Origin: Zanthoxylum bungeanum
Lineage: Eukaryota > Streptophyta > Magnoliopsida > Sapindales > Rutaceae
NCBI GenBank assembly: GCA_019454045.1
Contig: SKCR01047711.1
Span: 1 to 64,000, forward strand
Direction: 5' to 3'
Length of the DNA stretch: 64,000 nt
The position numbers and the translations under genes were made by a program. Positions 1 through 64,000 of this stretch are shown here, one piece after another; position 1 is the stretch's first letter; every line of letters begins with the position of its first letter. Below the pieces are notes generated by a model. It searched no databases, was not told where the DNA came from, and saw nothing but the letters and a program-made list of their open reading frames with translations.

Positions 1-1
1 G

Positions 2-1121
2 TGGCAAGCAAATGGAATTTATGTGAAGTGTTTAAGAAAAGAAGAAGCTCAAAAAGCAATGGAAGAAATACATGCCGGGGTATGTGGACCGCAAATGAAT
101 GGGTTGAATTTGTCTCGCAAGATTGTAAGACAAGGTTTCCTACTGGTTGACCATGGAGACAGACTGTGCAAAGCTGGTAAAATATTGTCATGATTGTCAA
201 GCACATGGTAATATGAACCATCTGTCTCACACAGAGTTACACGGGCTATCAGAGCCATGGCCTTTTTCAACATGGGGAATTGACATGATCGGAGAGATTC
301 GACCGAATGCATCGAATGGACATCGTTTCACAATAGTAGCAGTAGACTACTTTTCCAAATTAGTGGAAGCCGAGTCATTTCGTAATGTCACACAGCAAAG
401 CAGATGGCAAAGTTCATAGCCCGGAACATCATTTGTCGATATGGAATGCCACATCATGTAGTGACAGATAACGAAGTTAATTTCAAGGGGAAACGAAGGC
501 AATGCTAGAGAGATATGGGATAGGACATCACAAGTCTTCACCTTACATACCGCAGGTGAATGGGGCAGTCGAGGCAGCCAATAAGACAGTAATGAAGATA
601 TTAGCCAAGATGATAGAAAACTGCAAAGATTGGGCCGATAAGTTACCATACGCCCTGTGGGGGGTACAGAACATCGGTGAGAACAGCAATAGGAGCCACG
701 CCTTACTCTTTGGTCTATGGAATGGAAGCAGTGCTACCCGTGGAAGTTGAGATACAGTCCATGAGGGTTCTAGCAGAAGAAGATTTACCTAAACAGGATG
801 GGTCTCACAGAGATTTGAGCAGTTAGTACTGCTGGATGAGAAGAGAATGAAGTCTTTACATCACATGCATATATATCAGAAGAGACTAGCCCGAGCATTC
901 AACAAAAAAATGCGTCCTACTAAGATCAGAAAGGGTGATTTGGTACTTAAGCAGTCAAGGTCGTCGACGAAGACCCAAGAGGAATGTTCAGACCCAACTG
1001 GGAAGGACCCTACATAGTGCAGAAAGTAATGGGAAATGAGGCAGTGAGACTGTCAGATTTGGAAGGGAATGAGTTCACTGAGTCGATCAACGTGGACAAA
1101 TTGAAGCAATATTTTTCCTGA
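2..1121 (+). pseudogene. Integrase domain of Tat-type gypsy Pol, broken
   Basis: Remnant of the C-terminal part of Pol. The product would insert element cDNA into the chromosome. Visible in order: the zinc-binding end with CHDC (about 190-200), first catalytic Asp in WGIDMIGE (about 277-300), second Asp in VVTDNE (about 460-475), and the catalytic Glu in QVNGAVEAANKT (about 555-590). The frame is lost and regained several times, for example near 145, 400, 490 and 700, so no full protein can be made although the catalytic triad codons survive. The final frame ends KLKQYFS with a stop at 1119-1121. It closely matches the integrase at 41589-42681 on the - strand. Confidence 0.85.
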
Positions 1122-1319
1122 GAAAGAGAAGACCTGGCAGAAGACCTAACCCAACAGAATAAGAAATTCATTCATGCATGCATGCATACAAGTGACATAT
1201 TTGCATCCTTTTTGTGTTTGTTCTGTTTTGTAACCACACGTTTCAAAGAAGAAGAGAAAGCGACAAACAAGCCAACCAGAAAAAGCAATGGTACAGTGTC
1301 ATCAGTTTCAGGAATAAAC
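1122..1319 (+). other. Proximal 3' untranslated region of Tat element
   Basis: Non-coding stretch between the integrase stop and the tandem array. It contains a short ATGC run (about 1174-1186). The counterpart on the - strand is near 41400-41588. No gene is visible. Confidence 0.6.
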
Positions 1320-2260
1320 CAGCTTTGTGGATGCGTCTCAGGGTCGAGGCCCACATCAGTATCAGCTTGGGGGAGGCCCACATCCGCATCAGTTTGGGGG
1401 CGAGGCCCACATCTGCAGTAGTTTTGGGGATACGTCTCAGGGTCGTGACCCACATTCGCATCAGTTTTGGGGATGCGTCCCAGGGTCGAGGCCCACATCA
1501 TCAGCAGTTTTGGGGATGAGTCCCATCGTGAACCACATCAGCATCAGTTTTGGGATGACTCCCAGGGTCGTGACCCACATCATCAGCAGTTTTGGGGATG
1601 CGTCCCAGGGTCATGGCCCACATCTGCATCAGTTTTGGGGATGCGTCCCAGGGTCGAGGCCCACATCATCAGTAGTTTTGGGGATAAGTCCCGGTGGCGA
1701 GGCCCACATCAGCATCAATTTTGGGGATGAATCCCATGGTCGTGACCCACATCAGCTTCAGTTTTGGGGATGAGTGTCAAGGTCGTAACCCACATCATCA
1801 TCAGTTTTGGGGATGAGTCCCAGGGTCATAACCCACATCATCAACAGTTTTGGGGATGCGTCCCAGGGTCGTGACCCACATTGTCAGCGGCATTGGGATG
1901 CATCCCAGGGTCGAGGCCCCCGTTGTCGGTTACAGTTATTGGGATGCCTCCTAGGGTCGATGGCCCCCTACATCATCAGTACCAGTTTTGGGGATGCGTC
2001 CTAGGGTCGTGACCCACTTTGTCAGCGGTATTAGGATGCGTCATAGGGTCGAGGCCCCCGTTGTCGGTTGTAGTTATTGGGATGCGTCCCAGGGTCGATG
2101 GCCCCTTGTATCATCAGTTCCAATTTTGGGATGCGTCCTAGGGTCGTGACCAACATTGTCAGCGGTATTGGGATGCGTCCCAGGGTTGAGGCCCTCATTT
2201 TCGGTTGAAGTTATTGGGATGCGTCCCAGGGTCGATGGCCCCCTGCATCATCAACTCAGC
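1320..2260 (+). repeat. Tandem array in Tat 3' UTR, about 43-bp unit
   Basis: About twenty diverged copies of a unit containing GGGATGCGTCCCAGGGTCG followed by a GCCCACATCATCAG-like stretch and TTTT. The TTTTGGGG step recurs near 1465, 1508, 1548, 1590, 1633, 1676, 1719, 1761, 1805 and 1847, giving a period of about 40-44 bp. Beyond about 1880 a longer variant appears, carrying a GTTGTCGGTT segment. The array is much GC-richer than its surroundings. The open frames across it are by-products of the repeat. Variable 3' UTR tandem repeats are a described property of Tat-lineage elements. Confidence 0.85.
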
Positions 2261-2367
2261 TGGAAACAGCAGGCAAGTCCGGTGGCAGCTGGCGAGCCAG
2301 GTAAGTAAAAATGCATTGTATATAGTTTGATAGGATTTTCATTGCCACACACTGCACAAGTCCCATC

Positions 2368-2381
2368 AAAGTGGGGGCGAC
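2368..2381 (+). other. Polypurine tract of Tat element
   Basis: AAAGTGGGGGCGAC lies directly before the LTR start TGTAGG at 2382. The matching tract on the - strand abuts the LTR at 40838. It serves as plus-strand primer in reverse transcription. Confidence 0.8.
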
Positions 2382-2519
2382 TGTAGGTCCTATATTTTTA
2401 CATATAAGTCCCGATGATGAGTCTCGTACAGAGGCACTACTCTTTAGGTTACGGAAGTCGCAGGAAACGAATGTCAGAAGGGGAAATTCAGAATAAGTAT
2501 GTCATCAGATTCAATTCAC

Positions 2520-2625
2520 ATGTTCACTGTTTTCACGTTCGTACTACGTTCGTGAACACGTTCGAACGTCAAGCAGATTACGGGCGTTCGTGTAGCGTTC
2601 GAATCGACGTTCGAACGGTGTCGGT
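2520..2625 (+). repeat. Cluster of ACGTTCG motifs near LTR start
   Basis: At least five ACGTTCG/CGAACG motifs fall within about 100 bp, two of them as the palindrome CGTTCGAACG-like core. They sit in the U3 part of the LTR, where promoter and enhancer sequences normally lie. No factor can be assigned by reading. Confidence 0.55.
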
Positions 2626-4234
2626 ATTTCTGGTTTTTCGGTAAGCCTCACGCCCAGCCCAATTAAATTAAATTAAATTAAATCAAATCCATTCCTAAAC
2701 TAATTAAATCACTTCCTAATAAAATCAAATCCATTCCCTAATCAAACATCAATAAGATATTCACTCCATAAATTAAACACATCTTTTCCTTTCATAAACC
2801 AATCAAAACACTTCCCTTTTTTGAGGATTCCCTTCCTTACCTAGAAACCCTAGCAAACCATTATAAAAAAGAAGCCTAAAGGAACCTTTAAGACCCTAGC
2901 TCATTCTCACAAAAACACAAAAGAAATAACCTAGCATTCACGCCGAAGGCAAAAAAAGAAGAAGCAAATAATTCTCTCTTCTCCCCCCTACCATCACCAA
3001 AACACTCTCCCAAAACAAGCAGCAACGATCAAACCCAAAGCCCACACTCAGCACCGACACACCTAGCTTAGAGCAGCCCCTCTTCATGCTCAAGACGTAG
3101 CCCATAAAATAAACACACACCCCCTGAGCGAGAAAGCAACAAAATCGAATAAGAAATAGCCCCAAACTGCCCCTTTACCATGTCCAAAATAGTGAGCAAT
3201 AACCCCTGAAAAGTGAGTAAAACCACTGAAAACAGTCCCCAAAATAACCCTAAAACAGTAGCCTTTATCATAAATAATAACCCCAATAATAACGGAGAAA
3301 ACACAGCAGAAGCAACCCAAAACAGTGAGCAAAACGGAATAAAAACAACGAAAGGAAACATTGAACCAGTGAACCGGAGGAATTGAGAAGCATCAACCCT
3401 TCCGATGACCGCATACCGTACTTCCGATAGACGACTAAAGAGGTTAGACCTGAGGACACCGTTCTTCATTTTTTTCCGTTTATTTCTTCTATTTTGTTAA
3501 TGTTTCTTTGCATGAGTATCATTGATTAATGAATGCTATGGCTATTGGATGAATGGAAAATGGGTCGTCTCTGTGATATATTGGATGGAAACCCAGACGT
3601 AAATTTCATAGCCGAATCCGAATGGACGGTAGTACGGTCTGTACTTGGGAAACAACTCCACGTACCACTTGAGGAAACGACACATATTTCATTTTATTTT
3701 ATCTTGTTCGTCTATTATTCGCATTTTATATTCCGCCATTTACTTTCTGTATGTTATTTATTTGTGTATTGATGATATAGTGGCGCCGGACGAAGTATGT
3801 TTGATTGAATGTGAGATATGTTTAATCGGATATACGGAGTTCCCATTATTGTCTCATTCATTTGTATGCATTGTAATATAATGCACATGGGCTAATAGGG
3901 TGGACTAAAGGTCCTCTATTCGAGGGAAATACCTGAAGGCTACCTTTACCACGATGTTTTGTCGCTCCTTTTATTATGTCATTTACCCTTTGCATATCAT
4001 TGCTTTATTTACGCATGCATTGCATTCTAGTGCGCTGGGCTAACGGGTGGATGAAAGGTCCTCTATTCGAGGGAAATGCCTAAAGTCTACCTTTACCATG
4101 ATGTTTTGCCGCGCCGGATGAGGTACACTCGATTGAACGTGAAATGTGTTCAATCGAGCATACAACGTCCCATATTATTTATTTGTTTATCCATGCATGT
4201 GTTGGTGTCATTTCAGATGCCATTTTGGCAATCT

Positions 4235-4490
4235 CGTTCGAATGTGTTTCCAATCACTACACGAACGTATGCATTCTGCCTCATTCCGTTCGAATGCGTT
4301 TACGAATGCTATATGAACGTATGCATTCTGCCTCATTCCGTTCGAACGTGTTTACGAATGCTACTCGAATGCACATCTATTTTGTTTTATCATGCATCAG
4401 GTCTTACCCCGTTCGAACGTGTTTCCAAACACAATACGAAAGCGAACCTTCTATTTACCGTTCGAACGCGTTTTCAAATACTACACGAAC
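4235..4490 (+). repeat. Direct repeats with CGTTCGAA cores inside Tat LTR
   Basis: Five or so diverged copies of a roughly 50-60-bp unit built from GTTCGAA(T/C)GTGTTT, an ACGAACG half-site and TGCATTCTGCCTCATTCC. Copies start near 4238, 4287, 4339, 4409 and 4459. The array is not seen in the two - strand Tat LTRs, so it is specific to this copy or subfamily. Confidence 0.7.
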
Positions 4491-4887
4491 GCACATACAG
4501 TGCACAGACTTCTTTTCGTCACATTTCATGCATGCTTGCTTCTTTGATCATTTCTTTTGCACCATATGATTAGTCACATCATTTCATTACTTACGCTTAG
4601 GAAATTATCATCCATTTATATTTCCGCATTTATTTATTCGATATGTTCATGAGATTGTGTGCTTGCCTTTATTTCACTTACTTATGTGTATGCAAACTTA
4701 GATATTAGCTTTATTTTAATGCATGTGAACTTAGAAATATAATACTCTTGGAAATATATGTTGCGTAGATCCGATTAAATTATTGCACAAATCATTTCAT
4801 TACAAGTGGCATAAGTAAGGGACCATTCTTAACCCAATGGTTTGAGGTCTTCCCTTGCGAGGGGTGAGTGCGGCCTTAAATCATTTT

Positions 4888-4914
4888 CCCGGTTCACACC
4901 GGGTGGCGACTCCA
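4888..4914 (+). promoter_or_regulatory. LTR hairpin followed by primer-site-like sequence
   Basis: CCCGGTTCACACCGGG forms a perfect 6-bp stem with a 4-base loop, followed at once by TGGCGACTCCA. That 11-mer equals the start of the Tat primer-binding site at 48573-48590. The same hairpin and 11-mer occur in the 5' LTR of the - strand Tat element (48687-48713). In its 3' LTR the 11-mer carries a substitution (about 37720-37730). Function unknown. Confidence 0.6.
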
Positions 4915-5008
4915 TTTTTATTTCTCCGGTGTAGTCCTCTGCGGGCTACTCTGTACTCCCAACCAGGCTGCGAGCCTAGAACAGCGTCGCCGATTTCTGT
5001 GTCCTACA

Positions 5009-5294
5009 ATACCCAAAGGTTTTGGGATATAATGGTCAATTCAATTATAATTAGGTTAACCTAAACTATAGCATATAAAAGCAAAAGTTGTTTTGCTTTG
5101 TGCAAAAAACCTCATTTTTTGAAAAAATACCTTGCCACCTAATTCATCTTCTTTTCTCTCAAGTGTTGAAAGAAAAATAAAAAGAAGAAAAATTGTGTGA
5201 AAAATGTTTTTCTTCTTTAAAGAGTTTAGAGATTAAAGATTGTGAGTGAAGTACAAATTTCAATTGTTAGTAATGAGAATAGCACAAAAGGTAA
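5009..5294. other. Unassigned AT-rich stretch between two LTRs
   Basis: 286 bp between the Tat LTR end and the next LTR end. It has a TATAAAAG box-like sequence (about 5074) and purine-rich runs, and looks like the promoter-to-leader part of another LTR, but no TG or CA boundary or partner copy is visible. No gene. Confidence 0.4.
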
Positions 5295-6014
5295 TGTAAC
5301 ATCCCCAATCCAGGAGATGCTACTGGCATAGAATATGACGTATTATCCCCTTGAGCCTCTGACTTACTGACAACTGCTAATCTTATTTCATATATAAACC
5401 CATGCATGGGACCATTACTCAACTCATCAATCATAAATGCATAACATTTTTCATACTAAGTGCTCAGTTTTGCTACACATTACAACTCTGACAGTGAACA
5501 CTTATTATGCATTACATAAGTAATCTTTACTATATGACATATATTTTACATGACATTTCCTGACTCTACATGAACTGAACTATGTCCCTGAGATGACTTG
5601 GTGGACAAACTCCCTAGTGACAGCCATTAGTATCCGTCCTCCCGAGCTCGTCCTCCAGGTAGACCTGCAAACAAAGAAACTGGGAGTGGGGGGGTTAGAT
5701 CGATTGAACGATCTAAATGAGTGGACGATTTTAAACAGAAACTGAAATACTTATAAAAATTTTCATTGAAAACAATTATGGAAAATCTGAATCTTCTTGA
5801 AAGCTTTTCTCAAATCTCATTTTTCTGAAACTTTTTATAAAAACTTCGTTCTTTCTGAAAACAACTATTTTTCATCAAACTGTTTCTCTGGAAAATTTCC
5901 ATGAGACTAGTTTTACTGAAAATCACATCTTTGAAAATCTTGTTTTTAAAAATCTGTCTTTGAAAACATGTTTTCTGAAAAATCTGTGTCTGAGTGTCTT
6001 ATGAAAAACCTGAC

Positions 6015-6180
6015 GCATGGGGGCATTACGTATTGTCGTCCCCCAAAGCATGCCACTACATGTCCCTGAACCTAGGGTCTAGGGGCGTTACGTATCACCG
6101 TCCCCCTAGTCCTGAAATCTGGTGGGCTTGGGGCGTTACGTATCACCGTCCCCCAAGCCACAATTCTAGAGCCGAGGGTG
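6015..6180. repeat. Short tandem repeats GGGGCGTTACGTATCACCGT
   Basis: Three copies of a roughly 55-60-bp unit with GGGGC(G/A)TTACGTAT and a C-rich CCGTCCCCC end, at about 6019, 6083 and 6132, inside the gypsy-like LTR. No coding potential. Confidence 0.65.
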
Positions 6181-6446
6181 CGGATCTATGCTACCCTCCA
6201 AACTCTGAATCTAGGATCTAGGTGCATCTGTCATCCCTAATCATGAATTTCTTTTGTAATCATCACTTTTCTAAATCACTTCTCAAAAACATTCTTATAC
6301 AAAATATATTTGAAAGTAAACTCGGCTAACGTCCTAAATATGGAAAAATAAGTCTGTCATTTAAAACAATATAATAAAGAATCAACTTATGGAAAGAGTG
6401 TCCACTCACATATTTGGAGTCTCGCTAATGTTACTTCACTTCACCG

Positions 6447-8601
6447 TGTTGGACAAAATGACCCATAGCGTCACTATTTGCACAGATCATTGTGTTGTTG
6501 TAGCAAATTAACTATGTGACAAGGAAATTGCACTCTCATCATTTGTGATTAGATCACCATAGATATATAAATGAAGAGAGGTCCCTATGATTAGTTCCTG
6601 GACTGAGAATGATATGAGACAGTATCAGTCCCCGAAGGTTTAATCATTAAATATCCTAAGCCGGAGTATTATCGAGACTGGACATCGATAATGCAGAATA
6701 GGCTAGTATTGCACTTGTGTGCGTTGTGAGGGCACAGCAGCATAGTTCTCATATATATAAGTATCGGATACTTATGCAAGTGCGATAGGAGGTCGTGTTT
6801 CACCGATGGTACGGGAAACAGCTTCGCTCTGGATAGACCCCTCGGAATCCCATTGGTATTATGACTATGTGTCTATGGGAGGCCGAAATCAAGGTAGGTG
6901 TGTATAGTCTTAACCTGAGACTTACATCGCTAATACTTGCGATAATCGGTAGACTTTGGTCTTGGTGGTACAGGGCTTTAACCGGTTCTGCGTACACCAC
7001 TTCTGGGTTTATCAGAGAGTCGTAGTGTATTGGGTGTGATGTCAAGACGGAAGTATCACTCCAGTCATAGTGGAGATGATGTCACGCAGGATATGGTATT
7101 AGTGCTCTTAGTGCTGGCCGGCCATCGGGATATTATGACAAGGTCATGTATATCCGATTATAGAGACTAGTTACCAGACATCCGACATGTGCTTCGGACG
7201 GGGCAGACACTTATCCAGCCCCAGCCCTAGCACGTGACTATCCGATACTGGGCTGATATACACAATACTACGGTATACTACGCTTGATACAGATCTATAT
7301 ATTCCTGTAAGAATATTTCTGGAGAATTGGGTAGGCATGGCGCTTTGCTAGAAGCCAACCTTGTCTTGTAAATCGGTATAAACGTAGTACGAGGTACTTA
7401 CGTGTTCGGATAGTCCGACGACCGTATTTACTGCCAACATATCCGGAGATCTCATGGGTCGCTTCCCGAAGATTCACAGATGATGTATGACTCGCACTTT
7501 ATTAATCTGGGATTAATTAGAAGAGAGAGATAGAATTAATCTGGGATTAATTCGAAGAGAGAGAAAATTAATCTGGGATTAATTGCGGAGATATTTTATC
7601 TGGGATAAAATATTAATTAAAGAGAGAGAACGATTAATTTGGAATTAATCGATAAAATAATATATTTGATATATTATTAGAAATTGGATTTTGACGCGGA
7701 ATTGAAATTGGATTTTAATTCGGGCGAACGAATTAATTTAGAATTAATTCGTTAGCGATGTGAATAGTGATTTCGCTAGGCGTAATCATTTAATTACGAC
7801 GCGACGGAAAATTCGTTAATTTGGAATTAGCGAACCCGAGCCCGAGAGTGATTGCGAACGCATTTGCATTTCGAATTCGAGTGCGGCACGCAAGTCACAT
7901 CAAGCGTCAAATCACTAGTCGCGTCAATTGTCAAATCACTTGTCACTTTGAGTGATGTAACATGACAAGTTGTCACTTTATTAAAGTGAAGTGACTTGAT
8001 GTAAAAAGAGAAGTGATGGGTGAAAAGTTGAAAGCTTTTTGCTTTTGCTTTTGACTTTTTTAATTAAAAGTTTTGTATATATTTTGTTTATATTACTTGG
8101 TAAATAAAAGATAAATAAAATGATATACAAAAGAATAACTCTCTCTCTCTTCATAAGTGACTTACGGTTTTAGGCTTTTGGAGCCAAAAACCTTTCACCT
8201 CTCTCACGGTCTCCTTGGCCGATTCTTCTTCATCTTTTCTTCTGGTTTGACCGAGCAATGAGAAGCAAGGAAGAAGATGTGGTGCTAGCACACACCATGG
8301 GTTATATTATGGTGATAGGGAAACGAATTTATGAGCTTGGAATCGTTTTGGAAGCTTGAAGCTTGGAGCTTCAATGGTGTTCATCAATGGCCGATCATGG
8401 AGGAGACAATAACCAGTGAAACCGAGCAGCCCACTGCATGAGGAAGCCACTGCCGAGCTTGGAGGGAGGCAGAAAATGATCTTGTTCTTCGCATCTCAAA
8501 CCGTTCAATGTGAGTTATGTTTCCGCCTTACTCCTTTGATGTGTTCATACGAATTTTATGCTTGATTTCATGATTCTTGGGACCTATATTAGAACTCAAC
8601 A
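6447..8601 (+). mobile_element. Solo copia LTR (copia B family) with perfect TSD
   Basis: Starts TGTTGGACAAAATGACCC and ends AGAACTCAACA. It is flanked by the identical 5-bp duplication CACCG (6442-6446 and 8602-8606). There is no internal region. The sequence matches the reverse complement of the copia B LTR (30094-31949), for example the GTGACGCTATGG block, and shares with the copia A LTR the region around 7290-7480. A block of TTAATCTGGGATTAATT repeats separated by GAGAGAGA lies at 7500-7600. It is best explained by recombination between two LTRs of one insertion. Confidence 0.9.
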
Positions 8602-8790
8602 CACCGAAGGAGTTTGTGGTTCCTGCGATGACCATTAATGGTAACTTAATTAGAGTACGAATCGTTGAATACATTTCAAAACAATCATCGCTATATTATA
8701 TTTTAGGTTTGTGATATGATAAATTTCGTGTATACGAGATGATACGAAACCTTTCAGGTGGTCTTTAATATCCTGAGTTGAAACTGTATT

Positions 8791-11279
8791 TGTTGGAGCG
8801 GGCGCAGCGGAATCTCGCGGTTCGGGCGAAATCTTAACTTTAAAAACTTTTAAAAGTACGAAATAAATTAATCAATATCCAATATCAATAATTCATTCAT
8901 ATTTCACCTAAACATATTTATTCGATATCAAATAATGACATTAATAGGTTAGAAACATCGCGAAACTTTTACGAAATGTTTTTCCGTAAAATGACATAAA
9001 ACGCATTTTTGTCCGAACCGACCGAGCGGTACACATGAGGGCTGCACAGGTCAGCCCCAATAGTACTTGGGCAGTTCATAGGCTGCCCAAACAGTGACCA
9101 ATTCAATGTTTGGACAACGGACACCCGGTAAGCCCGAAACTCACCCGGTAACGCCGTTTTTCACATATTTCAACTCCGAAACAATTTCTGGCAATTATTC
9201 CAATGCCCAAAACACATCCAATACATTTATATAACATAATTTTCATCACCAAAATCAAAGAATTTCCAGATCTGATTTGGTTACAAAAAATATCATTTTT
9301 CATGCTTTAAATACAATTTTCTCAACATTAATCATATTAACACTTACACCAACCAAAGTCACCACAAATGAAGAACTCAAGAACAATTCTAGGAGTTACA
9401 AGAGTGGTCATAACATGCTAGAATGACAACAAGTCATCAAATGATAAAATCGAACTAATATTATTCAATATAACTTCACACATGCATCTTGCCTCCAAAT
9501 CCATCCTCCAAATCAAAACCCTCAAAATCTAAGAAAGGAAGAAAACCTAGAACTATTCTAGATATTCAAGAACAAGAAATAAGTTTTCTAAGTTTAAGAG
9601 TTAGGAAGATTACCTCCAAATCTTCTAATTTTCTTAAACTTTTTTCTTGATTTCTTCACTTTCTTCCTTGATTCTTCAAGAAAATTTTGGGAGTTTTCTT
9701 TATGAAAGGATTCGGCCATGGAAGCTTATCAAATGAGAAAATAAATTTTCCACTTTAAATACCAAGCCAAAACCGACTTATGGGTAAAAGAGAGGTATTT
9801 TGGTCATTTGGTGAATTAATCTAATAAATAATGAAAATAAGCTTTAAGTTAACAAATCCAATTTGTAAACTTTAAGCTTAATAGAATCATGCCACATGTA
9901 ACCATTAATAATCAAACATATTGCATAACAATTATGTAATATTGAAATAATTTAATTATCTAGATATTTAACATTTAAACATCTAAATAATTAATTAATG
10001 CGATTATTATTATATATGTATTTTTATTTACATTAAATAACAAATACATATATTAATGACATATGCCAAAGTCTCATTTGAAAATTAATTAATATGTATA
10101 TAATCAAATCTTGTATCAAATACAAATACATATTAATTATTAATTGACCGAAATACCCCTAATACATGTATCTTCGTTTAACCGTATAACCGATTTGACC
10201 TAACGCATTTAATTTGGTGAAGTATTATGAATAATCTATATTATTGATAATGCGTTGCCCAAGTGCTCAACAAGTACACTTCATATTGTGGGACTCTCTA
10301 AGTTTAGGTTTATTCATCACGAAATCCAATTTCGTGTCCATAATTCACCCACTCATGAATTATGACGACCACGAATAATCTTGCTAAACTATGCAAGTCG
10401 AGGTCATTGCATACGTATAATCCGTCCGTCACAGGCTATCAATATTATACCAAAGATATAGATAAGAACGTCAAATCCCTAAGGTATAATATAGTCGACT
10501 TTTAAATTTACGATCTCTAAATAACACTCGGAACTCGCTTCCAAAGTATACCACGGCCATGCATTTACTAGATCGCTAATACGTATATGATACATATTCC
10601 TTGTACACAGAACTGACGGATTCTATCGATACTCACAGTATATCATGAGCATCAGTCCACACCCAATGAACATACAGAGGTCTTATCTAAATAGATCGGT
10701 GACGTGACTTCCATCAAAGTGTGGAGGATATCTCATATATCCACAGTGGTATCTCAAGTCGAAGCACCAGTATGCTACTTGACTCGAGAAGATTCCTATT
10801 GACTTTGGTATACCATCTATTAGGAAATCTTCGGTGAGTCGTTCAATGTTTAACAAATAAACACCTACATGTCTATACGAGTCTCCCGAGACTCATGATT
10901 CATTGTGATAACCCATCAAACCAAGTCATGATATACGACATGTACTAGTCTCAGCGAATTTTACTAACCGACCCGTGTTAGTAAATCTTGACTAGGAACT
11001 TTATTTGAGAAAATACAACTTGTAGTGACGGTTCCCATTATCAATTACATACTACATTGTAACTGTACAATACGTTGTAAATCCTAGGGTCTTTGTCTAA
11101 TATATACATATCACTAAATCATATTTAGTTTCAATCTAATCGTAATTAGATCGAATAAGTATATAAAAACAAGAGGTGCTACCAATAAATAAGTAATATT
11201 ATAGAAAAATGAATTGTTCGTATTCATAAATCAGACATAAATATGATCCAGATTGGCACTCCGAGCACCAAACCTAACA
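8791..11279 (-). repeat. 3' LTR of element C
   Basis: On - it runs from TGTTAGG at 11279 to the CCAACA end at 8791. The half at 9874-11279 matches 15916-17324 closely. The half at 8791-9873, beginning TGTTGGAGCGGGCGCAGCGG on +, has no counterpart in the other LTR. Confidence 0.8.
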
Positions 11280-14200
11280 ATTTCTCCCACTTGTTCTAGT
11301 GCCAATCCACGGTATGATTTACTCATCTAAATGTGTATCACATACTCATGGCCCTCAAAAGCTCAAATAGCACTCAAGAGGTAGGCAACAAGAAGTAGGT
11401 CCGCTATAACACACTGAGTTTGTCCAACACACCAATCGTTTCCCTTAGCCAGCATCATTCATATATTGTATAACCTAAGTTATACATCAATATGACTCAG
11501 ATGCGACATCAATATTATGCTATAGCTAGTGAGTTGACTATGTATTTCGAGATCAAATCCAAATATTATGAGAGAACTGCAAGTACAACACTAATATCAA
11601 AACTTCTAATCTATAAGGTCACTTTGTAACTTTATAAGTCAATACTTCATAAGTTACAACTAATTCCACTAATACAGTAAAATCAACCGTGACACTTCCA
11701 CTGTATCGTTTCCTACTCTATATGACATAGACCATCTAATTTCATAATTAGACTCAAAACTAATTTGATCCTAATGATTGCGGATTATAATCTCCATGAA
11801 TAAGAAACTCGTTCTTAATATCTCAAAGATAACAAAGAACATGTTTTAAGACACATCCTATGGTCTACGACATATCAAAATAGTTTGTAACAATTACAAT
11901 TAAATTGATATCTTTAATCGCACATAATATATTATTCATTATGCCATCATCCTATATGTATAAGATTGACTAGTCATTCTAGTCAACTTCTCTTTCGACA
12001 AAGGAATCATCAATTACGAAAGATAAATACTATATACAAGAGACACACTAACTGTCAAATAGTTATACTAACTGTCACACAGTTATACTAACTGTCACAC
12101 AGATAGTCATGTTGTGTCCTTTATTAGATCATATCTAATGCACTACTAATGGTAGTATCTCACAAGTGTCTTGTTTTATATCATATATAAAACTTTATAT
12201 CAAATATAACAGAGACTACTCACACTCATTTCACGGAGAAAATAAGACTTAGGTAAACCTTTTACCTCACAAACATTTCATTATTACATTAATAATGATA
12301 ATGTTGTGAGAATAAATAACACTAGAAAGAAATTTGTACTCTCCTACTGACCCTATTATCACATATGTATTCTCTACGCTTTGATGAAATCAGACAATCT
12401 GACTGTACCAAATTAGAGATCATAGATTTTCGAAAAGCTCACCTCAGTCTAAAAAAGGCTCTATAAGCCATTATACCAAACTGTGATCATAGCAGAATAC
12501 AAACTCCAGGGCCATTCTAGAACAGACTCTTCAAGCAAAGAAATTATAATGGATCTCTTCTTCGACTAAACCATTCAGGAACGCCACTTTGTATTCCTAG
12601 CTAAAATACATAGTTTAATATCAACATTAACCAACAGATCCTTAATTGTTCAATTAGTGTGATTAGAGACAAGTTTCCTAAGAATCTACAATAGATTGTT
12701 GAGTATAACCTTTCTCAATGTCATACTATAAAGTTCGAACTTTTAATAAGCTCACTTTGCTTTTGCTGCACAAACAATTTTCACATTTTATGAAAGAATG
12801 CTTATCAAGTTCTAAACTTGATCGTAGTAAGCTATAAAAAATCTTAGATCTATGGTTTAATGCTAAATTCTGAAATCGATATCAAATATCGCTCCCACTA
12901 TAAGTTATAGGATAATTTTCTTCAATAAGAAAAAAACAGAACCATTTAGTATCAAATACTTCGTACATGATTCGGACATCCTATTGGACTTATATGGAAG
13001 ATATATAAGGGTCTTTTCATCTTATTAATTATATAGTTCCATTTATAGTTTATCACTCTCACATTTAACTTCAATAAGTCAAGTCTTTTCTACAATCGTT
13101 AACATCTGATGTTACACACCAAGTAATAAAATAATTTTATTACTCGGGATCATAGAAAAGATATTCTATCAAATAGAATACAATATTCTATTAAATAGAA
13201 TAAATGATAAACTTTTACTTGTAACTCTGATACACAAGTACTTTTCAATTATATAACCATTATACAAAAGAAAAACTCAAATCTCAAACTTTTCAAGATT
13301 CTAATTTTCTACCTATACTTATCATATACGTAACTGTAGAAACTAATGGAACATTAATTAAAATGATGAATTAGTGTTACTAAAGCATATCCCCAAGAGT
13401 ATTGAAACTAATTTGGTAACACTCAATATCAAACGAATCAAATCATATAAGAATCAATTTCTCTCACTGACCAATTCCATCACGATGGAATCGTAGAAGA
13501 ATAATATTGAGTAAGAATCACATTCATTGAATAATCTTAGAACTAATTACCATAAATTCATATGTTTGATAGTATCAAACATCTTTGAACAATTCAAATA
13601 TTCCTGATGAATTTTAAAGATATAGTTTTCAAAACTTCAAATCGAATATCTTTGAACCAGTCGAAATATTTGATCTACGTTTCATTAGAACAGATTGAAA
13701 GTTCTCGAGCCTTTCAAGACGTTCAATATGTGTTCTTTTAGAAATGCGTAACTAAGTAATGCCTACTCATTAACCAAGTTATAAAGAAAAAGAAAACTAC
13801 TCAAGCCAATTTATAATTCATTAAACTACATACATCTAATGTATTAGTTTAATAAATCTTGTGGTCCATTGACAATCATTGGTTAAATGAGATTTAATCA
13901 CTTCCAGAATATAATATTCATTAAATGGATAAGGATATATGGTGTGATCTCATATCAGACCATCCTTTACCATATGGAATAAACATGTAATGCTTATGTG
14001 ATAAAACCTCATAAAACATTGTTCTAAGTTATTTACTTAACCGAATAATTTTTTTTTTGTTTATCTTTTCATCAATGACGTTATTAGTCATATTAAAATA
14101 TGAAATATCTATTTATAAAGAACAATTAACTATCCAATAGTCGCAAGTTCTGATATCAAATATCAAAATAATCATTAAATAATATTTTAAATAACTAGAC

Positions 14201-15229
14201 GGGAGATCTGGTATCCAATACCTAAAGTTGTCATATTGTGAGAATCAATATTCTCTATACACAACTATACACATCTCATTTCTTTAGCTTTATAATTTAC
14301 CTTCAACTATGCACAACAATTGTAGATATTGATTAGCAAACTGTGTCTGTCACACTACCTCTAAAGGTTACTAAAGCCAAGAAACGTCATTATCAGATAA
14401 ATAAATACTTAATGAGGTTTTCTTAATGCCAGTTAAGAATCTCGAGACATGAACTAATTTAGGTCAATTCTTACTGAAAACTAAACTATTCTCTCTAGAC
14501 TATTATATCTTAAAACATATATCTATTTAGATGACCTAATGTGACTTAGTAACTAAGTCACTAACCATCTTGACTTTCCAAGAAAATCGAAACAATAGTT
14601 CGCGATGGTTTTGACTAATCTAACAATATCCAAGCCTACTCTAAATCTAGAACCTATTCTAAAAATCTATAACCATAAGGAAAGTCAGAAAACGTATATA
14701 TAAAATATCCATGCAGTGGATTAAAAGTTCAATTCTATCAACAATATAGAATAAAGAAAACATAAGCGGGAATTTTCATAATATTACACATTACTTAGTT
14801 ATGGATTTTTAACCCAGCAGTGCCTCCTACTATTTTACATAATACTGTAATCCCCAACGGTAAATGGGAATCGAATAATTAAATTCAATTCCATAGTGAG
14901 AAGTGGACCCTATGAATATATTTCGACTCAAAATCTTGGCACATTCTCGCCTACGTATATTAACAGGTAGAAAAATCATTGTCAATCACACTCACTATGA
15001 CTCCTAATTTCGGTCCTGACCGTTTCTCGTTATGACAACTTTGGCTCGTTCACAATGAGGCGTATCAAGGCTTCACTTGTCAGTGACAAACTAAAGCTAC
15101 CAATGTAGTCCTGACATCTTTGGCACGTTTAGGATTTCCACTTTCACTTGAATTTGTCTCTTATCATATAAGTTCTACCGGTGCAAATGAACTACCATCA
15201 GCCATAACTGCACAGCTTTGCCACGATAC
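11280..15229 (-). pseudogene. Decayed internal region of copia element C
   Basis: Nearly 4 kb of AT-rich sequence with no open frame over 60 codons. Landmarks collinear with copia A suggest a worn-out Gag-Pol. The polypurine tract is at 11280-11293. CTCCCACT with a neighbouring ATCCTATTGGAC (about 12892-12990) resembles the copia A segment at 22590-22700. CTCCTACTATTTTAC (about 14823) resembles the copia A leader at 24925. An old non-autonomous element is the alternative. No catalytic motif can be read. Confidence 0.4.
12047..12106. repeat. Three copies of a 20-bp repeat
   Basis: ACTAACTGTCACACAGTTAT occurs three times head to tail, the first with CAAAT for CACAC. It lies in the dead internal region of element C. 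Confidence 0.75.
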
Positions 15230-17324
15230 TGTTGGTTTATTCTAAGGTCCCAAGATCAAATCAAGACATGAAATTATGTGTGAACACATCAACGGAGGTA
15301 GCGGAATACTCACATTGATCGGTTATGTCGATTTGGAGACGATTCAAGCCCAAAAACGCACTGCCTTTGTAAGCCCACTGCAGCAGCCCACTGCCTACAA
15401 AAACAGAAAATGGAGTGAAGAAATGGAGCTCCTAGCTCCGTTGGATGGATCCCGTCTCATGGTCGAACCTCCCTACCACCTTCGCAAGACTCGTAGTGTG
15501 CTAGCACTTGCGGTTTTCACCATGAAAACCCAACTCTGGCTTCCTTGCTCACGATTTTGTGATGAAAAACAGTGAGCAGTTTGCCCCATTTGGGCGTGAG
15601 AGAAGAGAGCATTTTGAGAGAGAAAAAAGTGTTGTGTTTTTTTTTAAAATGATTTACCAAAAATCAATTTATATTTATGCCATAATTTTCATTAAATTAA
15701 TAATAAAATTATGATACATAACATGCAATGGCTTAGAGTGTCAAACACTCAAACTCCATGCAATGACATTGAGTGCTATGTACACAATCTACATGCAATG
15801 CATTAGAATGACATGTGTCATGTGGGCCCCACACGTTTATAAATGAAAGTGGGCCCACGTGCACTCACGCGTTCGGGTTCGATATTTCCGAAATACCGAG
15901 CTTACGTCGCGACGTTAAGCTTAATAGAATCATGCCACATGTAACCATTAATAATCAAACATATTGCATAACAATTATGTAATATTGAAATAATTTAATT
16001 ATCTAGATATTTAACATTTAAACATCTAAATAATTAATTAATGCGATTATTATTATATATGTATTTTTATTTACATTAAATAACAAATACATATATTAAT
16101 GACATATGTCAAAGTCTCATTTGAAAATTAATTAATATGTATATAATCAAATATTGTATCAAATACAAATACATATTAATTATTAATTGACCGAAATACC
16201 CCTAATACATGTATCTTCGTTTAACCGTATAACCGATTTGACCTAACGCATTTAATTCGGTGAAGTATTATGAATAATCTATATTATTCGTAACACGTTG
16301 CCCAAGTGCTCAACGAGTACACTTCATATTGTGGGACTCTCTAAGTTTAGGTTTATCCGTCACGGAATCCAATTTTATGTCCATAATTCACCCACTCATG
16401 AATTATGACGACCACGTATAATCTTGCTAAGCTATGCAAGTCGAGGTCATTGCATACGTATAATCCCTATGTCACAAGCTATCAATATTATACCTGGGAT
16501 ATAGATAAGAACGTCAAATCTCTAAGGTATAATATAGTCGACTTTTAAATTTACGATCTATAACTAACACTCAGAACTCGCTTCCGAAGTATACCACGGC
16601 CATGGATTTACTAGACCGTAAATACGTACCTAATACATATGCCATGTACACAGGACTGACGGATTCTATCTGATACTCACAGGATATCATGAGCATCAGT
16701 CCACACCCAACGATCAGGTGCAGGTCTGATCTAAATAGATTGGTGACGTGACTACCATTAAAGTGTGGATGATATCTCATATATCCACAATGGTATCTCA
16801 AGTCGAAGGACCACTATGCTACTCGACTCAAGACGATTTCCTTTTGACGATGGTGTACAATCTATTAGGAAATATTCGATGAGTCGTTCAGTGTTTATCA
16901 AATAAACACCTACATGTCTATATGAGACTCCCGAGACTCATGGTTCATTCGGATAAACCATCGGACCAAGTCACGATATACGACATGTACTGGTCTCAAC
17001 GAATTTTAATAACCGACTCGTGTCAGTAAATCTTGACCAGGAACTTTATTTGAGAAAATACAACTTGTAGTGACGCTTCCCATTGTCAATTACAAACTAC
17101 GTTGTAACTACGCACTACGTTGTGAATCCTAGGGTCTTTGTCTAATATATACATATCACTAAATCATATTTAGTTTCAATCTAATCGTAATTAGATCAAA
17201 TAAGTATATAAAAACAAGAGGTGCTACCATTAAGTAAGTAATATTATGGAAAATTGAATTATTCGTATTCATGAATCAGACATAGATACGATCCAGATTG
17301 GCACTCCGAGCACCAACCCTAACA
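15230..17324 (-). repeat. 5' LTR of element C, chimeric
   Basis: Starts TGTTGGTTTATTCTAAGG on + and ends CTAACA. 15916-17324 matches the other LTR. 15230-15914 instead resembles the copia A/B LTR family: the GGTCCCAAGATCAA start is like 30100-30125, and CGGGTTCGATATTTCCGAAA at about 15876 is like 19455. The switch occurs at the sequence CGACGTTAAGCTTAATAG. Chance ORFs here are not genes. Confidence 0.7.
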
Positions 17325-17995
17325 GTATTGACTAAGAATTAATCTTGAAAAATGGTCACGCGTCGCGCGCTCACATGGGTAGGTTGAGGCAGAATGATTT
17401 CATGTGTTGCATCGCGACGCCAAGCTTTACGCATCGTGACGCTCACTATAGCAGGCTGAGACAGAGAGCTTCCTCTGTTTCACATCGCGACGCTAGTCCT
17501 TGGGCACCACGACACTCACAATATAGAATCAAATTAGGGTAATTTTTACATAATGCTTCGCGACTCTCGGTGTGTGGCATCGTGTCACTAGGCCAATTTC
17601 GGGGCCTAATATCAACTCTTCCATGTCTAGTTTGCTCCAAATACACTTCCCACACTTCCACACTACAACGTTTGCAGAAACAGCGCTTTCAACTTCAACA
17701 TTCAAACTTCATATCCAAAAATACCATTACCTTAACACCCTTTATCTCATAAATCTTAACTTAAACTCATTACCTAAAATTTCTTAATTATTGAACATAC
17801 TTCAATAAAATCAATTTCATAGTTTTCTATCCACCTCAATGCAATTACTAGCATGTCAACAAAACTACCATAATATTATTTTATTAAAACTTCATAACTT
17901 AAAATTTGGGTCAAGAATATTTACCTCATCTTACTTGATCTCCTTCAACCCCCAAGCCTTGTAAGTTGTTATCCCTATTTTTGGCTTGTTGTGAG

Positions 17996-18720
17996 TGTTG
18001 GGAAGCAGCCGCGAGTGCGCAGCGGAAAATTAAAAATTATGAAATCGTTATCCCTTTGTCCAAGACCCATTTGTTTGAATTATTCTACAAGCCTAGGCAT
18101 ATTACTATATATTCTAAGCATAAAAACTCATAAAACATGTAAAGAACATAAACTTAAACATGCTAACTATCATAAGAACTATAATTAAAAATAAAGAAAG
18201 AAAAAGACTTACTTGAACCGAAGACTCCTCAAGTCCTCCCTCCAATTTACAAGTTTTTCTTGAACTCAGCAAGCTTTTCCACGTTCCAAAGAGTCACCCA
18301 AGTGTGTGCCCTCCAAAGGTGCACACACCAAAGCCAAAATCAATGGCAAGACTACGCCTTGAGTGCACGGGTATTTTTCCATTGGTGCTAGCCTAGGCCA
18401 AATACCTCAAAACTTTTAACTTGAGATTCCTCTAGTCAATTAGACTTAAGGATCCCTCAAAATCAGTGGCTTACTCTTAAATTTTAGAGTTGCTCACTTA
18501 TATAAACCCAAGATATGAAGAAAGGTCTTTGGTTCAAATTTGTAAAGAATTCTTTGGGTTTATATAGGTGCTCCAAAGACAACAAAATTAATTAAGAATC
18601 TGATGTGGGATAAATGCTAATTAAATCTTAGCCATGGACTTAATATAGTGTTAATGAATTATAAAACCATAATAAGAGTTTGGGTTTGCCGAATTGGAAT
18701 TCAAACAAATATAAAAAAAT
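17996..18720 (+). repeat. Truncated copia-like LTR, family D
   Basis: Begins TGTTGGGAAGC and matches the complete LTR at 62151-63151, including GCGCAGCGGAAAATTAAA and GGGTTTATATAGGTGCTCCA, up to about the GAATTGGAATTCAAA point. The last quarter is missing and A-rich sequence follows. It cuts the gypsy-like LTR at 17995. Confidence 0.75.
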
Positions 18721-18855
18721 AAAAAAATAAAATAAAAAAAGAAGATTTTTTTTCATGTTTCCAATTACCAAAGTGCCAGCCCATATCCTCATTCACCAAT
18801 CCTAAGCCACTTTGGACCTCATAATGATATGTTCAATAAATTAACCACATTGAAC

Positions 18856-20789
18856 TGTTGGTTTCTATAATATGTCCCAAACAAAGATTAAGCATGTGAA
18901 ATACTATAAATGAATATATATATAAGACTTGAAGCATGGCGGAATCATACTTACAAAGCTATGTGATGAAGAAGATGATCAAATGGTGGAAGCTCCAAGT
19001 GTTGGAAGATTCGGCCAAGAGGAGGAAGAAGACTTGAAGCTCCAAGCTTTTGTATTCCAAGCTCTTTGATGGTTTCCCTATCACCACCTCTTTTGATCCC
19101 TTGCTTGTGCTAGCAAAAATGGAGAATAGAAGATCAAATCTTCCTTTGTCCTTCCATGGAGTTCACGGCAATGTGAAGAAATTTGAGAGAGAAAGAGTTT
19201 TGTGTAATTGATTTTGTTTTACCAAAAATCAATTTATATTTATGCCATAATTTTATTAAATTAATAATAAATCTATGACACAAACCATGCAATGGCTTAG
19301 AGTGTCAAACACTCAAACTCCATGCAATGCATTAGAGTGTAATGCACACTATCACCATGCAATGCCTTATCAATTAAATAATGCATATAATGACAAGTGT
19401 CATGTGGGCCCCACACGTTTCCAATGAAAGTGGGCCCACGTCCACTCACGCGTTCGGGTTCGATATTTCCGAAATACCGAGCTTACGTCGCGACGTTAAT
19501 TAAACCGAATTTAAATAAATAATGCGCCTGCGAAATTATTATTTACGTCGCTAACGAATTAATTCTAAATTAACTCGTATGCCCGAATTAAAATCTAATT
19601 TTAATTTCGCGTCGAAATCGAATTTCGATTATTATATCGAATACAATAATTTTATCGATTAATTCCAAATTAATCGTTCTCTCTCTAATTAGGCACTTTA
19701 TCCAAGATAAAGTTTCTCCGCAATTAATCCAAGATTAATTAAGTCCGAATCAAATATCATAGGTGAATCTTCAGGAAGCGACCCAAGAGATCTCCGGATA
19801 TTTTGGCAGTAAATACGGTCGTCGGATAATCCGAACACGTACGTACCTCGTACTACGTCTTTACCGATTCACAAGACAAGGTTGGCTTCTAGCAAAGCGC
19901 CATGCCTACCCAATTCTCCAGAAATATTCTTATAGGAATATAAGATCTGTATCAAGCGTAGTATACCGTAGTATTGCGTACATCGATCCAGTATCGGATG
20001 ATCACATGCTAGGCCTAGGGCTGGAGATGTGTCTGCCCCGTACGAAACATATATCGGACATCAAGCAACTAGTCTCTTTAAATCGGACAATCCTGACCTG
20101 GTCATATTGTCCCGACGGTTGCAACCTTTTATAGAGTACTAGTTCTGTGCCCTGCGTGATCATCACCTCCATATGTCTGAAGCGATACTTCCATCTTGAC
20201 ATCACATCCAGTACACTACGCTTCTCGATAAACCCAGAAGAGGTGTACACAGAACCGGTTAAGGTCCCCAACCACCAAAACCAAAGTTTACCGATTGTCG
20301 CAAGTACTAGCGATGTAAGTCTCAGGTTAAGACCATATACACCTACCCTGATGCGGCCTCCCATAGACACATAGACATACTACCAATGGGATTCCGCGGG
20401 GTCTATCCAGAGCGAAGCTGTTTTCCGTACCATCGGTAAAACACAACCTCCTATCGCACTTGCATAAGTATCCAATACTTAAATATATGAGAACTATGCC
20501 GTTGTGCCCTCACAACGTGCACAAGCGCAATACTAGCCTATTCCGCATTATCGATGTCCAGTCTCGATAATACTACGGCTAGGGATATTTAATGATTAAA
20601 CCTTTATGGATTGATACTGTCTCATATCATCTCAATCCAGTACTAATCATATGGACTTTCGCCATTTATATATCAAAGTAAATAAAATTACAAAACGGCA
20701 AAAGGCAATTTCATTATCACATAGTTAATTTTGTACAATAATACAATATCATTTACAAACAGTGACGCTATGGGACATAATGTCTAACA
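18856..20789 (-). repeat. 3' LTR of copia A
   Basis: On + it reads TGTTGGTTTC...GTCTAACA. It is nearly identical to 27105-29033, with small indels such as one near 19420. Alternating TTAATC palindromic blocks occur at 19500-19745. The open frame from 19763 is antisense to the element and not treated as a gene. Confidence 0.92.
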
Positions 20790-20803
20790 ATCTCCCACTT
20801 GGC
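20790..20803 (-). other. Polypurine tract of copia A
   Basis: On - it reads CCAAGTGGGAGATT directly before the LTR start TGTTAGAC. It lies between the Pol stop (20804-20806) and the LTR. Confidence 0.85.
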
Positions 20804-21313
20804 CTATAGCCAGTCACTCAAGCATCTAATACCCGAACTATGTATGTTGTGTCGTTCAAAAACTTGCTGAATGACAGCCTTCGTCAGCGGGTCTGCAATG
20901 TTATCATCTGATGTGACCTTCTCGACTTTTACATCGCCACGATGTATGATCTCCCCGAATCAGATGGTAACGTCGAAGAACATGCTTGGACCGTTGATGA
21001 GACCTTGGTTCCTTAGCCTGTGCTATGGCCCCGTTATTGTCACAATACAATGGAACGGGCTCTGCTGCTAACGGAACTACTCCTAATCCGATTAGGAACT
21101 TTCGGATCCAAACTGCCTCCTTTGCTGCTTCAGATGCAGCGATGTACTCCCGCTTCTGTTGTTGAATCGGCAACAGTATCTTGCTTGGAAGATTTCCAGC
21201 TCACTGCTCCGTTATTCAAACAAAAATGTACCCGGATTGTGACCTGTAGTCATCCTTGTCGGTTTGGAAACTTGCATCGGTACCCAGATACCGCAAGTTC
21301 TCCACCTCCATAA
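20804..21313 (-). pseudogene. RNase H domain and C-terminus of copia A Pol, frameshifted
   Basis: Degrades the RNA of the RNA/DNA hybrid during reverse transcription. The frame at 20904-21173 shows EYIAASEAAKEAVWIRKFL and LYCDNNGAI, which hold the catalytic Glu and Asp of copia RNase H, and a later frame gives DNIADPLTK before a TAG stop at 20804-20806. At least two frameshifts separate these pieces from each other and from the reverse transcriptase upstream. The stop lies 14 bp from the LTR, as is usual in copia elements. Confidence 0.8.
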
Positions 21314-21314
21314 A

Positions 21315-22601
21315 TTAAGAAAGCATCCTTAGTTCGTTTAAGATATTAAGGATATTCTTAACTGCTATCCAGTGACCTTCACCTGGATCGGCCTGATAGC
21401 GACTACACATGCTCAAAGCATATGAGACATCAGGTCGTGTACATATCATGGCATACATGATCGATCCGACTGCCGAGGCGAACGGTATCCGACTCATGTT
21501 GTCTCTCTCTTCCTGAGTCTTAGGACACATGTCCTTAGACAGAGAGGTACCACGTATCATTGGAACCAATCCCCTCTTGGATTGTTCCATGTTGAATCGC
21601 TTCAACACTTTATCAATGTATGTACTCTGGGAGAGTCCAAGCAGCTTTCTAGATCTATCCCGGTAGATCTTTATTCCAAGAATAAAGGCTGCTTCTCCCA
21701 GATCTTTCATGGAGAATTTTAATGAAAGCCAAGCTTTCACCGACGTTAGCATGGGAATGTCATTGCCTATCAGCAATACGTCGTCGACATAAAGGACGAT
21801 AAAAGTAAGTGCTCTCCCACTAACCTTCTTGTATACACAAGGGTCATCTGCGTTTTGCACGAAATCATATTCTTTTATGATCTCATCAAAACGTTGATTC
21901 CATGACCGTGATGCTTGCTTCAATCCATAAATGGATCGATTTAACTTACAAACCTTGTTTGCAAGTCTTGGCACGATAAAACCGTCAGGCTGTTGCATAT
22001 AAACATCCTCCAAAAGGTTTCCGTTAAGGAAAGCGGTTTTAACGTCCATCTGCCATATCTCGAAGTCGAAATATGCAGCTATTGCAAGCATTATCCGAAT
22101 GGATTTAATCATGGCAACGGGTGAGAAGGTCTCGTCATAATCAATACCGTATTGTTGACGATACCCCTTCGCTACAAGCCTAGCTTTGTACGTTTGTACG
22201 TTGCCATCCATGTCGGTCTTCTTCTTGAAGATCCATCTGCATCCAATAGGCTTTACGCCTTCTGGTGCATCAACCAGTGTCCAAACTTGGTTGGCGTACA
22301 TGGAATCCATCTCGGACTTCATGGCTTCTTGCCATAAAGCGGAATCGATATTTCGTATCGCTTCCTCATACGTAGCCGGCTCATTATCCTCAATCAGATT
22401 AATATCTACATGAGGTGAGATCAGGAACCCATACCTCTCAGGTACTGTTCTGACTCTCTCCGACCTACGCGGTCCTTGTGTATGTGAAGTTTGTGGTACA
22501 GACTCATCCTGGACGGTCTGTTCTTGTTCCGTCGTTGATTCATTGCCAGGAACAGTATCACTACGATCTTCATCGAGTTCTACTTTCCTCCCACTTACCA
22601 C
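21315..22601 (-). CDS. Copia reverse transcriptase (Pol segment)
   Basis: A 428-residue open frame, the longest in the window. The N-terminal 60 residues are a variable linker (SERVRTVPERYGF). The copia RT domain then begins with EEAIRNIDSALWQEAMKSEM and WTLVDAPEGVKPIGCRWIFK. Core motifs are KARLVAKGYRQQYGIDYDET, QMDVKTAFLNGNL (first catalytic Asp), LNRSIYGLKQASRSW and FIVLYVDDVLLIG (catalytic YVDD intact). The thumb and connection region ends near SMYAMICTRPDVSYALSMCS. The enzyme would copy element RNA into cDNA inside virus-like particles. It is one segment of a Gag-Pol polyprotein, so the listed Met is not a real start. The RNase H that should follow is frameshifted. Confidence 0.93.
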   Translation of the reverse strand: MVSGRKVELDEDRSDTVPGNESTTEQEQTVQDESVPQTSHTQGPRRSERVRTVPERYGFLISPHVDINLIEDNEPATYEEAIRNIDSALWQEAMKSEMDSMYANQVWTLVDAPEGVKPIGCRWIFKKKTDMDGNVQTYKARLVAKGYRQQYGIDYDETFSPVAMIKSIRIMLAIAAYFDFEIWQMDVKTAFLNGNLLEDVYMQQPDGFIVPRLANKVCKLNRSIYGLKQASRSWNQRFDEIIKEYDFVQNADDPCVYKKVSGRALTFIVLYVDDVLLIGNDIPMLTSVKAWLSLKFSMKDLGEAAFILGIKIYRDRSRKLLGLSQSTYIDKVLKRFNMEQSKRGLVPMIRGTSLSKDMCPKTQEERDNMSRIPFASAVGSIMYAMICTRPDVSYALSMCSRYQADPGEGHWIAVKNILNILNELRMLS

Positions 22602-22873
22602 TTACCACTGTTTATAAAATCCTTCTCAAGGAAAAATGCTTGTAGAGCAACAAATACTTTGTTCTCTTGTGGGTGATAGAAGTAATATCCTTTGGTTTCC
22701 CTAGGATATCCTACAAAAAGGCATTTATCAGTTTTGGGTTCAAGTTTGGTACTTTCCCAACGTTTAACATGTGCCCAGCATCCCCAAATCTTCAGGAAAG
22801 AGAAACTTGGTTTCCTTCCTGTCCATATCTCATATGGAGTCTGTTCAACAGACTTCGACGGTACTTTATTCAA
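22595..22873 (-). pseudogene. Integrase C-terminal segment of copia A
   Basis: A 92-residue frame with SVEQTPYEIWTGRKPSFSFL, KIWGCWAHVK and FVGYPRETKGYYFY, a set typical of the end of copia integrase. A frameshift near 22890 separates it from the catalytic core, and a stop at 22595 separates it from the RT frame that overlaps it by a few bases. The combined integrase would otherwise be of usual size. Confidence 0.85.
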
Positions 22874-22890
22874 AATAAGTATAGCACTGT

Positions 22891-23535
22891 TTAATGCGAT
22901 CCCCAGAAGGATATTGGTAGCTCAGTGCGACTCATCATTGACCTTACCATGTCCAACAAGGTGCGGTTTCTCCGTTCGGACACACCATTTAATTGCGGTG
23001 TTCCAGGAGGAGTCCACTGTGAAAGAATACCATATTCTTTCAAGTAATCTTGAAACTCATAACTCAAGTATTCGCCACCACGGTCTGACCGTAATGTCTT
23101 AATACTCTTCCCTGTTTGTTTCTCCACTTCGTGTCGAAACTCTTTGAATTTCTCAAAAGTTTCCGACTTGTGTCTCATAAGATACACATAACCGTAACGA
23201 GATGCATCATCTGTAAAGGTTACGAAGTAGTGAAATCCACCTCTAGCCTGGCTAGACATGGGCCCGCATACGTCAGTATGAACGAGAGCTAACAGTTCTG
23301 TGGTACGTTCACCTTTACCGCTAAAAGGTGATTTAGGCATTTTGCCTAAAAGACAAGATTCGCAGACGTCATATGAATTGAGATCAAATTCGTCCAAGTA
23401 CCCACTCTTCGAAAGTGTGGATATGCGAGTCTTGTTAATGTGTCCTAGACGACAATGCCACATATAAGCTTCATCTTTTAGATTACTCCTTTTGAGCCTT
23501 TTGTTTGTCATTTTAGGAGATTCATTTATATTCAA
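22891..23535 (-). CDS. Copia integrase, zinc finger and catalytic core
   Basis: A 214-residue segment. WHCRLGHIN followed by CESCLLGKM is the HHCC zinc-binding module with the pre-integrase region. The core has Asp in VHTDVCGPM, Asp in LRSDRGGEYL and Glu in NGVSERRNRT, the DD35E triad, all present. It would join cDNA ends to the target with a 5-bp stagger, matching the 5-bp TSD seen. The upstream part from the protease end continues in another frame, and the downstream part is frameshifted at about 22890. Confidence 0.92.
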   Translation of the reverse strand: MNINESPKMTNKRLKRSNLKDEAYMWHCRLGHINKTRISTLSKSGYLDEFDLNSYDVCESCLLGKMPKSPFSGKGERTTELLALVHTDVCGPMSSQARGGFHYFVTFTDDASRYGYVYLMRHKSETFEKFKEFRHEVEKQTGKSIKTLRSDRGGEYLSYEFQDYLKEYGILSQWTPPGTPQLNGVSERRNRTLLDMVRSMMSRTELPISFWGSH

Positions 23536-23578
23536 AATATAAAGACCGTTATTTGCAACAGCTATGCAAATTTCTGCA

Positions 23579-23959
23579 TCATTTTATATAAATAACACCC
23601 AGTGTTTCTAATACAAAAGTGTAACCCTGCTGGGTTAACAAGGATACAGATATAATATTCCTAGTTAAACTAGGTACAAAATAACAGTTTAAAAGTTTAA
23701 GTACATGCCCTGAGGGCAGTTCTAAAACAAAAGTCCCTACGGCCAAAACAGCAACTGGTGTTCCGTTTCCGACCCGTAGATCCATCTCCCCTGTCGCCAG
23801 CATCCTGCTATCATGCAGATCCTGCACATCAGTACAAATATGAGCACCACAACCAGAATCAAAAATCCAATTTTTAAAACTAGAAGTATTCATATTTATC
23901 TCAATAACAAACATACCAGAGGCGGTAGCCTTGCCACCCTTGCTATCCTCCTTCTGCAC
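23579..23959 (-). CDS. Copia aspartic protease
   Basis: A 126-residue frame carrying WIFDSGCGAHIC, the active-site D-S-G of retropepsin-type proteases in copia elements, followed by VGNGTPVAVLAVGTF and LKLLNCYFVPSLTRNIISVS, the usual second half of the domain. It cuts the polyprotein into Gag, protease, integrase and RT-RNase H. It overlaps the gag frame by 17 bases in a different frame. A real polyprotein would be continuous here, so the overlap probably reflects a small indel. Confidence 0.88.
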   Translation of the reverse strand: MQKEDSKGGKATASGMFVIEINMNTSSFKNWIFDSGCGAHICTDVQDLHDSRMLATGEMDLRVGNGTPVAVLAVGTFVLELPSGHVLKLLNCYFVPSLTRNIISVSLLTQQGYTFVLETLGVIYIK

Positions 23960-24758
23960 AATGTTTTTTGGCAGTCACGTTTCCAGTGACCCCTTTTGCC
24001 GCAGTTAGGCAGATGTCGCGAGATTTGTCCTTTGGCTTCCTAGAAGCCACTGTCAACTTGCCTTTGCCCTTCTTTTTGAACTTCCTCTTCCTCGCACCTC
24101 CAATTGCCATGGGCCTAGCCTTTGGCGCATGAGAGGTCGATGCATAATGCGCCTCGCGCTTGCTCCCCTTTAGGAGTTCCCTTTCGGACTCCTTCAGCAC
24201 GGACAACAACTCTCCAAGAGTGTCGTCAGTATCCATCAACTTATAGTTGACGATGATTTGTTTCCAAGTATCGGGCAGCGATTGTAATATCATATCAATC
24301 GTCAGCTCTGCCTCCAAGACAATGCCCATATTGGCTAACTCATCTATGTCAGCGATCATTTGAGTCCCGTGGGCCTCAACTGATGCGCCATCTGTCATCC
24401 GGGAGCGGAAGAGTTTCCTTACTAGCTCTCGTACCTCTTCATCCGCTTGTTAGTGCGGTGAAGATCACGCAATCTTGCCATCATGTTATAGGGATCCAAG
24501 TCCCTGTTTTGCGTCTGAAATGCTGGGTCATTGCAGCTAGCATAACTGACTGAGCTTGGTCACAATCGTCACTATGAGTCTTCCATAACTCTAGCTCCAG
24601 TGGCTCAGTGGGTTTAGGCGGGAGAGGCTCTGAATAGTATACAGTACCCTCTCAGCCCCAAGCACTATCTTGAGGTTCATTTCCCAGTCGGCAAAGTTTG
24701 TCCCTTTGAAGACATTATCGCCCATGATTATGTCGCGGATATTACCTTTGCCAGTCAT
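23943..24758 (-). pseudogene. Copia Gag, frameshifted
   Basis: Capsid-nucleocapsid protein that would package element RNA. The likely start is the ATG at 24756-24758, giving MTGKGNIRD and then FKGTNFADWEMNLKIVLGAE, the usual N-terminal shape of plant copia Gag. The middle (24400-24650) is broken by stops. A 151-residue frame from 24398 resumes with ILQSLPDTWKQIIVNYKLMD and a basic stretch RKRKFKKKGKGKL. The expected CX2CX4HX4C zinc knuckle is not intact; the surviving end has scattered Cys and His only. Confidence 0.8.
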
Positions 24759-27085
24759 CTTGACAACTATAGTCCAACTATAAAGTCAACGATGTTATGG
24801 GTACAGTCAAACTGTTACAAGTAAAATAACAATATATTAGTCCAACTAATCAAATAAAATATTGACGAAATAATTTTGAAAGACGAGTAAGGCTAATATC
24901 TGAACGAGATTGCAAATTCAATAATAGCCTCCCACTATTTTCTTCAAGTTTCTAACCCCTCTGTAGAGAACTCGGGAAATCGAATTTCCTAGTGGGCTAG
25001 GATCCCGTTAAATAACCACAACCTTGACTTTGGCCAATAAAAATTGTATGCTATTTAACTTAGGTAGATCTCCATGATCAATTGGATCTCATCCAATTCC
25101 TAGATCCGGTTAGGTGGACATCCAAGTCCGAAACATATGTATAATGCAATGTAACCATTACATTTTCCTAACCCTATCCTCCGAATCATCTAGGCCTTGG
25201 CTTTGGCCAAAAAACAAACCTAATGATTCCAGTTAAGCGGACCCATTGACGAGGAAAGTTTCGTAATCAATGTCGTTGGACAAAAAGTGATCTTGACTTT
25301 GGCCAATAAAAATCACGATTTGGACAAGACACCGATATGCAACAAAACTCTCATGATTCAAGTACATCCTTGATTGACAAAGGTCTTGACTTTGGTCAAA
25401 AACAAACCAATGCCAACTTCGGATCTTGAACAAGAACCATTCAATGGAAGGATATTCGCTTAATATAAATTGAGGGATTTTCGCGTAATTGGCAACCAAT
25501 TTATTTATCTTTGTTAGGTCTCATCATCATACCCCTTAAGCATGCTTCTAAAACATCATAAAGCGCGTAAAGTAAATTAATAGTGATATGCGGATGGATA
25601 TATAAACAACTTGTTCCTAGAACAAATCACTCACTTTCCCTCTCCCGCTAGCACTATTCTACTATACCCAATTACATAATACAATAAAAGAAACCTCATT
25701 TACATTGAGGGGAATTAGGTGAGAAGAGAATACAAAGAGATAAAGAGATAAGGCTGGACACGCAGGTCCAATTTATAAATTCCAAATTTACAATAATTTC
25801 TAAAATTACCCTTTCCCTTCTAATATCCATCCGATATACACTATTCATTCATCACATACATATATATTCAAACAAGACATGCTTTTACAACCAATCTAAT
25901 CCAATTAATTAGTCTTGTTAAAGTGATCATCCAATGTTCAAACAACGGTTTGATTTTGTGCGAGTCCAACTCGATTGAGAATAAGTACATAAGGTACGAA
26001 TTCGCGAATTATATCGAACTACTTATTAAATCTTATTTAATTCGTATTCAATACTAATTCATTTATTTAATTCCAAATTAAATGTTTACACTTTTATTTG
26101 CTTTAAAGACTTAGATTCTAAATCTAATCCTATTGGGTCTCAAAGCCCAACTAACATCCAATGTTGAATTTAATTCAAGTCAAATGGGCTTAGAATTGAT
26201 TTATTAAGGCTTGGGCTTTGGTCAATTTGGGTCAAACCCAATTACCAAGCCCAAATAAGGAATCACCCTTAAGTGCCATAAAACCAATTTTAAGCCCATA
26301 AGGCCCAATTAAATTATTAAAGCCCATTATATTAATTTGGACTTAATGGAGTGATTTAGGCCCAAATTGGATCCAATCCTTTTGGCCCAAATCTACTTGG
26401 TCCAACCAAGCCCATTATCCCAAATACAATATTAAAAGCCCAATCACCAATTAAGCCCATTAATTAAATTTTAATATTCCAAACATTAAAGTCCAATTAA
26501 TTAAAGTGTAATACCAAGATTAATACATTAAACCAAATATTTCAAAAATACCCATTTAATTTATTAATCATGTATTTTGTAAAATAAATGTCCAACATTA
26601 ATTTTTCAAAAAAAACACTCCATTTCATGTCCTTGTATATTCGGCCAAGGTATGTTTTTTGTGTCGATTTGTTTTTCAATCCGATTGAATTACTAATCTA
26701 CGTCCCGTATACGTTCTAAGTCATCCAATGATCTTAAACACAAAAAATTCCAATACATCAAATGTACATACCATTCGGCCAAGGTCAAATTTTTGGGGAA
26801 AAATCATCCAATGCATTTTTCATAAAATTGATTTCATATAATGTCATTTAATACACATACATACATACTTCATCAAATTTCACAAGAACATGCTTCAATC
26901 AATTCTCACACCCATTCGGCCAAGGTCAATTTTTGGGGAAAAATCATCCAATGCATTTTTCATAAAATTGATTTATATATGTCATTTAACATACATATAA
27001 GCATACTCATTCATCATCAATTTCACAAGAACATGCTTCAATCAATTTTTACCCAAATTTTAACCTAAAGTATTTCATGCTTAAA
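24759..27085 (-). other. Long 5' leader of copia A
   Basis: About 2.3 kb between primer site and gag with no long open frame. It contains four spaced copies of a CTTGACTTTGGCCAA motif (25023, 25196, 25292, 25384 on +) and three CATTCGGCCAAGG sites (26640-26925). A 141-bp tandem duplication lies at about 26771-26975. Large parts match the leader of copia B (35300-37600). RNA packaging and dimerisation signals would be expected here; none can be proven. Confidence 0.7.
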
Positions 27086-27103
27086 CCTAGCTCAATGATA
27101 CCA
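27086..27103 (-). other. Primer-binding site of copia A, tRNA-iMet type with 2-nt insertion
   Basis: On - it reads TGGTATCATTGAGCTAGG, one base from the LTR end. Compared with TGGTATCAGAGCTAGG in copia B it has an extra TT after TGGTATCA. Confidence 0.8.
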
Positions 27104-27104
27104 T

Positions 27105-29033
27105 TGTTGGTTTCTATAATATGTCCCAAACAAAGATTAAGCATGTGAAATACTATAAATGAATATATATATAAGACTTGAAGCATGGCGGAATCATACT
27201 TACAAAGCTATGTGATGAAGAAGATGATCAAATGGTGGAAGCTCCAAGTGTTGGAAGATTCGGCCAAGGGAGGAAGAAGACTTGAAGCTCCAAGCTTTTG
27301 TATTCCAAGCTCTTTGATGGTTTCCCTATCACCTCTTTTGATCCCTTGCTTGTGCTAGCAAAAATGGAGAATAGAAGATCAAATCTTCCTTTGTCCTTCA
27401 TGGAGTTCACGGCAATGTGAAGAAATTTGAGAGAAAGAGTTTTGTGTAATTGATTTTGTTTTACCAAAAATCAATTTATATTTATGCCATAATTTTATTA
27501 AATTAATAATAAATCTATGACACAAACCATGCAATGGCTTAGAGTGTCAAACACTCAAACTCCATGCAATGCATTAGAGTGTAATGCACTTATCACCATG
27601 CAATGCCTTATCAATTAAATAATGCATATAATGACAAGTGTCATGTGGGCCCCACACGTTTCCCAATGAAAGTGGGCCCACGTCCATTCGCATCGCGTTC
27701 GGGTTCGATATTTCCGAAATACCGAGCTTACGTCGCGACGTTAATTAAACCGAATTTAAATAAATAATTGCGCCTGGCGAAATTATTATTTACGTCGCTA
27801 ACGAATTAATTCTAAATTAACTCGTATGCCCGAATTAAAATCTAATTTTAATTTCGCGTCGAAATCGAATTTCGATTATTATATCGAATACAATAATTTT
27901 ATCGATTAATTCCAAATTAATCGTTCTCTCTCTAAATTAGGCACTTTATCCAAGATAAAGTTTCTCCGCAATTAATCCAAGATTAATTAAGTCGAATCAA
28001 ATATCATAGGTGAATCTTCAGGAAGCGACCCAAGAGATCTCCGGATATTTGGCAGTAAATACGGTCGTCGGATAATCCGAACACGTACGTACCTCGTACT
28101 ACGTCTTTACCGATTTACAAGACAAGGTTGGCTTCTAGCAAAGCGCCATGCCTACCCAATTCTCCAGAAATATTCTTATAGGAATATAAGATCTGTATCA
28201 AGCGTAGTATACCGTAGTATTGCGTACATCGATCCAGTATCGGATGATCACATGCTAGGCCTAGGGCTGGAGATGTGTCTGCCCCGTACGAAACATATAT
28301 CGGACATCAAGCAACTAGTCTCTTTAAATCGGACAATCCTGACCTGTCATATTGTCCCGACGGTTGCAACCTTTTATAGAGTACTAGTTCTGTGCCCTGC
28401 ATGATCATCACCTCCATATGTCTGAAGCGATACTTCCATCTTGACATCACATCCAGTACACTACGCTTCTCGATAAACCCAGAAGAGGTGTACACAGAAC
28501 CGGTTTAGGTCCCCAACCACCAAAACCAAAGTTTACCGATTGTCGCAAGTACTAGCGATGTAAGTCTCAGGTTAAGACCATATACACCTACCCTGATGCG
28601 GCCTCCCATAGACACATAGACATACTACCAATGGGATTCCGCGGGGTCTATCCAGAGCGAAGCTGTTTTCCGTACCATCGGTAAAACACAACCTCCTATC
28701 GCACTTGCATAAGTATCCAATACTTAAATATATGAGAACTATGCCGTTGTGCCCTCACAACGTGCACAAGCGCAATACTAGCCTATTCCGCATTATCGAT
28801 GTCCAGTCTCGATAATACTACGGCTAGGGATATTTAATGATTAAACCTTTATGGATTGATACTGTCTCATATCATCTCAATCCGTACTAATCATATGGAC
28901 TTTTGCCATTTATATATCAAAGTAAATAAAATTACAAAACGGCAAAAGGCAATTTCATTATCACATAGTTAATTTTGTACAATAATACAATATCATTTAC
29001 AAACAGTGACGCTATGGGACATAATGTCTAACA
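27105..29033 (-). repeat. 5' LTR of copia A
   Basis: On + TGTTGGTTTC...GTCTAACA, followed by the TSD TGAAC. Near-identical to 18856-20789. Differences are mainly one- to few-base indels. Confidence 0.92.
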
Positions 29034-29884
29034 TGAACCATTTATGAACATTCCTACACAGCAATCATATATGCTTTTAAAATTGTATTGTGCCAATTGT
29101 AAACCATTGATTTCGACTTGTTGTGTGTGACCTTTTGGGTGGTCCCCCAAAGTTGGACATGAAATGAATCGTGAATAATTTAATCGAACATAAATTATCC
29201 TCTGATCAATGGTCATTCGATTTCAATGACCAATAATGTAACTGATGTTTGAACCATGTTTAAATTCGCTAATTTTGATTATGAGTTTTATTATCAATTT
29301 ATTTATATTCGTTTGAGTTTAATGTTTTGTGTTGGCTGGCCATAAAATATGATGATATATGTTTGTTTAGAATCCATCACTCGAGATAGGGGATTCGATA
29401 GATCTAGAGAATATAACCTAGAGTTTTATAGAGTTCGAGAGAATATATAAATTACTTTGAAGTCGTTAATATATAATCACAAAGCGTAATGAGTTTTTAA
29501 CTACTGGATTTTTATAGAGATATCGAAGTCTGTAATTGATGATATTTTCACTCGGCACTCGAGATATAGAGTGGATATTTTCAAAGTCTTGACTTATAAA
29601 CAATATAACTGAACATGGATTAATTGGCATGATAAATATATGGGTGACAGCTAGGTGAAATCATGATCCATAATCTCTATCGTAATAGTTCCTCCTATCT
29701 AATTATTTTTATATTTATTTATTAAAATCTTTATTATTTGTTTTCTAAATAAATTTAGGATTATCAATTGTAGTAAATAGTGCGAGTTAACGCAATCATT
29801 GTGGGTTCGACACTCTAAACTTATTTATACTAAAACTTGACAATGTACACTTGCAGTACGATATAAAATATAAAAGCAAGTTTT

Positions 29885-29901
29885 TGGCGCGTTGCCAAGG
29901 A
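29885..29901 (+). other. Primer-binding site, tRNA-Asp-like (Athila type)
   Basis: TGGCGCGTTGCCAAGGA resembles the TGGCGCCGTTGCC primer site common in Athila-type gypsy elements, with one C missing. It lies just after an LTR end whose last 130 bases include GTGGGTTCGACACTC. Confidence 0.7.
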
Positions 29902-30093
29902 TTGTTTGTTTAATTCATATTAATACTACTACCAAGTAATCTTATCTTTAATTTAGATTTTTAATCTTTTAATTTTAGTTTATTTTTGTTTTTTATTTAT
30001 TTTTGTATTTTATTTTGATGTTGTTTATTGATTTTTTGTTTTTTGTGCTTCAGTGAATGCGAAGATCCACAAGTCTCGACTCGCTCCTGTTTG

Positions 30094-31949
30094 TGTTGGA
30101 GTTTACCAAGGTCCCAAGGATCAATAAACAAGCATGAACATGTGTGAATACAATCGAGAAAGTCACGGAATACTCACATCGATCGGTTAAGCGACGCTAC
30201 GATGAACAAAAACGATTTCTGCTCACTGTGAAGCTCACGGCAGTGGCTGTGTGCTGCTCACTGGTTTGGCTCGGTTTTGGTCCTTTGTCAAGCTCCAAGC
30301 TTCGTCGAACGATTCCCGGCTCATGGGTGGACTTCCCTATCACCTTCGCATGTCTCTCGGAGTGCTAGCTCTCTTGATTTTGCCACAAAATCAAGCACTT
30401 TTGGCTTCCCTTTTGTTCACTGGTTTCGCAGAAAACCAGAACAAGAACAGCCCACAGTGGGTGAGAGAGAGAGGTGGAGAAGAGAGAAGAAAGAGTGAAT
30501 CTGTTGAATGATTTCCAAAATAAAAAAAGACTTAAAATGATATACCAAAATTTGTATATGTTCATTTAATTCCTTACACATTTGAGTGTCCAATACTCAA
30601 ACATCAACTCACATAATTCAAGTTGTCAAGTCACATCACTCAAAGTGACAAGTGATTTTACGCTTGATGCGACTAGTGATTTGACGCTTGATTTGACTTG
30701 CGTGCCGCACTCGAATTTGAAATGCGAATTCGCTCGCAAACAATCCCGGGCTCGGGTTCGTTAATTCGAAATTAACAAATTTTCTATTGCGACGCAATTA
30801 AATGATTACGCCTAGCGAAGTCACTATTCACGTCGCTAACGAATTAATTCTAAATTAATTCGTTCGCCCGAATTAAAAAATTATTTTAATTCCGCCTCGA
30901 AATCCAATTTTGTTTAATATATCAAATATATTAATTTACCTATTAATTCCAAATTATTCGTTATCTCTCTTTAAATGATATTTTATCCCAGATAAATATC
31001 TCCGTAATTAATCCCATATTAATTTTCTCTCTCATCTAATTAATCCCTGATTAATAAAAGTGCGAGTCATACGTCATCGGTGAATCTTTGGGAAGCGACC
31101 CATGAGATCCCTGGATATGTTGGCAGTAAATTTGGTCGTCGGACTATCCGAACACGTAAGTACCAAGTACTACGTTTTACCAATTTACAAGACAAGGTTG
31201 GCTTCTAGCAAAGCACCATGCCTACCCAATTCTCCAGAAATATCCTTACAGGAATAAATGATCTATATCATCCGTAGTATACGTAGTATTGCGTATTTCG
31301 ATCCAGTATCGGATGATCACATGCAAGGCCTAGGGCTGGTACAGTGTCTGCCCCATACGAAGCATATATCGGATGACGAGCAACTAGTCTCTTTATTATC
31401 GGATAATCATGACCAAGTCATATTATCCCGACGGTTGCAACCTTTTTAGAGAACCAGTTTTGTATCCCTACGCGATCATCATCTCCATATGACTGGAGTG
31501 ACACTTCCGTCTTGACATCACACCCAACACACTACGATTCTCAATATACCCAGCATTGGCGTACACAGAGCCTGTTAAAGCCCTGGACGACCGCAACCAA
31601 AGTATATTGATTGTCGCAAGTATTAGTTGTGCAAGTCTCAGGTTAAGACCAACTACACCTACCGTGATTTCGGACTTCCATAGACATATAGTCATACTAC
31701 CAATGGAATTCTGAGGGGATCTATCCAGAGCGAAGCTGTTTCCCGTACCATCGGTAAAACATAACCTCCTATTACACTTGCATGAGTATCCTATACCCAA
31801 ATATAGAGAGAACTATACAGTTATGCCCTCACAGCGCGCACAAGTGTAATACTAGTCTTTTACGCATTCATCGATGTCCAATAGTTAATTTTTACAACAA
31901 CACCATGATCTGTACAAATAGTGACGCTATGGGTCATAATTGTCCAACA
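30094..31949 (-). repeat. 3' LTR of copia B
   Basis: On + TGTTGGAGTTTACC...TTGTCCAACA. The first 1.0 kb matches 51806-52811. The reverse complement matches the solo LTR at 6447-8601. A CCAAGTGGGATAT polypurine tract on - follows at 31950-31962. Confidence 0.9.
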
Positions 31950-34900
31950 ATATCCCACTTGGCATACAGCCAGTCACTCGAGTGTCTAATACCCGAACTA
32001 TGTATGGTTGGCTCAAACTGCTGAGAAAAGGCCTTCGTCAGCGGATTTACATTATTATCGTCTGATGTGATTTATTCGATCATCACATCGCCCCGATGTA
32101 TGATCCGAACGAATCAGATGAATATCAAAGTATATATCTGGATCGTTGATGAGACCATTAATTCTTTAGCCTGTGCTGACGCCTAGCTCAGCAGCTAACA
32201 GAATTATATCTAATCTAATTAGATTTATTATCGACCCAAATGGCTTCTATTACTACCTCAGCTGCAGTAATAACCCGGATTTGTTGTTTATTCGGTAACA
32301 GTATCTTGCTTGGAAGATTTCCAGCTCACTGTTCCGTTATTAAAACTGTATAGTACCATTTGTGACTTTTAGTCGTCTTTATCGGTTAGGAAACTCGCAG
32401 TAGTGATCCCAGTCACTTCAAGTTCTCATTCTCCATATTTTAAGACATCATCCTTAGGTCTCTAAGATACTAATGGATGTTCTTAATATCAATCCAGTGA
32501 CCATCACTTGGATTGCCCTGATTGTGACTTCATATGCTCAAAGCGTATGAGGCACTAGGTCACGTACATTTTTCAATGTACGATTTCTCGGAGAGTTTTC
32601 TCGAAAGCCAAGCTTTCGCCGATTGTTATTTGGGAATATCATTTCCAAGAAATGACATATTATCATTATTTTATAGGACAACCACTGTCAGTGCGCTCCT
32701 ACTAACCCTTTTATATACACAAGAATCAGTTTCGTTTTGAATTAAATCATACTCCATTATGATTACATCAAAACGATAATTCCAAGAACCTATGCTTGCT
32801 TCAATCCAAACATGGATCGAATAACCCGTAAACCTTATTTGCTAGTTTTGGTACGAAAAAATCGACAGGATGTTTTAAACATTCTCCAAAAGGTTTCCTT
32901 TTCAGGAAAGCTATTTTCCAGTAAAGCTGTCATATTTCATAAATGAAACACGCAGCTTTAGCAAGCATTATCCAAATGGATTTACCGTGGAAACAGTTAA
33001 AAGGTTGAATTGTAATCAACACAATGTTGATAACGATACCTTTTCGCTAAAATCCTAGCTTAGAACGTTGGTATGTTGCCATCCATGTACGTCTTCCTTG
33101 AAGACTTATATAGTACCAATAGGCACAATGCCTTGCGGTACATCAACTAGTGTCTAAATATAGTTGGTATACATGGAATCCATTTCGGACTCATGACACT
33201 TTGTCATAATAGGGAGTCGATACCTTGTATCACTTCCTCATACGTAGTCAGTTGATATTCCTCAAAAGATTGACATCTTTATGAGGTGAGATCAGAAACC
33301 CATACCCCATGTTGTTTTCTGACTCTCTCCGACATACGCGGTTCTTGTGTATTCAAAGATTATTGGTAATAGTTTCATCCTTTATAAACTATTTATGTTC
33401 CATTAAGGAATGGGTGCCTTGAATAGTATTACTCTGATTTTCATCGAGTTTTACTATCCTCCCACTTACCACTGCATATCGGTATTCCTCTCAAGAAAAC
33501 CGCATGGTGAGCAACAATCTAATTGTTCTCTAGTGAGTTGTATAAGTACTACACTTATGGTATCCCTAGGATAACCTACAATTGGCACTTATCAAATTTG
33601 GGTTTTAGTTTGGTATCATCCAAACATATGCCTAGCATACCCAAATTATCAGGAATGAGAAACTTTGTTTCTTTCATGTTCATATCTAATATGAAATCTG
33701 TCAAACAGATTATTATGGAACCTTATTCAAAATAATTCTTCACTGTTAATGTGTATCCGTTGAAGGAAATGGTAGCTCAGAGCGACTCATGATTAACCTT
33801 ATAATGTCTTACAAAATTCGGTTACTCTGTTCGAACACACCGTCAAACTGACGTGTTCTGGGAGGAGTCCTCATTTGAAAGAATATTATACTCTTTCAAG
33901 TATATTAGAAACTTATTGCCTAAGTATTTTCCATTACGATCTTACCGTGATGGTTTAATACTTTAGCCGATCTGTTTGTCTATTTCGCGGCGAAACTATA
34001 AAAGTTTCCAATTTTTGTTCTTAAAAAGAAACACATAACCTTAACGCGATGCCACATCCGTAAAGGTCACGAAATATTCATAACCACATCTAGCCTAGAT
34101 AGACATGGGCCCTCTTGCTTCACTATGAACTAGGGCTAACAGATCTGTGGCATTTACACTTTTACCAAGTAAATGTGCTTTAGGCACTTTGCCCAATAAA
34201 CTAGATTCGCAGACTTTATTTGAATAGAATCAAATCAGTCCGAGTACCCACTCTTCAAAAGTGTGGATATACGAGTCTTGTTTAATTATGTCCCATACAT
34301 CAATGCCACATCAGTTTCTTCTGATCAAATCAGTTTGAGCTGTTTGTTTGTCATGTTATATATATTTGAGATATATTTATATTCAAAATATAAATGTTGT
34401 TATTTCACATCTAATGTGTTTATCTCAATATCATCTTTATATAATAAAACACTTTAGTGTTCTAAAATATAAAGGTTCACCCGCAGCGGGTTAAACACTG
34501 ATACAGAGATAATGATTCTAGTCAAACTAGTTACATTATAAAAGCTTCTTAATCCTGCTCATAGCAGATTCTGAACACCAGTATATATTTATGTACAACA
34601 CTAAGTATTTAAAATCCAATTTTAATACTAGTAGTGAACATATTATGACAAACATATTTGAAGTCAGAGCCTTGCTCGTCTTCAATTCCTTCATGTCTGC
34701 TTTGTCCAAACGGCAGTCACGCTTCCGTGATCCCGTTTGCCATATTTAGGCAGACATTTTAGGATATGTCATTTATCTTCCTAGAAGATTATAATGATTT
34801 TGCCTTTGCCCATTTCATATTCCAGAAGCCTTTGGCCAAGCCTTGGCCTTCTTAGAATATCGAAGTAAGGTGCGCCTTGCGTTACTTGCCTAATTGCAAA

Positions 34901-37620
34901 TTTTGACTTTGTCTCATTGAGAATAGTCATTAACTCTCCAAGAGTTTACTAATTGCAATTTAGTACTTCTAAAATCTAAGCATAGATTTATGAAGATCCT
35001 TCAATTTCATTATCATACTTTAAGGATCTAATCCTTATTTCTGATTAAGAAATTAAGGAGTCTACTGCGACAACCTTAATGGATTAAGCGCTAAAGTTAT
35101 CATTACATAAATCTTCCAAAGATTATGCTCTACTATTTGCTCAACTCCGGGCTTAGCTTAATATGTTATTTTATCCAATAAAGTAACCTATTAGTTTCCA
35201 GGACCATCCTGAAATTTATTCCCATTTGAAAATTAAACCATTTAAATACATTTTCCCTAGGATTATGTTTTAAATGTCAATCTTTCATTTTTATCTTGAT
35301 TTTAATAGTCCAACTATTTAATCAACGATTTAGGTACTATTTATTATAATGATTACAATAGTCCAACTATTTAATCAACTATAAATTTAATAGATTAAAA
35401 TCAGTTATATTGATTACTATAATCCAATTATAAAATCAACTATAAATGAATAGTTTGAATATAGTCCAACTATTTATAAAACAACATTTAAATATTAGTC
35501 CAACTAACATTTAATATATTTGACGAATGATATTTGTTTGAGCGCGTATGGCAAGTAAATAAACTAATATTGCAAATTCAATTCTTGCCTTCCACTATTT
35601 TTCGGCGAGCCTCTAACCCTCTGTCGAGTACTCGGGAAACCGTGTTTCCTAGTGGGCTAGGATCCCGTTAAATATCACACAATCTTGACTTTGGCCAACA
35701 AATTGTATGATAATTAACTAGGTAGATCTCTAAGATCAATTGGATCCAATCCAATTCCTAGATCCGGTAGGGGGACATCCAAGTCTGAAACATATATCTT
35801 ATATATGCCAATACATCCAATGTATTACCTAACCTTTTTCCTCTGAATAAACTAAGCCTTGGCTTTGGCACAACAAACTTAGTGATCCCAGTCAAGCGCG
35901 ACCCATTGACCATGGAAAGCTTCGTAATCAATGTCGATAGACAAGAAGTGGTCTTGACTTTGGCCAACAAACCACAACTTGGACAAGACACCAATATGTA
36001 ACAAAGCTCTCGTGATTCAAACACATCCTCGACGGACAAAGGCCTTGACTTTGGCCAAGAAGCCAATGCCAGTCTCGGATCTTGAGTGAGAATCACTCAA
36101 TGGAAGGAAAAATGCTTAATATTTTGTGAGGGTTTTTCGCGTGCAAATTGGCAACCAATTTATTATCTTTGTTAAGTTCTCATCATCATACACCCTAAAA
36201 CATGCATTCTAAACACATAATAAAGCGCGTATAATAAAACAATAATGATATACGGATGAATACTTTACACATTGATCCTAGATCAAATCTCTCACTTTCT
36301 CTCTCCCGCTAGAACAAATATTCCTTCTACCCGTTACACTACACTTCTAAAGAAACCTCAATTACATTGAGGGGAATAAGTGAGAAGAGAATACAAAGAA
36401 TATTTAGGTGATAAGGTTGGACACGCAGGTCCAATTTAATAAATCAAATTTATTACAACAATTTCTAAAATTGCCCCACCCATCTAATATCCATCCGATA
36501 TACATTATTCATGCATCGCAACCATGTATTCACATAAACATGTTATCAATCAATCTAATCAAATTAATTAGTCTGATAATTAGTGATCATCCAATGTTCA
36601 AAGAATGATTTGATTTTGCTCGAGTCAAACTCGTTTTTGCGAATAAGTACTCAAAGTACGAATTCTTGAATTAAATTAAATTACATAATTAAATCCAATT
36701 CAATATGCATTTAATTCTAATTTGCTTATTTAATTCCAATTAAACATTACTCTTTAATAATAAACCTTTTACGACTTAAATTCCAAATTTAATCGCGACG
36801 GGTCTCAAAGCCCGATTAACGTCCAACGTTAATTTAATTAAAGCCCAATGGGCTTTTAATTAATTTCTCGAGGTGTGGACTTTTGGTCAACTCGGGTCAA
36901 ACCGAATAACCAAAATCCATCCGGGAGTTACCCCATAAGCCTAGAAATCAATCTTGGCCCATTAGGCCCAATTAAACTTTAAAGGTCCATCTGTCACATT
37001 TCGGCTCTATGGATGCGGTTTTGGGCTGAATTGGATCCAACCAATTTTGTCTAAACCCATCTTAGTACAACCAAGCCCAATAAGCCCAATTACAACTTCC
37101 AAAGTCCAATTTCCAAAATTAGGCCCAATATAATTAAATTACAAATTCCAAATTCCCAATTTAATTACCTAAAGTGCATTACACTATTAATTATCCAATT
37201 AACATTCCTAAAACATCAATTAGCCTAATTAATTATGCTTATCAATATTAAATCATGTCCAACATAATTTAATTAAAATCAAACCCAATACATGCTCAAT
37301 GACTCTCGGCAATTTGGGGATTTAACATCCGATTCGAATTCAATCCAATTAATTCCACAATCGACATTAAATCATATTCCCGAATGATTTCCAACACATC
37401 CAATGATCAAAAATCAAAAATTCCAAGACAATAGGGCAAGGTGGACATTCGGCCAACACAACAAAATTGGGCAAATTTGTTCCAAACAATTTTTAATCAA
37501 ATTGATCAAATCAATCATCAATTACAACACATTTAAGCATACTAATAATTCATCATTTCATTAATCATGCTCAAAATCAAGTTTACCCAATTTTAAGCCC
37601 TAAATCAATTTCATGCTTAA
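31950..37620 (-). pseudogene. Decayed Gag-Pol and leader of copia B
   Basis: Collinear with copia A but with so many substitutions and indels that no frame exceeds about 110 codons. Recognisable pairs are: the start ATCCCACTTGGCATACAGCC with 20790; 32280-32340 with the RNase H region at 21150-21210; 33300-33360 with the RT linker at 22430-22490; 33840-34300 with integrase at 22980-23480; 34480-34700 with protease; 34720-35330 with gag. The leader (35330-37620) keeps the four CTTGACTTTGGCCAA-type motifs. It encodes nothing functional now. Confidence 0.75.
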
Positions 37621-37625
37621 CTTGG

Positions 37626-40600
37626 TGTGGGACACAGAAACTGGACGACGCATGATGTTCTAGGCTCGCGGCCTAGTCGGGAGTATGGAGTAGCCACGGG
37701 GGACTAAACCGGAGAATAATGGAGTCACCACCCGGTGTGAACCGGGAAAATGAGATTTAAGGCCGCACTCACCCCTCGCAAGTGAAGACATCAAACCATT
37801 GGGTTCGGAATGGTCCCTTACTTATGTCACTTGTAATGAAAGGATTTGTGTAATAATTTAATCAAGCTTAAGTAACACTTATTTCCAAGAGTATCATGCT
37901 TCTAAGTTTATATGTGCAAAAATAAAACTTACACCTAAATTTGCATATATCTTACATCTAAGATTGCATGCTTGAAAGTAAGTCAAAGTAGCAACGAACA
38001 TACAACTTCATTGGCATATTGTATTCATGGAAACACAAGCACACACTAACCACGCAAGCACACATAAAAGCGAATCAAATAATGGCAAACATGTGATTTC
38101 AAAGACATGTCATACTTATACGTGCGGAAGCATAAGCAAATAGCCATTACATGTCCATGCGTAAATAAAAGAGTCAACTAAGTATATAATGCAAAAAGAT
38201 AATTAAGGATGCAATTAGGCATTAAAGTAATCATGCTATGACGTGGTGCAAAAGAAGATAACTAATATGGACACAAACACACATATGAGCACTTTTCCAA
38301 GTGGTACGTGGAATTGTATCCCAAGTACAGACCGCACTATCGTCCATTCGGAATCGGCTACAGAATTTATGTCTGGATTTCCATCCGATATCCATAAGAA
38401 ATAATAATCAAATGCTTATCATAACATGGATATATGAATTGTAATACGTTAACCCAAGACTAAGGTAAATGATGCAACCAATGGAATAAATGTGCTTTTC
38501 ATTACGATGCCTACAAAGATAAAGATGACTATATGGGATTTCATAATACATGCGTGAATAGAGCAATGATGTGTTAAAAGATAAATGACATGGCAAAAGC
38601 GCGGCAAAACATCGTGGTAAAGGCTTTTAACCCCTCGACATAGAGGACCTTTAATCCCATTTATTAAGCCCATGTGCACATAATACAATGCATATATAAA
38701 GTAAAGAAAATGATATCGGGCTTCGCGTATCCGATTGAACACATCTCACACTCAATCGAATACACCTTATTCGGCGTGGCAAAGCATCGTGGCAAACGAT
38801 TTTAACCTCTTCAATTAGTGGACCTTTCATCGCATTTACTAAGCCAATGCGCAATTAACACAATGCATATATATAAAACAAAAGTGAATACAAAGATATC
38901 CGCCGCGGCGAAGCATCGTGGTAAAGGATTTTAACCTCTTCAATTAGAGGACCTTTCATCGCACTTACTAAGCCCATGCGCAATTAACACAATGCATATA
39001 TATAAACAAAATTAAATACAAAGATATCGGATTTCGTATACCCGATTGAACATATCTCACATCCAATCGGATATACATCGTCCGGCGCGGCGAAGCATTG
39101 TGGTAAAGGATTTTAACCTCTTCAATTAGAGGACATTTCATCGCACTTACTAAGCCTATACGATTTTCTCATCATTACATAAATAAATAACATGCAGAAA
39201 TTTAAATGGCGGAATAATTAAATAACTCAAAATAACAAAATATGTGCCATTTACTCGAGTGGTACATGGAGTTGTTTCCCAAGTACAGACCGCACTACCG
39301 TCCATTCGGAATCGGCTACGGAATTTACGTATGGGTTTCCATCCTATATACCACAAGAGGCGACACACTTTCCATTCATCCAATACCCACAACACACATC
39401 ATATTCATAATACATGTATATTTATCTACTCAAGACCACAACATGCATTTTATCATAATAATCATGCGAACAAAACTCAATAAATAATAAAAATAAAACA
39501 GAAAACGAATGTGGAAAATACCCTAAGGTCTAACCTTTTTTGCCAACTTTCGGACTTGCGTTTCACGGAGATCGGAAGGGTAAAGCTCCTCAACTTCTCT
39601 GGTTCACTGGTTTAGCGTCTTAGCTCACTGTTTTACTGTTTTGCTTGCTGTTTGGCCTCCGTTTTGCTGCTGTTTTCTCTATATTTTCTGCTCACTGTTC
39701 AGGTCACTATTTTGGCGTTTCAATGGACTATTTTGGGTGTTTTTTTAAAGGTTTTAAGTGCAGTTTTTTGTGATTATTTTAAGGATTATAAGTACAGTTT
39801 TTATTTTACTGTTTTAAGGATTTTAGGGACTGTTTTAAGTGGATTTGGGCTGCTGTTTGGAGTGATTTAGGCGTGCAGTACATGGGCTATTTCAGGTCAG
39901 TTTTTTTGGGCAGTAATGGCGTTAATTGTGACTGTTTTGGTGTGCAGTGGGGGGGTAGTGTTTAGGGTTGTTTTGTGCGACTTTAGGATTTATTTGAGGC
40001 TTATTTTGGTGTGGATTAGGGCTGTGAAAGGTGGCTAAAGATGCGGCAAAGGGGGGCTGTCTAAGGGATGAGTATTCGGTGGTGATAGTGGATGAGATGG
40101 AGAGAAATTTTGTTGCTTCTTTATTGTGATTTGCGTGTAATGTCTAGGGCCTTTTTTGTTGTGATTTGCGTGTGAGTTATGTGTATGAGCTATGGGAGTG
40201 CATGTCTTGGTTAGGGGTTGTTTATATAGTGAAGGGCTAGGGCTTCTCCTTGTCTCACAAGGAAGGGATTTGATTTAGTGTTGAGCAAGGAAAGTCAAAG
40301 ATTTGATGGAGACAAGATTGGTTTAGATTATGAAGTCAATATATTTCATTTGGTTATGAGTGATTTAATTAGGCATAATATCTTCTTAATTTAGTATGTC
40401 ATTTTGTTTAGTTAGGAAGTTAATATATTTGATTTATCTAAATTAGGTATGATTATATTTTATGTTTTATTTAATTAGTAAATGGTTTAATTATTTTATT
40501 TAATTCAATTACATTATCTAATTAATATTTAATTTAATATTTTATTAATTTGGGTGATGGGCGTGTGGGCCTAATGTGGTGTGGGCTTAATGTGGCTTGG

Positions 40601-40838
40601 TTAGTGGGTTAGGCGTGCATGGGCTAGATTAAAAAAGGGTTTTGGTTTTTTTCTGGGCCAAAGGTGATCTAAACAAAGGTCCAACAAGTGAGGTTGACGC
40701 TAAATAAGTGAACAAGGATCTAACAAAATACCGAGTCCCTTTCGACGACCGTTTCCCGCAATATCCTTAACTAAAAAGTTAGTGCCTCCAACTGAGACTC
40801 ATCATCGGGTTTCACATGCAAAAATGCAATGCCTACAG
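37626..40838 (-). repeat. 3' LTR of Tat element
   Basis: On + TGTGGGACACAG...AATGCCTACA. Four diverged tandem units with ATCGTGGTAAAGGATTTTAA and GAGGACCTTTCATCGCACTT occur near 38607, 38787, 38913 and 39098. A T-rich, A-poor block (39600-40560) on + has no genes despite several chance ORFs. It is closely similar to 48594-51788. Confidence 0.92.
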
Positions 40839-41588
40839 TTGCCCCCACTTTGATGGGACTTGTGCAGAGTGTGACTTTGAACAATCCTATCAAAGTTATG
40901 CAATGCATTTTCACTTACCTGGCTCGTCTGCCGCCTCGAGCTGAGTTGGTGCTGCAGTGGACCTCAATCCTAGGACGCATCTCAATTCCCGCAACTGAAA
41001 ATAGGGGCACCTCGACCCTGGGACGCATCCCGATACCGCTGGAAATGAGGGCCTCGCCGTAGAACAAATGATGTAGTGGGCCCTCGACCCTGGGACGCAT
41101 CCCGGAACTACAACTGATGATGCAGTGGGCCCTCGACCCAGGGACGCATCCCGAAACTGCAACTTTGAACAAGGGTACCTCGACCCTGGGACGTATCGCA
41201 AAACTACTGACGATGTGGGCCTCGCCCTCAAGCTGATATTGGCCTCGCCCCCAAGCTGACATGGGCCTCGCCCTCAAGCTAATATGGGCCTCGCCCCCAA
41301 GCTGACATGGGCCTCGCCCCCAAGCTGATATAGGCCTCGCCCTCTAGGACTTATCCCAAAAAACTGTTGATGTGGGCCTCGCCCCCTGGGACTCATCCCC
41401 AAAATTGAAACTGCGCTGACGCTGTTTGGCTCATTTCTGCCGTTTTCTCTTTTCTTCGAACCTGTGAACACAAAACAAAAACAAACACGAAGAGAATGCA
41501 ATGTTACTTGCATGCATGAATGATTTTCTTATCCCGTTGGGTTAGGTATTCTGCCGATTTCCTTGGTGACTGCTCGGTCTTCTCTCTC
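40839..41588 (-). repeat. Tat 3' UTR with 23-bp and longer tandem repeats
   Basis: Next to the LTR is the polypurine tract (AAGTGGGGGCAAC on -). From about 40950 to 41200 units with CTCGACCCTGGGACGCATCC recur about every 60 bp. From 41217 to 41345 about 5.5 copies of a 23-bp unit GGGCCTCGCCCCCAAGCTGA occur. Sequence motifs are shared with the + strand array at 1320-2260, but unit length and copy number differ. Confidence 0.85.
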
Positions 41589-42681
41589 TCAGGCAAAGTA
41601 CGGTTTCAATTTGTCTACGTTGATCGGCAATGTGAACTCGTTTCCTTCCAAGTCTGATAGCTTCACTGCTCTATTTCTCATTACCTTATGCACTATGTAA
41701 GGTCATTCCCAGTTAGGTCTGAACTTTCCTCTTGGATCTGTTGTCGACGGTCTTGATTGCTTAAGTACCAAATCACCCTTTCTGATCCTGGTGGGGCGTA
41801 CTTTCTTATTGAATGCTCGGGCTAGTCTCTTCTGATACAATTGCATGTGATACAAAGACTTCGTTCTTTTCTCATCCAATAGTACTAACTGATCAAACCT
41901 CTGTGCGGCCCACTCCTGTTCCGGTAATTCTGCCTCTGCTAATACCCTCATAGACTGTATTTCCACTTCTACTGGCAATACTGCTTCCATTCCATAGACC
42001 AAAGAGTAAGGTGTGGCCTCTGTTGCTGTTCTTACTGATGTTATGTACCCCCACAAAGCATATGGTAGTTTCTCCGGCCTAATCTCTTCAGTTATCTATC
42101 ATTTTGGCTAAAATCGTCTTTATAGTCTTGTTGGCTGCCTCAACTGCCCCATTTGCCTGCGGCCTGTACGGTGATGACTTGTGGTGGCCTATCCCATACA
42201 TCTATAACATTGCCTTTGTCTCTCCTTGAAACTGAACCCCGTTGTCTGTCACTACATGATGCGGCATACCATACAGACAAATGAGGTTCCGAGCTATAAA
42301 CTTTGCCATCTGTTTTGCTGTAGCATTGCGGAATGCTTCGGCTTCCACCCACTTCGAGAAGTAATCTACTGCCACTACTATGAAGCGATGCCCATTCGAT
42401 GCATTCGGTCGAATTTCTCCAATCATATCAATTCCCCATGCTGAGAAAGGCCACGGCTCTGACAGCCCGTGCAACTCTGTTTGTGGTAAGTGATTCAAAT
42501 TACCATGTGCTTGACAGTCATGACAGTACTTTACCATTTTCGGGCAGTCTGTTTCAATGGTTGACCAATAAAAACCTTGTCTCACTATCTTGCGGGACAG
42601 ATTCAACCCGTTCATGTGCGGACCACATACCCCGTCGTGTATTCTTCCATTACATGCTGAGCTTCTTCTTTTCTCAAACAC
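41589..42681 (-). pseudogene. Tat integrase, frameshifted
   Basis: The zinc-binding module (HDGVCGPHMNGLNL then YCHDCQAHGN) is followed by the catalytic Asp in WGIDMIGEI and the second Asp in VVTDNGVQF, all in the 159-residue frame at 42202-42681. The third catalytic residue, Glu in QANGAVEAANK, lies near 42150 in another frame. The C-terminal part (41703-42056) has [20 protein letters not shown] and ends in KLKPYFA with a stop at 41589-41591. Two or more frameshifts and an internal stop before PYIV break it. Confidence 0.9.
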
Positions 42682-43547
42682 TTCAACTGAATACCGTTTG
42701 CTTGCCTCTTGTACAGTTCCCCTTTCAAAATCACATACTGGGAAGCTAACTTCTGAATGGCTATTCTGACTTTTCTGCCTACCCCTTTCGGGAGTTCACC
42801 ATGTTCCAGATACCTCTGAATGTCACAATACCAAGGTTTACCGTCGTCGACCTCAACTTCCAGAATTATTTCTATCTCATAATCAGGTCTATTTGCTGTT
42901 GTCAGTATCAATGGTCTCATCACTAACTTTTCTGGATTTTCCCAAGTCGCTGCAAGTGTAGCCAGTGCGTCTGCCATCTGATTCTCTTCTCTCGGTAAGT
43001 GCTGAAACTTACAATATGCGATAACTTGTGCCAACTTTCTGAGGTGAAAAAGGTAAGGTTTCAACCGTTCTTCTTTCAATTCCCATTCTCCTCGCATCTG
43101 CTGGACTACCAACATAGAATCTCCGTAGACTTCCACACTCCCGGCCTTCAAGGCTATCAATGCTGTCAAACCAAAAGCACATGCTTCATACTCGGTCATG
43201 TTGTTAGTCACTATGAATGTCAACCTATTGGCCAAAGGCAAAGTTTCTCCCTCGGGGGTCACTATCACGATCCCAATTCCGGCTCCCTTGTAATTCACTG
43301 CTCCGTCAAAATACATCTTCCATCTCTGAACTGTTATTGCTTGGATCTCTTTGTCTGGAAATTCAAACTTATACTGATCCCCCTCAACAGGTTGCAATGC
43401 CAGAAACTCTGCTACTGCTTGCCCTTTGATCACTTTGGAGGTGAGATACTCAATGTCAAACTCTGTCAGCAATACCAACCATCTGCCCAATTTTCCCACT
43501 AGTGAAGGCACCAAATGAAGATATTTCAGAGGATTTTCCTTTGCCAC
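42612..43547 (-). CDS. Second (archaeal-type) RNase H of Tat Pol
   Basis: A 311-residue open frame. The N-terminal part (VGKLGRWLVLLTEFDIEY) completes the ordinary RNase H tail. The additional RNase H follows with YFDGAVNYKGAGIGIVI (Asp), NNMTEYEACAFGL (Glu), VEVYGDSMLVVQQ (Asp) and REENQMADALATLA (Asp), so the DEDD set is intact. The end runs into the integrase zinc module. This domain between RNase H and integrase is the diagnostic feature of Tat elements; its exact role in replication is less settled than that of the first RNase H. Confidence 0.92.
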   Translation of the reverse strand: MAKENPLKYLHLVPSLVGKLGRWLVLLTEFDIEYLTSKVIKGQAVAEFLALQPVEGDQYKFEFPDKEIQAITVQRWKMYFDGAVNYKGAGIGIVIVTPEGETLPLANRLTFIVTNNMTEYEACAFGLTALIALKAGSVEVYGDSMLVVQQMRGEWELKEERLKPYLFHLRKLAQVIAYCKFQHLPREENQMADALATLAATWENPEKLVMRPLILTTANRPDYEIEIILEVEVDDGKPWYCDIQRYLEHGELPKGVGRKVRIAIQKLASQYVILKGELYKRQANGIQLKCLRKEEAQHVMEEYTTGYVVRT

Positions 43548-43577
43548 TACCTGGATCTTGTAAGACTGGAAATAATG

Positions 43578-43835
43578 TCACAACTTTCTGGAAGCCCATA
43601 CCACGGCAAGACAGATATTCTCTATTTCTTGATACCGAGCCTCATACGGGAGCATTTTCTTACTCAGATAATAGATTGCATGTTCTACCCCTGTCTCATC
43701 TGCATGTACCATCATTGCCCCCAGTGCTTCTGATTCTATAGCCAAATACAATATCAAAGGTCTGCCCGGTCTCAGAGGTTTCAATACATGAGGCTTTACA
43801 ATTACTCTCTGATTTTGTCGAAGGTTGTCTGACAC
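43578..43835 (-). pseudogene. First RNase H of Tat Pol, fragment
   Basis: An 85-residue frame with PLILYLAIESEALGAMMVHA, AIYYLSKKMLPYEARYQEIE and CLAVVWASRKL, the usual gypsy RNase H order. The leading catalytic Asp of LYLA(D/A) is Ala here, as is common in Tat elements. A stop at 43578 separates it from the following frame, and it overlaps the RT end in another frame at 43802. Confidence 0.85.
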
Positions 43836-44570
43836 TGCTCATTCGATCTCACTGGCTGATCTTTTCTCAACAGTTTGAAGATAGCCTCACATACTGATGT
43901 CAACTTGGCGATGAACCGACTGATGTACTGAATCTTCCCCAAGAATGCTCTGACTTCTTTTTCTGTCTTCAGTGCAGGCATTTCTGTGATTGCTTTGAAC
44001 TTTTCGGAGTCTACCTCTATTCCTCCCATTCCCACTGTATGACCAAGTAATTTCCCTGATGTCACCCAAAACACGCATTTCTTTGGGATTTAGCCCCAGG
44101 TTGTATTTGTCAACTCTCTGCAGGAACCTTTCCAGTGCTTCGATATGCCCAAATCTTGTCTCTGATTTCACCATCATGTCATACACATACACTTCAATCT
44201 CTTTGTGCATCAAGTCGTGGAAAAATGTAGTGGCCATCCGCTAATAAGTAGCTCCCGCATTCTTAAGCCCAAACTGCATTACCTTGTAACAATAAGTACC
44301 CCACTCAGTAACAAATGCAGTCTTGTGTTTGTCTTCCTCAGCCATGAGAACCTGGTTGTAACCTGAAAACCCATCTGCAAATGAATACATAGCAGATAAA
44401 GCCGCACTATCAACCTGAACATCTATATACGGCAGAGGAAAATCATCTTTCGGACAAGCCTTGTTGAGATCTCTGTAGTCTGCACAAATTCTGACCTTCC
44501 CGTCTTTCTTTGGCACCGGCACTATATTAGCCAACCACTCAGGATACTTTACTACTTCCAGGAACCCCAC
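43802..44570 (-). pseudogene. Tat reverse transcriptase with altered catalytic motif
   Basis: Three frames together cover the gypsy RT. The frame 44241-44570 holds WLANIVPVPKKDGKVRICAD, YRDLNKACPKDDFPLPYID and GYNQVLMAEEDKHKTAFVTE. The frame 43887-44237 begins MATTFFHDLMH and carries YVYDMMVKSE where YVDDM is expected, so one catalytic Asp has become Tyr (a single G-to-T change). The frame 43802-44074 has SGKLLGHTVGMGGIEVD and AFLGKIQYISRFIAKL. With stops, frameshifts and the lost Asp it cannot be active. Confidence 0.9.
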
Positions 44571-44651
44571 ATCTATCTTGCTTCTTAACTTCCTCTCTGA
44601 CTTTCTCAGCCCATTCTGGTCTCATCCGTCGGAGTTTCTGTTTTACTGGAC

Positions 44652-45616
44652 TCATATTCGAATAGTTGGTATTGTGTGCTGGGCAATGTTTCTGTCTACC
44701 CCAGACATGTCCTCATAGGACCAAGCAAACACTTTGGAATATCTGACCAACACTTCTTCTAGTTTCTCCCTCTCTTCGAAGGTAACTTCACTTGCAATCA
44801 GAATTTCCTTGGGGTTCTTAAGCGTACCCAAGTTAAATGTAGTAGTTCTGGCCGAACTGATATCAAATATGCTTGATTCGTGCAGTGTAAATGGAAATGA
44901 CTCAGGCAAGTAAGCAAAAGAAATGTCTTTATTATTGGATAATGCGGAGGTACATTCAAACAAATCAGGAAGGTAAATCTCTTCATCATCTATAGACACT
45001 TGTTCCTCTGCAACCAGGTTTTCCTCAGGCTTTTTGTCCTCTCCCAGAGTCAGGCTCTCTAACTTCATCAGTTCTTCCTCCCAATTCTCTTCTTCTTTCA
45101 CAATTTCTTCAACTATCGGCTTCTTACCCAACATATCCTGGAAGATCTCAAACTCAGGTACCACAATTCCATTAACTTCCACAGGCTCAGGCTCCCCTTG
45201 ATATCCTGAAGCTTTCACAAAACATTCCATCAGTTTCAGGCCTTTTTCTTGACCTTCGGCTTTTCTTCATCAGACTTGTACCCCAAACCCTTCCGAGTAG
45301 TCTGTCCTCTGAAATCTGGTAATTTTGAACCTTCACCCGGCTCAAACTTCATTTTTTTCATGATCCTAGCCACCCTAGGATCCACACACTCCTCAAAAGA
45401 AGCTGACACCTGAAACCTCGTGAAAGGTTGTATCTCAAAGGCGGCCACGGCATTATCTATCTCAGCCCGGATAGTAACAACTTCTCCCTCATACGGGAAC
45501 TTGATCATCTGATGTAAAGTGTAAGGCACGCCCCCAAGTTTGTGAAACAAGGCCTTCCCAACAATAAGGTAAAGTAGCCGGGATGTCCAGTACCGTGAAC
45601 TCAACCTCATCTTCAA
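44652..45616 (-). pseudogene. Protease-RT spacer of Tat Pol
   Basis: Two frames (45236-45616 and 44652-45230) with an acidic, low-complexity middle (IVEEIVKEEENWEEELMKLE) and a C-terminal VLVRYSKVFAWSYEDMSGVD, a motif that normally precedes the gypsy RT fingers. The first frame overlaps the protease frame and holds YTLHQMIKFPYEGEVVTIRA, the usual tail after the protease. Its function is only as a polyprotein linker. Confidence 0.7.
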
Positions 45617-45968
45617 TCGGGCCTACCTTGACCATAGCCACAAAAGTACCCTCAACTCCCCTTTTGATGTCATCATAAGCCTTAATAGTAATGCTGGAGC
45701 GGTCCAAGTCTGTTGCTTTCATACCCAATCTTGCCAGAATTTTCAGCGGGCACACATTGATGGACGAACCGTCATCCACCATCACACATGAATTTCTCTT
45801 GCCCCTTACCTCGGCCCTGATAAATAGAGGCCTATTATGATTTCTTCCTTCCGCCGGGAGTTTATCCTTAGAAAAAGATATCTGCAAAGCTTCTTTCTGA
45901 ACTGACCCAACAAACATTGCATGGTTGGCGTCTTCCAGTACCACAATCTTGCTCAAGGCCTCAACCAT
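45489..45968 (-). CDS. Tat aspartic protease
   Basis: A 159-residue frame. RPLFIRAEVRGKRNSCVMVD leads into DDGSSINVCPLKIL, the retropepsin active-site loop (D-G-S-S form), and AMVKVGPIEDEVEFTVLDIP is the second half of the fold. It would process the Gag-Pol precursor. The expected ILG(R/K)PW end is altered to a frame with PYCWEGL, consistent with an indel near 45530. Confidence 0.87.
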   Translation of the reverse strand: MVEALSKIVVLEDANHAMFVGSVQKEALQISFSKDKLPAEGRNHNRPLFIRAEVRGKRNSCVMVDDGSSINVCPLKILARLGMKATDLDRSSITIKAYDDIKRGVEGTFVAMVKVGPIEDEVEFTVLDIPATLPYCWEGLVSQTWGRALHFTSDDQVPV

Positions 45969-46037
45969 GGCCTACCTATGCTCCCGAGATGCACATAACA
46001 GTTCCCAGATACTCATTTGTACTCTAGTCTTCCTCAA

Positions 46038-47453
46038 TTACCTCAGCACTATATCCCCCTCAGTATTTTCTGCAGTCTCAACCACTTCTCTACCATCTGT
46101 CAAAACTTCCTTACCCTTTTCTGCCATATCATTGTAAAAACGACCGATGCGCGTCATTCCCCTAACTTCTTCGTGAAAGGATTTTAGGACAAGGTCTTCT
46201 GGGAGGCCAGAATTGATCATATAGGTTGGTGGTGGTATGGCACGGTAGTTGGGTAAGGGGTTTCTGTGTGTGTCAGGCTGTTCTATTTCTGGGTCAGGTA
46301 TTTTCTTGGAGTCTATCAGGTCTTGGATTTCATGGCGGAGTCGGGCGCAGTTGTCGGTGTCATGGCCCTTTTGTTGGTGAAAGTGACAGTAAAGGCTTAG
46401 GTTATAATGTGATGGTGGGGGATTGGGTAATGGTTTGGCTTCCAAGGGTTTTAAGAGCCCTTGCCTATTCAATTTCTCTAGCACCTTTGACAGGGGCCTT
46501 CCCAAGTTGGAAAATCTCCGGTTCCGGATGGCAGTAACTTCCGCAGAAACAGGCTTAGTTCCCGATGTCCCTCCAACAGGCCTCCTACTTAAGCCATAAA
46601 ACTTCATGTTTTCCACCACTTCGTCTTCAATGTCCATGACAGTTTCCCTCAACTGCCAAAAGTCTGTAATCATGGAGGTCATCCTCCTCAACTTGCTGTA
46701 AATAGAGGGCTTGGTGCCCTTGATAATCATTTTAATCTGATCATTCTCTGAAGGCCTAGTCTGCATCTTCAACAACTGACCTCTCCATCGGTCCACAAAT
46801 TCCTTAAAACTCTCCTCTGATTTTTGTTTAACATTCTCTAGATCGTGGAGTGACAGATCGATCTATAGGTCAGTGACATACTGCTTCAGGAAGGCATCAG
46901 CCAACTCCCTCCAATCTTCCTTCACTTTCTTCTCCAAACTGTGGTACCACACCACGGGAGCTCCCTCGAGCGACATTCCAAACATCTTCTGCACTTGGCG
47001 CTGAGATAGGCCTACTGAACTTATGACTGATATAAACTGTCGGAGATGCACCCTTGGATCCCCATTCCCGTTAAACTTAGCCATATCAGGCATCTTGAAC
47101 TATGTCGGCAACTGTTCTACGAAAGTCAGCGTGTCATAATCCAGCAAACCCTCATTCTTACCCCTCATCTTGTGGGTAACTGACTCAACCTGATCCCGGA
47201 GCTTCTGTAACTCTGCCTGAGACCCAGATACTCTGCCTATTGCATACTCTACCATATCATCATCAAAAGTGGGGATATCATCCCCCAATCTGTTCGGAGG
47301 TTCCTCTTGCCTCACATCCCCATAACTACCTCCAGCACGAGACCCGGCTATACCAGCCACAGTAGTAGTCAAAGCTTGTAACTGTTCAGTGATCTTGGCG
47401 AGTCCGTTCTCTAACTGATCCATACGGGATACCTCACTATCGGATTCACTCAT
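46038..47453 (-). pseudogene. Tat Gag, broken into three frames
   Basis: The likely start is the ATG at 47453 (MSESDSEVSRMDQLENGLAK), giving a coiled-coil-like N-terminus (47100-47453). The capsid segment (46863-47093) has MAKFNGNGDPRVHLRQFISV and APVVWYHSLE, the retrotransposon gag fold. The last frame (46038-46796) continues with TRPSENDQIKMIIKGTKPSI and ends with YCHFHQQKGHDTDNCARLRH, a CHFH...H...C zinc-binding motif of Tat Gag. Single stops near 47097 and 46862 separate the frames. Confidence 0.88.
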
Positions 47454-48572
47454 ACTTGTTACTGTTCTTTTAGTGAGTCTTGTCCCTTCTTTAACCCAAA
47501 CGGTATCTATGATGTCTTTTTAAGACATAGAGGGTGCTAACATGATATATGTATGTATGAGGTGCACGAGATGCATGTAACATATATAACATACTAAATC
47601 AACTAAAATTTTCAAACAAATCGGCCCATTATCATTTTAGAAGCTTTTGGGCTAACTGTCATAGGAGTGAACTCGTCCAAGTTTAAATGGCCCAACGAGT
47701 TCACATCTCATGGCAAGGAGCCCAACTAAATCCAAATGGTAATGTTCCGAACACAAGCACAAAGTGGCCCATCAACACTTAGAAGCCTTTGGCCCAATCA
47801 TCATAAAATACGTTCTTATCCCAGTTTAAATGGCCCAACAAGCCCATATCCCATGACAAATGGTCCAAATGGATCCAAGCGACGATGTTCCCAAACACAA
47901 GCATAAAAGAAAGATAATGCAAACATAAAACAATAATTTCTACAGAATGGCCCATCAACATTTCAGAAGCTTTGGGCCTAATTGTCATAAGGTATGAACT
48001 CACCCCAGTTTAAATGGCCCAGTAAGTTTGCATTTCTGACAATAGTCCAACTGCATCCAAATGAGGATGGTCCACAAGCACATCCTCAAGGAAATAATTA
48101 TTACTTTAACCATACAACCCCGGTCTATGGGTGGGTTCGTGAGAGCATAGACAAAGACTCTCGCTGCTGAAGGATTGCCCACAACTAAGCGCACCTTTTT
48201 TACCCTAAGGTACGTGCCAATGAGTTACGGTGCGTGTGACAAACTGTCGAATGGATTTCCCGTTGTAGATTCCCAGAGGGAGGGTGGAGCGAGGCTCACT
48301 TAAGTACCCAAGCCTCTTAGGCTCTTATCTCTTGGTGTCAGGAATAAACAACGAGTCCTCCAAACTAGTCTGTCACAACAGGCTAAGGGTAATGATTATT
48401 TAGGTGCCTTCACAGCTTTACCTTCTAGAAAGGTAGTGAGTGAAGGAAGACACCAAACCATTACCTAGCCTCAAAATGCTTTGATTAAACCCCCATTTTA
48501 TCCACTATAGACACGGTTAATTAAAACATAAATCCAAACATTACAAGATAATATTTCGGGGCCGATTCTCTA
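47454..48572 (-). other. 5' leader of Tat element, with tandem repeats
   Basis: 1.1 kb without a coding frame. Three copies of a roughly 150-180-bp unit start near 47623, 47767 and 47948 on +, each with GGCCCATCA/TTATC, AGAAGC(C)TTTGGGC and CCAGTTTAAATGGCCCA. The remaining 450 bp beside the primer site are more GC-rich and unique here. Confidence 0.75.
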
Positions 48573-48590
48573 TCCCCAATGGAGTCGCCA
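48573..48590 (-). other. Primer-binding site of Tat element
   Basis: On - TGGCGACTCCATTGGGGA, three bases from the LTR end. TGG start and position fit a tRNA 3' end. A tRNA-Arg primer has been reported for related Ogre/Tat elements, but I have not matched it to a tRNA. Confidence 0.75.
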
Positions 48591-48593
48591 GAC

Positions 48594-51500
48594 TGTGGGA
48601 CACAGAAACTGGACGACGCATGCTGTTCTAGGCTCGCGGCCTAGTCGGAAGTACGGAGTAGCCACGGGGGACTAACCGGAGAATAATGGAGTCGCCACCC
48701 GGTGTGAACCGGGAAAATGAGATTTAAGGCCGCACTCACCCCTCGCAAGGGAAGACCTCAAACCGTTGGGTTCGGAATGGTCCCTTACTTATGTCACTTG
48801 TAATGAAAGGATTTGTGTAATAATTTAATCAAGCTTAAGTAACACTTATTTCCAAGAGTATCATGCTTCTAAGTTCATATGCGCAAAAATAAAACTTACA
48901 CCTAAATTTGCATATATCTTACATCTAAGATTGCATGCTTGAAAGTAAGTCAAAGTAGCAACGAACATACAACTTCATTGGCATATTGTGTTCATGGAAA
49001 CACAAGCACATACTAACCACGCAAGCACACATAAAAGCGAATCAAATAATGGCGAACATGTGATTTCATAGACATATCATACTTATACGTGCGGAAGCAT
49101 AAGCAAATAGCCCTTACATGTCCATGCGTAAATAAAAGAGTCAAGTAAGTACATAATGCAAAAAGACAATTAATGATGCAATTAGGCATTAAAGTAATCA
49201 TGCTATGACGTGGTACAAAAGAAGATAACTAATATGGACACAAACACACATGTGAGCACTTTTCCAAGTGGTATGTGGAATTGTATCCCAAGTACAGACC
49301 GCACTACCATCCATTCGGAATCGGCTACGGAATTTATGTCTGGGTTTCCATCCGATATACCACAAGAAATAATACTCAAATGCTTATCATAACATGGATA
49401 TATGAATTGTAATACGTTAAGCCAAGACTTAGGTAAATGATGCAACCAATGGAATAAATGTGCTTTTCATTACGATGCCTACAAAGATAAAGATGACTAT
49501 ATGGGATTTCATAATACATGCGAGAATAGAGCAATGATGTGCTAAAAGATAAATGACATGGCAAGAAGCGCGGCAAAACATCGTGGTAAAGGCTTTTAAC
49601 CCCTCGACATAGAGGACCTTTAATCCCACTTATTAAGCCCATGCGAACATAATACAATGAATATATAAAGTAAAGAATATGATATCGGACTTCGCGTATC
49701 CGATTGAACACATCTCACACTCAATCGAATACACCTTATTCGGCGCGACAAAGCATCGTGGCAAAGGATTTTAACCTCTTCAATTAGAGGACCTTTCATC
49801 GCACTAACTAAGCCCATGCGCAATTAACACAATGCATATATATAAAACAAAAGTGAATACAAAGATATCTGGCGCGGCGAAGCATCGTGGTAAAGGATTT
49901 TAACCTCTTCAATTAGAGGACCTTTCATCGCACTTACTAAGCCCATGTGCAATTAACACAATGTCTATATATAAACAAAAGTAAATACAAAGATATCGGA
50001 TTTCGTATACCCGATTGAACATATCTCACATCCAATCGGATATACATCGTCCGGCGCGATGAAGGATCGTGGTAAAGGATTTTAACCTCTTAAAGTAGAG
50101 GACCTTTCATCGCACTTACAAAGCCCATGCGCTTTTCTCATCATTACATAAATAAATAACATGCAGAAATTTAAATGGCGGAATAATTAAATAACTCAAA
50201 ATAACAAAATAGGTGCCGTTTACTCGAGTGGTACGTGGAGTTGTTTCCCAAGTACAGACCGCACTACCATCCATCCGGAATCGGCTACAGAATTTATGTC
50301 TGGGTTTCCATTCTATATACCACAAGAGGCGACACACTTTCCATTCATCCAATACCCAAATCACACATCATATTCATAATACATGTATATTTATCTACTC
50401 AATGGCCACAACATGCATTTTATCATAAAAATCATGCGAACAAAACTCAATAAATAATAAAAATAAAACAGAAAACGAATGTGGAAAATACCCTCAGGTC
50501 TAACCTTTTTTGCCGACTTTCGGACTTGCGTTTCACGGAGATCGGAAGGGTAAAGCTCCTCAACTTCTCTGGTTCACTGGTTTAGCATCTTAGCTCACTG
50601 TTTTGCTATTTGCTTGCTATTTGGCCTCCGTTTTGCTGCTGTTTTCTCTGTATTTTCTGCTCACTGTTCAGGTCACTGTTTTGGCATTTCAATGGACTAT
50701 TTTGGGTGTTTTTTTAAAGGTTTTATATGCAGTTTTTTGTGATTATTTTAGGATTATAAGTGCAGTTTTTTATGTTACTGTTTTAAGGATTTTAGGGACT
50801 GTTTTAAGTGGATTTGGGCTGCTGTTTGGAGTGATTTAGGCGTACAGTACAGGGACTGTTTCAGGTCAGTTGTTTTGGGCAGTAATGGCGTTAATTGTGA
50901 CTGTTTTGGTGTGCAGTGGGGGGAGTGTTTAGGGCTGTTTTGTGCGACTTTAGGACTGTATTTGAGGCTTATTTTGGTGTGGATTAGGGCTGTGAAAGGT
51001 GGCTAAAGATGCGGCAAAGGGGTGGGTATTCGGTGGTGAGAGTGGAGGAGATGGAGAGAAATTTTGTTGCTTCTTTATTGTGATTTGCGTGTAATGTCTA
51101 GGGCCTTTTTTGTTGTGATTTGCGTGTGAGTTATGTGTATGAGCTAGGGGAGTGCATGTCTTGGTTAGGGGTTGTTTATATAGTGAAGGGCTAGGGCTTC
51201 TCCTTGTCTCACAAGGAAGGGATTTGATTTAGTGTTGAGCAAGGAAAGTCAAAGATTTGATGGAGACAAGATTGGTTTAGATTAGGAAGTCAATATATTT
51301 GATTTGGTTATGAGTGATTTAATTAGGCATAACATCTTTTTATTTAGTATGTGATTTTGTTTAGTTAGGAAGTTAATATATTTGATTTATCTATATTAGG
51401 TATGATTATATTTTATGTTTTATTTAATTGGTAAATGGTTTAATTATTTTATTTAATTCAATTACATTATCTAATTAATATTTTATTTAATTTGGGTGAT

Positions 51501-51788
51501 GGGCGTGTGGGCCTAATGTGGTGTGGGCTTAATGTGGCTTGGTTTGTCTTGGTTAGTGGGTTAGGCGTGTATGGGCTAGATTAAAAAGCGTTTTGGTTTT
51601 TTTCTAGGCCAAATGTGATCTAAACAGAGGTCCAACAAGTGAGCTTGACGCTAAATAAGTGAACAAGGATCTAACGAAATACCGATTCCCTTCCGACGAC
51701 CGTTTCCCGCAATATCCTTAACTAAAAAGGTAGTGCCTCCAACTGAGACTCATCATCGGGTTTCACATGCAAAAATGCAATGCCTACA
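48594..51788 (-). repeat. 5' LTR of Tat element
   Basis: On + TGTGGGACACAG...AATGCCTACA. It has the same internal tandem units as the 3' LTR (near 49577, 49757, 49885, 50070). It ends directly at the CCTAG duplication and the copia B primer site. Confidence 0.92.
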
Positions 51789-51804
51789 CCTAGCTCTGAT
51801 ACCA
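51789..51804 (-). other. Primer-binding site of copia B, tRNA-iMet type
   Basis: On - TGGTATCAGAGCTAGG, one base from the LTR at 51806. It differs at one position from the usual initiator-Met site. The Tat insertion lies at its inner end and uses its last five bases as target. Confidence 0.85.
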
Positions 51805-51805
51805 T

Positions 51806-52811
51806 TGTTGGAGTTTACTAAGGTCCCCAAGGATCAATAAACAAGCATGAACATGTGTGAATACAATCGAGAAAGTCGCGGAATACTCACATCGATCGGT
51901 TGAGCGACGCTACGACGAACAAAAACGATTTCTGCTCACTGTGAAGCTCACGGCAGTGGCTGTGTGCAGCTCACTGGTTTGGCTCGGGTTTGGTCCTTCG
52001 TCAAGCTCCAAGCTTCATCGAATGATTCCTGGCTCATGGGTGGACTTCCCTATCACCCTCGCATGTCTCTGGGAGTGCTAGCTCTCTTGAGTTTGCCACA
52101 AAATCAAGCACTTTTGGCTTCCCTTTTTGCTCACTGGTTTCTCAGAAAACCAGAACAAGAACAGCCCACAGTGGGAGAGAGAGAGAGGTGGAGAAGAGAG
52201 AAGAAAGAGTGAATATGCTAAATGATTTCCAAAATCAAAAAAGACTTAAAATGATATACCAAAATTTGGTTTATGTTCATTTAATTCCTTACACATTTGA
52301 GTGTCCAACACTCAAACATCAACTCACATCATTCAAGTTTTCAATTCACATCACTCAAAGTGACAAGTGATTTGACGCTTGATACGACTAGCGATTTGAC
52401 GCTTGATTTGACTTGCGTGCCGCACTCGAATTCGAAATGTGAATGCGCTCGCAAACAATCCCGGGCTCTGGTTCGCTAATTCCAAATTAATGAATTTTCC
52501 GTTGCGAAGCAATTAAATGATTACACCTAGCGAAGTCAGTATTCACATCGCTAACGAATTAATTCTAAATTAATTCGTTCGCCCGAATTAAAATCTAATT
52601 TTTATTCCGCGTCGAAATCCAATTTCGTTTAATATATCAAATATATTAATTTACCGATTAATTCCAAATTAATCTTTAGCTCTCTTTAAATGATATTTTA
52701 TCCCAGATAAAATATCTCCGTAATTAATCCCAGATTAATTTTCTCTCTCATTTAATTAATCCAAGATTAATAAAAGTGCGAGTCATACGTCATCAGTGAA
52801 TCTTTGGGAAG
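51806..52811 (-). repeat. 5' LTR of copia B, truncated
   Basis: Matches 30094-31100 (TGTTGGAGTTTACTAAGGTCC to TGAATCTTTGGGAAG). The remaining 850 bp are absent and an Athila-type LTR begins at 52812. The missing part does not appear later in the window. Confidence 0.88.
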
Positions 52812-54883
52812 TTATGAGCGAAAAATATATCAATATTTACCGCCCCTTTAACTTAATATTTTGTTTAGTTTCTCGGGTTTGATGAACGTTTTGATGTGTT
52901 TTAGTTTATTTTGCAGATAAAATAATATCGGGTCTCAATGAAATCATTTAGGATGAAATATGGGTCAAATAAGGGCAATTATTGGACTTGATATTTTAAT
53001 TTTGGAGATTGGAAACTTGAAAGGGCGTTTTGACGAAGTGCAGTTTTGGAAATTCTAGTTTTGCGCATCTGTCGTATTTTGGGCATAACCTTTTACTCAG
53101 ATATCGGATTGAGCTGATTCAAGTTTCAGATTAAGTAAGACTCAAAGATATACAACTTTAAAAAACAAAATAATTTCTAAGTCTGAAGTGTTCATGCCCG
53201 AAATTGATGAACCATCCAGAAGTGTGTAGTGTGTAATTATTAAAGTCACTTTCAATCATTTTCAAAGCAAAAAAATAAATTAATAAAAAATAATAAAAAT
53301 TATCAAATCATCACCAAACATGATAAGAGATTAGTGGAGCAATTAATAATGGATTTGGTGGAGCAATTAGTGGAGCAATTAATAATTGATTTGGTGGATG
53401 ATTTGATGGAGGCAAAATTTTGCCTATAAATACCAAGCCATTTCATTTGTAAAATTCATACTTTCTTCTAAGGAATTCTTAAGAATACTAAGAAGATTGT
53501 ATCTTGTTTGTTTATTTACAGCTTTCAGTAATTAATTTTCGTTTTCGCCCTTTCTTTTCTTTACTTTTCAGTTTTTACTTTCCGCAATTTACTTTTACGC
53601 ACAGTACTTTTCTTTATTTAATTTTCAGTTTTTACTTTTCAGTAATGAGGAGGTAACTCCCCTTTGCTGGGGTAAAAGGTAAAACTTTTATTACTAATAT
53701 TTAGATTAATCTCCCTTAATTATAATATATAAACTAGTTAAAACCTGACTTAACGAGGATACCGCCATATTGGTCGGTTGGTAATTATTTAAATTGGTTT
53801 TAACCTGACTAAAGTGGATACCGCCTGATTGGTCGGTTGGTAATTAATTATTAATTTGACTTAATCTGGATACCGCCTATATGGATGGTTGGTAATTATC
53901 ATGCAAAGTTAATATATTATATTAAGGGAGATATCTAAAATAGAAGTAATAAAAGTGGATCCTTTTACCTCAACATTTTCTTTAATTGTAATTTTACCTT
54001 ATTTACTTTTCAGCAATTTACTTTTCAGCAATTTACTTTTCAGCATTTAATTTTCAGTATTTAATTTTAGCATTTACTTTTCAGCATTTAAATTTCAGTA
54101 TTTTACTTTATGTCTTTTATTTTATTTAAGTTTTTTTACTACCCGTAAATATGTGTCGTAACTAAGCCAATTATCTGGGGTTGTGATGAAATCCAATATC
54201 ACCGGTTTATAAAGGGTTAAATTATAGTTGTGGTAATTTAAAGGTTTACTTATTAAGTCTTAAGCTTAATGCTTCTTGTTGTCTGATCACCAATAAGATT
54301 GATGTGGTAAATCTAAAATGAACTAGACATAGGGATTTTAGGTTTCAGCCTTAGACTTAATAGCCCACGATCTTCCTTGAGGATAGATAGCCCTTTAATA
54401 GATTTCCTTACAGGATAGACATATACCTGTCGGGCGGGGGTAGCCATAATAGGAACTTAAACTTAATGAATCCAGATAATTTGGTTGACATAGAGATATG
54501 GTTCAATTGGGTTAAACTGGGTATTTGCGTCTGACCATCGACAGAGGCTTTTGCATAATTTAGTGTTCAAGGTTAGTAAACCGATTTATTACACAAACAT
54601 AAAATAACCACTTCATCTTTAAATGATATTGGATGAAATCACAACCCTAGATAGTTTTTAATATTGAATTTTCTTAAAACCTACTTTTGAACAATTTTAT
54701 TTACTTGTTTTTAAATTTAGAATCGTCACCATTTCAAATCAATCAAACAACCTGTTAGATACTAGTAATCATTTGACTTCATAAAATTAATAGATTAGAT
54801 ATTAAGTCCTCGTGTGATCGATATTTTATACTACTTGAACGATACGTGCGCTTGCGTTATATGTGTGTGTTTACGCCGGTCAA
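52812..54883 (+). repeat. Athila-type LTR, left arm of palindrome
   Basis: Begins TTATGAGCGAAAAATATATC (TG changed to TT) and ends TTACGCCGGTCAA. Internal tandem blocks: GGATACCGCC repeated three times about 58 bp apart (53758-53872) and many ACTTTTCAGCA-type units (53540-54110). Its reverse complement follows at 54908-57022 with few differences. On + it is oriented as a 5' LTR; the next bases GTTTTTTAGGGATT could be a remnant of a primer site. Confidence 0.85.
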
Positions 54884-54907
54884 GTTTTTTAGGGATTTTA
54901 GATATAT
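54884..54907. other. 24-bp centre of the LTR palindrome
   Basis: GTTTTTTAGGGATTTTAG plus six bases separate the two arms. An Athila primer site normally follows CAAG as TTTTTGGCGCCG; here only the T run and AGGGATT are left. Confidence 0.7.
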
Positions 54908-57022
54908 TTGATCGGCGTAAACACACACGCATAACGCAAGCGCACGTATCGTTCAAGTAGTATAAAAATATCGATCCCACGAGGACTTAATATCTAATCT
55001 ATTAATTTTATGAAGTCAAATGATTACTAGTATCTAACAGGTTGTTTGATTGATTTGAATGGTGACGATTCTAAATTTAAAAACAAGTAAATAAAATTGT
55101 TCGAAAGTAGGTTTTAAGAAAATTCAATATTAAAAACTATCTAGGGTTGTGATTTCTTCCAATATCATTTTAAAGATGAAGCGGTTATTTTATGTTTGTG
55201 TAATAAATCGGTTTACTAACCTGGAACACTAAATTGTGCAAAAGCCTCTGTCGATGGTCAGACGCAAATAGCCAGTTTAACCCAATTGAACCATATGTCT
55301 ATGTCAACCAAATTATCTGGATTCATTAAGTTTAAGTTCCAATTATGGCTACCCCCGCCCGACAGGTATATGTCTATCCTGTAAGGAAATCTATTAAAGG
55401 GTTATCTATCCTCAAGGAAGATCGTGGGCTATTAAGTCTAAGGCTGAAACCTAAAATCCCTATGTCTAGTTCATTTTAGATTTACCACATCAATCTTATT
55501 GGTGATCAGACAACAAGAAGCATTAAGCTTAAGACTTAATAAGTAAACCTTTAAATTACCCAAACTATAATTTAACCCTTTATAAACCGGTGATATTGGA
55601 TTTCATCACAACCCCAGATAATTGGCTTAGTTACGACACATATTTACGAGTAGTAAAAAAAACTTAAATAAAATAAAAGACATAAAGTAAAATACTGAAA
55701 ATTAAATGCTGAAAAGTAAATGCTGAAAGTAAATGCTGAAATTAAATACTGAAAATTAAATGCTGAAAAGTAAATGCTGAAAGTAATTGCTAAAAAGTAA
55801 ATTGCTGAAAAGTAAATTGCTGAAAAGTAAATAAAGTAAAATTACAATAAAAGAAAATGTTGAGGTAAAAGGATCCACTTTTATTACTTCTATTTTAGAT
55901 ATCTCCTTTAATATAATATATTAACTTTGCATGATAATTACCAACCAGCCATATAGACGGTATCCAGATTAAGTCAAATTAATAATTAATTACCAACCGA
56001 CCAATCAGGCGGTATCCAGTTTAGTCAGGTTAAAACCAATTTAAATAATTACCAACCGACCAATATGGCGGTATCCTCGTTAAGTCAGATTTTAACTAGT
56101 TTATATATTATAATTAAGGGAGATTAATCTAAATATTAGTAATAAAAGTTTTACCTTTTACCCCAGCAAAGGGGAGTTACCTCCTCATTACTGAAAAGTA
56201 AAAACTGAAAATTAAAGAAAGAAAAGTATTGTGCGTAAAAGTAAATTGCGGAAAGTAAAAACTGAAAAGTAAATAAAAGAAAGTGCGAAAGCAGAAATTA
56301 ATTACTAAAAGCTATAAATAAACAAACAAGATACAATCTTCTTAGTATTCTTAAGGAATTCCTTAGAAGAAAGTATGAATTTTACAAATGAAATGGCTTG
56401 GTATTTATAGGCAAAATTTTGCCTCCATCAAATCATCTACCAAATCAATTATTAATTGCTCCACTAATTACTCCACCAAATCCATTATTAATTGCTCCAC
56501 TAATCTCTTATCATGTTTGGTGATGATTTGATAATTTTTATTATTTATTTCTTAATTTATTTTTTGCTTTGAAAATGATTGAAAGTGACTTTAATAATTA
56601 CACACTACACACTTCTGGATGGTTCATAAATTTAGGTCATGAAATCTTCAGAATTAGAAAATATTTTCTCTTTAAAGGTTGTAGCTCCTTGAGTCTTCTT
56701 TAATCTGGAACTTGAATCAGCTCAATTCGATATCTGAGTAAAGAGTTATGCCCAAAATACGACAGATGCGTAAAACTAGAATTTCCAAAACTGCACTTCG
56801 TCAAAACGCCCTTTCAATTTTCCAATCTCCAAAATTAAAATATCAAGTCCAATAATTGCCCTTACTTGACCCATATTTAATCCTAAATGATTTCATTGAC
56901 ACCCGATATTATTTTATCTGCAAAATAAACAAAAACACATCAAAACGTTCATCAAACCCGAGAAACTAAATAAAATATTAAGTTAAAGGGGCGGTAAATA
57001 TTGATATATTTTCCGCTCATCA
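54908..57022 (-). repeat. Athila-type 3' LTR, right arm of palindrome
   Basis: On - it starts TGATGAGCGG at 57022 immediately after TTTGGGGGTG, a polypurine tract, and ends ...CGCCGATCAA at 54908. So it is the 3' LTR of the element lying to the right on -. The arms match almost throughout, including the GGATACCGCC repeats. Confidence 0.88.
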
Positions 57023-57032
57023 CACCCCCAAA
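57023..57032 (-). other. Polypurine tract of - strand Athila-type element
   Basis: TTTGGGGGTG on -, directly before the LTR TGATGAGCGG. The upstream CTAGCAAAATGTTAGG context is typical for such elements. Confidence 0.8.
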
Positions 57033-58350
57033 CCTAACATTTTGCTAGTCCTCGAGCAAAACAACAAAATAAAAATAAAATTCAACTAAGCCACTTTCGT
57101 AGGGATCACGGTTACATTTAGCATATGCAACAAGCCTTTAAACCCCTAGGTGTCCCTAGTGGACGAGTTATAGTCTCGTGAGGGCTTACAGCAACGATAC
57201 CCACAAACGTTTTACAAAGTTAAAAATATAATAAAACTAATGCACACAAAAGCAAAAAGACAAGAGAAAAGAGAATACAGATGTTAGTGACTAATCAGGT
57301 GAAACTTTTACTCCAAGTTACTAGTTGTTTTATTTCATTCTAAATTACCGAATAAGTAAATTCTCCGATTATTTTTACCATTCTCCATATACAGAGCCAA
57401 CAAAATATTAATCAACTCATTTTTGCCCACAACAGTCATAAGTGCAGTTGATAAGAGAGTAATATTTTTGTCCTAAAGTTTTATCAGAATTCACACCTTT
57501 TTGCAGCAATTGAATAATTTTTCTGATTTTTCTGATTTTTTTCTTTGATTTTTCTCTATTTTTTATTTATATACAATATCTTCCATCTATGTAGCGAGTG
57601 TTGGGTTGGTGGCTCCCAAACCAGTTGGCTTTAGGGCACCAGGTGTTAAGACACCCCTACGGACTTAATTACTCAGACATCATATATATATATTTTTGCA
57701 GCATCTTTGATCCATGTAGCGAGCTTTGGGCCAATGACTCCCAAACCAGTTGGTTTTAGGGCACTAGGTGTCAAAACACCCTTACAGACTTAATAACTCG
57801 GATCTCGGACGTTTTTTTTTTTTTTTTTTTTTACTCCATTGCTTTTTGAGATGCTTCCTCCAATTAAACTAGAGCACTGAATATTACAAACTTTTCAATT
57901 TTAGCTCATGTCCATATGTTACCATGTATGTTGATAATATCTGTCAACTGAGCATATGAAGATTCATTTTAGTCAATTTTATGGAGAATTTACAAATTAA
58001 ATAATTCAAAAGGAAATAAACAAAAATTAACTTGTTTCGAATTAGGTTTGAGATACGTCTCAGGAGTGGAAACTCCTTACTCAGCTATCTCTTACCAATT
58101 TCACCTTTTTAGTCAAAATAAAAATACAAAAACACAAAATATTTTTTGTAATTTTTGAAAATTTTTCAATTTTTTTGTATTTTTCGAAAAATTTTGAACT
58201 AAAAATAGAAACAACACACAACTAAAAAAACAAGGTACTAATCAACTAATTCTCTCCCCCTAACCTAAATGAGACATTGTCCCCAATGTCTTAAACAGTA
58301 GTAGAAGAGTTTAGAAGATAATACCTGGTTAGCTGAAATTCTACAGGAGA
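57033..58350 (-). other. Athila-type 3' untranslated region
   Basis: No coding frame. A tandem duplication of about 124 bp has copies at 57582-57685 and 57707-57808, sharing CTCCCAAACCAGTTGG and TTTAGGGCACCAGGTG. A run of 21 T lies at 57812-57832. ATTGGGGACAATGTCTCATT with a following TTAGGGGGAGAG (58255-58300, read on -) is the GGGG-rich boundary motif that recurs in Athila-like elements and lies about 50 bp after the LOG-like stop. Confidence 0.65.
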
Positions 58351-59002
58351 TTAAAGGTTAAGATCCAGATTAACACGACGCCTCTTACCACGATCATCCT
58401 CGGACCAATTTATCTTTGAAAAGACAGGGTCAATTTGTGGTTCATAGGCTAAGAGTTGGTCTATTAGATCCGGAGCAGTTCTGGCAGTAAATAAGAGTTC
58501 TTTTAAAGGTTTTGATATGAACCCATTTCTCCGGGCATCATCAAGAAACACACAAAGGAAATCATAAAATCCATCAACGTTAAACAGCCTAATTGGTTTC
58601 TGGTGTATGTTCAGGTTCGCCCAAGATAGTACTATAAAAATTTCCTCCAATGTGCCCAAGCCACCTGGCAAAGCAATAAAAGCATCAGCACGGTTAATCA
58701 TTTCTACCAGTCGTTCAGACATACCTGGCACCATCAGTTCCTCTCCGTTTGATGATCCAATAAGATTTGCCTCTGCCAAGGGTTTTGGATGATTACTAAA
58801 ACGTTACTACCTCCTTCCTGTACGGCTTTTGAAACGATCCCCATAAGTCCAAGATTACCTCCGCCATATATTAAGTGCATATTCCTTGCAGCTAAGACTC
58901 GACCCAATTCCTGTGCTGCTTCTATGTATGTGGTTTAGTACCAACACTACTACCGCAAAACACACAAATATTTTCAACTCGTCTTCTTGAAGTGGCTTCC
59001 AT
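58351..59002 (-). pseudogene. LOG-like cytokinin riboside 5'-monophosphate phosphoribohydrolase, intronless, frameshifted
   Basis: LOG enzymes release active cytokinin bases from their riboside monophosphates in the cytosol. The likely start is the ATG at 59000-59002: MEATSRRRVENICVFCGSSV matches the LOG N-terminus. A one-base loss near 58925 shifts the frame. The next frame gives AAQELG and then YGGGNLGLMGIVSKAVQEGG. A second shift near 58790 leads to the 142-residue frame with GEELMVPGMSERLVEM and ALPGGLGTLEE (the PGGxGTxxE nucleotide-binding motif), then LNIHQKPIRLFNVDGFYD. It stops at 58351. The span of about 217 codons equals a full plant LOG, without introns. The usual RK pair is RL here. 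It lies in sense with the surrounding Athila element, between pol and the 3' LTR. Confidence 0.88.
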
Positions 59003-59350
59003 GTTTTTATGTATTTCTTTCTCAAATCAGGATGCCTTCAAAAGTGCATTGACGAGCTGAATTTATAGTACCTGAAAAGGATGAGTAAAAATAGCACAAG
59101 TATCTTCCAAAGGACGATTAGTAACAAAATAGTAAAATAGATCGTGATATGGTCAAAAAGGTCTGGATCCTGTCGGAGAAAATAAAAGAAAACAACAAAA
59201 CAAATCAAAATTATTAGGAAAAGACAAAGACATATAATATGTACAAGAATTAGAGCTTGATTAACGTCTATGCGTCAAGGACAAGTTTCCCATCCATTTT
59301 CTTATAAATTGGCAAACAGGGTCTTTTTGAGTCAGATTCCCAAGACTTAA

Positions 59351-59815
59351 CTATTGTCTTTCTTTTTGAAATTGTGTATGTAATCTACGAAAGGCTATGT
59401 GAACATATCCACTGGGATGCGTCTCAAGAGTCGAAGATATATCATCTAAAGACTCCTTACTCAAGCCATCCCTAATGAATTTAATTTTGTCTTCGCGATT
59501 ATTAGACACCATTCCTAAAGAACGACAACGAGTATTGCAATTCCAACGTGCACATTTCTAACAAACACCCATTTGCTTAGCTCTTCGTTTCTTTGCATAT
59601 ATGCTTCTTCCAAAACCAGGCAGATGTGAAATAAAAGAGTCTTAAGACTCACCTGCCAATCGGACTCGTGCTTCAATTACCCAACGAATGTCATTGGGAA
59701 CACCATGGATCGTCAGTAACCTCATCCGTTCCAAGCGAGCTTTGTAAACTTTCATTAGATATTTTTGAGGGAGAGAAGGAAATTGCTTGTGAAGATTTGC
59801 GAGAGCTTCTTCCAT
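59351..59815 (-). pseudogene. Unrecognised reading frame upstream of the LOG-like gene, two internal stops
   Basis: From the ATG at 59815 a single frame runs about 154 codons to a stop at 59351, interrupted by TAA (59642-59644) and a TAG near 59558. The first 58 residues (MEEALANLHKQFPSLPQKYL...) are basic and probably helical. The part after the second stop has CARWNCNTRCRSLG, a cysteine pattern that could bind metal, and then HPSGYVHIAFRRLHTQF. A TTTTTTGCAG splice-acceptor-like sequence precedes it. I do not recognise the family. It may be an extra element ORF or another captured fragment. Confidence 0.5.
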
Positions 59816-59889
59816 CTTGAAATGTCTTAACCTGCAAAAAACTAAACACACAAAATTAAATCACACCAAATCACAATATATACAAAAAT

Positions 59890-59940
59890 TGCATGGGTTG
59901 CCTCCCTACTAGCGCTAAGTTTAAAGTCGTCAGCCAGACT
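59890..59940 (-). other. Conserved motif after Athila pol
   Basis: On - GGCTGACGAC...TTAAACTTAGCGCTAGTA...GGGAGGCAACCC, beginning about 20 bp after the pol stop. The same motif is at 61488-61536 on + after the gag remnant, so it marks the same place in both element pieces. Confidence 0.65.
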
Positions 59941-59954
59941 TGACTTCTCGAACG

Positions 59955-60290
59955 TTAAGCTGGATCTGAAAGTGTAACACTGTCTTTTTGTCGCTCAAAT
60001 GATTCTCCCCAGTAGTGCTTGACACGCTTGTTTTTAACCTTGAAAGTTTTGTTAGCGTCAGGATCATGTATCTCAACGGCTCTATTTGGTAAAACTTTGG
60101 TGATCACAAATGGACCTGACCACCGTGATTTTGGCTACCATGGGAAGAATTTCACCCTTGATTTGTTTAACAGTACCTTCTGCCCTGGTTCCAGTTATAT
60201 GCCCACTAACTTCTCATCATATCTTTTCTTGCCCTTTTCTTTGTACAATTTGGCATCTTCAAAAGGCTGATTGATCAACATGGATCTCAT
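59955..60290 (-). pseudogene. Athila-type integrase C-terminal end, two in-frame stops
   Basis: One frame on - reads MRSMLINQPFEDAKLYKEKG, KRYDEKLVGI, stop, PGQKVLLNKSRVKFFPW, stop, PKSRWSGPFVITKVLPNRAV, then HDPDANKTFKVKNKRVKHYW and a terminal stop at 59955-59957. The RWSGPF block is the GPY/F-type module at the end of gypsy integrases. The zinc and catalytic domains are absent: at about 60291 the sequence switches to gag on the opposite strand. Confidence 0.85.
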
Positions 60291-60295
60291 CTGTC

Positions 60296-61389
60296 ATTGA
60301 TGATACTTATTCTGGGATTTCCCATCAACCAATCAACGCCAACAATTTTGAGCTAAAACCTGCATTGATCAACATGGTGCAAAGAAATCAGTTTGGGGGT
60401 TCAACTGTAGAAGATCCCAACTTGTACTTAAAGATGTTCCTGGAGATCGCAGATACTATAAAGATGAATGGCGTGAGTAAATAGGCCATCGGGCTGCACT
60501 TATTCTCATTCTCTTTACGGGATAAAGCGTGGGATTGGCTTCAATCAATACAAACAGGGAGTATCATGACATGGTAGGATATGGCCACGAAATTTCTTGA
60601 GAGGTTATTTCCACCAAATAAATCAGCTCAGCTGAGGGCAGAAATTAGTATATTTAAACAACTGGAGACTGAGACTCTATATGAAGCATGAGAGCGCTTT
60701 TGGGATCTACTACGAAGATGCCCACAACATGATTATGCAGACTGGGTCCAGATTCAGTTGTTCTATAATGGGCTGAATAGTTCAAATATGATTGTGGTTG
60801 ATGCAGCAGCTGGGGAGCTCTATTAAAAAATCAGCTGAGGATGCCTACAATCTATTAGAAGAAATGTCCATTAACCATTTTCAATGGCCAAGTGAACGCG
60901 CTACAGTGACCAAAGTGGCTGGAATATATGAAGTCTCTTGTGCCACTTACAACTCAGATTTCCACCTTATCTACTCAAGTAGCAGTCCTGACAAATCTAC
61001 GAGTACCATCTATTGAACCAGCGGCAGCTACAAATATGCGGTTATTGGAAGGAGAACCAAACTTTGAGAAAGTCCAATATGTGAACAATCAGAATTTCAA
61101 CAGCTATAGAGGAAATCCTGTGCCTAACCGTTATCATCCAAACCAGTCTTATGCTAATAAAGAGAATGACTTGCAACCTTCATCCGGATTCGATTATCAA
61201 AGAGCTGAGCAAAAATCTTCCTTAGAAGATTTCATGAGCACGTTTGTTGCTAATACTTTAGCGAGGTTTGAGAAGAATGAGTCAAGGCTAGACAATATTG
61301 AGACACACATGGAAAATATCGGGGCAACAATGAAGTCCTTAGAAACACAGATTGGACAGATTACTTCCTCCATGACCAAGCAGCAGTAA
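60296..61389 (+). pseudogene. Athila-type Gag, degraded
   Basis: Frames on + give FELKPALINMVQRNQFGG, EDPNLYLKMFLEIADTIK, SLRDKAWDWLQS, ATKFLERLFPPNKSAQLRAE and ERFWDLLRRCPQHDYADWVQ, the capsid order of plant gypsy Gag. In-frame stops lie near 60480, 60574, 60688 and 60825, and frameshifts near 60820 and 60940. The last frame (60928-61389, 153 codons) has SYRGNPVPNRYHPNQSYANK and a C-terminal coiled-coil-like stretch ending SSMTKQQ. No zinc knuckle is visible and protease, RT and integrase do not follow. Confidence 0.85.
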
Positions 61390-62150
61390 GGGGTATTTGG
61401 ATAAACTGCCACAGCTGCCAAGCTATCTTTTTCATGTCAAAGCAATCAGTGGATACAAAAGAAGAAGCTACCATGACCACCATTTGGGTGGTTGCGTCTG
61501 GCTGAAGACGTTAAACTTAGCGCTATCAGGGAGGCAACCCTTGCATTTATTTTATTATTTTTTTTCTTTATTTATAATTTTTATTTTATTGTGTGCTATT
61601 TTTTTACTTATTCGTTTTGCATGCTATTTATGTAGGTAGCACGAGACACACAAAGCCCACGCAACCAAATTCTAACCAGCAAGAGCCTGATCAACTTCAT
61701 GCACGGTAGTGTTGTTCCTCACTCTTGTTCTTTATTTTTTATCTTACATTGAGGATAATGCAAGTTTTAATTTTGGGGGTGTGTGCATGTTGTTTACTTG
61801 TTATTTATTTGTTTAAGTTAAAAAAAAATATTGTTTTTAGTCTTTGATAGTAAAACATAAATCCTGAGATGATACTGTTTGTTTATGAGTGAAATTTTAG
61901 AAACGATAAGTGCCCAATTAACTTTTATCTGATGCCTTGAGTAGTTGATCTATGTTTGACTCGTAAGCACTCAATTATAGGTTTTTAGCAGTGAAAACTT
62001 AAGTAGTTGACAAGGTGACTAGTTAAAGAAATTGCATGTCGATGAATGACCTTTTGCTTAGATATCTATCTTGATTTGCTAGTGTTATGATGTATGGTAT
62101 GGATAGAAATAAAAGAAAATGTCTCTAAAGAAAGAAAATAAACCACCTAT
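61390..62150 (+). other. Athila-type 3' region joined directly to gag
   Basis: Contains the post-pol motif (TTAAACTTAGCGCTATCAGG, about 61508) and an ATTGAGGATAATGCAAGTTT motif with TTTTGGGGGTG (61749-61788). A further 360 bp with GATAAGTGCCCAATTAAC (about 61906) follow. Pol is deleted between 61389 and 61490. No coding sequence. It is cut by the LTR at 62151. Confidence 0.65.
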
Positions 62151-63151
62151 TGTTGGGAAGCGGCCTCAGAGTGCGCAGCGGAAAATTAAATAAATTAAAT
62201 TATGATGCCATTATCCATTTGCCCATGACCCATTTGTTTTGATTATTCTACAAGCCTAGGCATGTTACTATATATTCTAAGCATAAGAACTCATAAAACA
62301 TGCAAAGAACATAAACCTAAACATGCTAAGTATCATAAGAACTCTAATTAAAATAAAGAAATAAAAAGACTTACTTGAACCGAAGACTCATCCAGTCCTC
62401 CCTCCATTCTACAAGCTTTTGTCGAACTCAGCAAGCTCTTCCACGTTCCAAAGATCCACCCAAGTGTGTGGCCTCCAAAGGTGCATGGCCTCCAAAGGTG
62501 CACACACAAAAGCCAAAACTCAACGGCAAGACTACGCCTTGAGTGCACGAGTATTTTTCCCTTAGTGCTAGCCTTGGCAAATACCTGAAAACTTTTAACT
62601 CGAGGTTCCTCTAGTCATTAGACTTAAGGATCAACAAAATCAGTGGCTTACTCTTAAACTTTAGAGTTGCTCACTTATATAAACCCAAGATATGAAAGGT
62701 TTGGTGCAAAAATTTGTAAAGAATTCTTTGGGTTTATATAGGTGCTCCAAAGACAACAAAATTAATTAAAATCCGATGTGGGATAAAAGCTAATTTAATT
62801 TTAGCCATTGGATCTTAATTTAGTGGTTTAATGAGATTATAAAACCCTAATAAGAGTTTGGGCCGAATTGGAATTCAAAACAGATAACAAATAAAAAAAA
62901 TTACTATTCATGTTACTTTTCATATTACTATTCACATTTATTTATTTATTTATTTATTTATTTATTCCAATTCCCATTGCGTTTATTTATTACTATTCAC
63001 GTTTATTTATTTGGAGGAGGGCATTGCGTTTTTATTCATCACCAAATCCATCTCAACCGATCAATGTGAGTTTTTCCGCACCTCCTTTGGTTGTATTCAT
63101 ACTTGTTTCATGCTTAATTTATGATCTTGGGACCCTTAGAGGACTCCAACA
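62151..63151 (+). repeat. Copia-type 5' LTR, family D, complete
   Basis: TGTTGGGAAGCGG...GGACTCCAACA, 1001 bp, with GGGTTTATATAGGTGC (about 62729). A TTTA repeat (62937-62966) lies near its end. The first 740 bp match 17996-18700. The primer site directly after fixes the + orientation. Confidence 0.88.
62937..62966. repeat. (TTTA)n microsatellite
   Basis: About 7.5 copies of TTTA in the family D LTR. A shorter TTTATTTATTACTATTCAC context repeats next to it. In the truncated LTR at 17996 an A-rich run occupies this place. Confidence 0.85.
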
Positions 63152-63152
63152 A

Positions 63153-63164
63153 TGGTATCAGAGC
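63153..63164 (+). other. Primer-binding site, tRNA-iMet type
   Basis: TGGTATCAGAGC lies one base after the LTR end, followed by TATTG. The usual initiator-Met match thus stops after 12 bases. Confidence 0.85.
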
Positions 63165-63580
63165 TATTGATTGCATGAAATTGATTTTAGGGCTAAAATT
63201 GGGCAAAACGAATTTGGGCATTATTTGATGAAATTGGATTGATGAATATGCTTAATTGATGTTTAATTGATGATTGATTAGATCAATTTGAAGAAATTTG
63301 GTTTGGAACAAATTCCCCAATTTGGCTTATGTTGGCCGAAAATGTGTACCCTAAAATTGTCTTGGATTTTGATTTTTTGATTCATTGGATGAGTTAGAAA
63401 TCATTAGGGGGATATTGTTTTAATGTTTTATTTGGTTCAATTGGATTGAATTTGATTTGGGCATTATTTTCCTCCTTGGCCGAGAACTTTAGGCATGTAT
63501 ATTGGGTTTGATTTTGATCAAATTATGTTGGACATGATTCCATGATGATAAGCATGATTAATTGTACAAATGTTGGACAT
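63165..63580 (+). other. 5' leader of the family D element
   Basis: Non-coding. It matches the reverse complement of the copia B leader (about 37260-37610): both have CATGAAATTGATTT(T)AGGGC, TTGGAACAAATT and GCATGTATATTGGGTTTG-like blocks in the same order. No gene. Confidence 0.65.
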
Positions 63581-63589
63581 GATTCCAAC

Positions 63590-64000
63590 CCTTTTTATAG
63601 GCAAGGGTTGGGGTTGTCCTTATGCGAATATGGAAGGAATATTGTGTAATTATGAGGGGATATTTAATTTTTGTGTCATAAGGAAAGAATCTCTTCAATT
63701 TAGGAAGGTAAATTGATTTGATTTGATTTAGTTTAGGAATATGATTTAATTTAATTTGGAAGGTGATTGATGATATTTGATTTGAATCTTTTAATTCGGG
63801 AAGGTGATTTGGCTTGATTTCAACATGTGTTTAATGTGTGAATTGGTTATTTTGGAAAGGTGATGGGCGTGAATTAGGTCCTTTGGGCGTGGGTTTGGTT
63901 CTTTTTGGTGGGCTTGGTGTGTGGCTTGGTGGTGTGTTGGCTTGGTGTGTGGCTTGCGGGGGTTTGGGCTGAGGATGAATTTTAAAACAGAGGTCCAACG
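63590..64000 (-). repeat. Tat-LTR-like segment, running off the window
   Basis: GGGTTGGGGTTGTCCTTATG near 63605, GGTGATGGGCGTG near 63860, a run of GGGCTTGGTGTG, and AGAGGTCCAACG at the end follow the same order as 40205-40690 in the Tat LTR. Divergence is high. The LTR start is missing on the left, so it is truncated or recombined into the leader. Confidence 0.5.

What the first reader, a model, noticed from the sequence alone, without database searches (positions are those of the whole stretch)
58351..59002. Processed LOG-like cytokinin gene carried inside an Athila-type retrotransposon
Seen: a span of about 217 codons, the length of a plant LOG, with N-terminal VFCGSS, YGGG and PGGLGTLEE motifs, no introns and two one-base shifts. 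It lies in sense with the - strand element, between integrase and the 3' LTR. Known: plant LOG genes normally have several introns, and LTR elements can transduce spliced host mRNA. Inference: an Athila-type RNA captured a spliced LOG transcript. If sister copies keep the frame open, mobile copies of a hormone-activating enzyme would be spread through the genome.
Basis: partly seen in the sequence, partly recalled or inferred. Interest (0 to 1): 0.88.

Follow-up and report, generated by a model that had tools for sequence, protein, structure and literature searches.

The report
Retrotransposon carrying cytokinin-enzyme and virus-like genes
A dead jumping gene in a plant genome carries a broken, intron-free copy of a plant hormone-activating enzyme gene beside a broken gene resembling a plant-virus nucleic-acid-binding protein, and relatives in several plant families suggest that the pair is a long-standing passenger of such elements.

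Summary
The LOG sequence is real: three minus-strand segments at 59002-58354 align without gaps to an intact 217-aa relative (89% identity over the last 145 aa), with two one-base shifts and no introns. It lies between an integrase fragment and an LTR. The basic idea is in print: LOG/YgdH domains in Gypsy elements of Citrus and Populus (PMC9289625, citing Steinbauerova 2011). The "recent transduction" reading does not hold. The window LOG belongs to one clade (98/98) of LOG ORFs apart from the sampled host LOGs; members follow integrase in Citrus and Rhamnella gene models, and follow the same second gene in Acer, Citrus, Rhamnella, Orobanche and Diplodiscus models. That second gene, also broken in the window (59821-59276, three stops), is a homologue of carlavirus-type nucleic-acid-binding proteins; my searches found no report of it in LTR elements. 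Sampled relatives mostly keep the LOG catalytic Arg and Glu and the PGGxGTxxE motif, but most lost up to three residues proposed to bind the cytokinin prenyl group, and carry a basic + LxLxL tail that 35 sampled host-like LOGs lack. Best reading: a dead copy of an Athila-like lineage with a resident two-gene accessory module. Function is inferred, not shown.

The parts
58351..59002 (-). LOG-like accessory gene (retro-LOG), 217 codons, broken by two one-base shifts; keeps catalytic Arg and Glu, PGGLGTLEE and the KRRRVNLDLNL tail
   Evidence: tblastn segments; PF03641 9.3e-29; TIGR00730; PDB 2a33 4e-31; residues
59276..59821 (-). Second accessory gene: homologue of carlavirus/mandarivirus-type cysteine-rich nucleic-acid-binding protein (NABP), one frame with three in-frame stops; ATG at 59815
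   Evidence: 65% identity over 178 aa to P0208, E 6.6e-79, and 57% over 180 aa to P0205; frame with stops; Pfam hits in relatives. The window's own open pieces 59354-59557 and 59518-59676 had no Pfam hit at E 0.1
60087..60278 (-). Integrase C-terminal remnant (two stops in frame)
   Evidence: P0234 (Rhamnella) aa 50-113 matches at E 3.4e-10, P0254 (Citrus, integrase) aa 380-423 at 4e-5; translation. The neighbouring open piece 59958-60134 had no relevant Pfam hit
57020..57035 (-). Polypurine-tract-like sequence next to the LTR
   Evidence: read from sequence; function inferred
54909..57019 (-). 3' LTR (TG...CA, about 2.1 kb) of the LOG element
   Evidence: inverted-repeat arms; ends and alignment
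52815..54882 (+). Inverted second LTR of the same family (TG...CA), flanked by AGTTA/AGTTT; probably a separate solo LTR; K2P 0.036 to the 3' LTR

Best explanation
This is the 3' part of a dead Athila-like Ty3/gypsy element from a lineage that carries a resident two-gene accessory module after integrase: first an NABP homologue shared with carla-/mandari-type RNA viruses, then an intron-free LOG. Shown: both genes in the window, and the order integrase-NABP-LOG in gene models of other plants. Inferred: one old capture of a spliced plant LOG mRNA into the element, then inheritance with the element. Inferred mechanism: in intact copies the NABP-like protein damps host RNA silencing or acts as a nuclear regulator, and the LOG-like protein cleaves a nucleotide 5'-monophosphate at the N-glycosidic bond. 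In basal copies the substrate may still be cytokinin nucleotide; in derived copies such as the window's the changed pocket suggests another or broader nucleotide. Together they would favour the element's multiplication in dividing cells.
For: Gap-free homology to an intact 217-aa relative. Relatives with full 215-217-aa ORFs on contigs of only 734-792 bp (P0160, P0005, P0026) leave no room for introns, while most of the 24 peanut LOG genes have 7 exons (PMC13257298 passages). Careful tree of 55 rows: 41 retro rows, including the window and 7 NABP-linked rows from Acer, Citrus, Rhamnella and Diplodiscus, form one clade at 98/98, apart from 12 host LOGs. NABP and LOG in one gene model, with a LOG part after NABP: 19 of 65. 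Integrase or RT in one model with NABP: P0254, P0235, P0230; integrase + NABP + LOG tail: P0260; integrase C-terminus + NABP end + LOG: P0267. Window NABP 65% identical to P0208; Pfam Carla_C4 in 21 of 30 and Viral_NABP in 19 of 30 relatives at E 0.01, 4 of 10 scanned above a gathering score. In 166 non-host-like homologues Glu122 is kept in 162 of 166 and Arg99 in 144 of 159 scored, against Glu125 in 19 of 166 and Lys100 in 21 of 159. Predicted fold of P0002 matches AtLOG3 (pLDDT 84.9, Foldseek E 8.6e-21). Viral proteins of this type act as silencing suppressors, one also as a transcription factor causing hyperplasia (PMC12172455 passages).
Against: No DNA of the relatives could be fetched, so dN/dS, LTRs and exact spacing around their LOGs were not seen; linkage outside the window rests on gene models that may join ORFs across predicted introns. 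Most clade members (ENA, JGI) have no context and could be host retrogenes or transcripts. Arg99 is replaced in 15 of 159 scored rows, among them the Acer model P0126 and several intact-length rows. The 166 rows come from capped best-120 lists of two queries, not from an even sample. Six of 10 NABP relatives stay below gathering scores; the NABP structure model is poor (pLDDT 63.8) and its viral fold hits are not significant (E 1.1 or more). Lineage 'Athila' was not tested by RT phylogeny. No expression or activity data.
Confidence: 0.72

Rival explanations
1. One reading: a recent, local transduction of a spliced host LOG mRNA by one Athila-type family in this genome.
For: Intron-free LOG in sense inside the element; transduction is known for plant LTR elements (PMC7264820 passages).
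Against: In its last 145 codons the LOG is 89% identical to P0002 but 55-56% to P0084 and to Populus LOGL10, and it lies in a clade whose NABP-linked members come from Acer, Citrus, Rhamnella and Diplodiscus in the careful tree, with Orobanche in the quick tree. The neighbouring NABP is shared too.
Confidence: 0.07
2. The clade is a family of host LOG retrogenes or genes, captured by elements repeatedly and independently.
For: Several members are annotated as ordinary genes (Populus LOGL10 on chromosome-size contigs); context is unknown for most members; large clusters (205 and 81 member sequences) may reflect repeated sampling rather than genomic copies.
Against: NABP-linked rows sit at several points of the clade including near its base (Acer), next to the same NABP homologue in the same order.
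Confidence: 0.13
3. An independent processed retrogene (own poly-A, own target-site duplication) that landed in the element.
For: A run of 21 A on the LOG strand at 57832-57812.
Against: It lies 519 bp downstream of the LOG stop, and the position next to NABP is shared with other plants. Duplications directly flanking LOG were not scanned for.
Confidence: 0.03
4. Retro-LOG has left metabolism: the LOG fold with a basic and LxLxL tail acts in the nucleus (for example as a TOPLESS-binding repressor) and needs no catalysis.
For: LxLxL in the last 12 residues of 120 of 166 non-host-like and 0 of 35 host-like proteins; basic pair in the tail in 149 of 166 and 1 of 35. Arg99 is replaced in 15 of 159. 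The EAR reading of LxLxL is recalled, not from a call.
Against: Catalytic residues are among the better-conserved columns (E122 1.00, R99 0.91, mean 0.69 over 33 dereplicated rows).
Confidence: 0.12

Closest known systems
LOG/YgdH domain in Gypsy LTR elements of Citrus sinensis, C. clementina and Populus trichocarpa (PMC9289625, section 12 read; it cites Steinbauerova et al. 2011, Genetica, not held; from memory that abstract reports two Athila-like elements similar to LOGL4)
   Same: LOG-like extra domain in Ty3/gypsy elements; Citrus and Populus also appear in my hits
   Different: Its main text mentions no NABP homologue, and I saw there no residue, tail or clade analysis of the LOG; its supplements were not read. 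The window copy is a further, broken member
Plant LOG cytokinin riboside 5'-monophosphate phosphoribohydrolases (AtLOG3, AtLOG8, LOG7)
   Same: Fold, PF03641, PGGxGTxxE, catalytic Arg and Glu
   Different: No introns, separate clade, prenyl-pocket H97, K100 and E125 changed in the window copy, extra basic + LxLxL tail
Carlavirus/mandarivirus cysteine-rich NABPs (Pfam Carla_C4, Viral_NABP; PMC12172455 passages)
   Same: Basic arm plus Cys-rich region; profile matches over about 90 aa in some relatives
   Different: Encoded by an LTR retrotransposon; matched only in part of the profiles; silencing suppression untested
AlkB-type RNA demethylase ORF in Phalaenopsis Gypsy elements (PMC9289625)
   Same: Gypsy elements carrying an enzyme domain that also occurs in flexiviruses
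   Different: Different enzyme and element lineage

Membership tests
LOG family (PF03641 / TIGR00730) | Profile match above curated cut-off | tested here: met
   PF03641 100.7 bits vs 27; TIGR00730 97.2 vs 96.35, on the 150-aa open piece
LOG family (PF03641 / TIGR00730) | PGGxGTxxE and catalytic Arg99/Glu122 (CgLOG numbering, PMC4979012) | tested here: met
   window pattern MSERL, PGGLGT, EE, I, W
Cytokinin-specific LOG | Proposed prenyl-pocket residues M96, H97, K100, E125, W129 | tested here: not met
   window keeps M and W; H97 to S, K100 to L, E125 to I; all 35 host-like rows keep all five, for E125 by definition of the group
Cytokinin-specific LOG | Enzyme activity on iPRMP or tZRMP | not testable with these tools
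   the window copy is broken; needs an assay on an intact relative
Athila lineage of Ty3/gypsy | Extra ORFs between integrase and 3' LTR | tested here: met
   integrase remnant 60278-60087, NABP, LOG, LTR 57019-54909
Athila lineage of Ty3/gypsy | RT/RH/INT phylogeny and primer binding site | not testable with these tools
   the window lacks the RT and 5' end of this element; no labelled reference set at hand
Viral NABP (Carla_C4 / Viral_NABP) | Profile match above gathering score | tested here: inconclusive
   met in 4 of 10 relatives (P0208, P0230, P0250, P0265); the window's open pieces 59354-59557 and 59518-59676 had no hit
Viral NABP (Carla_C4 / Viral_NABP) | Same fold | tested here: inconclusive
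   pLDDT 63.8; flexivirus proteins ranked 1 and 3 but at E 1.1 and 2.0
Independent processed retrogene | Own poly-A directly after LOG | tested here: not met
   nearest A-run 519 bp away; NABP-LOG order shared across plants
Independent processed retrogene | Own target-site duplication flanking LOG | not tested
   no scan was made for it

The most novel reading that the evidence does not exclude
An old LTR-retrotransposon lineage of eudicots carries a two-gene host-manipulation module: a nucleic-acid-binding silencing suppressor homologous to those of flexiviruses, and a LOG enzyme whose cytokinin pocket has been remodelled for another nucleotide (perhaps a defence signal) and which has gained a nuclear, corepressor-binding tail.
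Probability: 0.22. Interest if true: 0.92.

Novelty: new variant of a known kind. Interest (0 to 1): 0.7.

Why it matters
LOG-bearing Gypsy elements were noted before in passing. Here the LOG looks like a long-lived passenger that comes as a pair with a virus-like nucleic-acid-binding gene in gene models of plants from five families. If true, transposons keep virus-style accessory genes against host control, gene exchange between RNA viruses and plant retroelements becomes testable, and some annotated plant "LOG" or "LOGL10" genes may be transposon genes with a different substrate.

Tried and rejected
Own-genome search for other copies: the genome search 'own' was asked seven times and never answered, so copy number in the host, an intron-bearing parent gene and the species were not found. 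Looking for DNA of relatives: viral contigs with P0002, A1, A2, P0110 and P0209 gave none; genome contigs with P0002 gave none and with P0083 three bacterial LOGs, L001-L003, of which L001 and L003 served as outgroup. NABP in phage records: none. Rfam: none. The viral fold search for NABP was not significant. Paper searches aimed at LOG or NABP in LTR elements turned up the LOG precedent only, judged from listings and the papers opened; "not in print" for the NABP is limited to those searches and this library. PMC3136472 (passages) reports a flexivirus replicase-like sequence in cucumber, not an NABP.

Rows and samples: searches list only the best 120 each of 1529 and 8000 homologues; 201 of the 203 proteins so listed (two under 100 aa dropped) were scored for residues and tails. 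The third search admits only proteins of about 184-585 aa. The quick tree used 34 of 153 full-length candidates after thinning at 82% identity plus 9 of the 19 NABP-LOG models; the careful tree dropped two long Orobanche rows (P0250, P0259), added 9 host rows, and did not use L002. Group labels "host-like" (Tyr in PGGYGT and Glu125) and "non-host-like" are by residue pattern; the host-like rows are nearly all LOG7-type, and the others include fragments and unplaced sequences.

Full report
OBSERVATION. The minus strand at 59002-58351 reads as a LOG gene. Against the relative P0002 (217 aa, an open database protein) the window matches in three frames without gaps: aa 1-25 at 59002-58928, aa 26-75 at 58928-58779, aa 73-217 at 58788-58354, with 88, 76 and 89% identity. 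There are two one-base shifts and no room for an intron. The open 150-aa piece matches PF03641 (9.3e-29), TIGR00730 and the Arabidopsis LOG 2a33 (4e-31). No other LOG copy is in the 64 kb.

ELEMENT. Downstream, a polypurine-like tract (57035-57020) is followed by an LTR of 2.1 kb, 57019-54909, beginning TG and ending CA. A second LTR of the same family lies inverted, 52815-54882, with 26 bases between the two LTR ends and AGTTA/AGTTT at its flanks; it is probably a separate solo LTR. The two differ by K2P 0.036, but since they are not the two LTRs of one element this is not an insertion date. Upstream of LOG and NABP is an integrase C-terminal remnant at 60278-60087; further upstream no minus-strand match to the relatives' integrase was found near it, so the 5' part of this element is missing. 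This copy is truncated and dead.

A SECOND ACCESSORY GENE. One LOG homologue, P0126 of Acer yangbiense (334 aa), carries about 140 extra residues before its LOG that match the window between integrase and LOG (51% over 139 columns, E 1e-38). A search with residues 1-150 found 65 proteins, the query included. Their shared part is about 185 aa with a basic arm and a Cys-rich region (alignment A2). Pfam Carla_C4 is found in 21 of 30 and Viral_NABP in 19 of 30 A2 members at E 0.01 or better, best 2e-7 and 2.6e-8. Of 10 relatives scanned, P0208, P0230, P0250 and P0265 pass a gathering score; P0205, P0240, P0249 and P0254 match below it, and P0233 and P0235 do not match. The window holds this gene at 59821-59276, 65% identical to P0208 over 178 aa, in one frame with three stops. 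The two open window pieces given to Pfam (59354-59557, 59518-59676) had no hit, so the name rests on relatives.

LINKAGE ELSEWHERE. With profiles made here, all 65 match NABP (30 of them by construction) and 19 of 65 also match LOG, in each case with a LOG part after NABP; P0249 has further LOG pieces before it. By the names the 19 are Citrus x changshan-huyou 10, Acer yangbiense 3, Orobanche 3, Rhamnella 2 and Diplodiscus 1. Pol domains occur with NABP in P0230 (Populus, RNase H), P0235 and P0254 (Citrus sinensis, integrase; P0254 also RT) and, by precomputed Pfam, in P0247, P0248 and P0260. P0260 (Citrus) has integrase, NABP and the LOG C-terminus. P0267 (Rhamnella) begins with the stretch that follows the integrase core in P0254 (61% over 62 aa, E 5e-24), then NABP end and LOG; P0234 (Rhamnella) begins with the same stretch (64% over 101 aa) and goes on to NABP. 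Lineages looked up: Acer and Diplodiscus malvid rosids, Rhamnella fabid rosid, Orobanche lamiid asterid; Citrus in Rutaceae is recalled. These are gene models, so adjacency is shown, exact spacing is not.

PHYLOGENY. In a careful 55-row tree, 41 retro rows (33 LOG-clade representatives, 7 NABP-linked, the window) form one clade, 98/98, apart from 12 host LOGs (98/88) and two bacterial LOGs. In the quick 48-row tree with the two long Orobanche rows the retro group of 43 is also one side of a branch, 99. NABP-linked rows lie near the base (Acer) and in both main branches. The simplest reading is one old capture with retention; horizontal spread of elements and repeated capture are not excluded, and the donor LOG cannot be named because the stem is long (0.41) and host sampling is narrow. 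Pairwise identity within the 33 rows has median 0.58, minimum 0.37, yet 98 of 166 non-host-like proteins are ORFs of 209-219 aa starting with M. That hints at selection on the ORF, but a protein database favours open frames and no dN/dS could be computed.

INTRONS. Full ORFs on 734-792-bp contigs (P0160, P0005, P0026) exclude introns there if the contigs are genomic, which is not known. In the window the sequence itself shows it. Most of the 24 peanut host LOGs have 7 exons and 6 introns (PMC13257298, passages).

ACTIVE SITE. PMC4979012 (passages) gives, in CgLOG numbering, catalytic Arg99 and Glu122 and a proposed prenyl pocket of Met96, His97, Lys100, Glu125 and Trp129, identical in AtLOG3, OsLOG and CpLOG. 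The window keeps Arg99, Glu122, the PGGxGT motif, Met96 and Trp129, but has Ser97, Leu100 and Ile125. Over 166 non-host-like homologues: Glu122 in 162 of 166, Arg99 in 144 of 159 scored, Trp129 in 162 of 165; but His97 in 45 of 160, Lys100 in 21 of 159, Glu125 in 19 of 166. All 35 host-like rows keep every one, for Glu125 by definition. On the tree Glu125 needs 1 change, Lys100 2 and His97 3 (47 rows scored); the basal rows P0127 and P0137 (Xanthoceras), P0084, P0134 and Acer P0126 keep all three, though P0126 has lost Arg99. So the captured enzyme was probably a normal LOG and its pocket changed later. Wheat LOGs that share the conserved critical residues still differed in their products (PMC11593424 passages), so the substrate claim is an inference.

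TAIL. LxLxL in the last 12 residues: 120 of 166 non-host-like, 0 of 35 host-like; basic pair before it: 149 of 166 and 1 of 35. Basal Sapindaceae rows have the basic part but lack LxLxL. The window ends KRRRVNLDLNL. Reading this as nuclear signal plus EAR motif is from general knowledge. The AlphaFold model of P0002 is good for the LOG core (pLDDT 84.9; best match AtLOG3, TM 0.94 by target length) and of low confidence in the tail, residues 204-217.

MECHANISM. Shown: anatomy, homology, residue patterns. Inferred: NABP-like protein as silencing suppressor or nuclear regulator, by analogy with viral cysteine-rich proteins (several suppress silencing; chrysanthemum virus B p12 acts as a transcription factor and induces hyperplasia, PMC12172455 passages); LOG-like protein as nucleotide phosphoribohydrolase with altered substrate. 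Rough odds: module real and resident 0.8; LOG active in intact copies 0.6; cytokinin the main substrate of the derived clade 0.3; NABP a silencing suppressor 0.4.

KNOWN AND NEW. PMC9289625 (abstract, section 12 and passages) already reports YgdH/LOG domains in Gypsy consensuses of two Citrus species and, with a looser filter, Populus, and cites Steinbauerova 2011, which is not held; its statement on Athila-like elements and LOGL4 is recalled. New here, within my searches: the NABP homologue beside LOG, the single clade, the pocket change and the tail.

LIMITS. Species unknown; own genome never searchable. No DNA of relatives. "Athila" rests on ORF position and on the cited precedent, not on an RT tree.

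Noticed in passing
37626-40837 and 48594-51788: 3.2-kb direct repeat, 94.9% identical, flanking gag-pol-like ORFs on the minus strand (41.7-47.5 kb): probably the LTR pair of another element (assignment by eye).
   Followed up: no
18856-20789 and 27105-29033: 1.94-kb direct repeat, 98.7% identical, flanking a Ty1/copia-like polyprotein in few pieces (ORFs 21315-24449, minus): probably a young insertion (copia assignment by eye).
   Followed up: no
60300-61800: Plus-strand stretch with a 159-aa open frame (60910-61389), gag-like by eye, followed by a polypurine-like tract, directly abutting the minus-strand LOG element; looks like a rearranged second element. No Pfam match above cut-off for three pieces.
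   Followed up: partly
57564-57832: Two adjacent 125-bp copies, 75% identical (57564-57813), and a 21-base A-run on the LOG strand (57832-57812), between LOG and the LTR.
   Followed up: no
P0121, P0122, P0125, P0249 (proteins): Annotated proteins of Xanthoceras (first three, by eye) and Citrus (P0249) with two LOG parts, probably gene models joining neighbouring copies.
   Followed up: no
P0250, P0259, P0265 (Orobanche proteins): LOG parts in Orobanche models are strongly diverged, with the PGGxGT motif altered, but P0250 and P0265 keep a basic, Leu-rich tail (by eye).
   Followed up: partly
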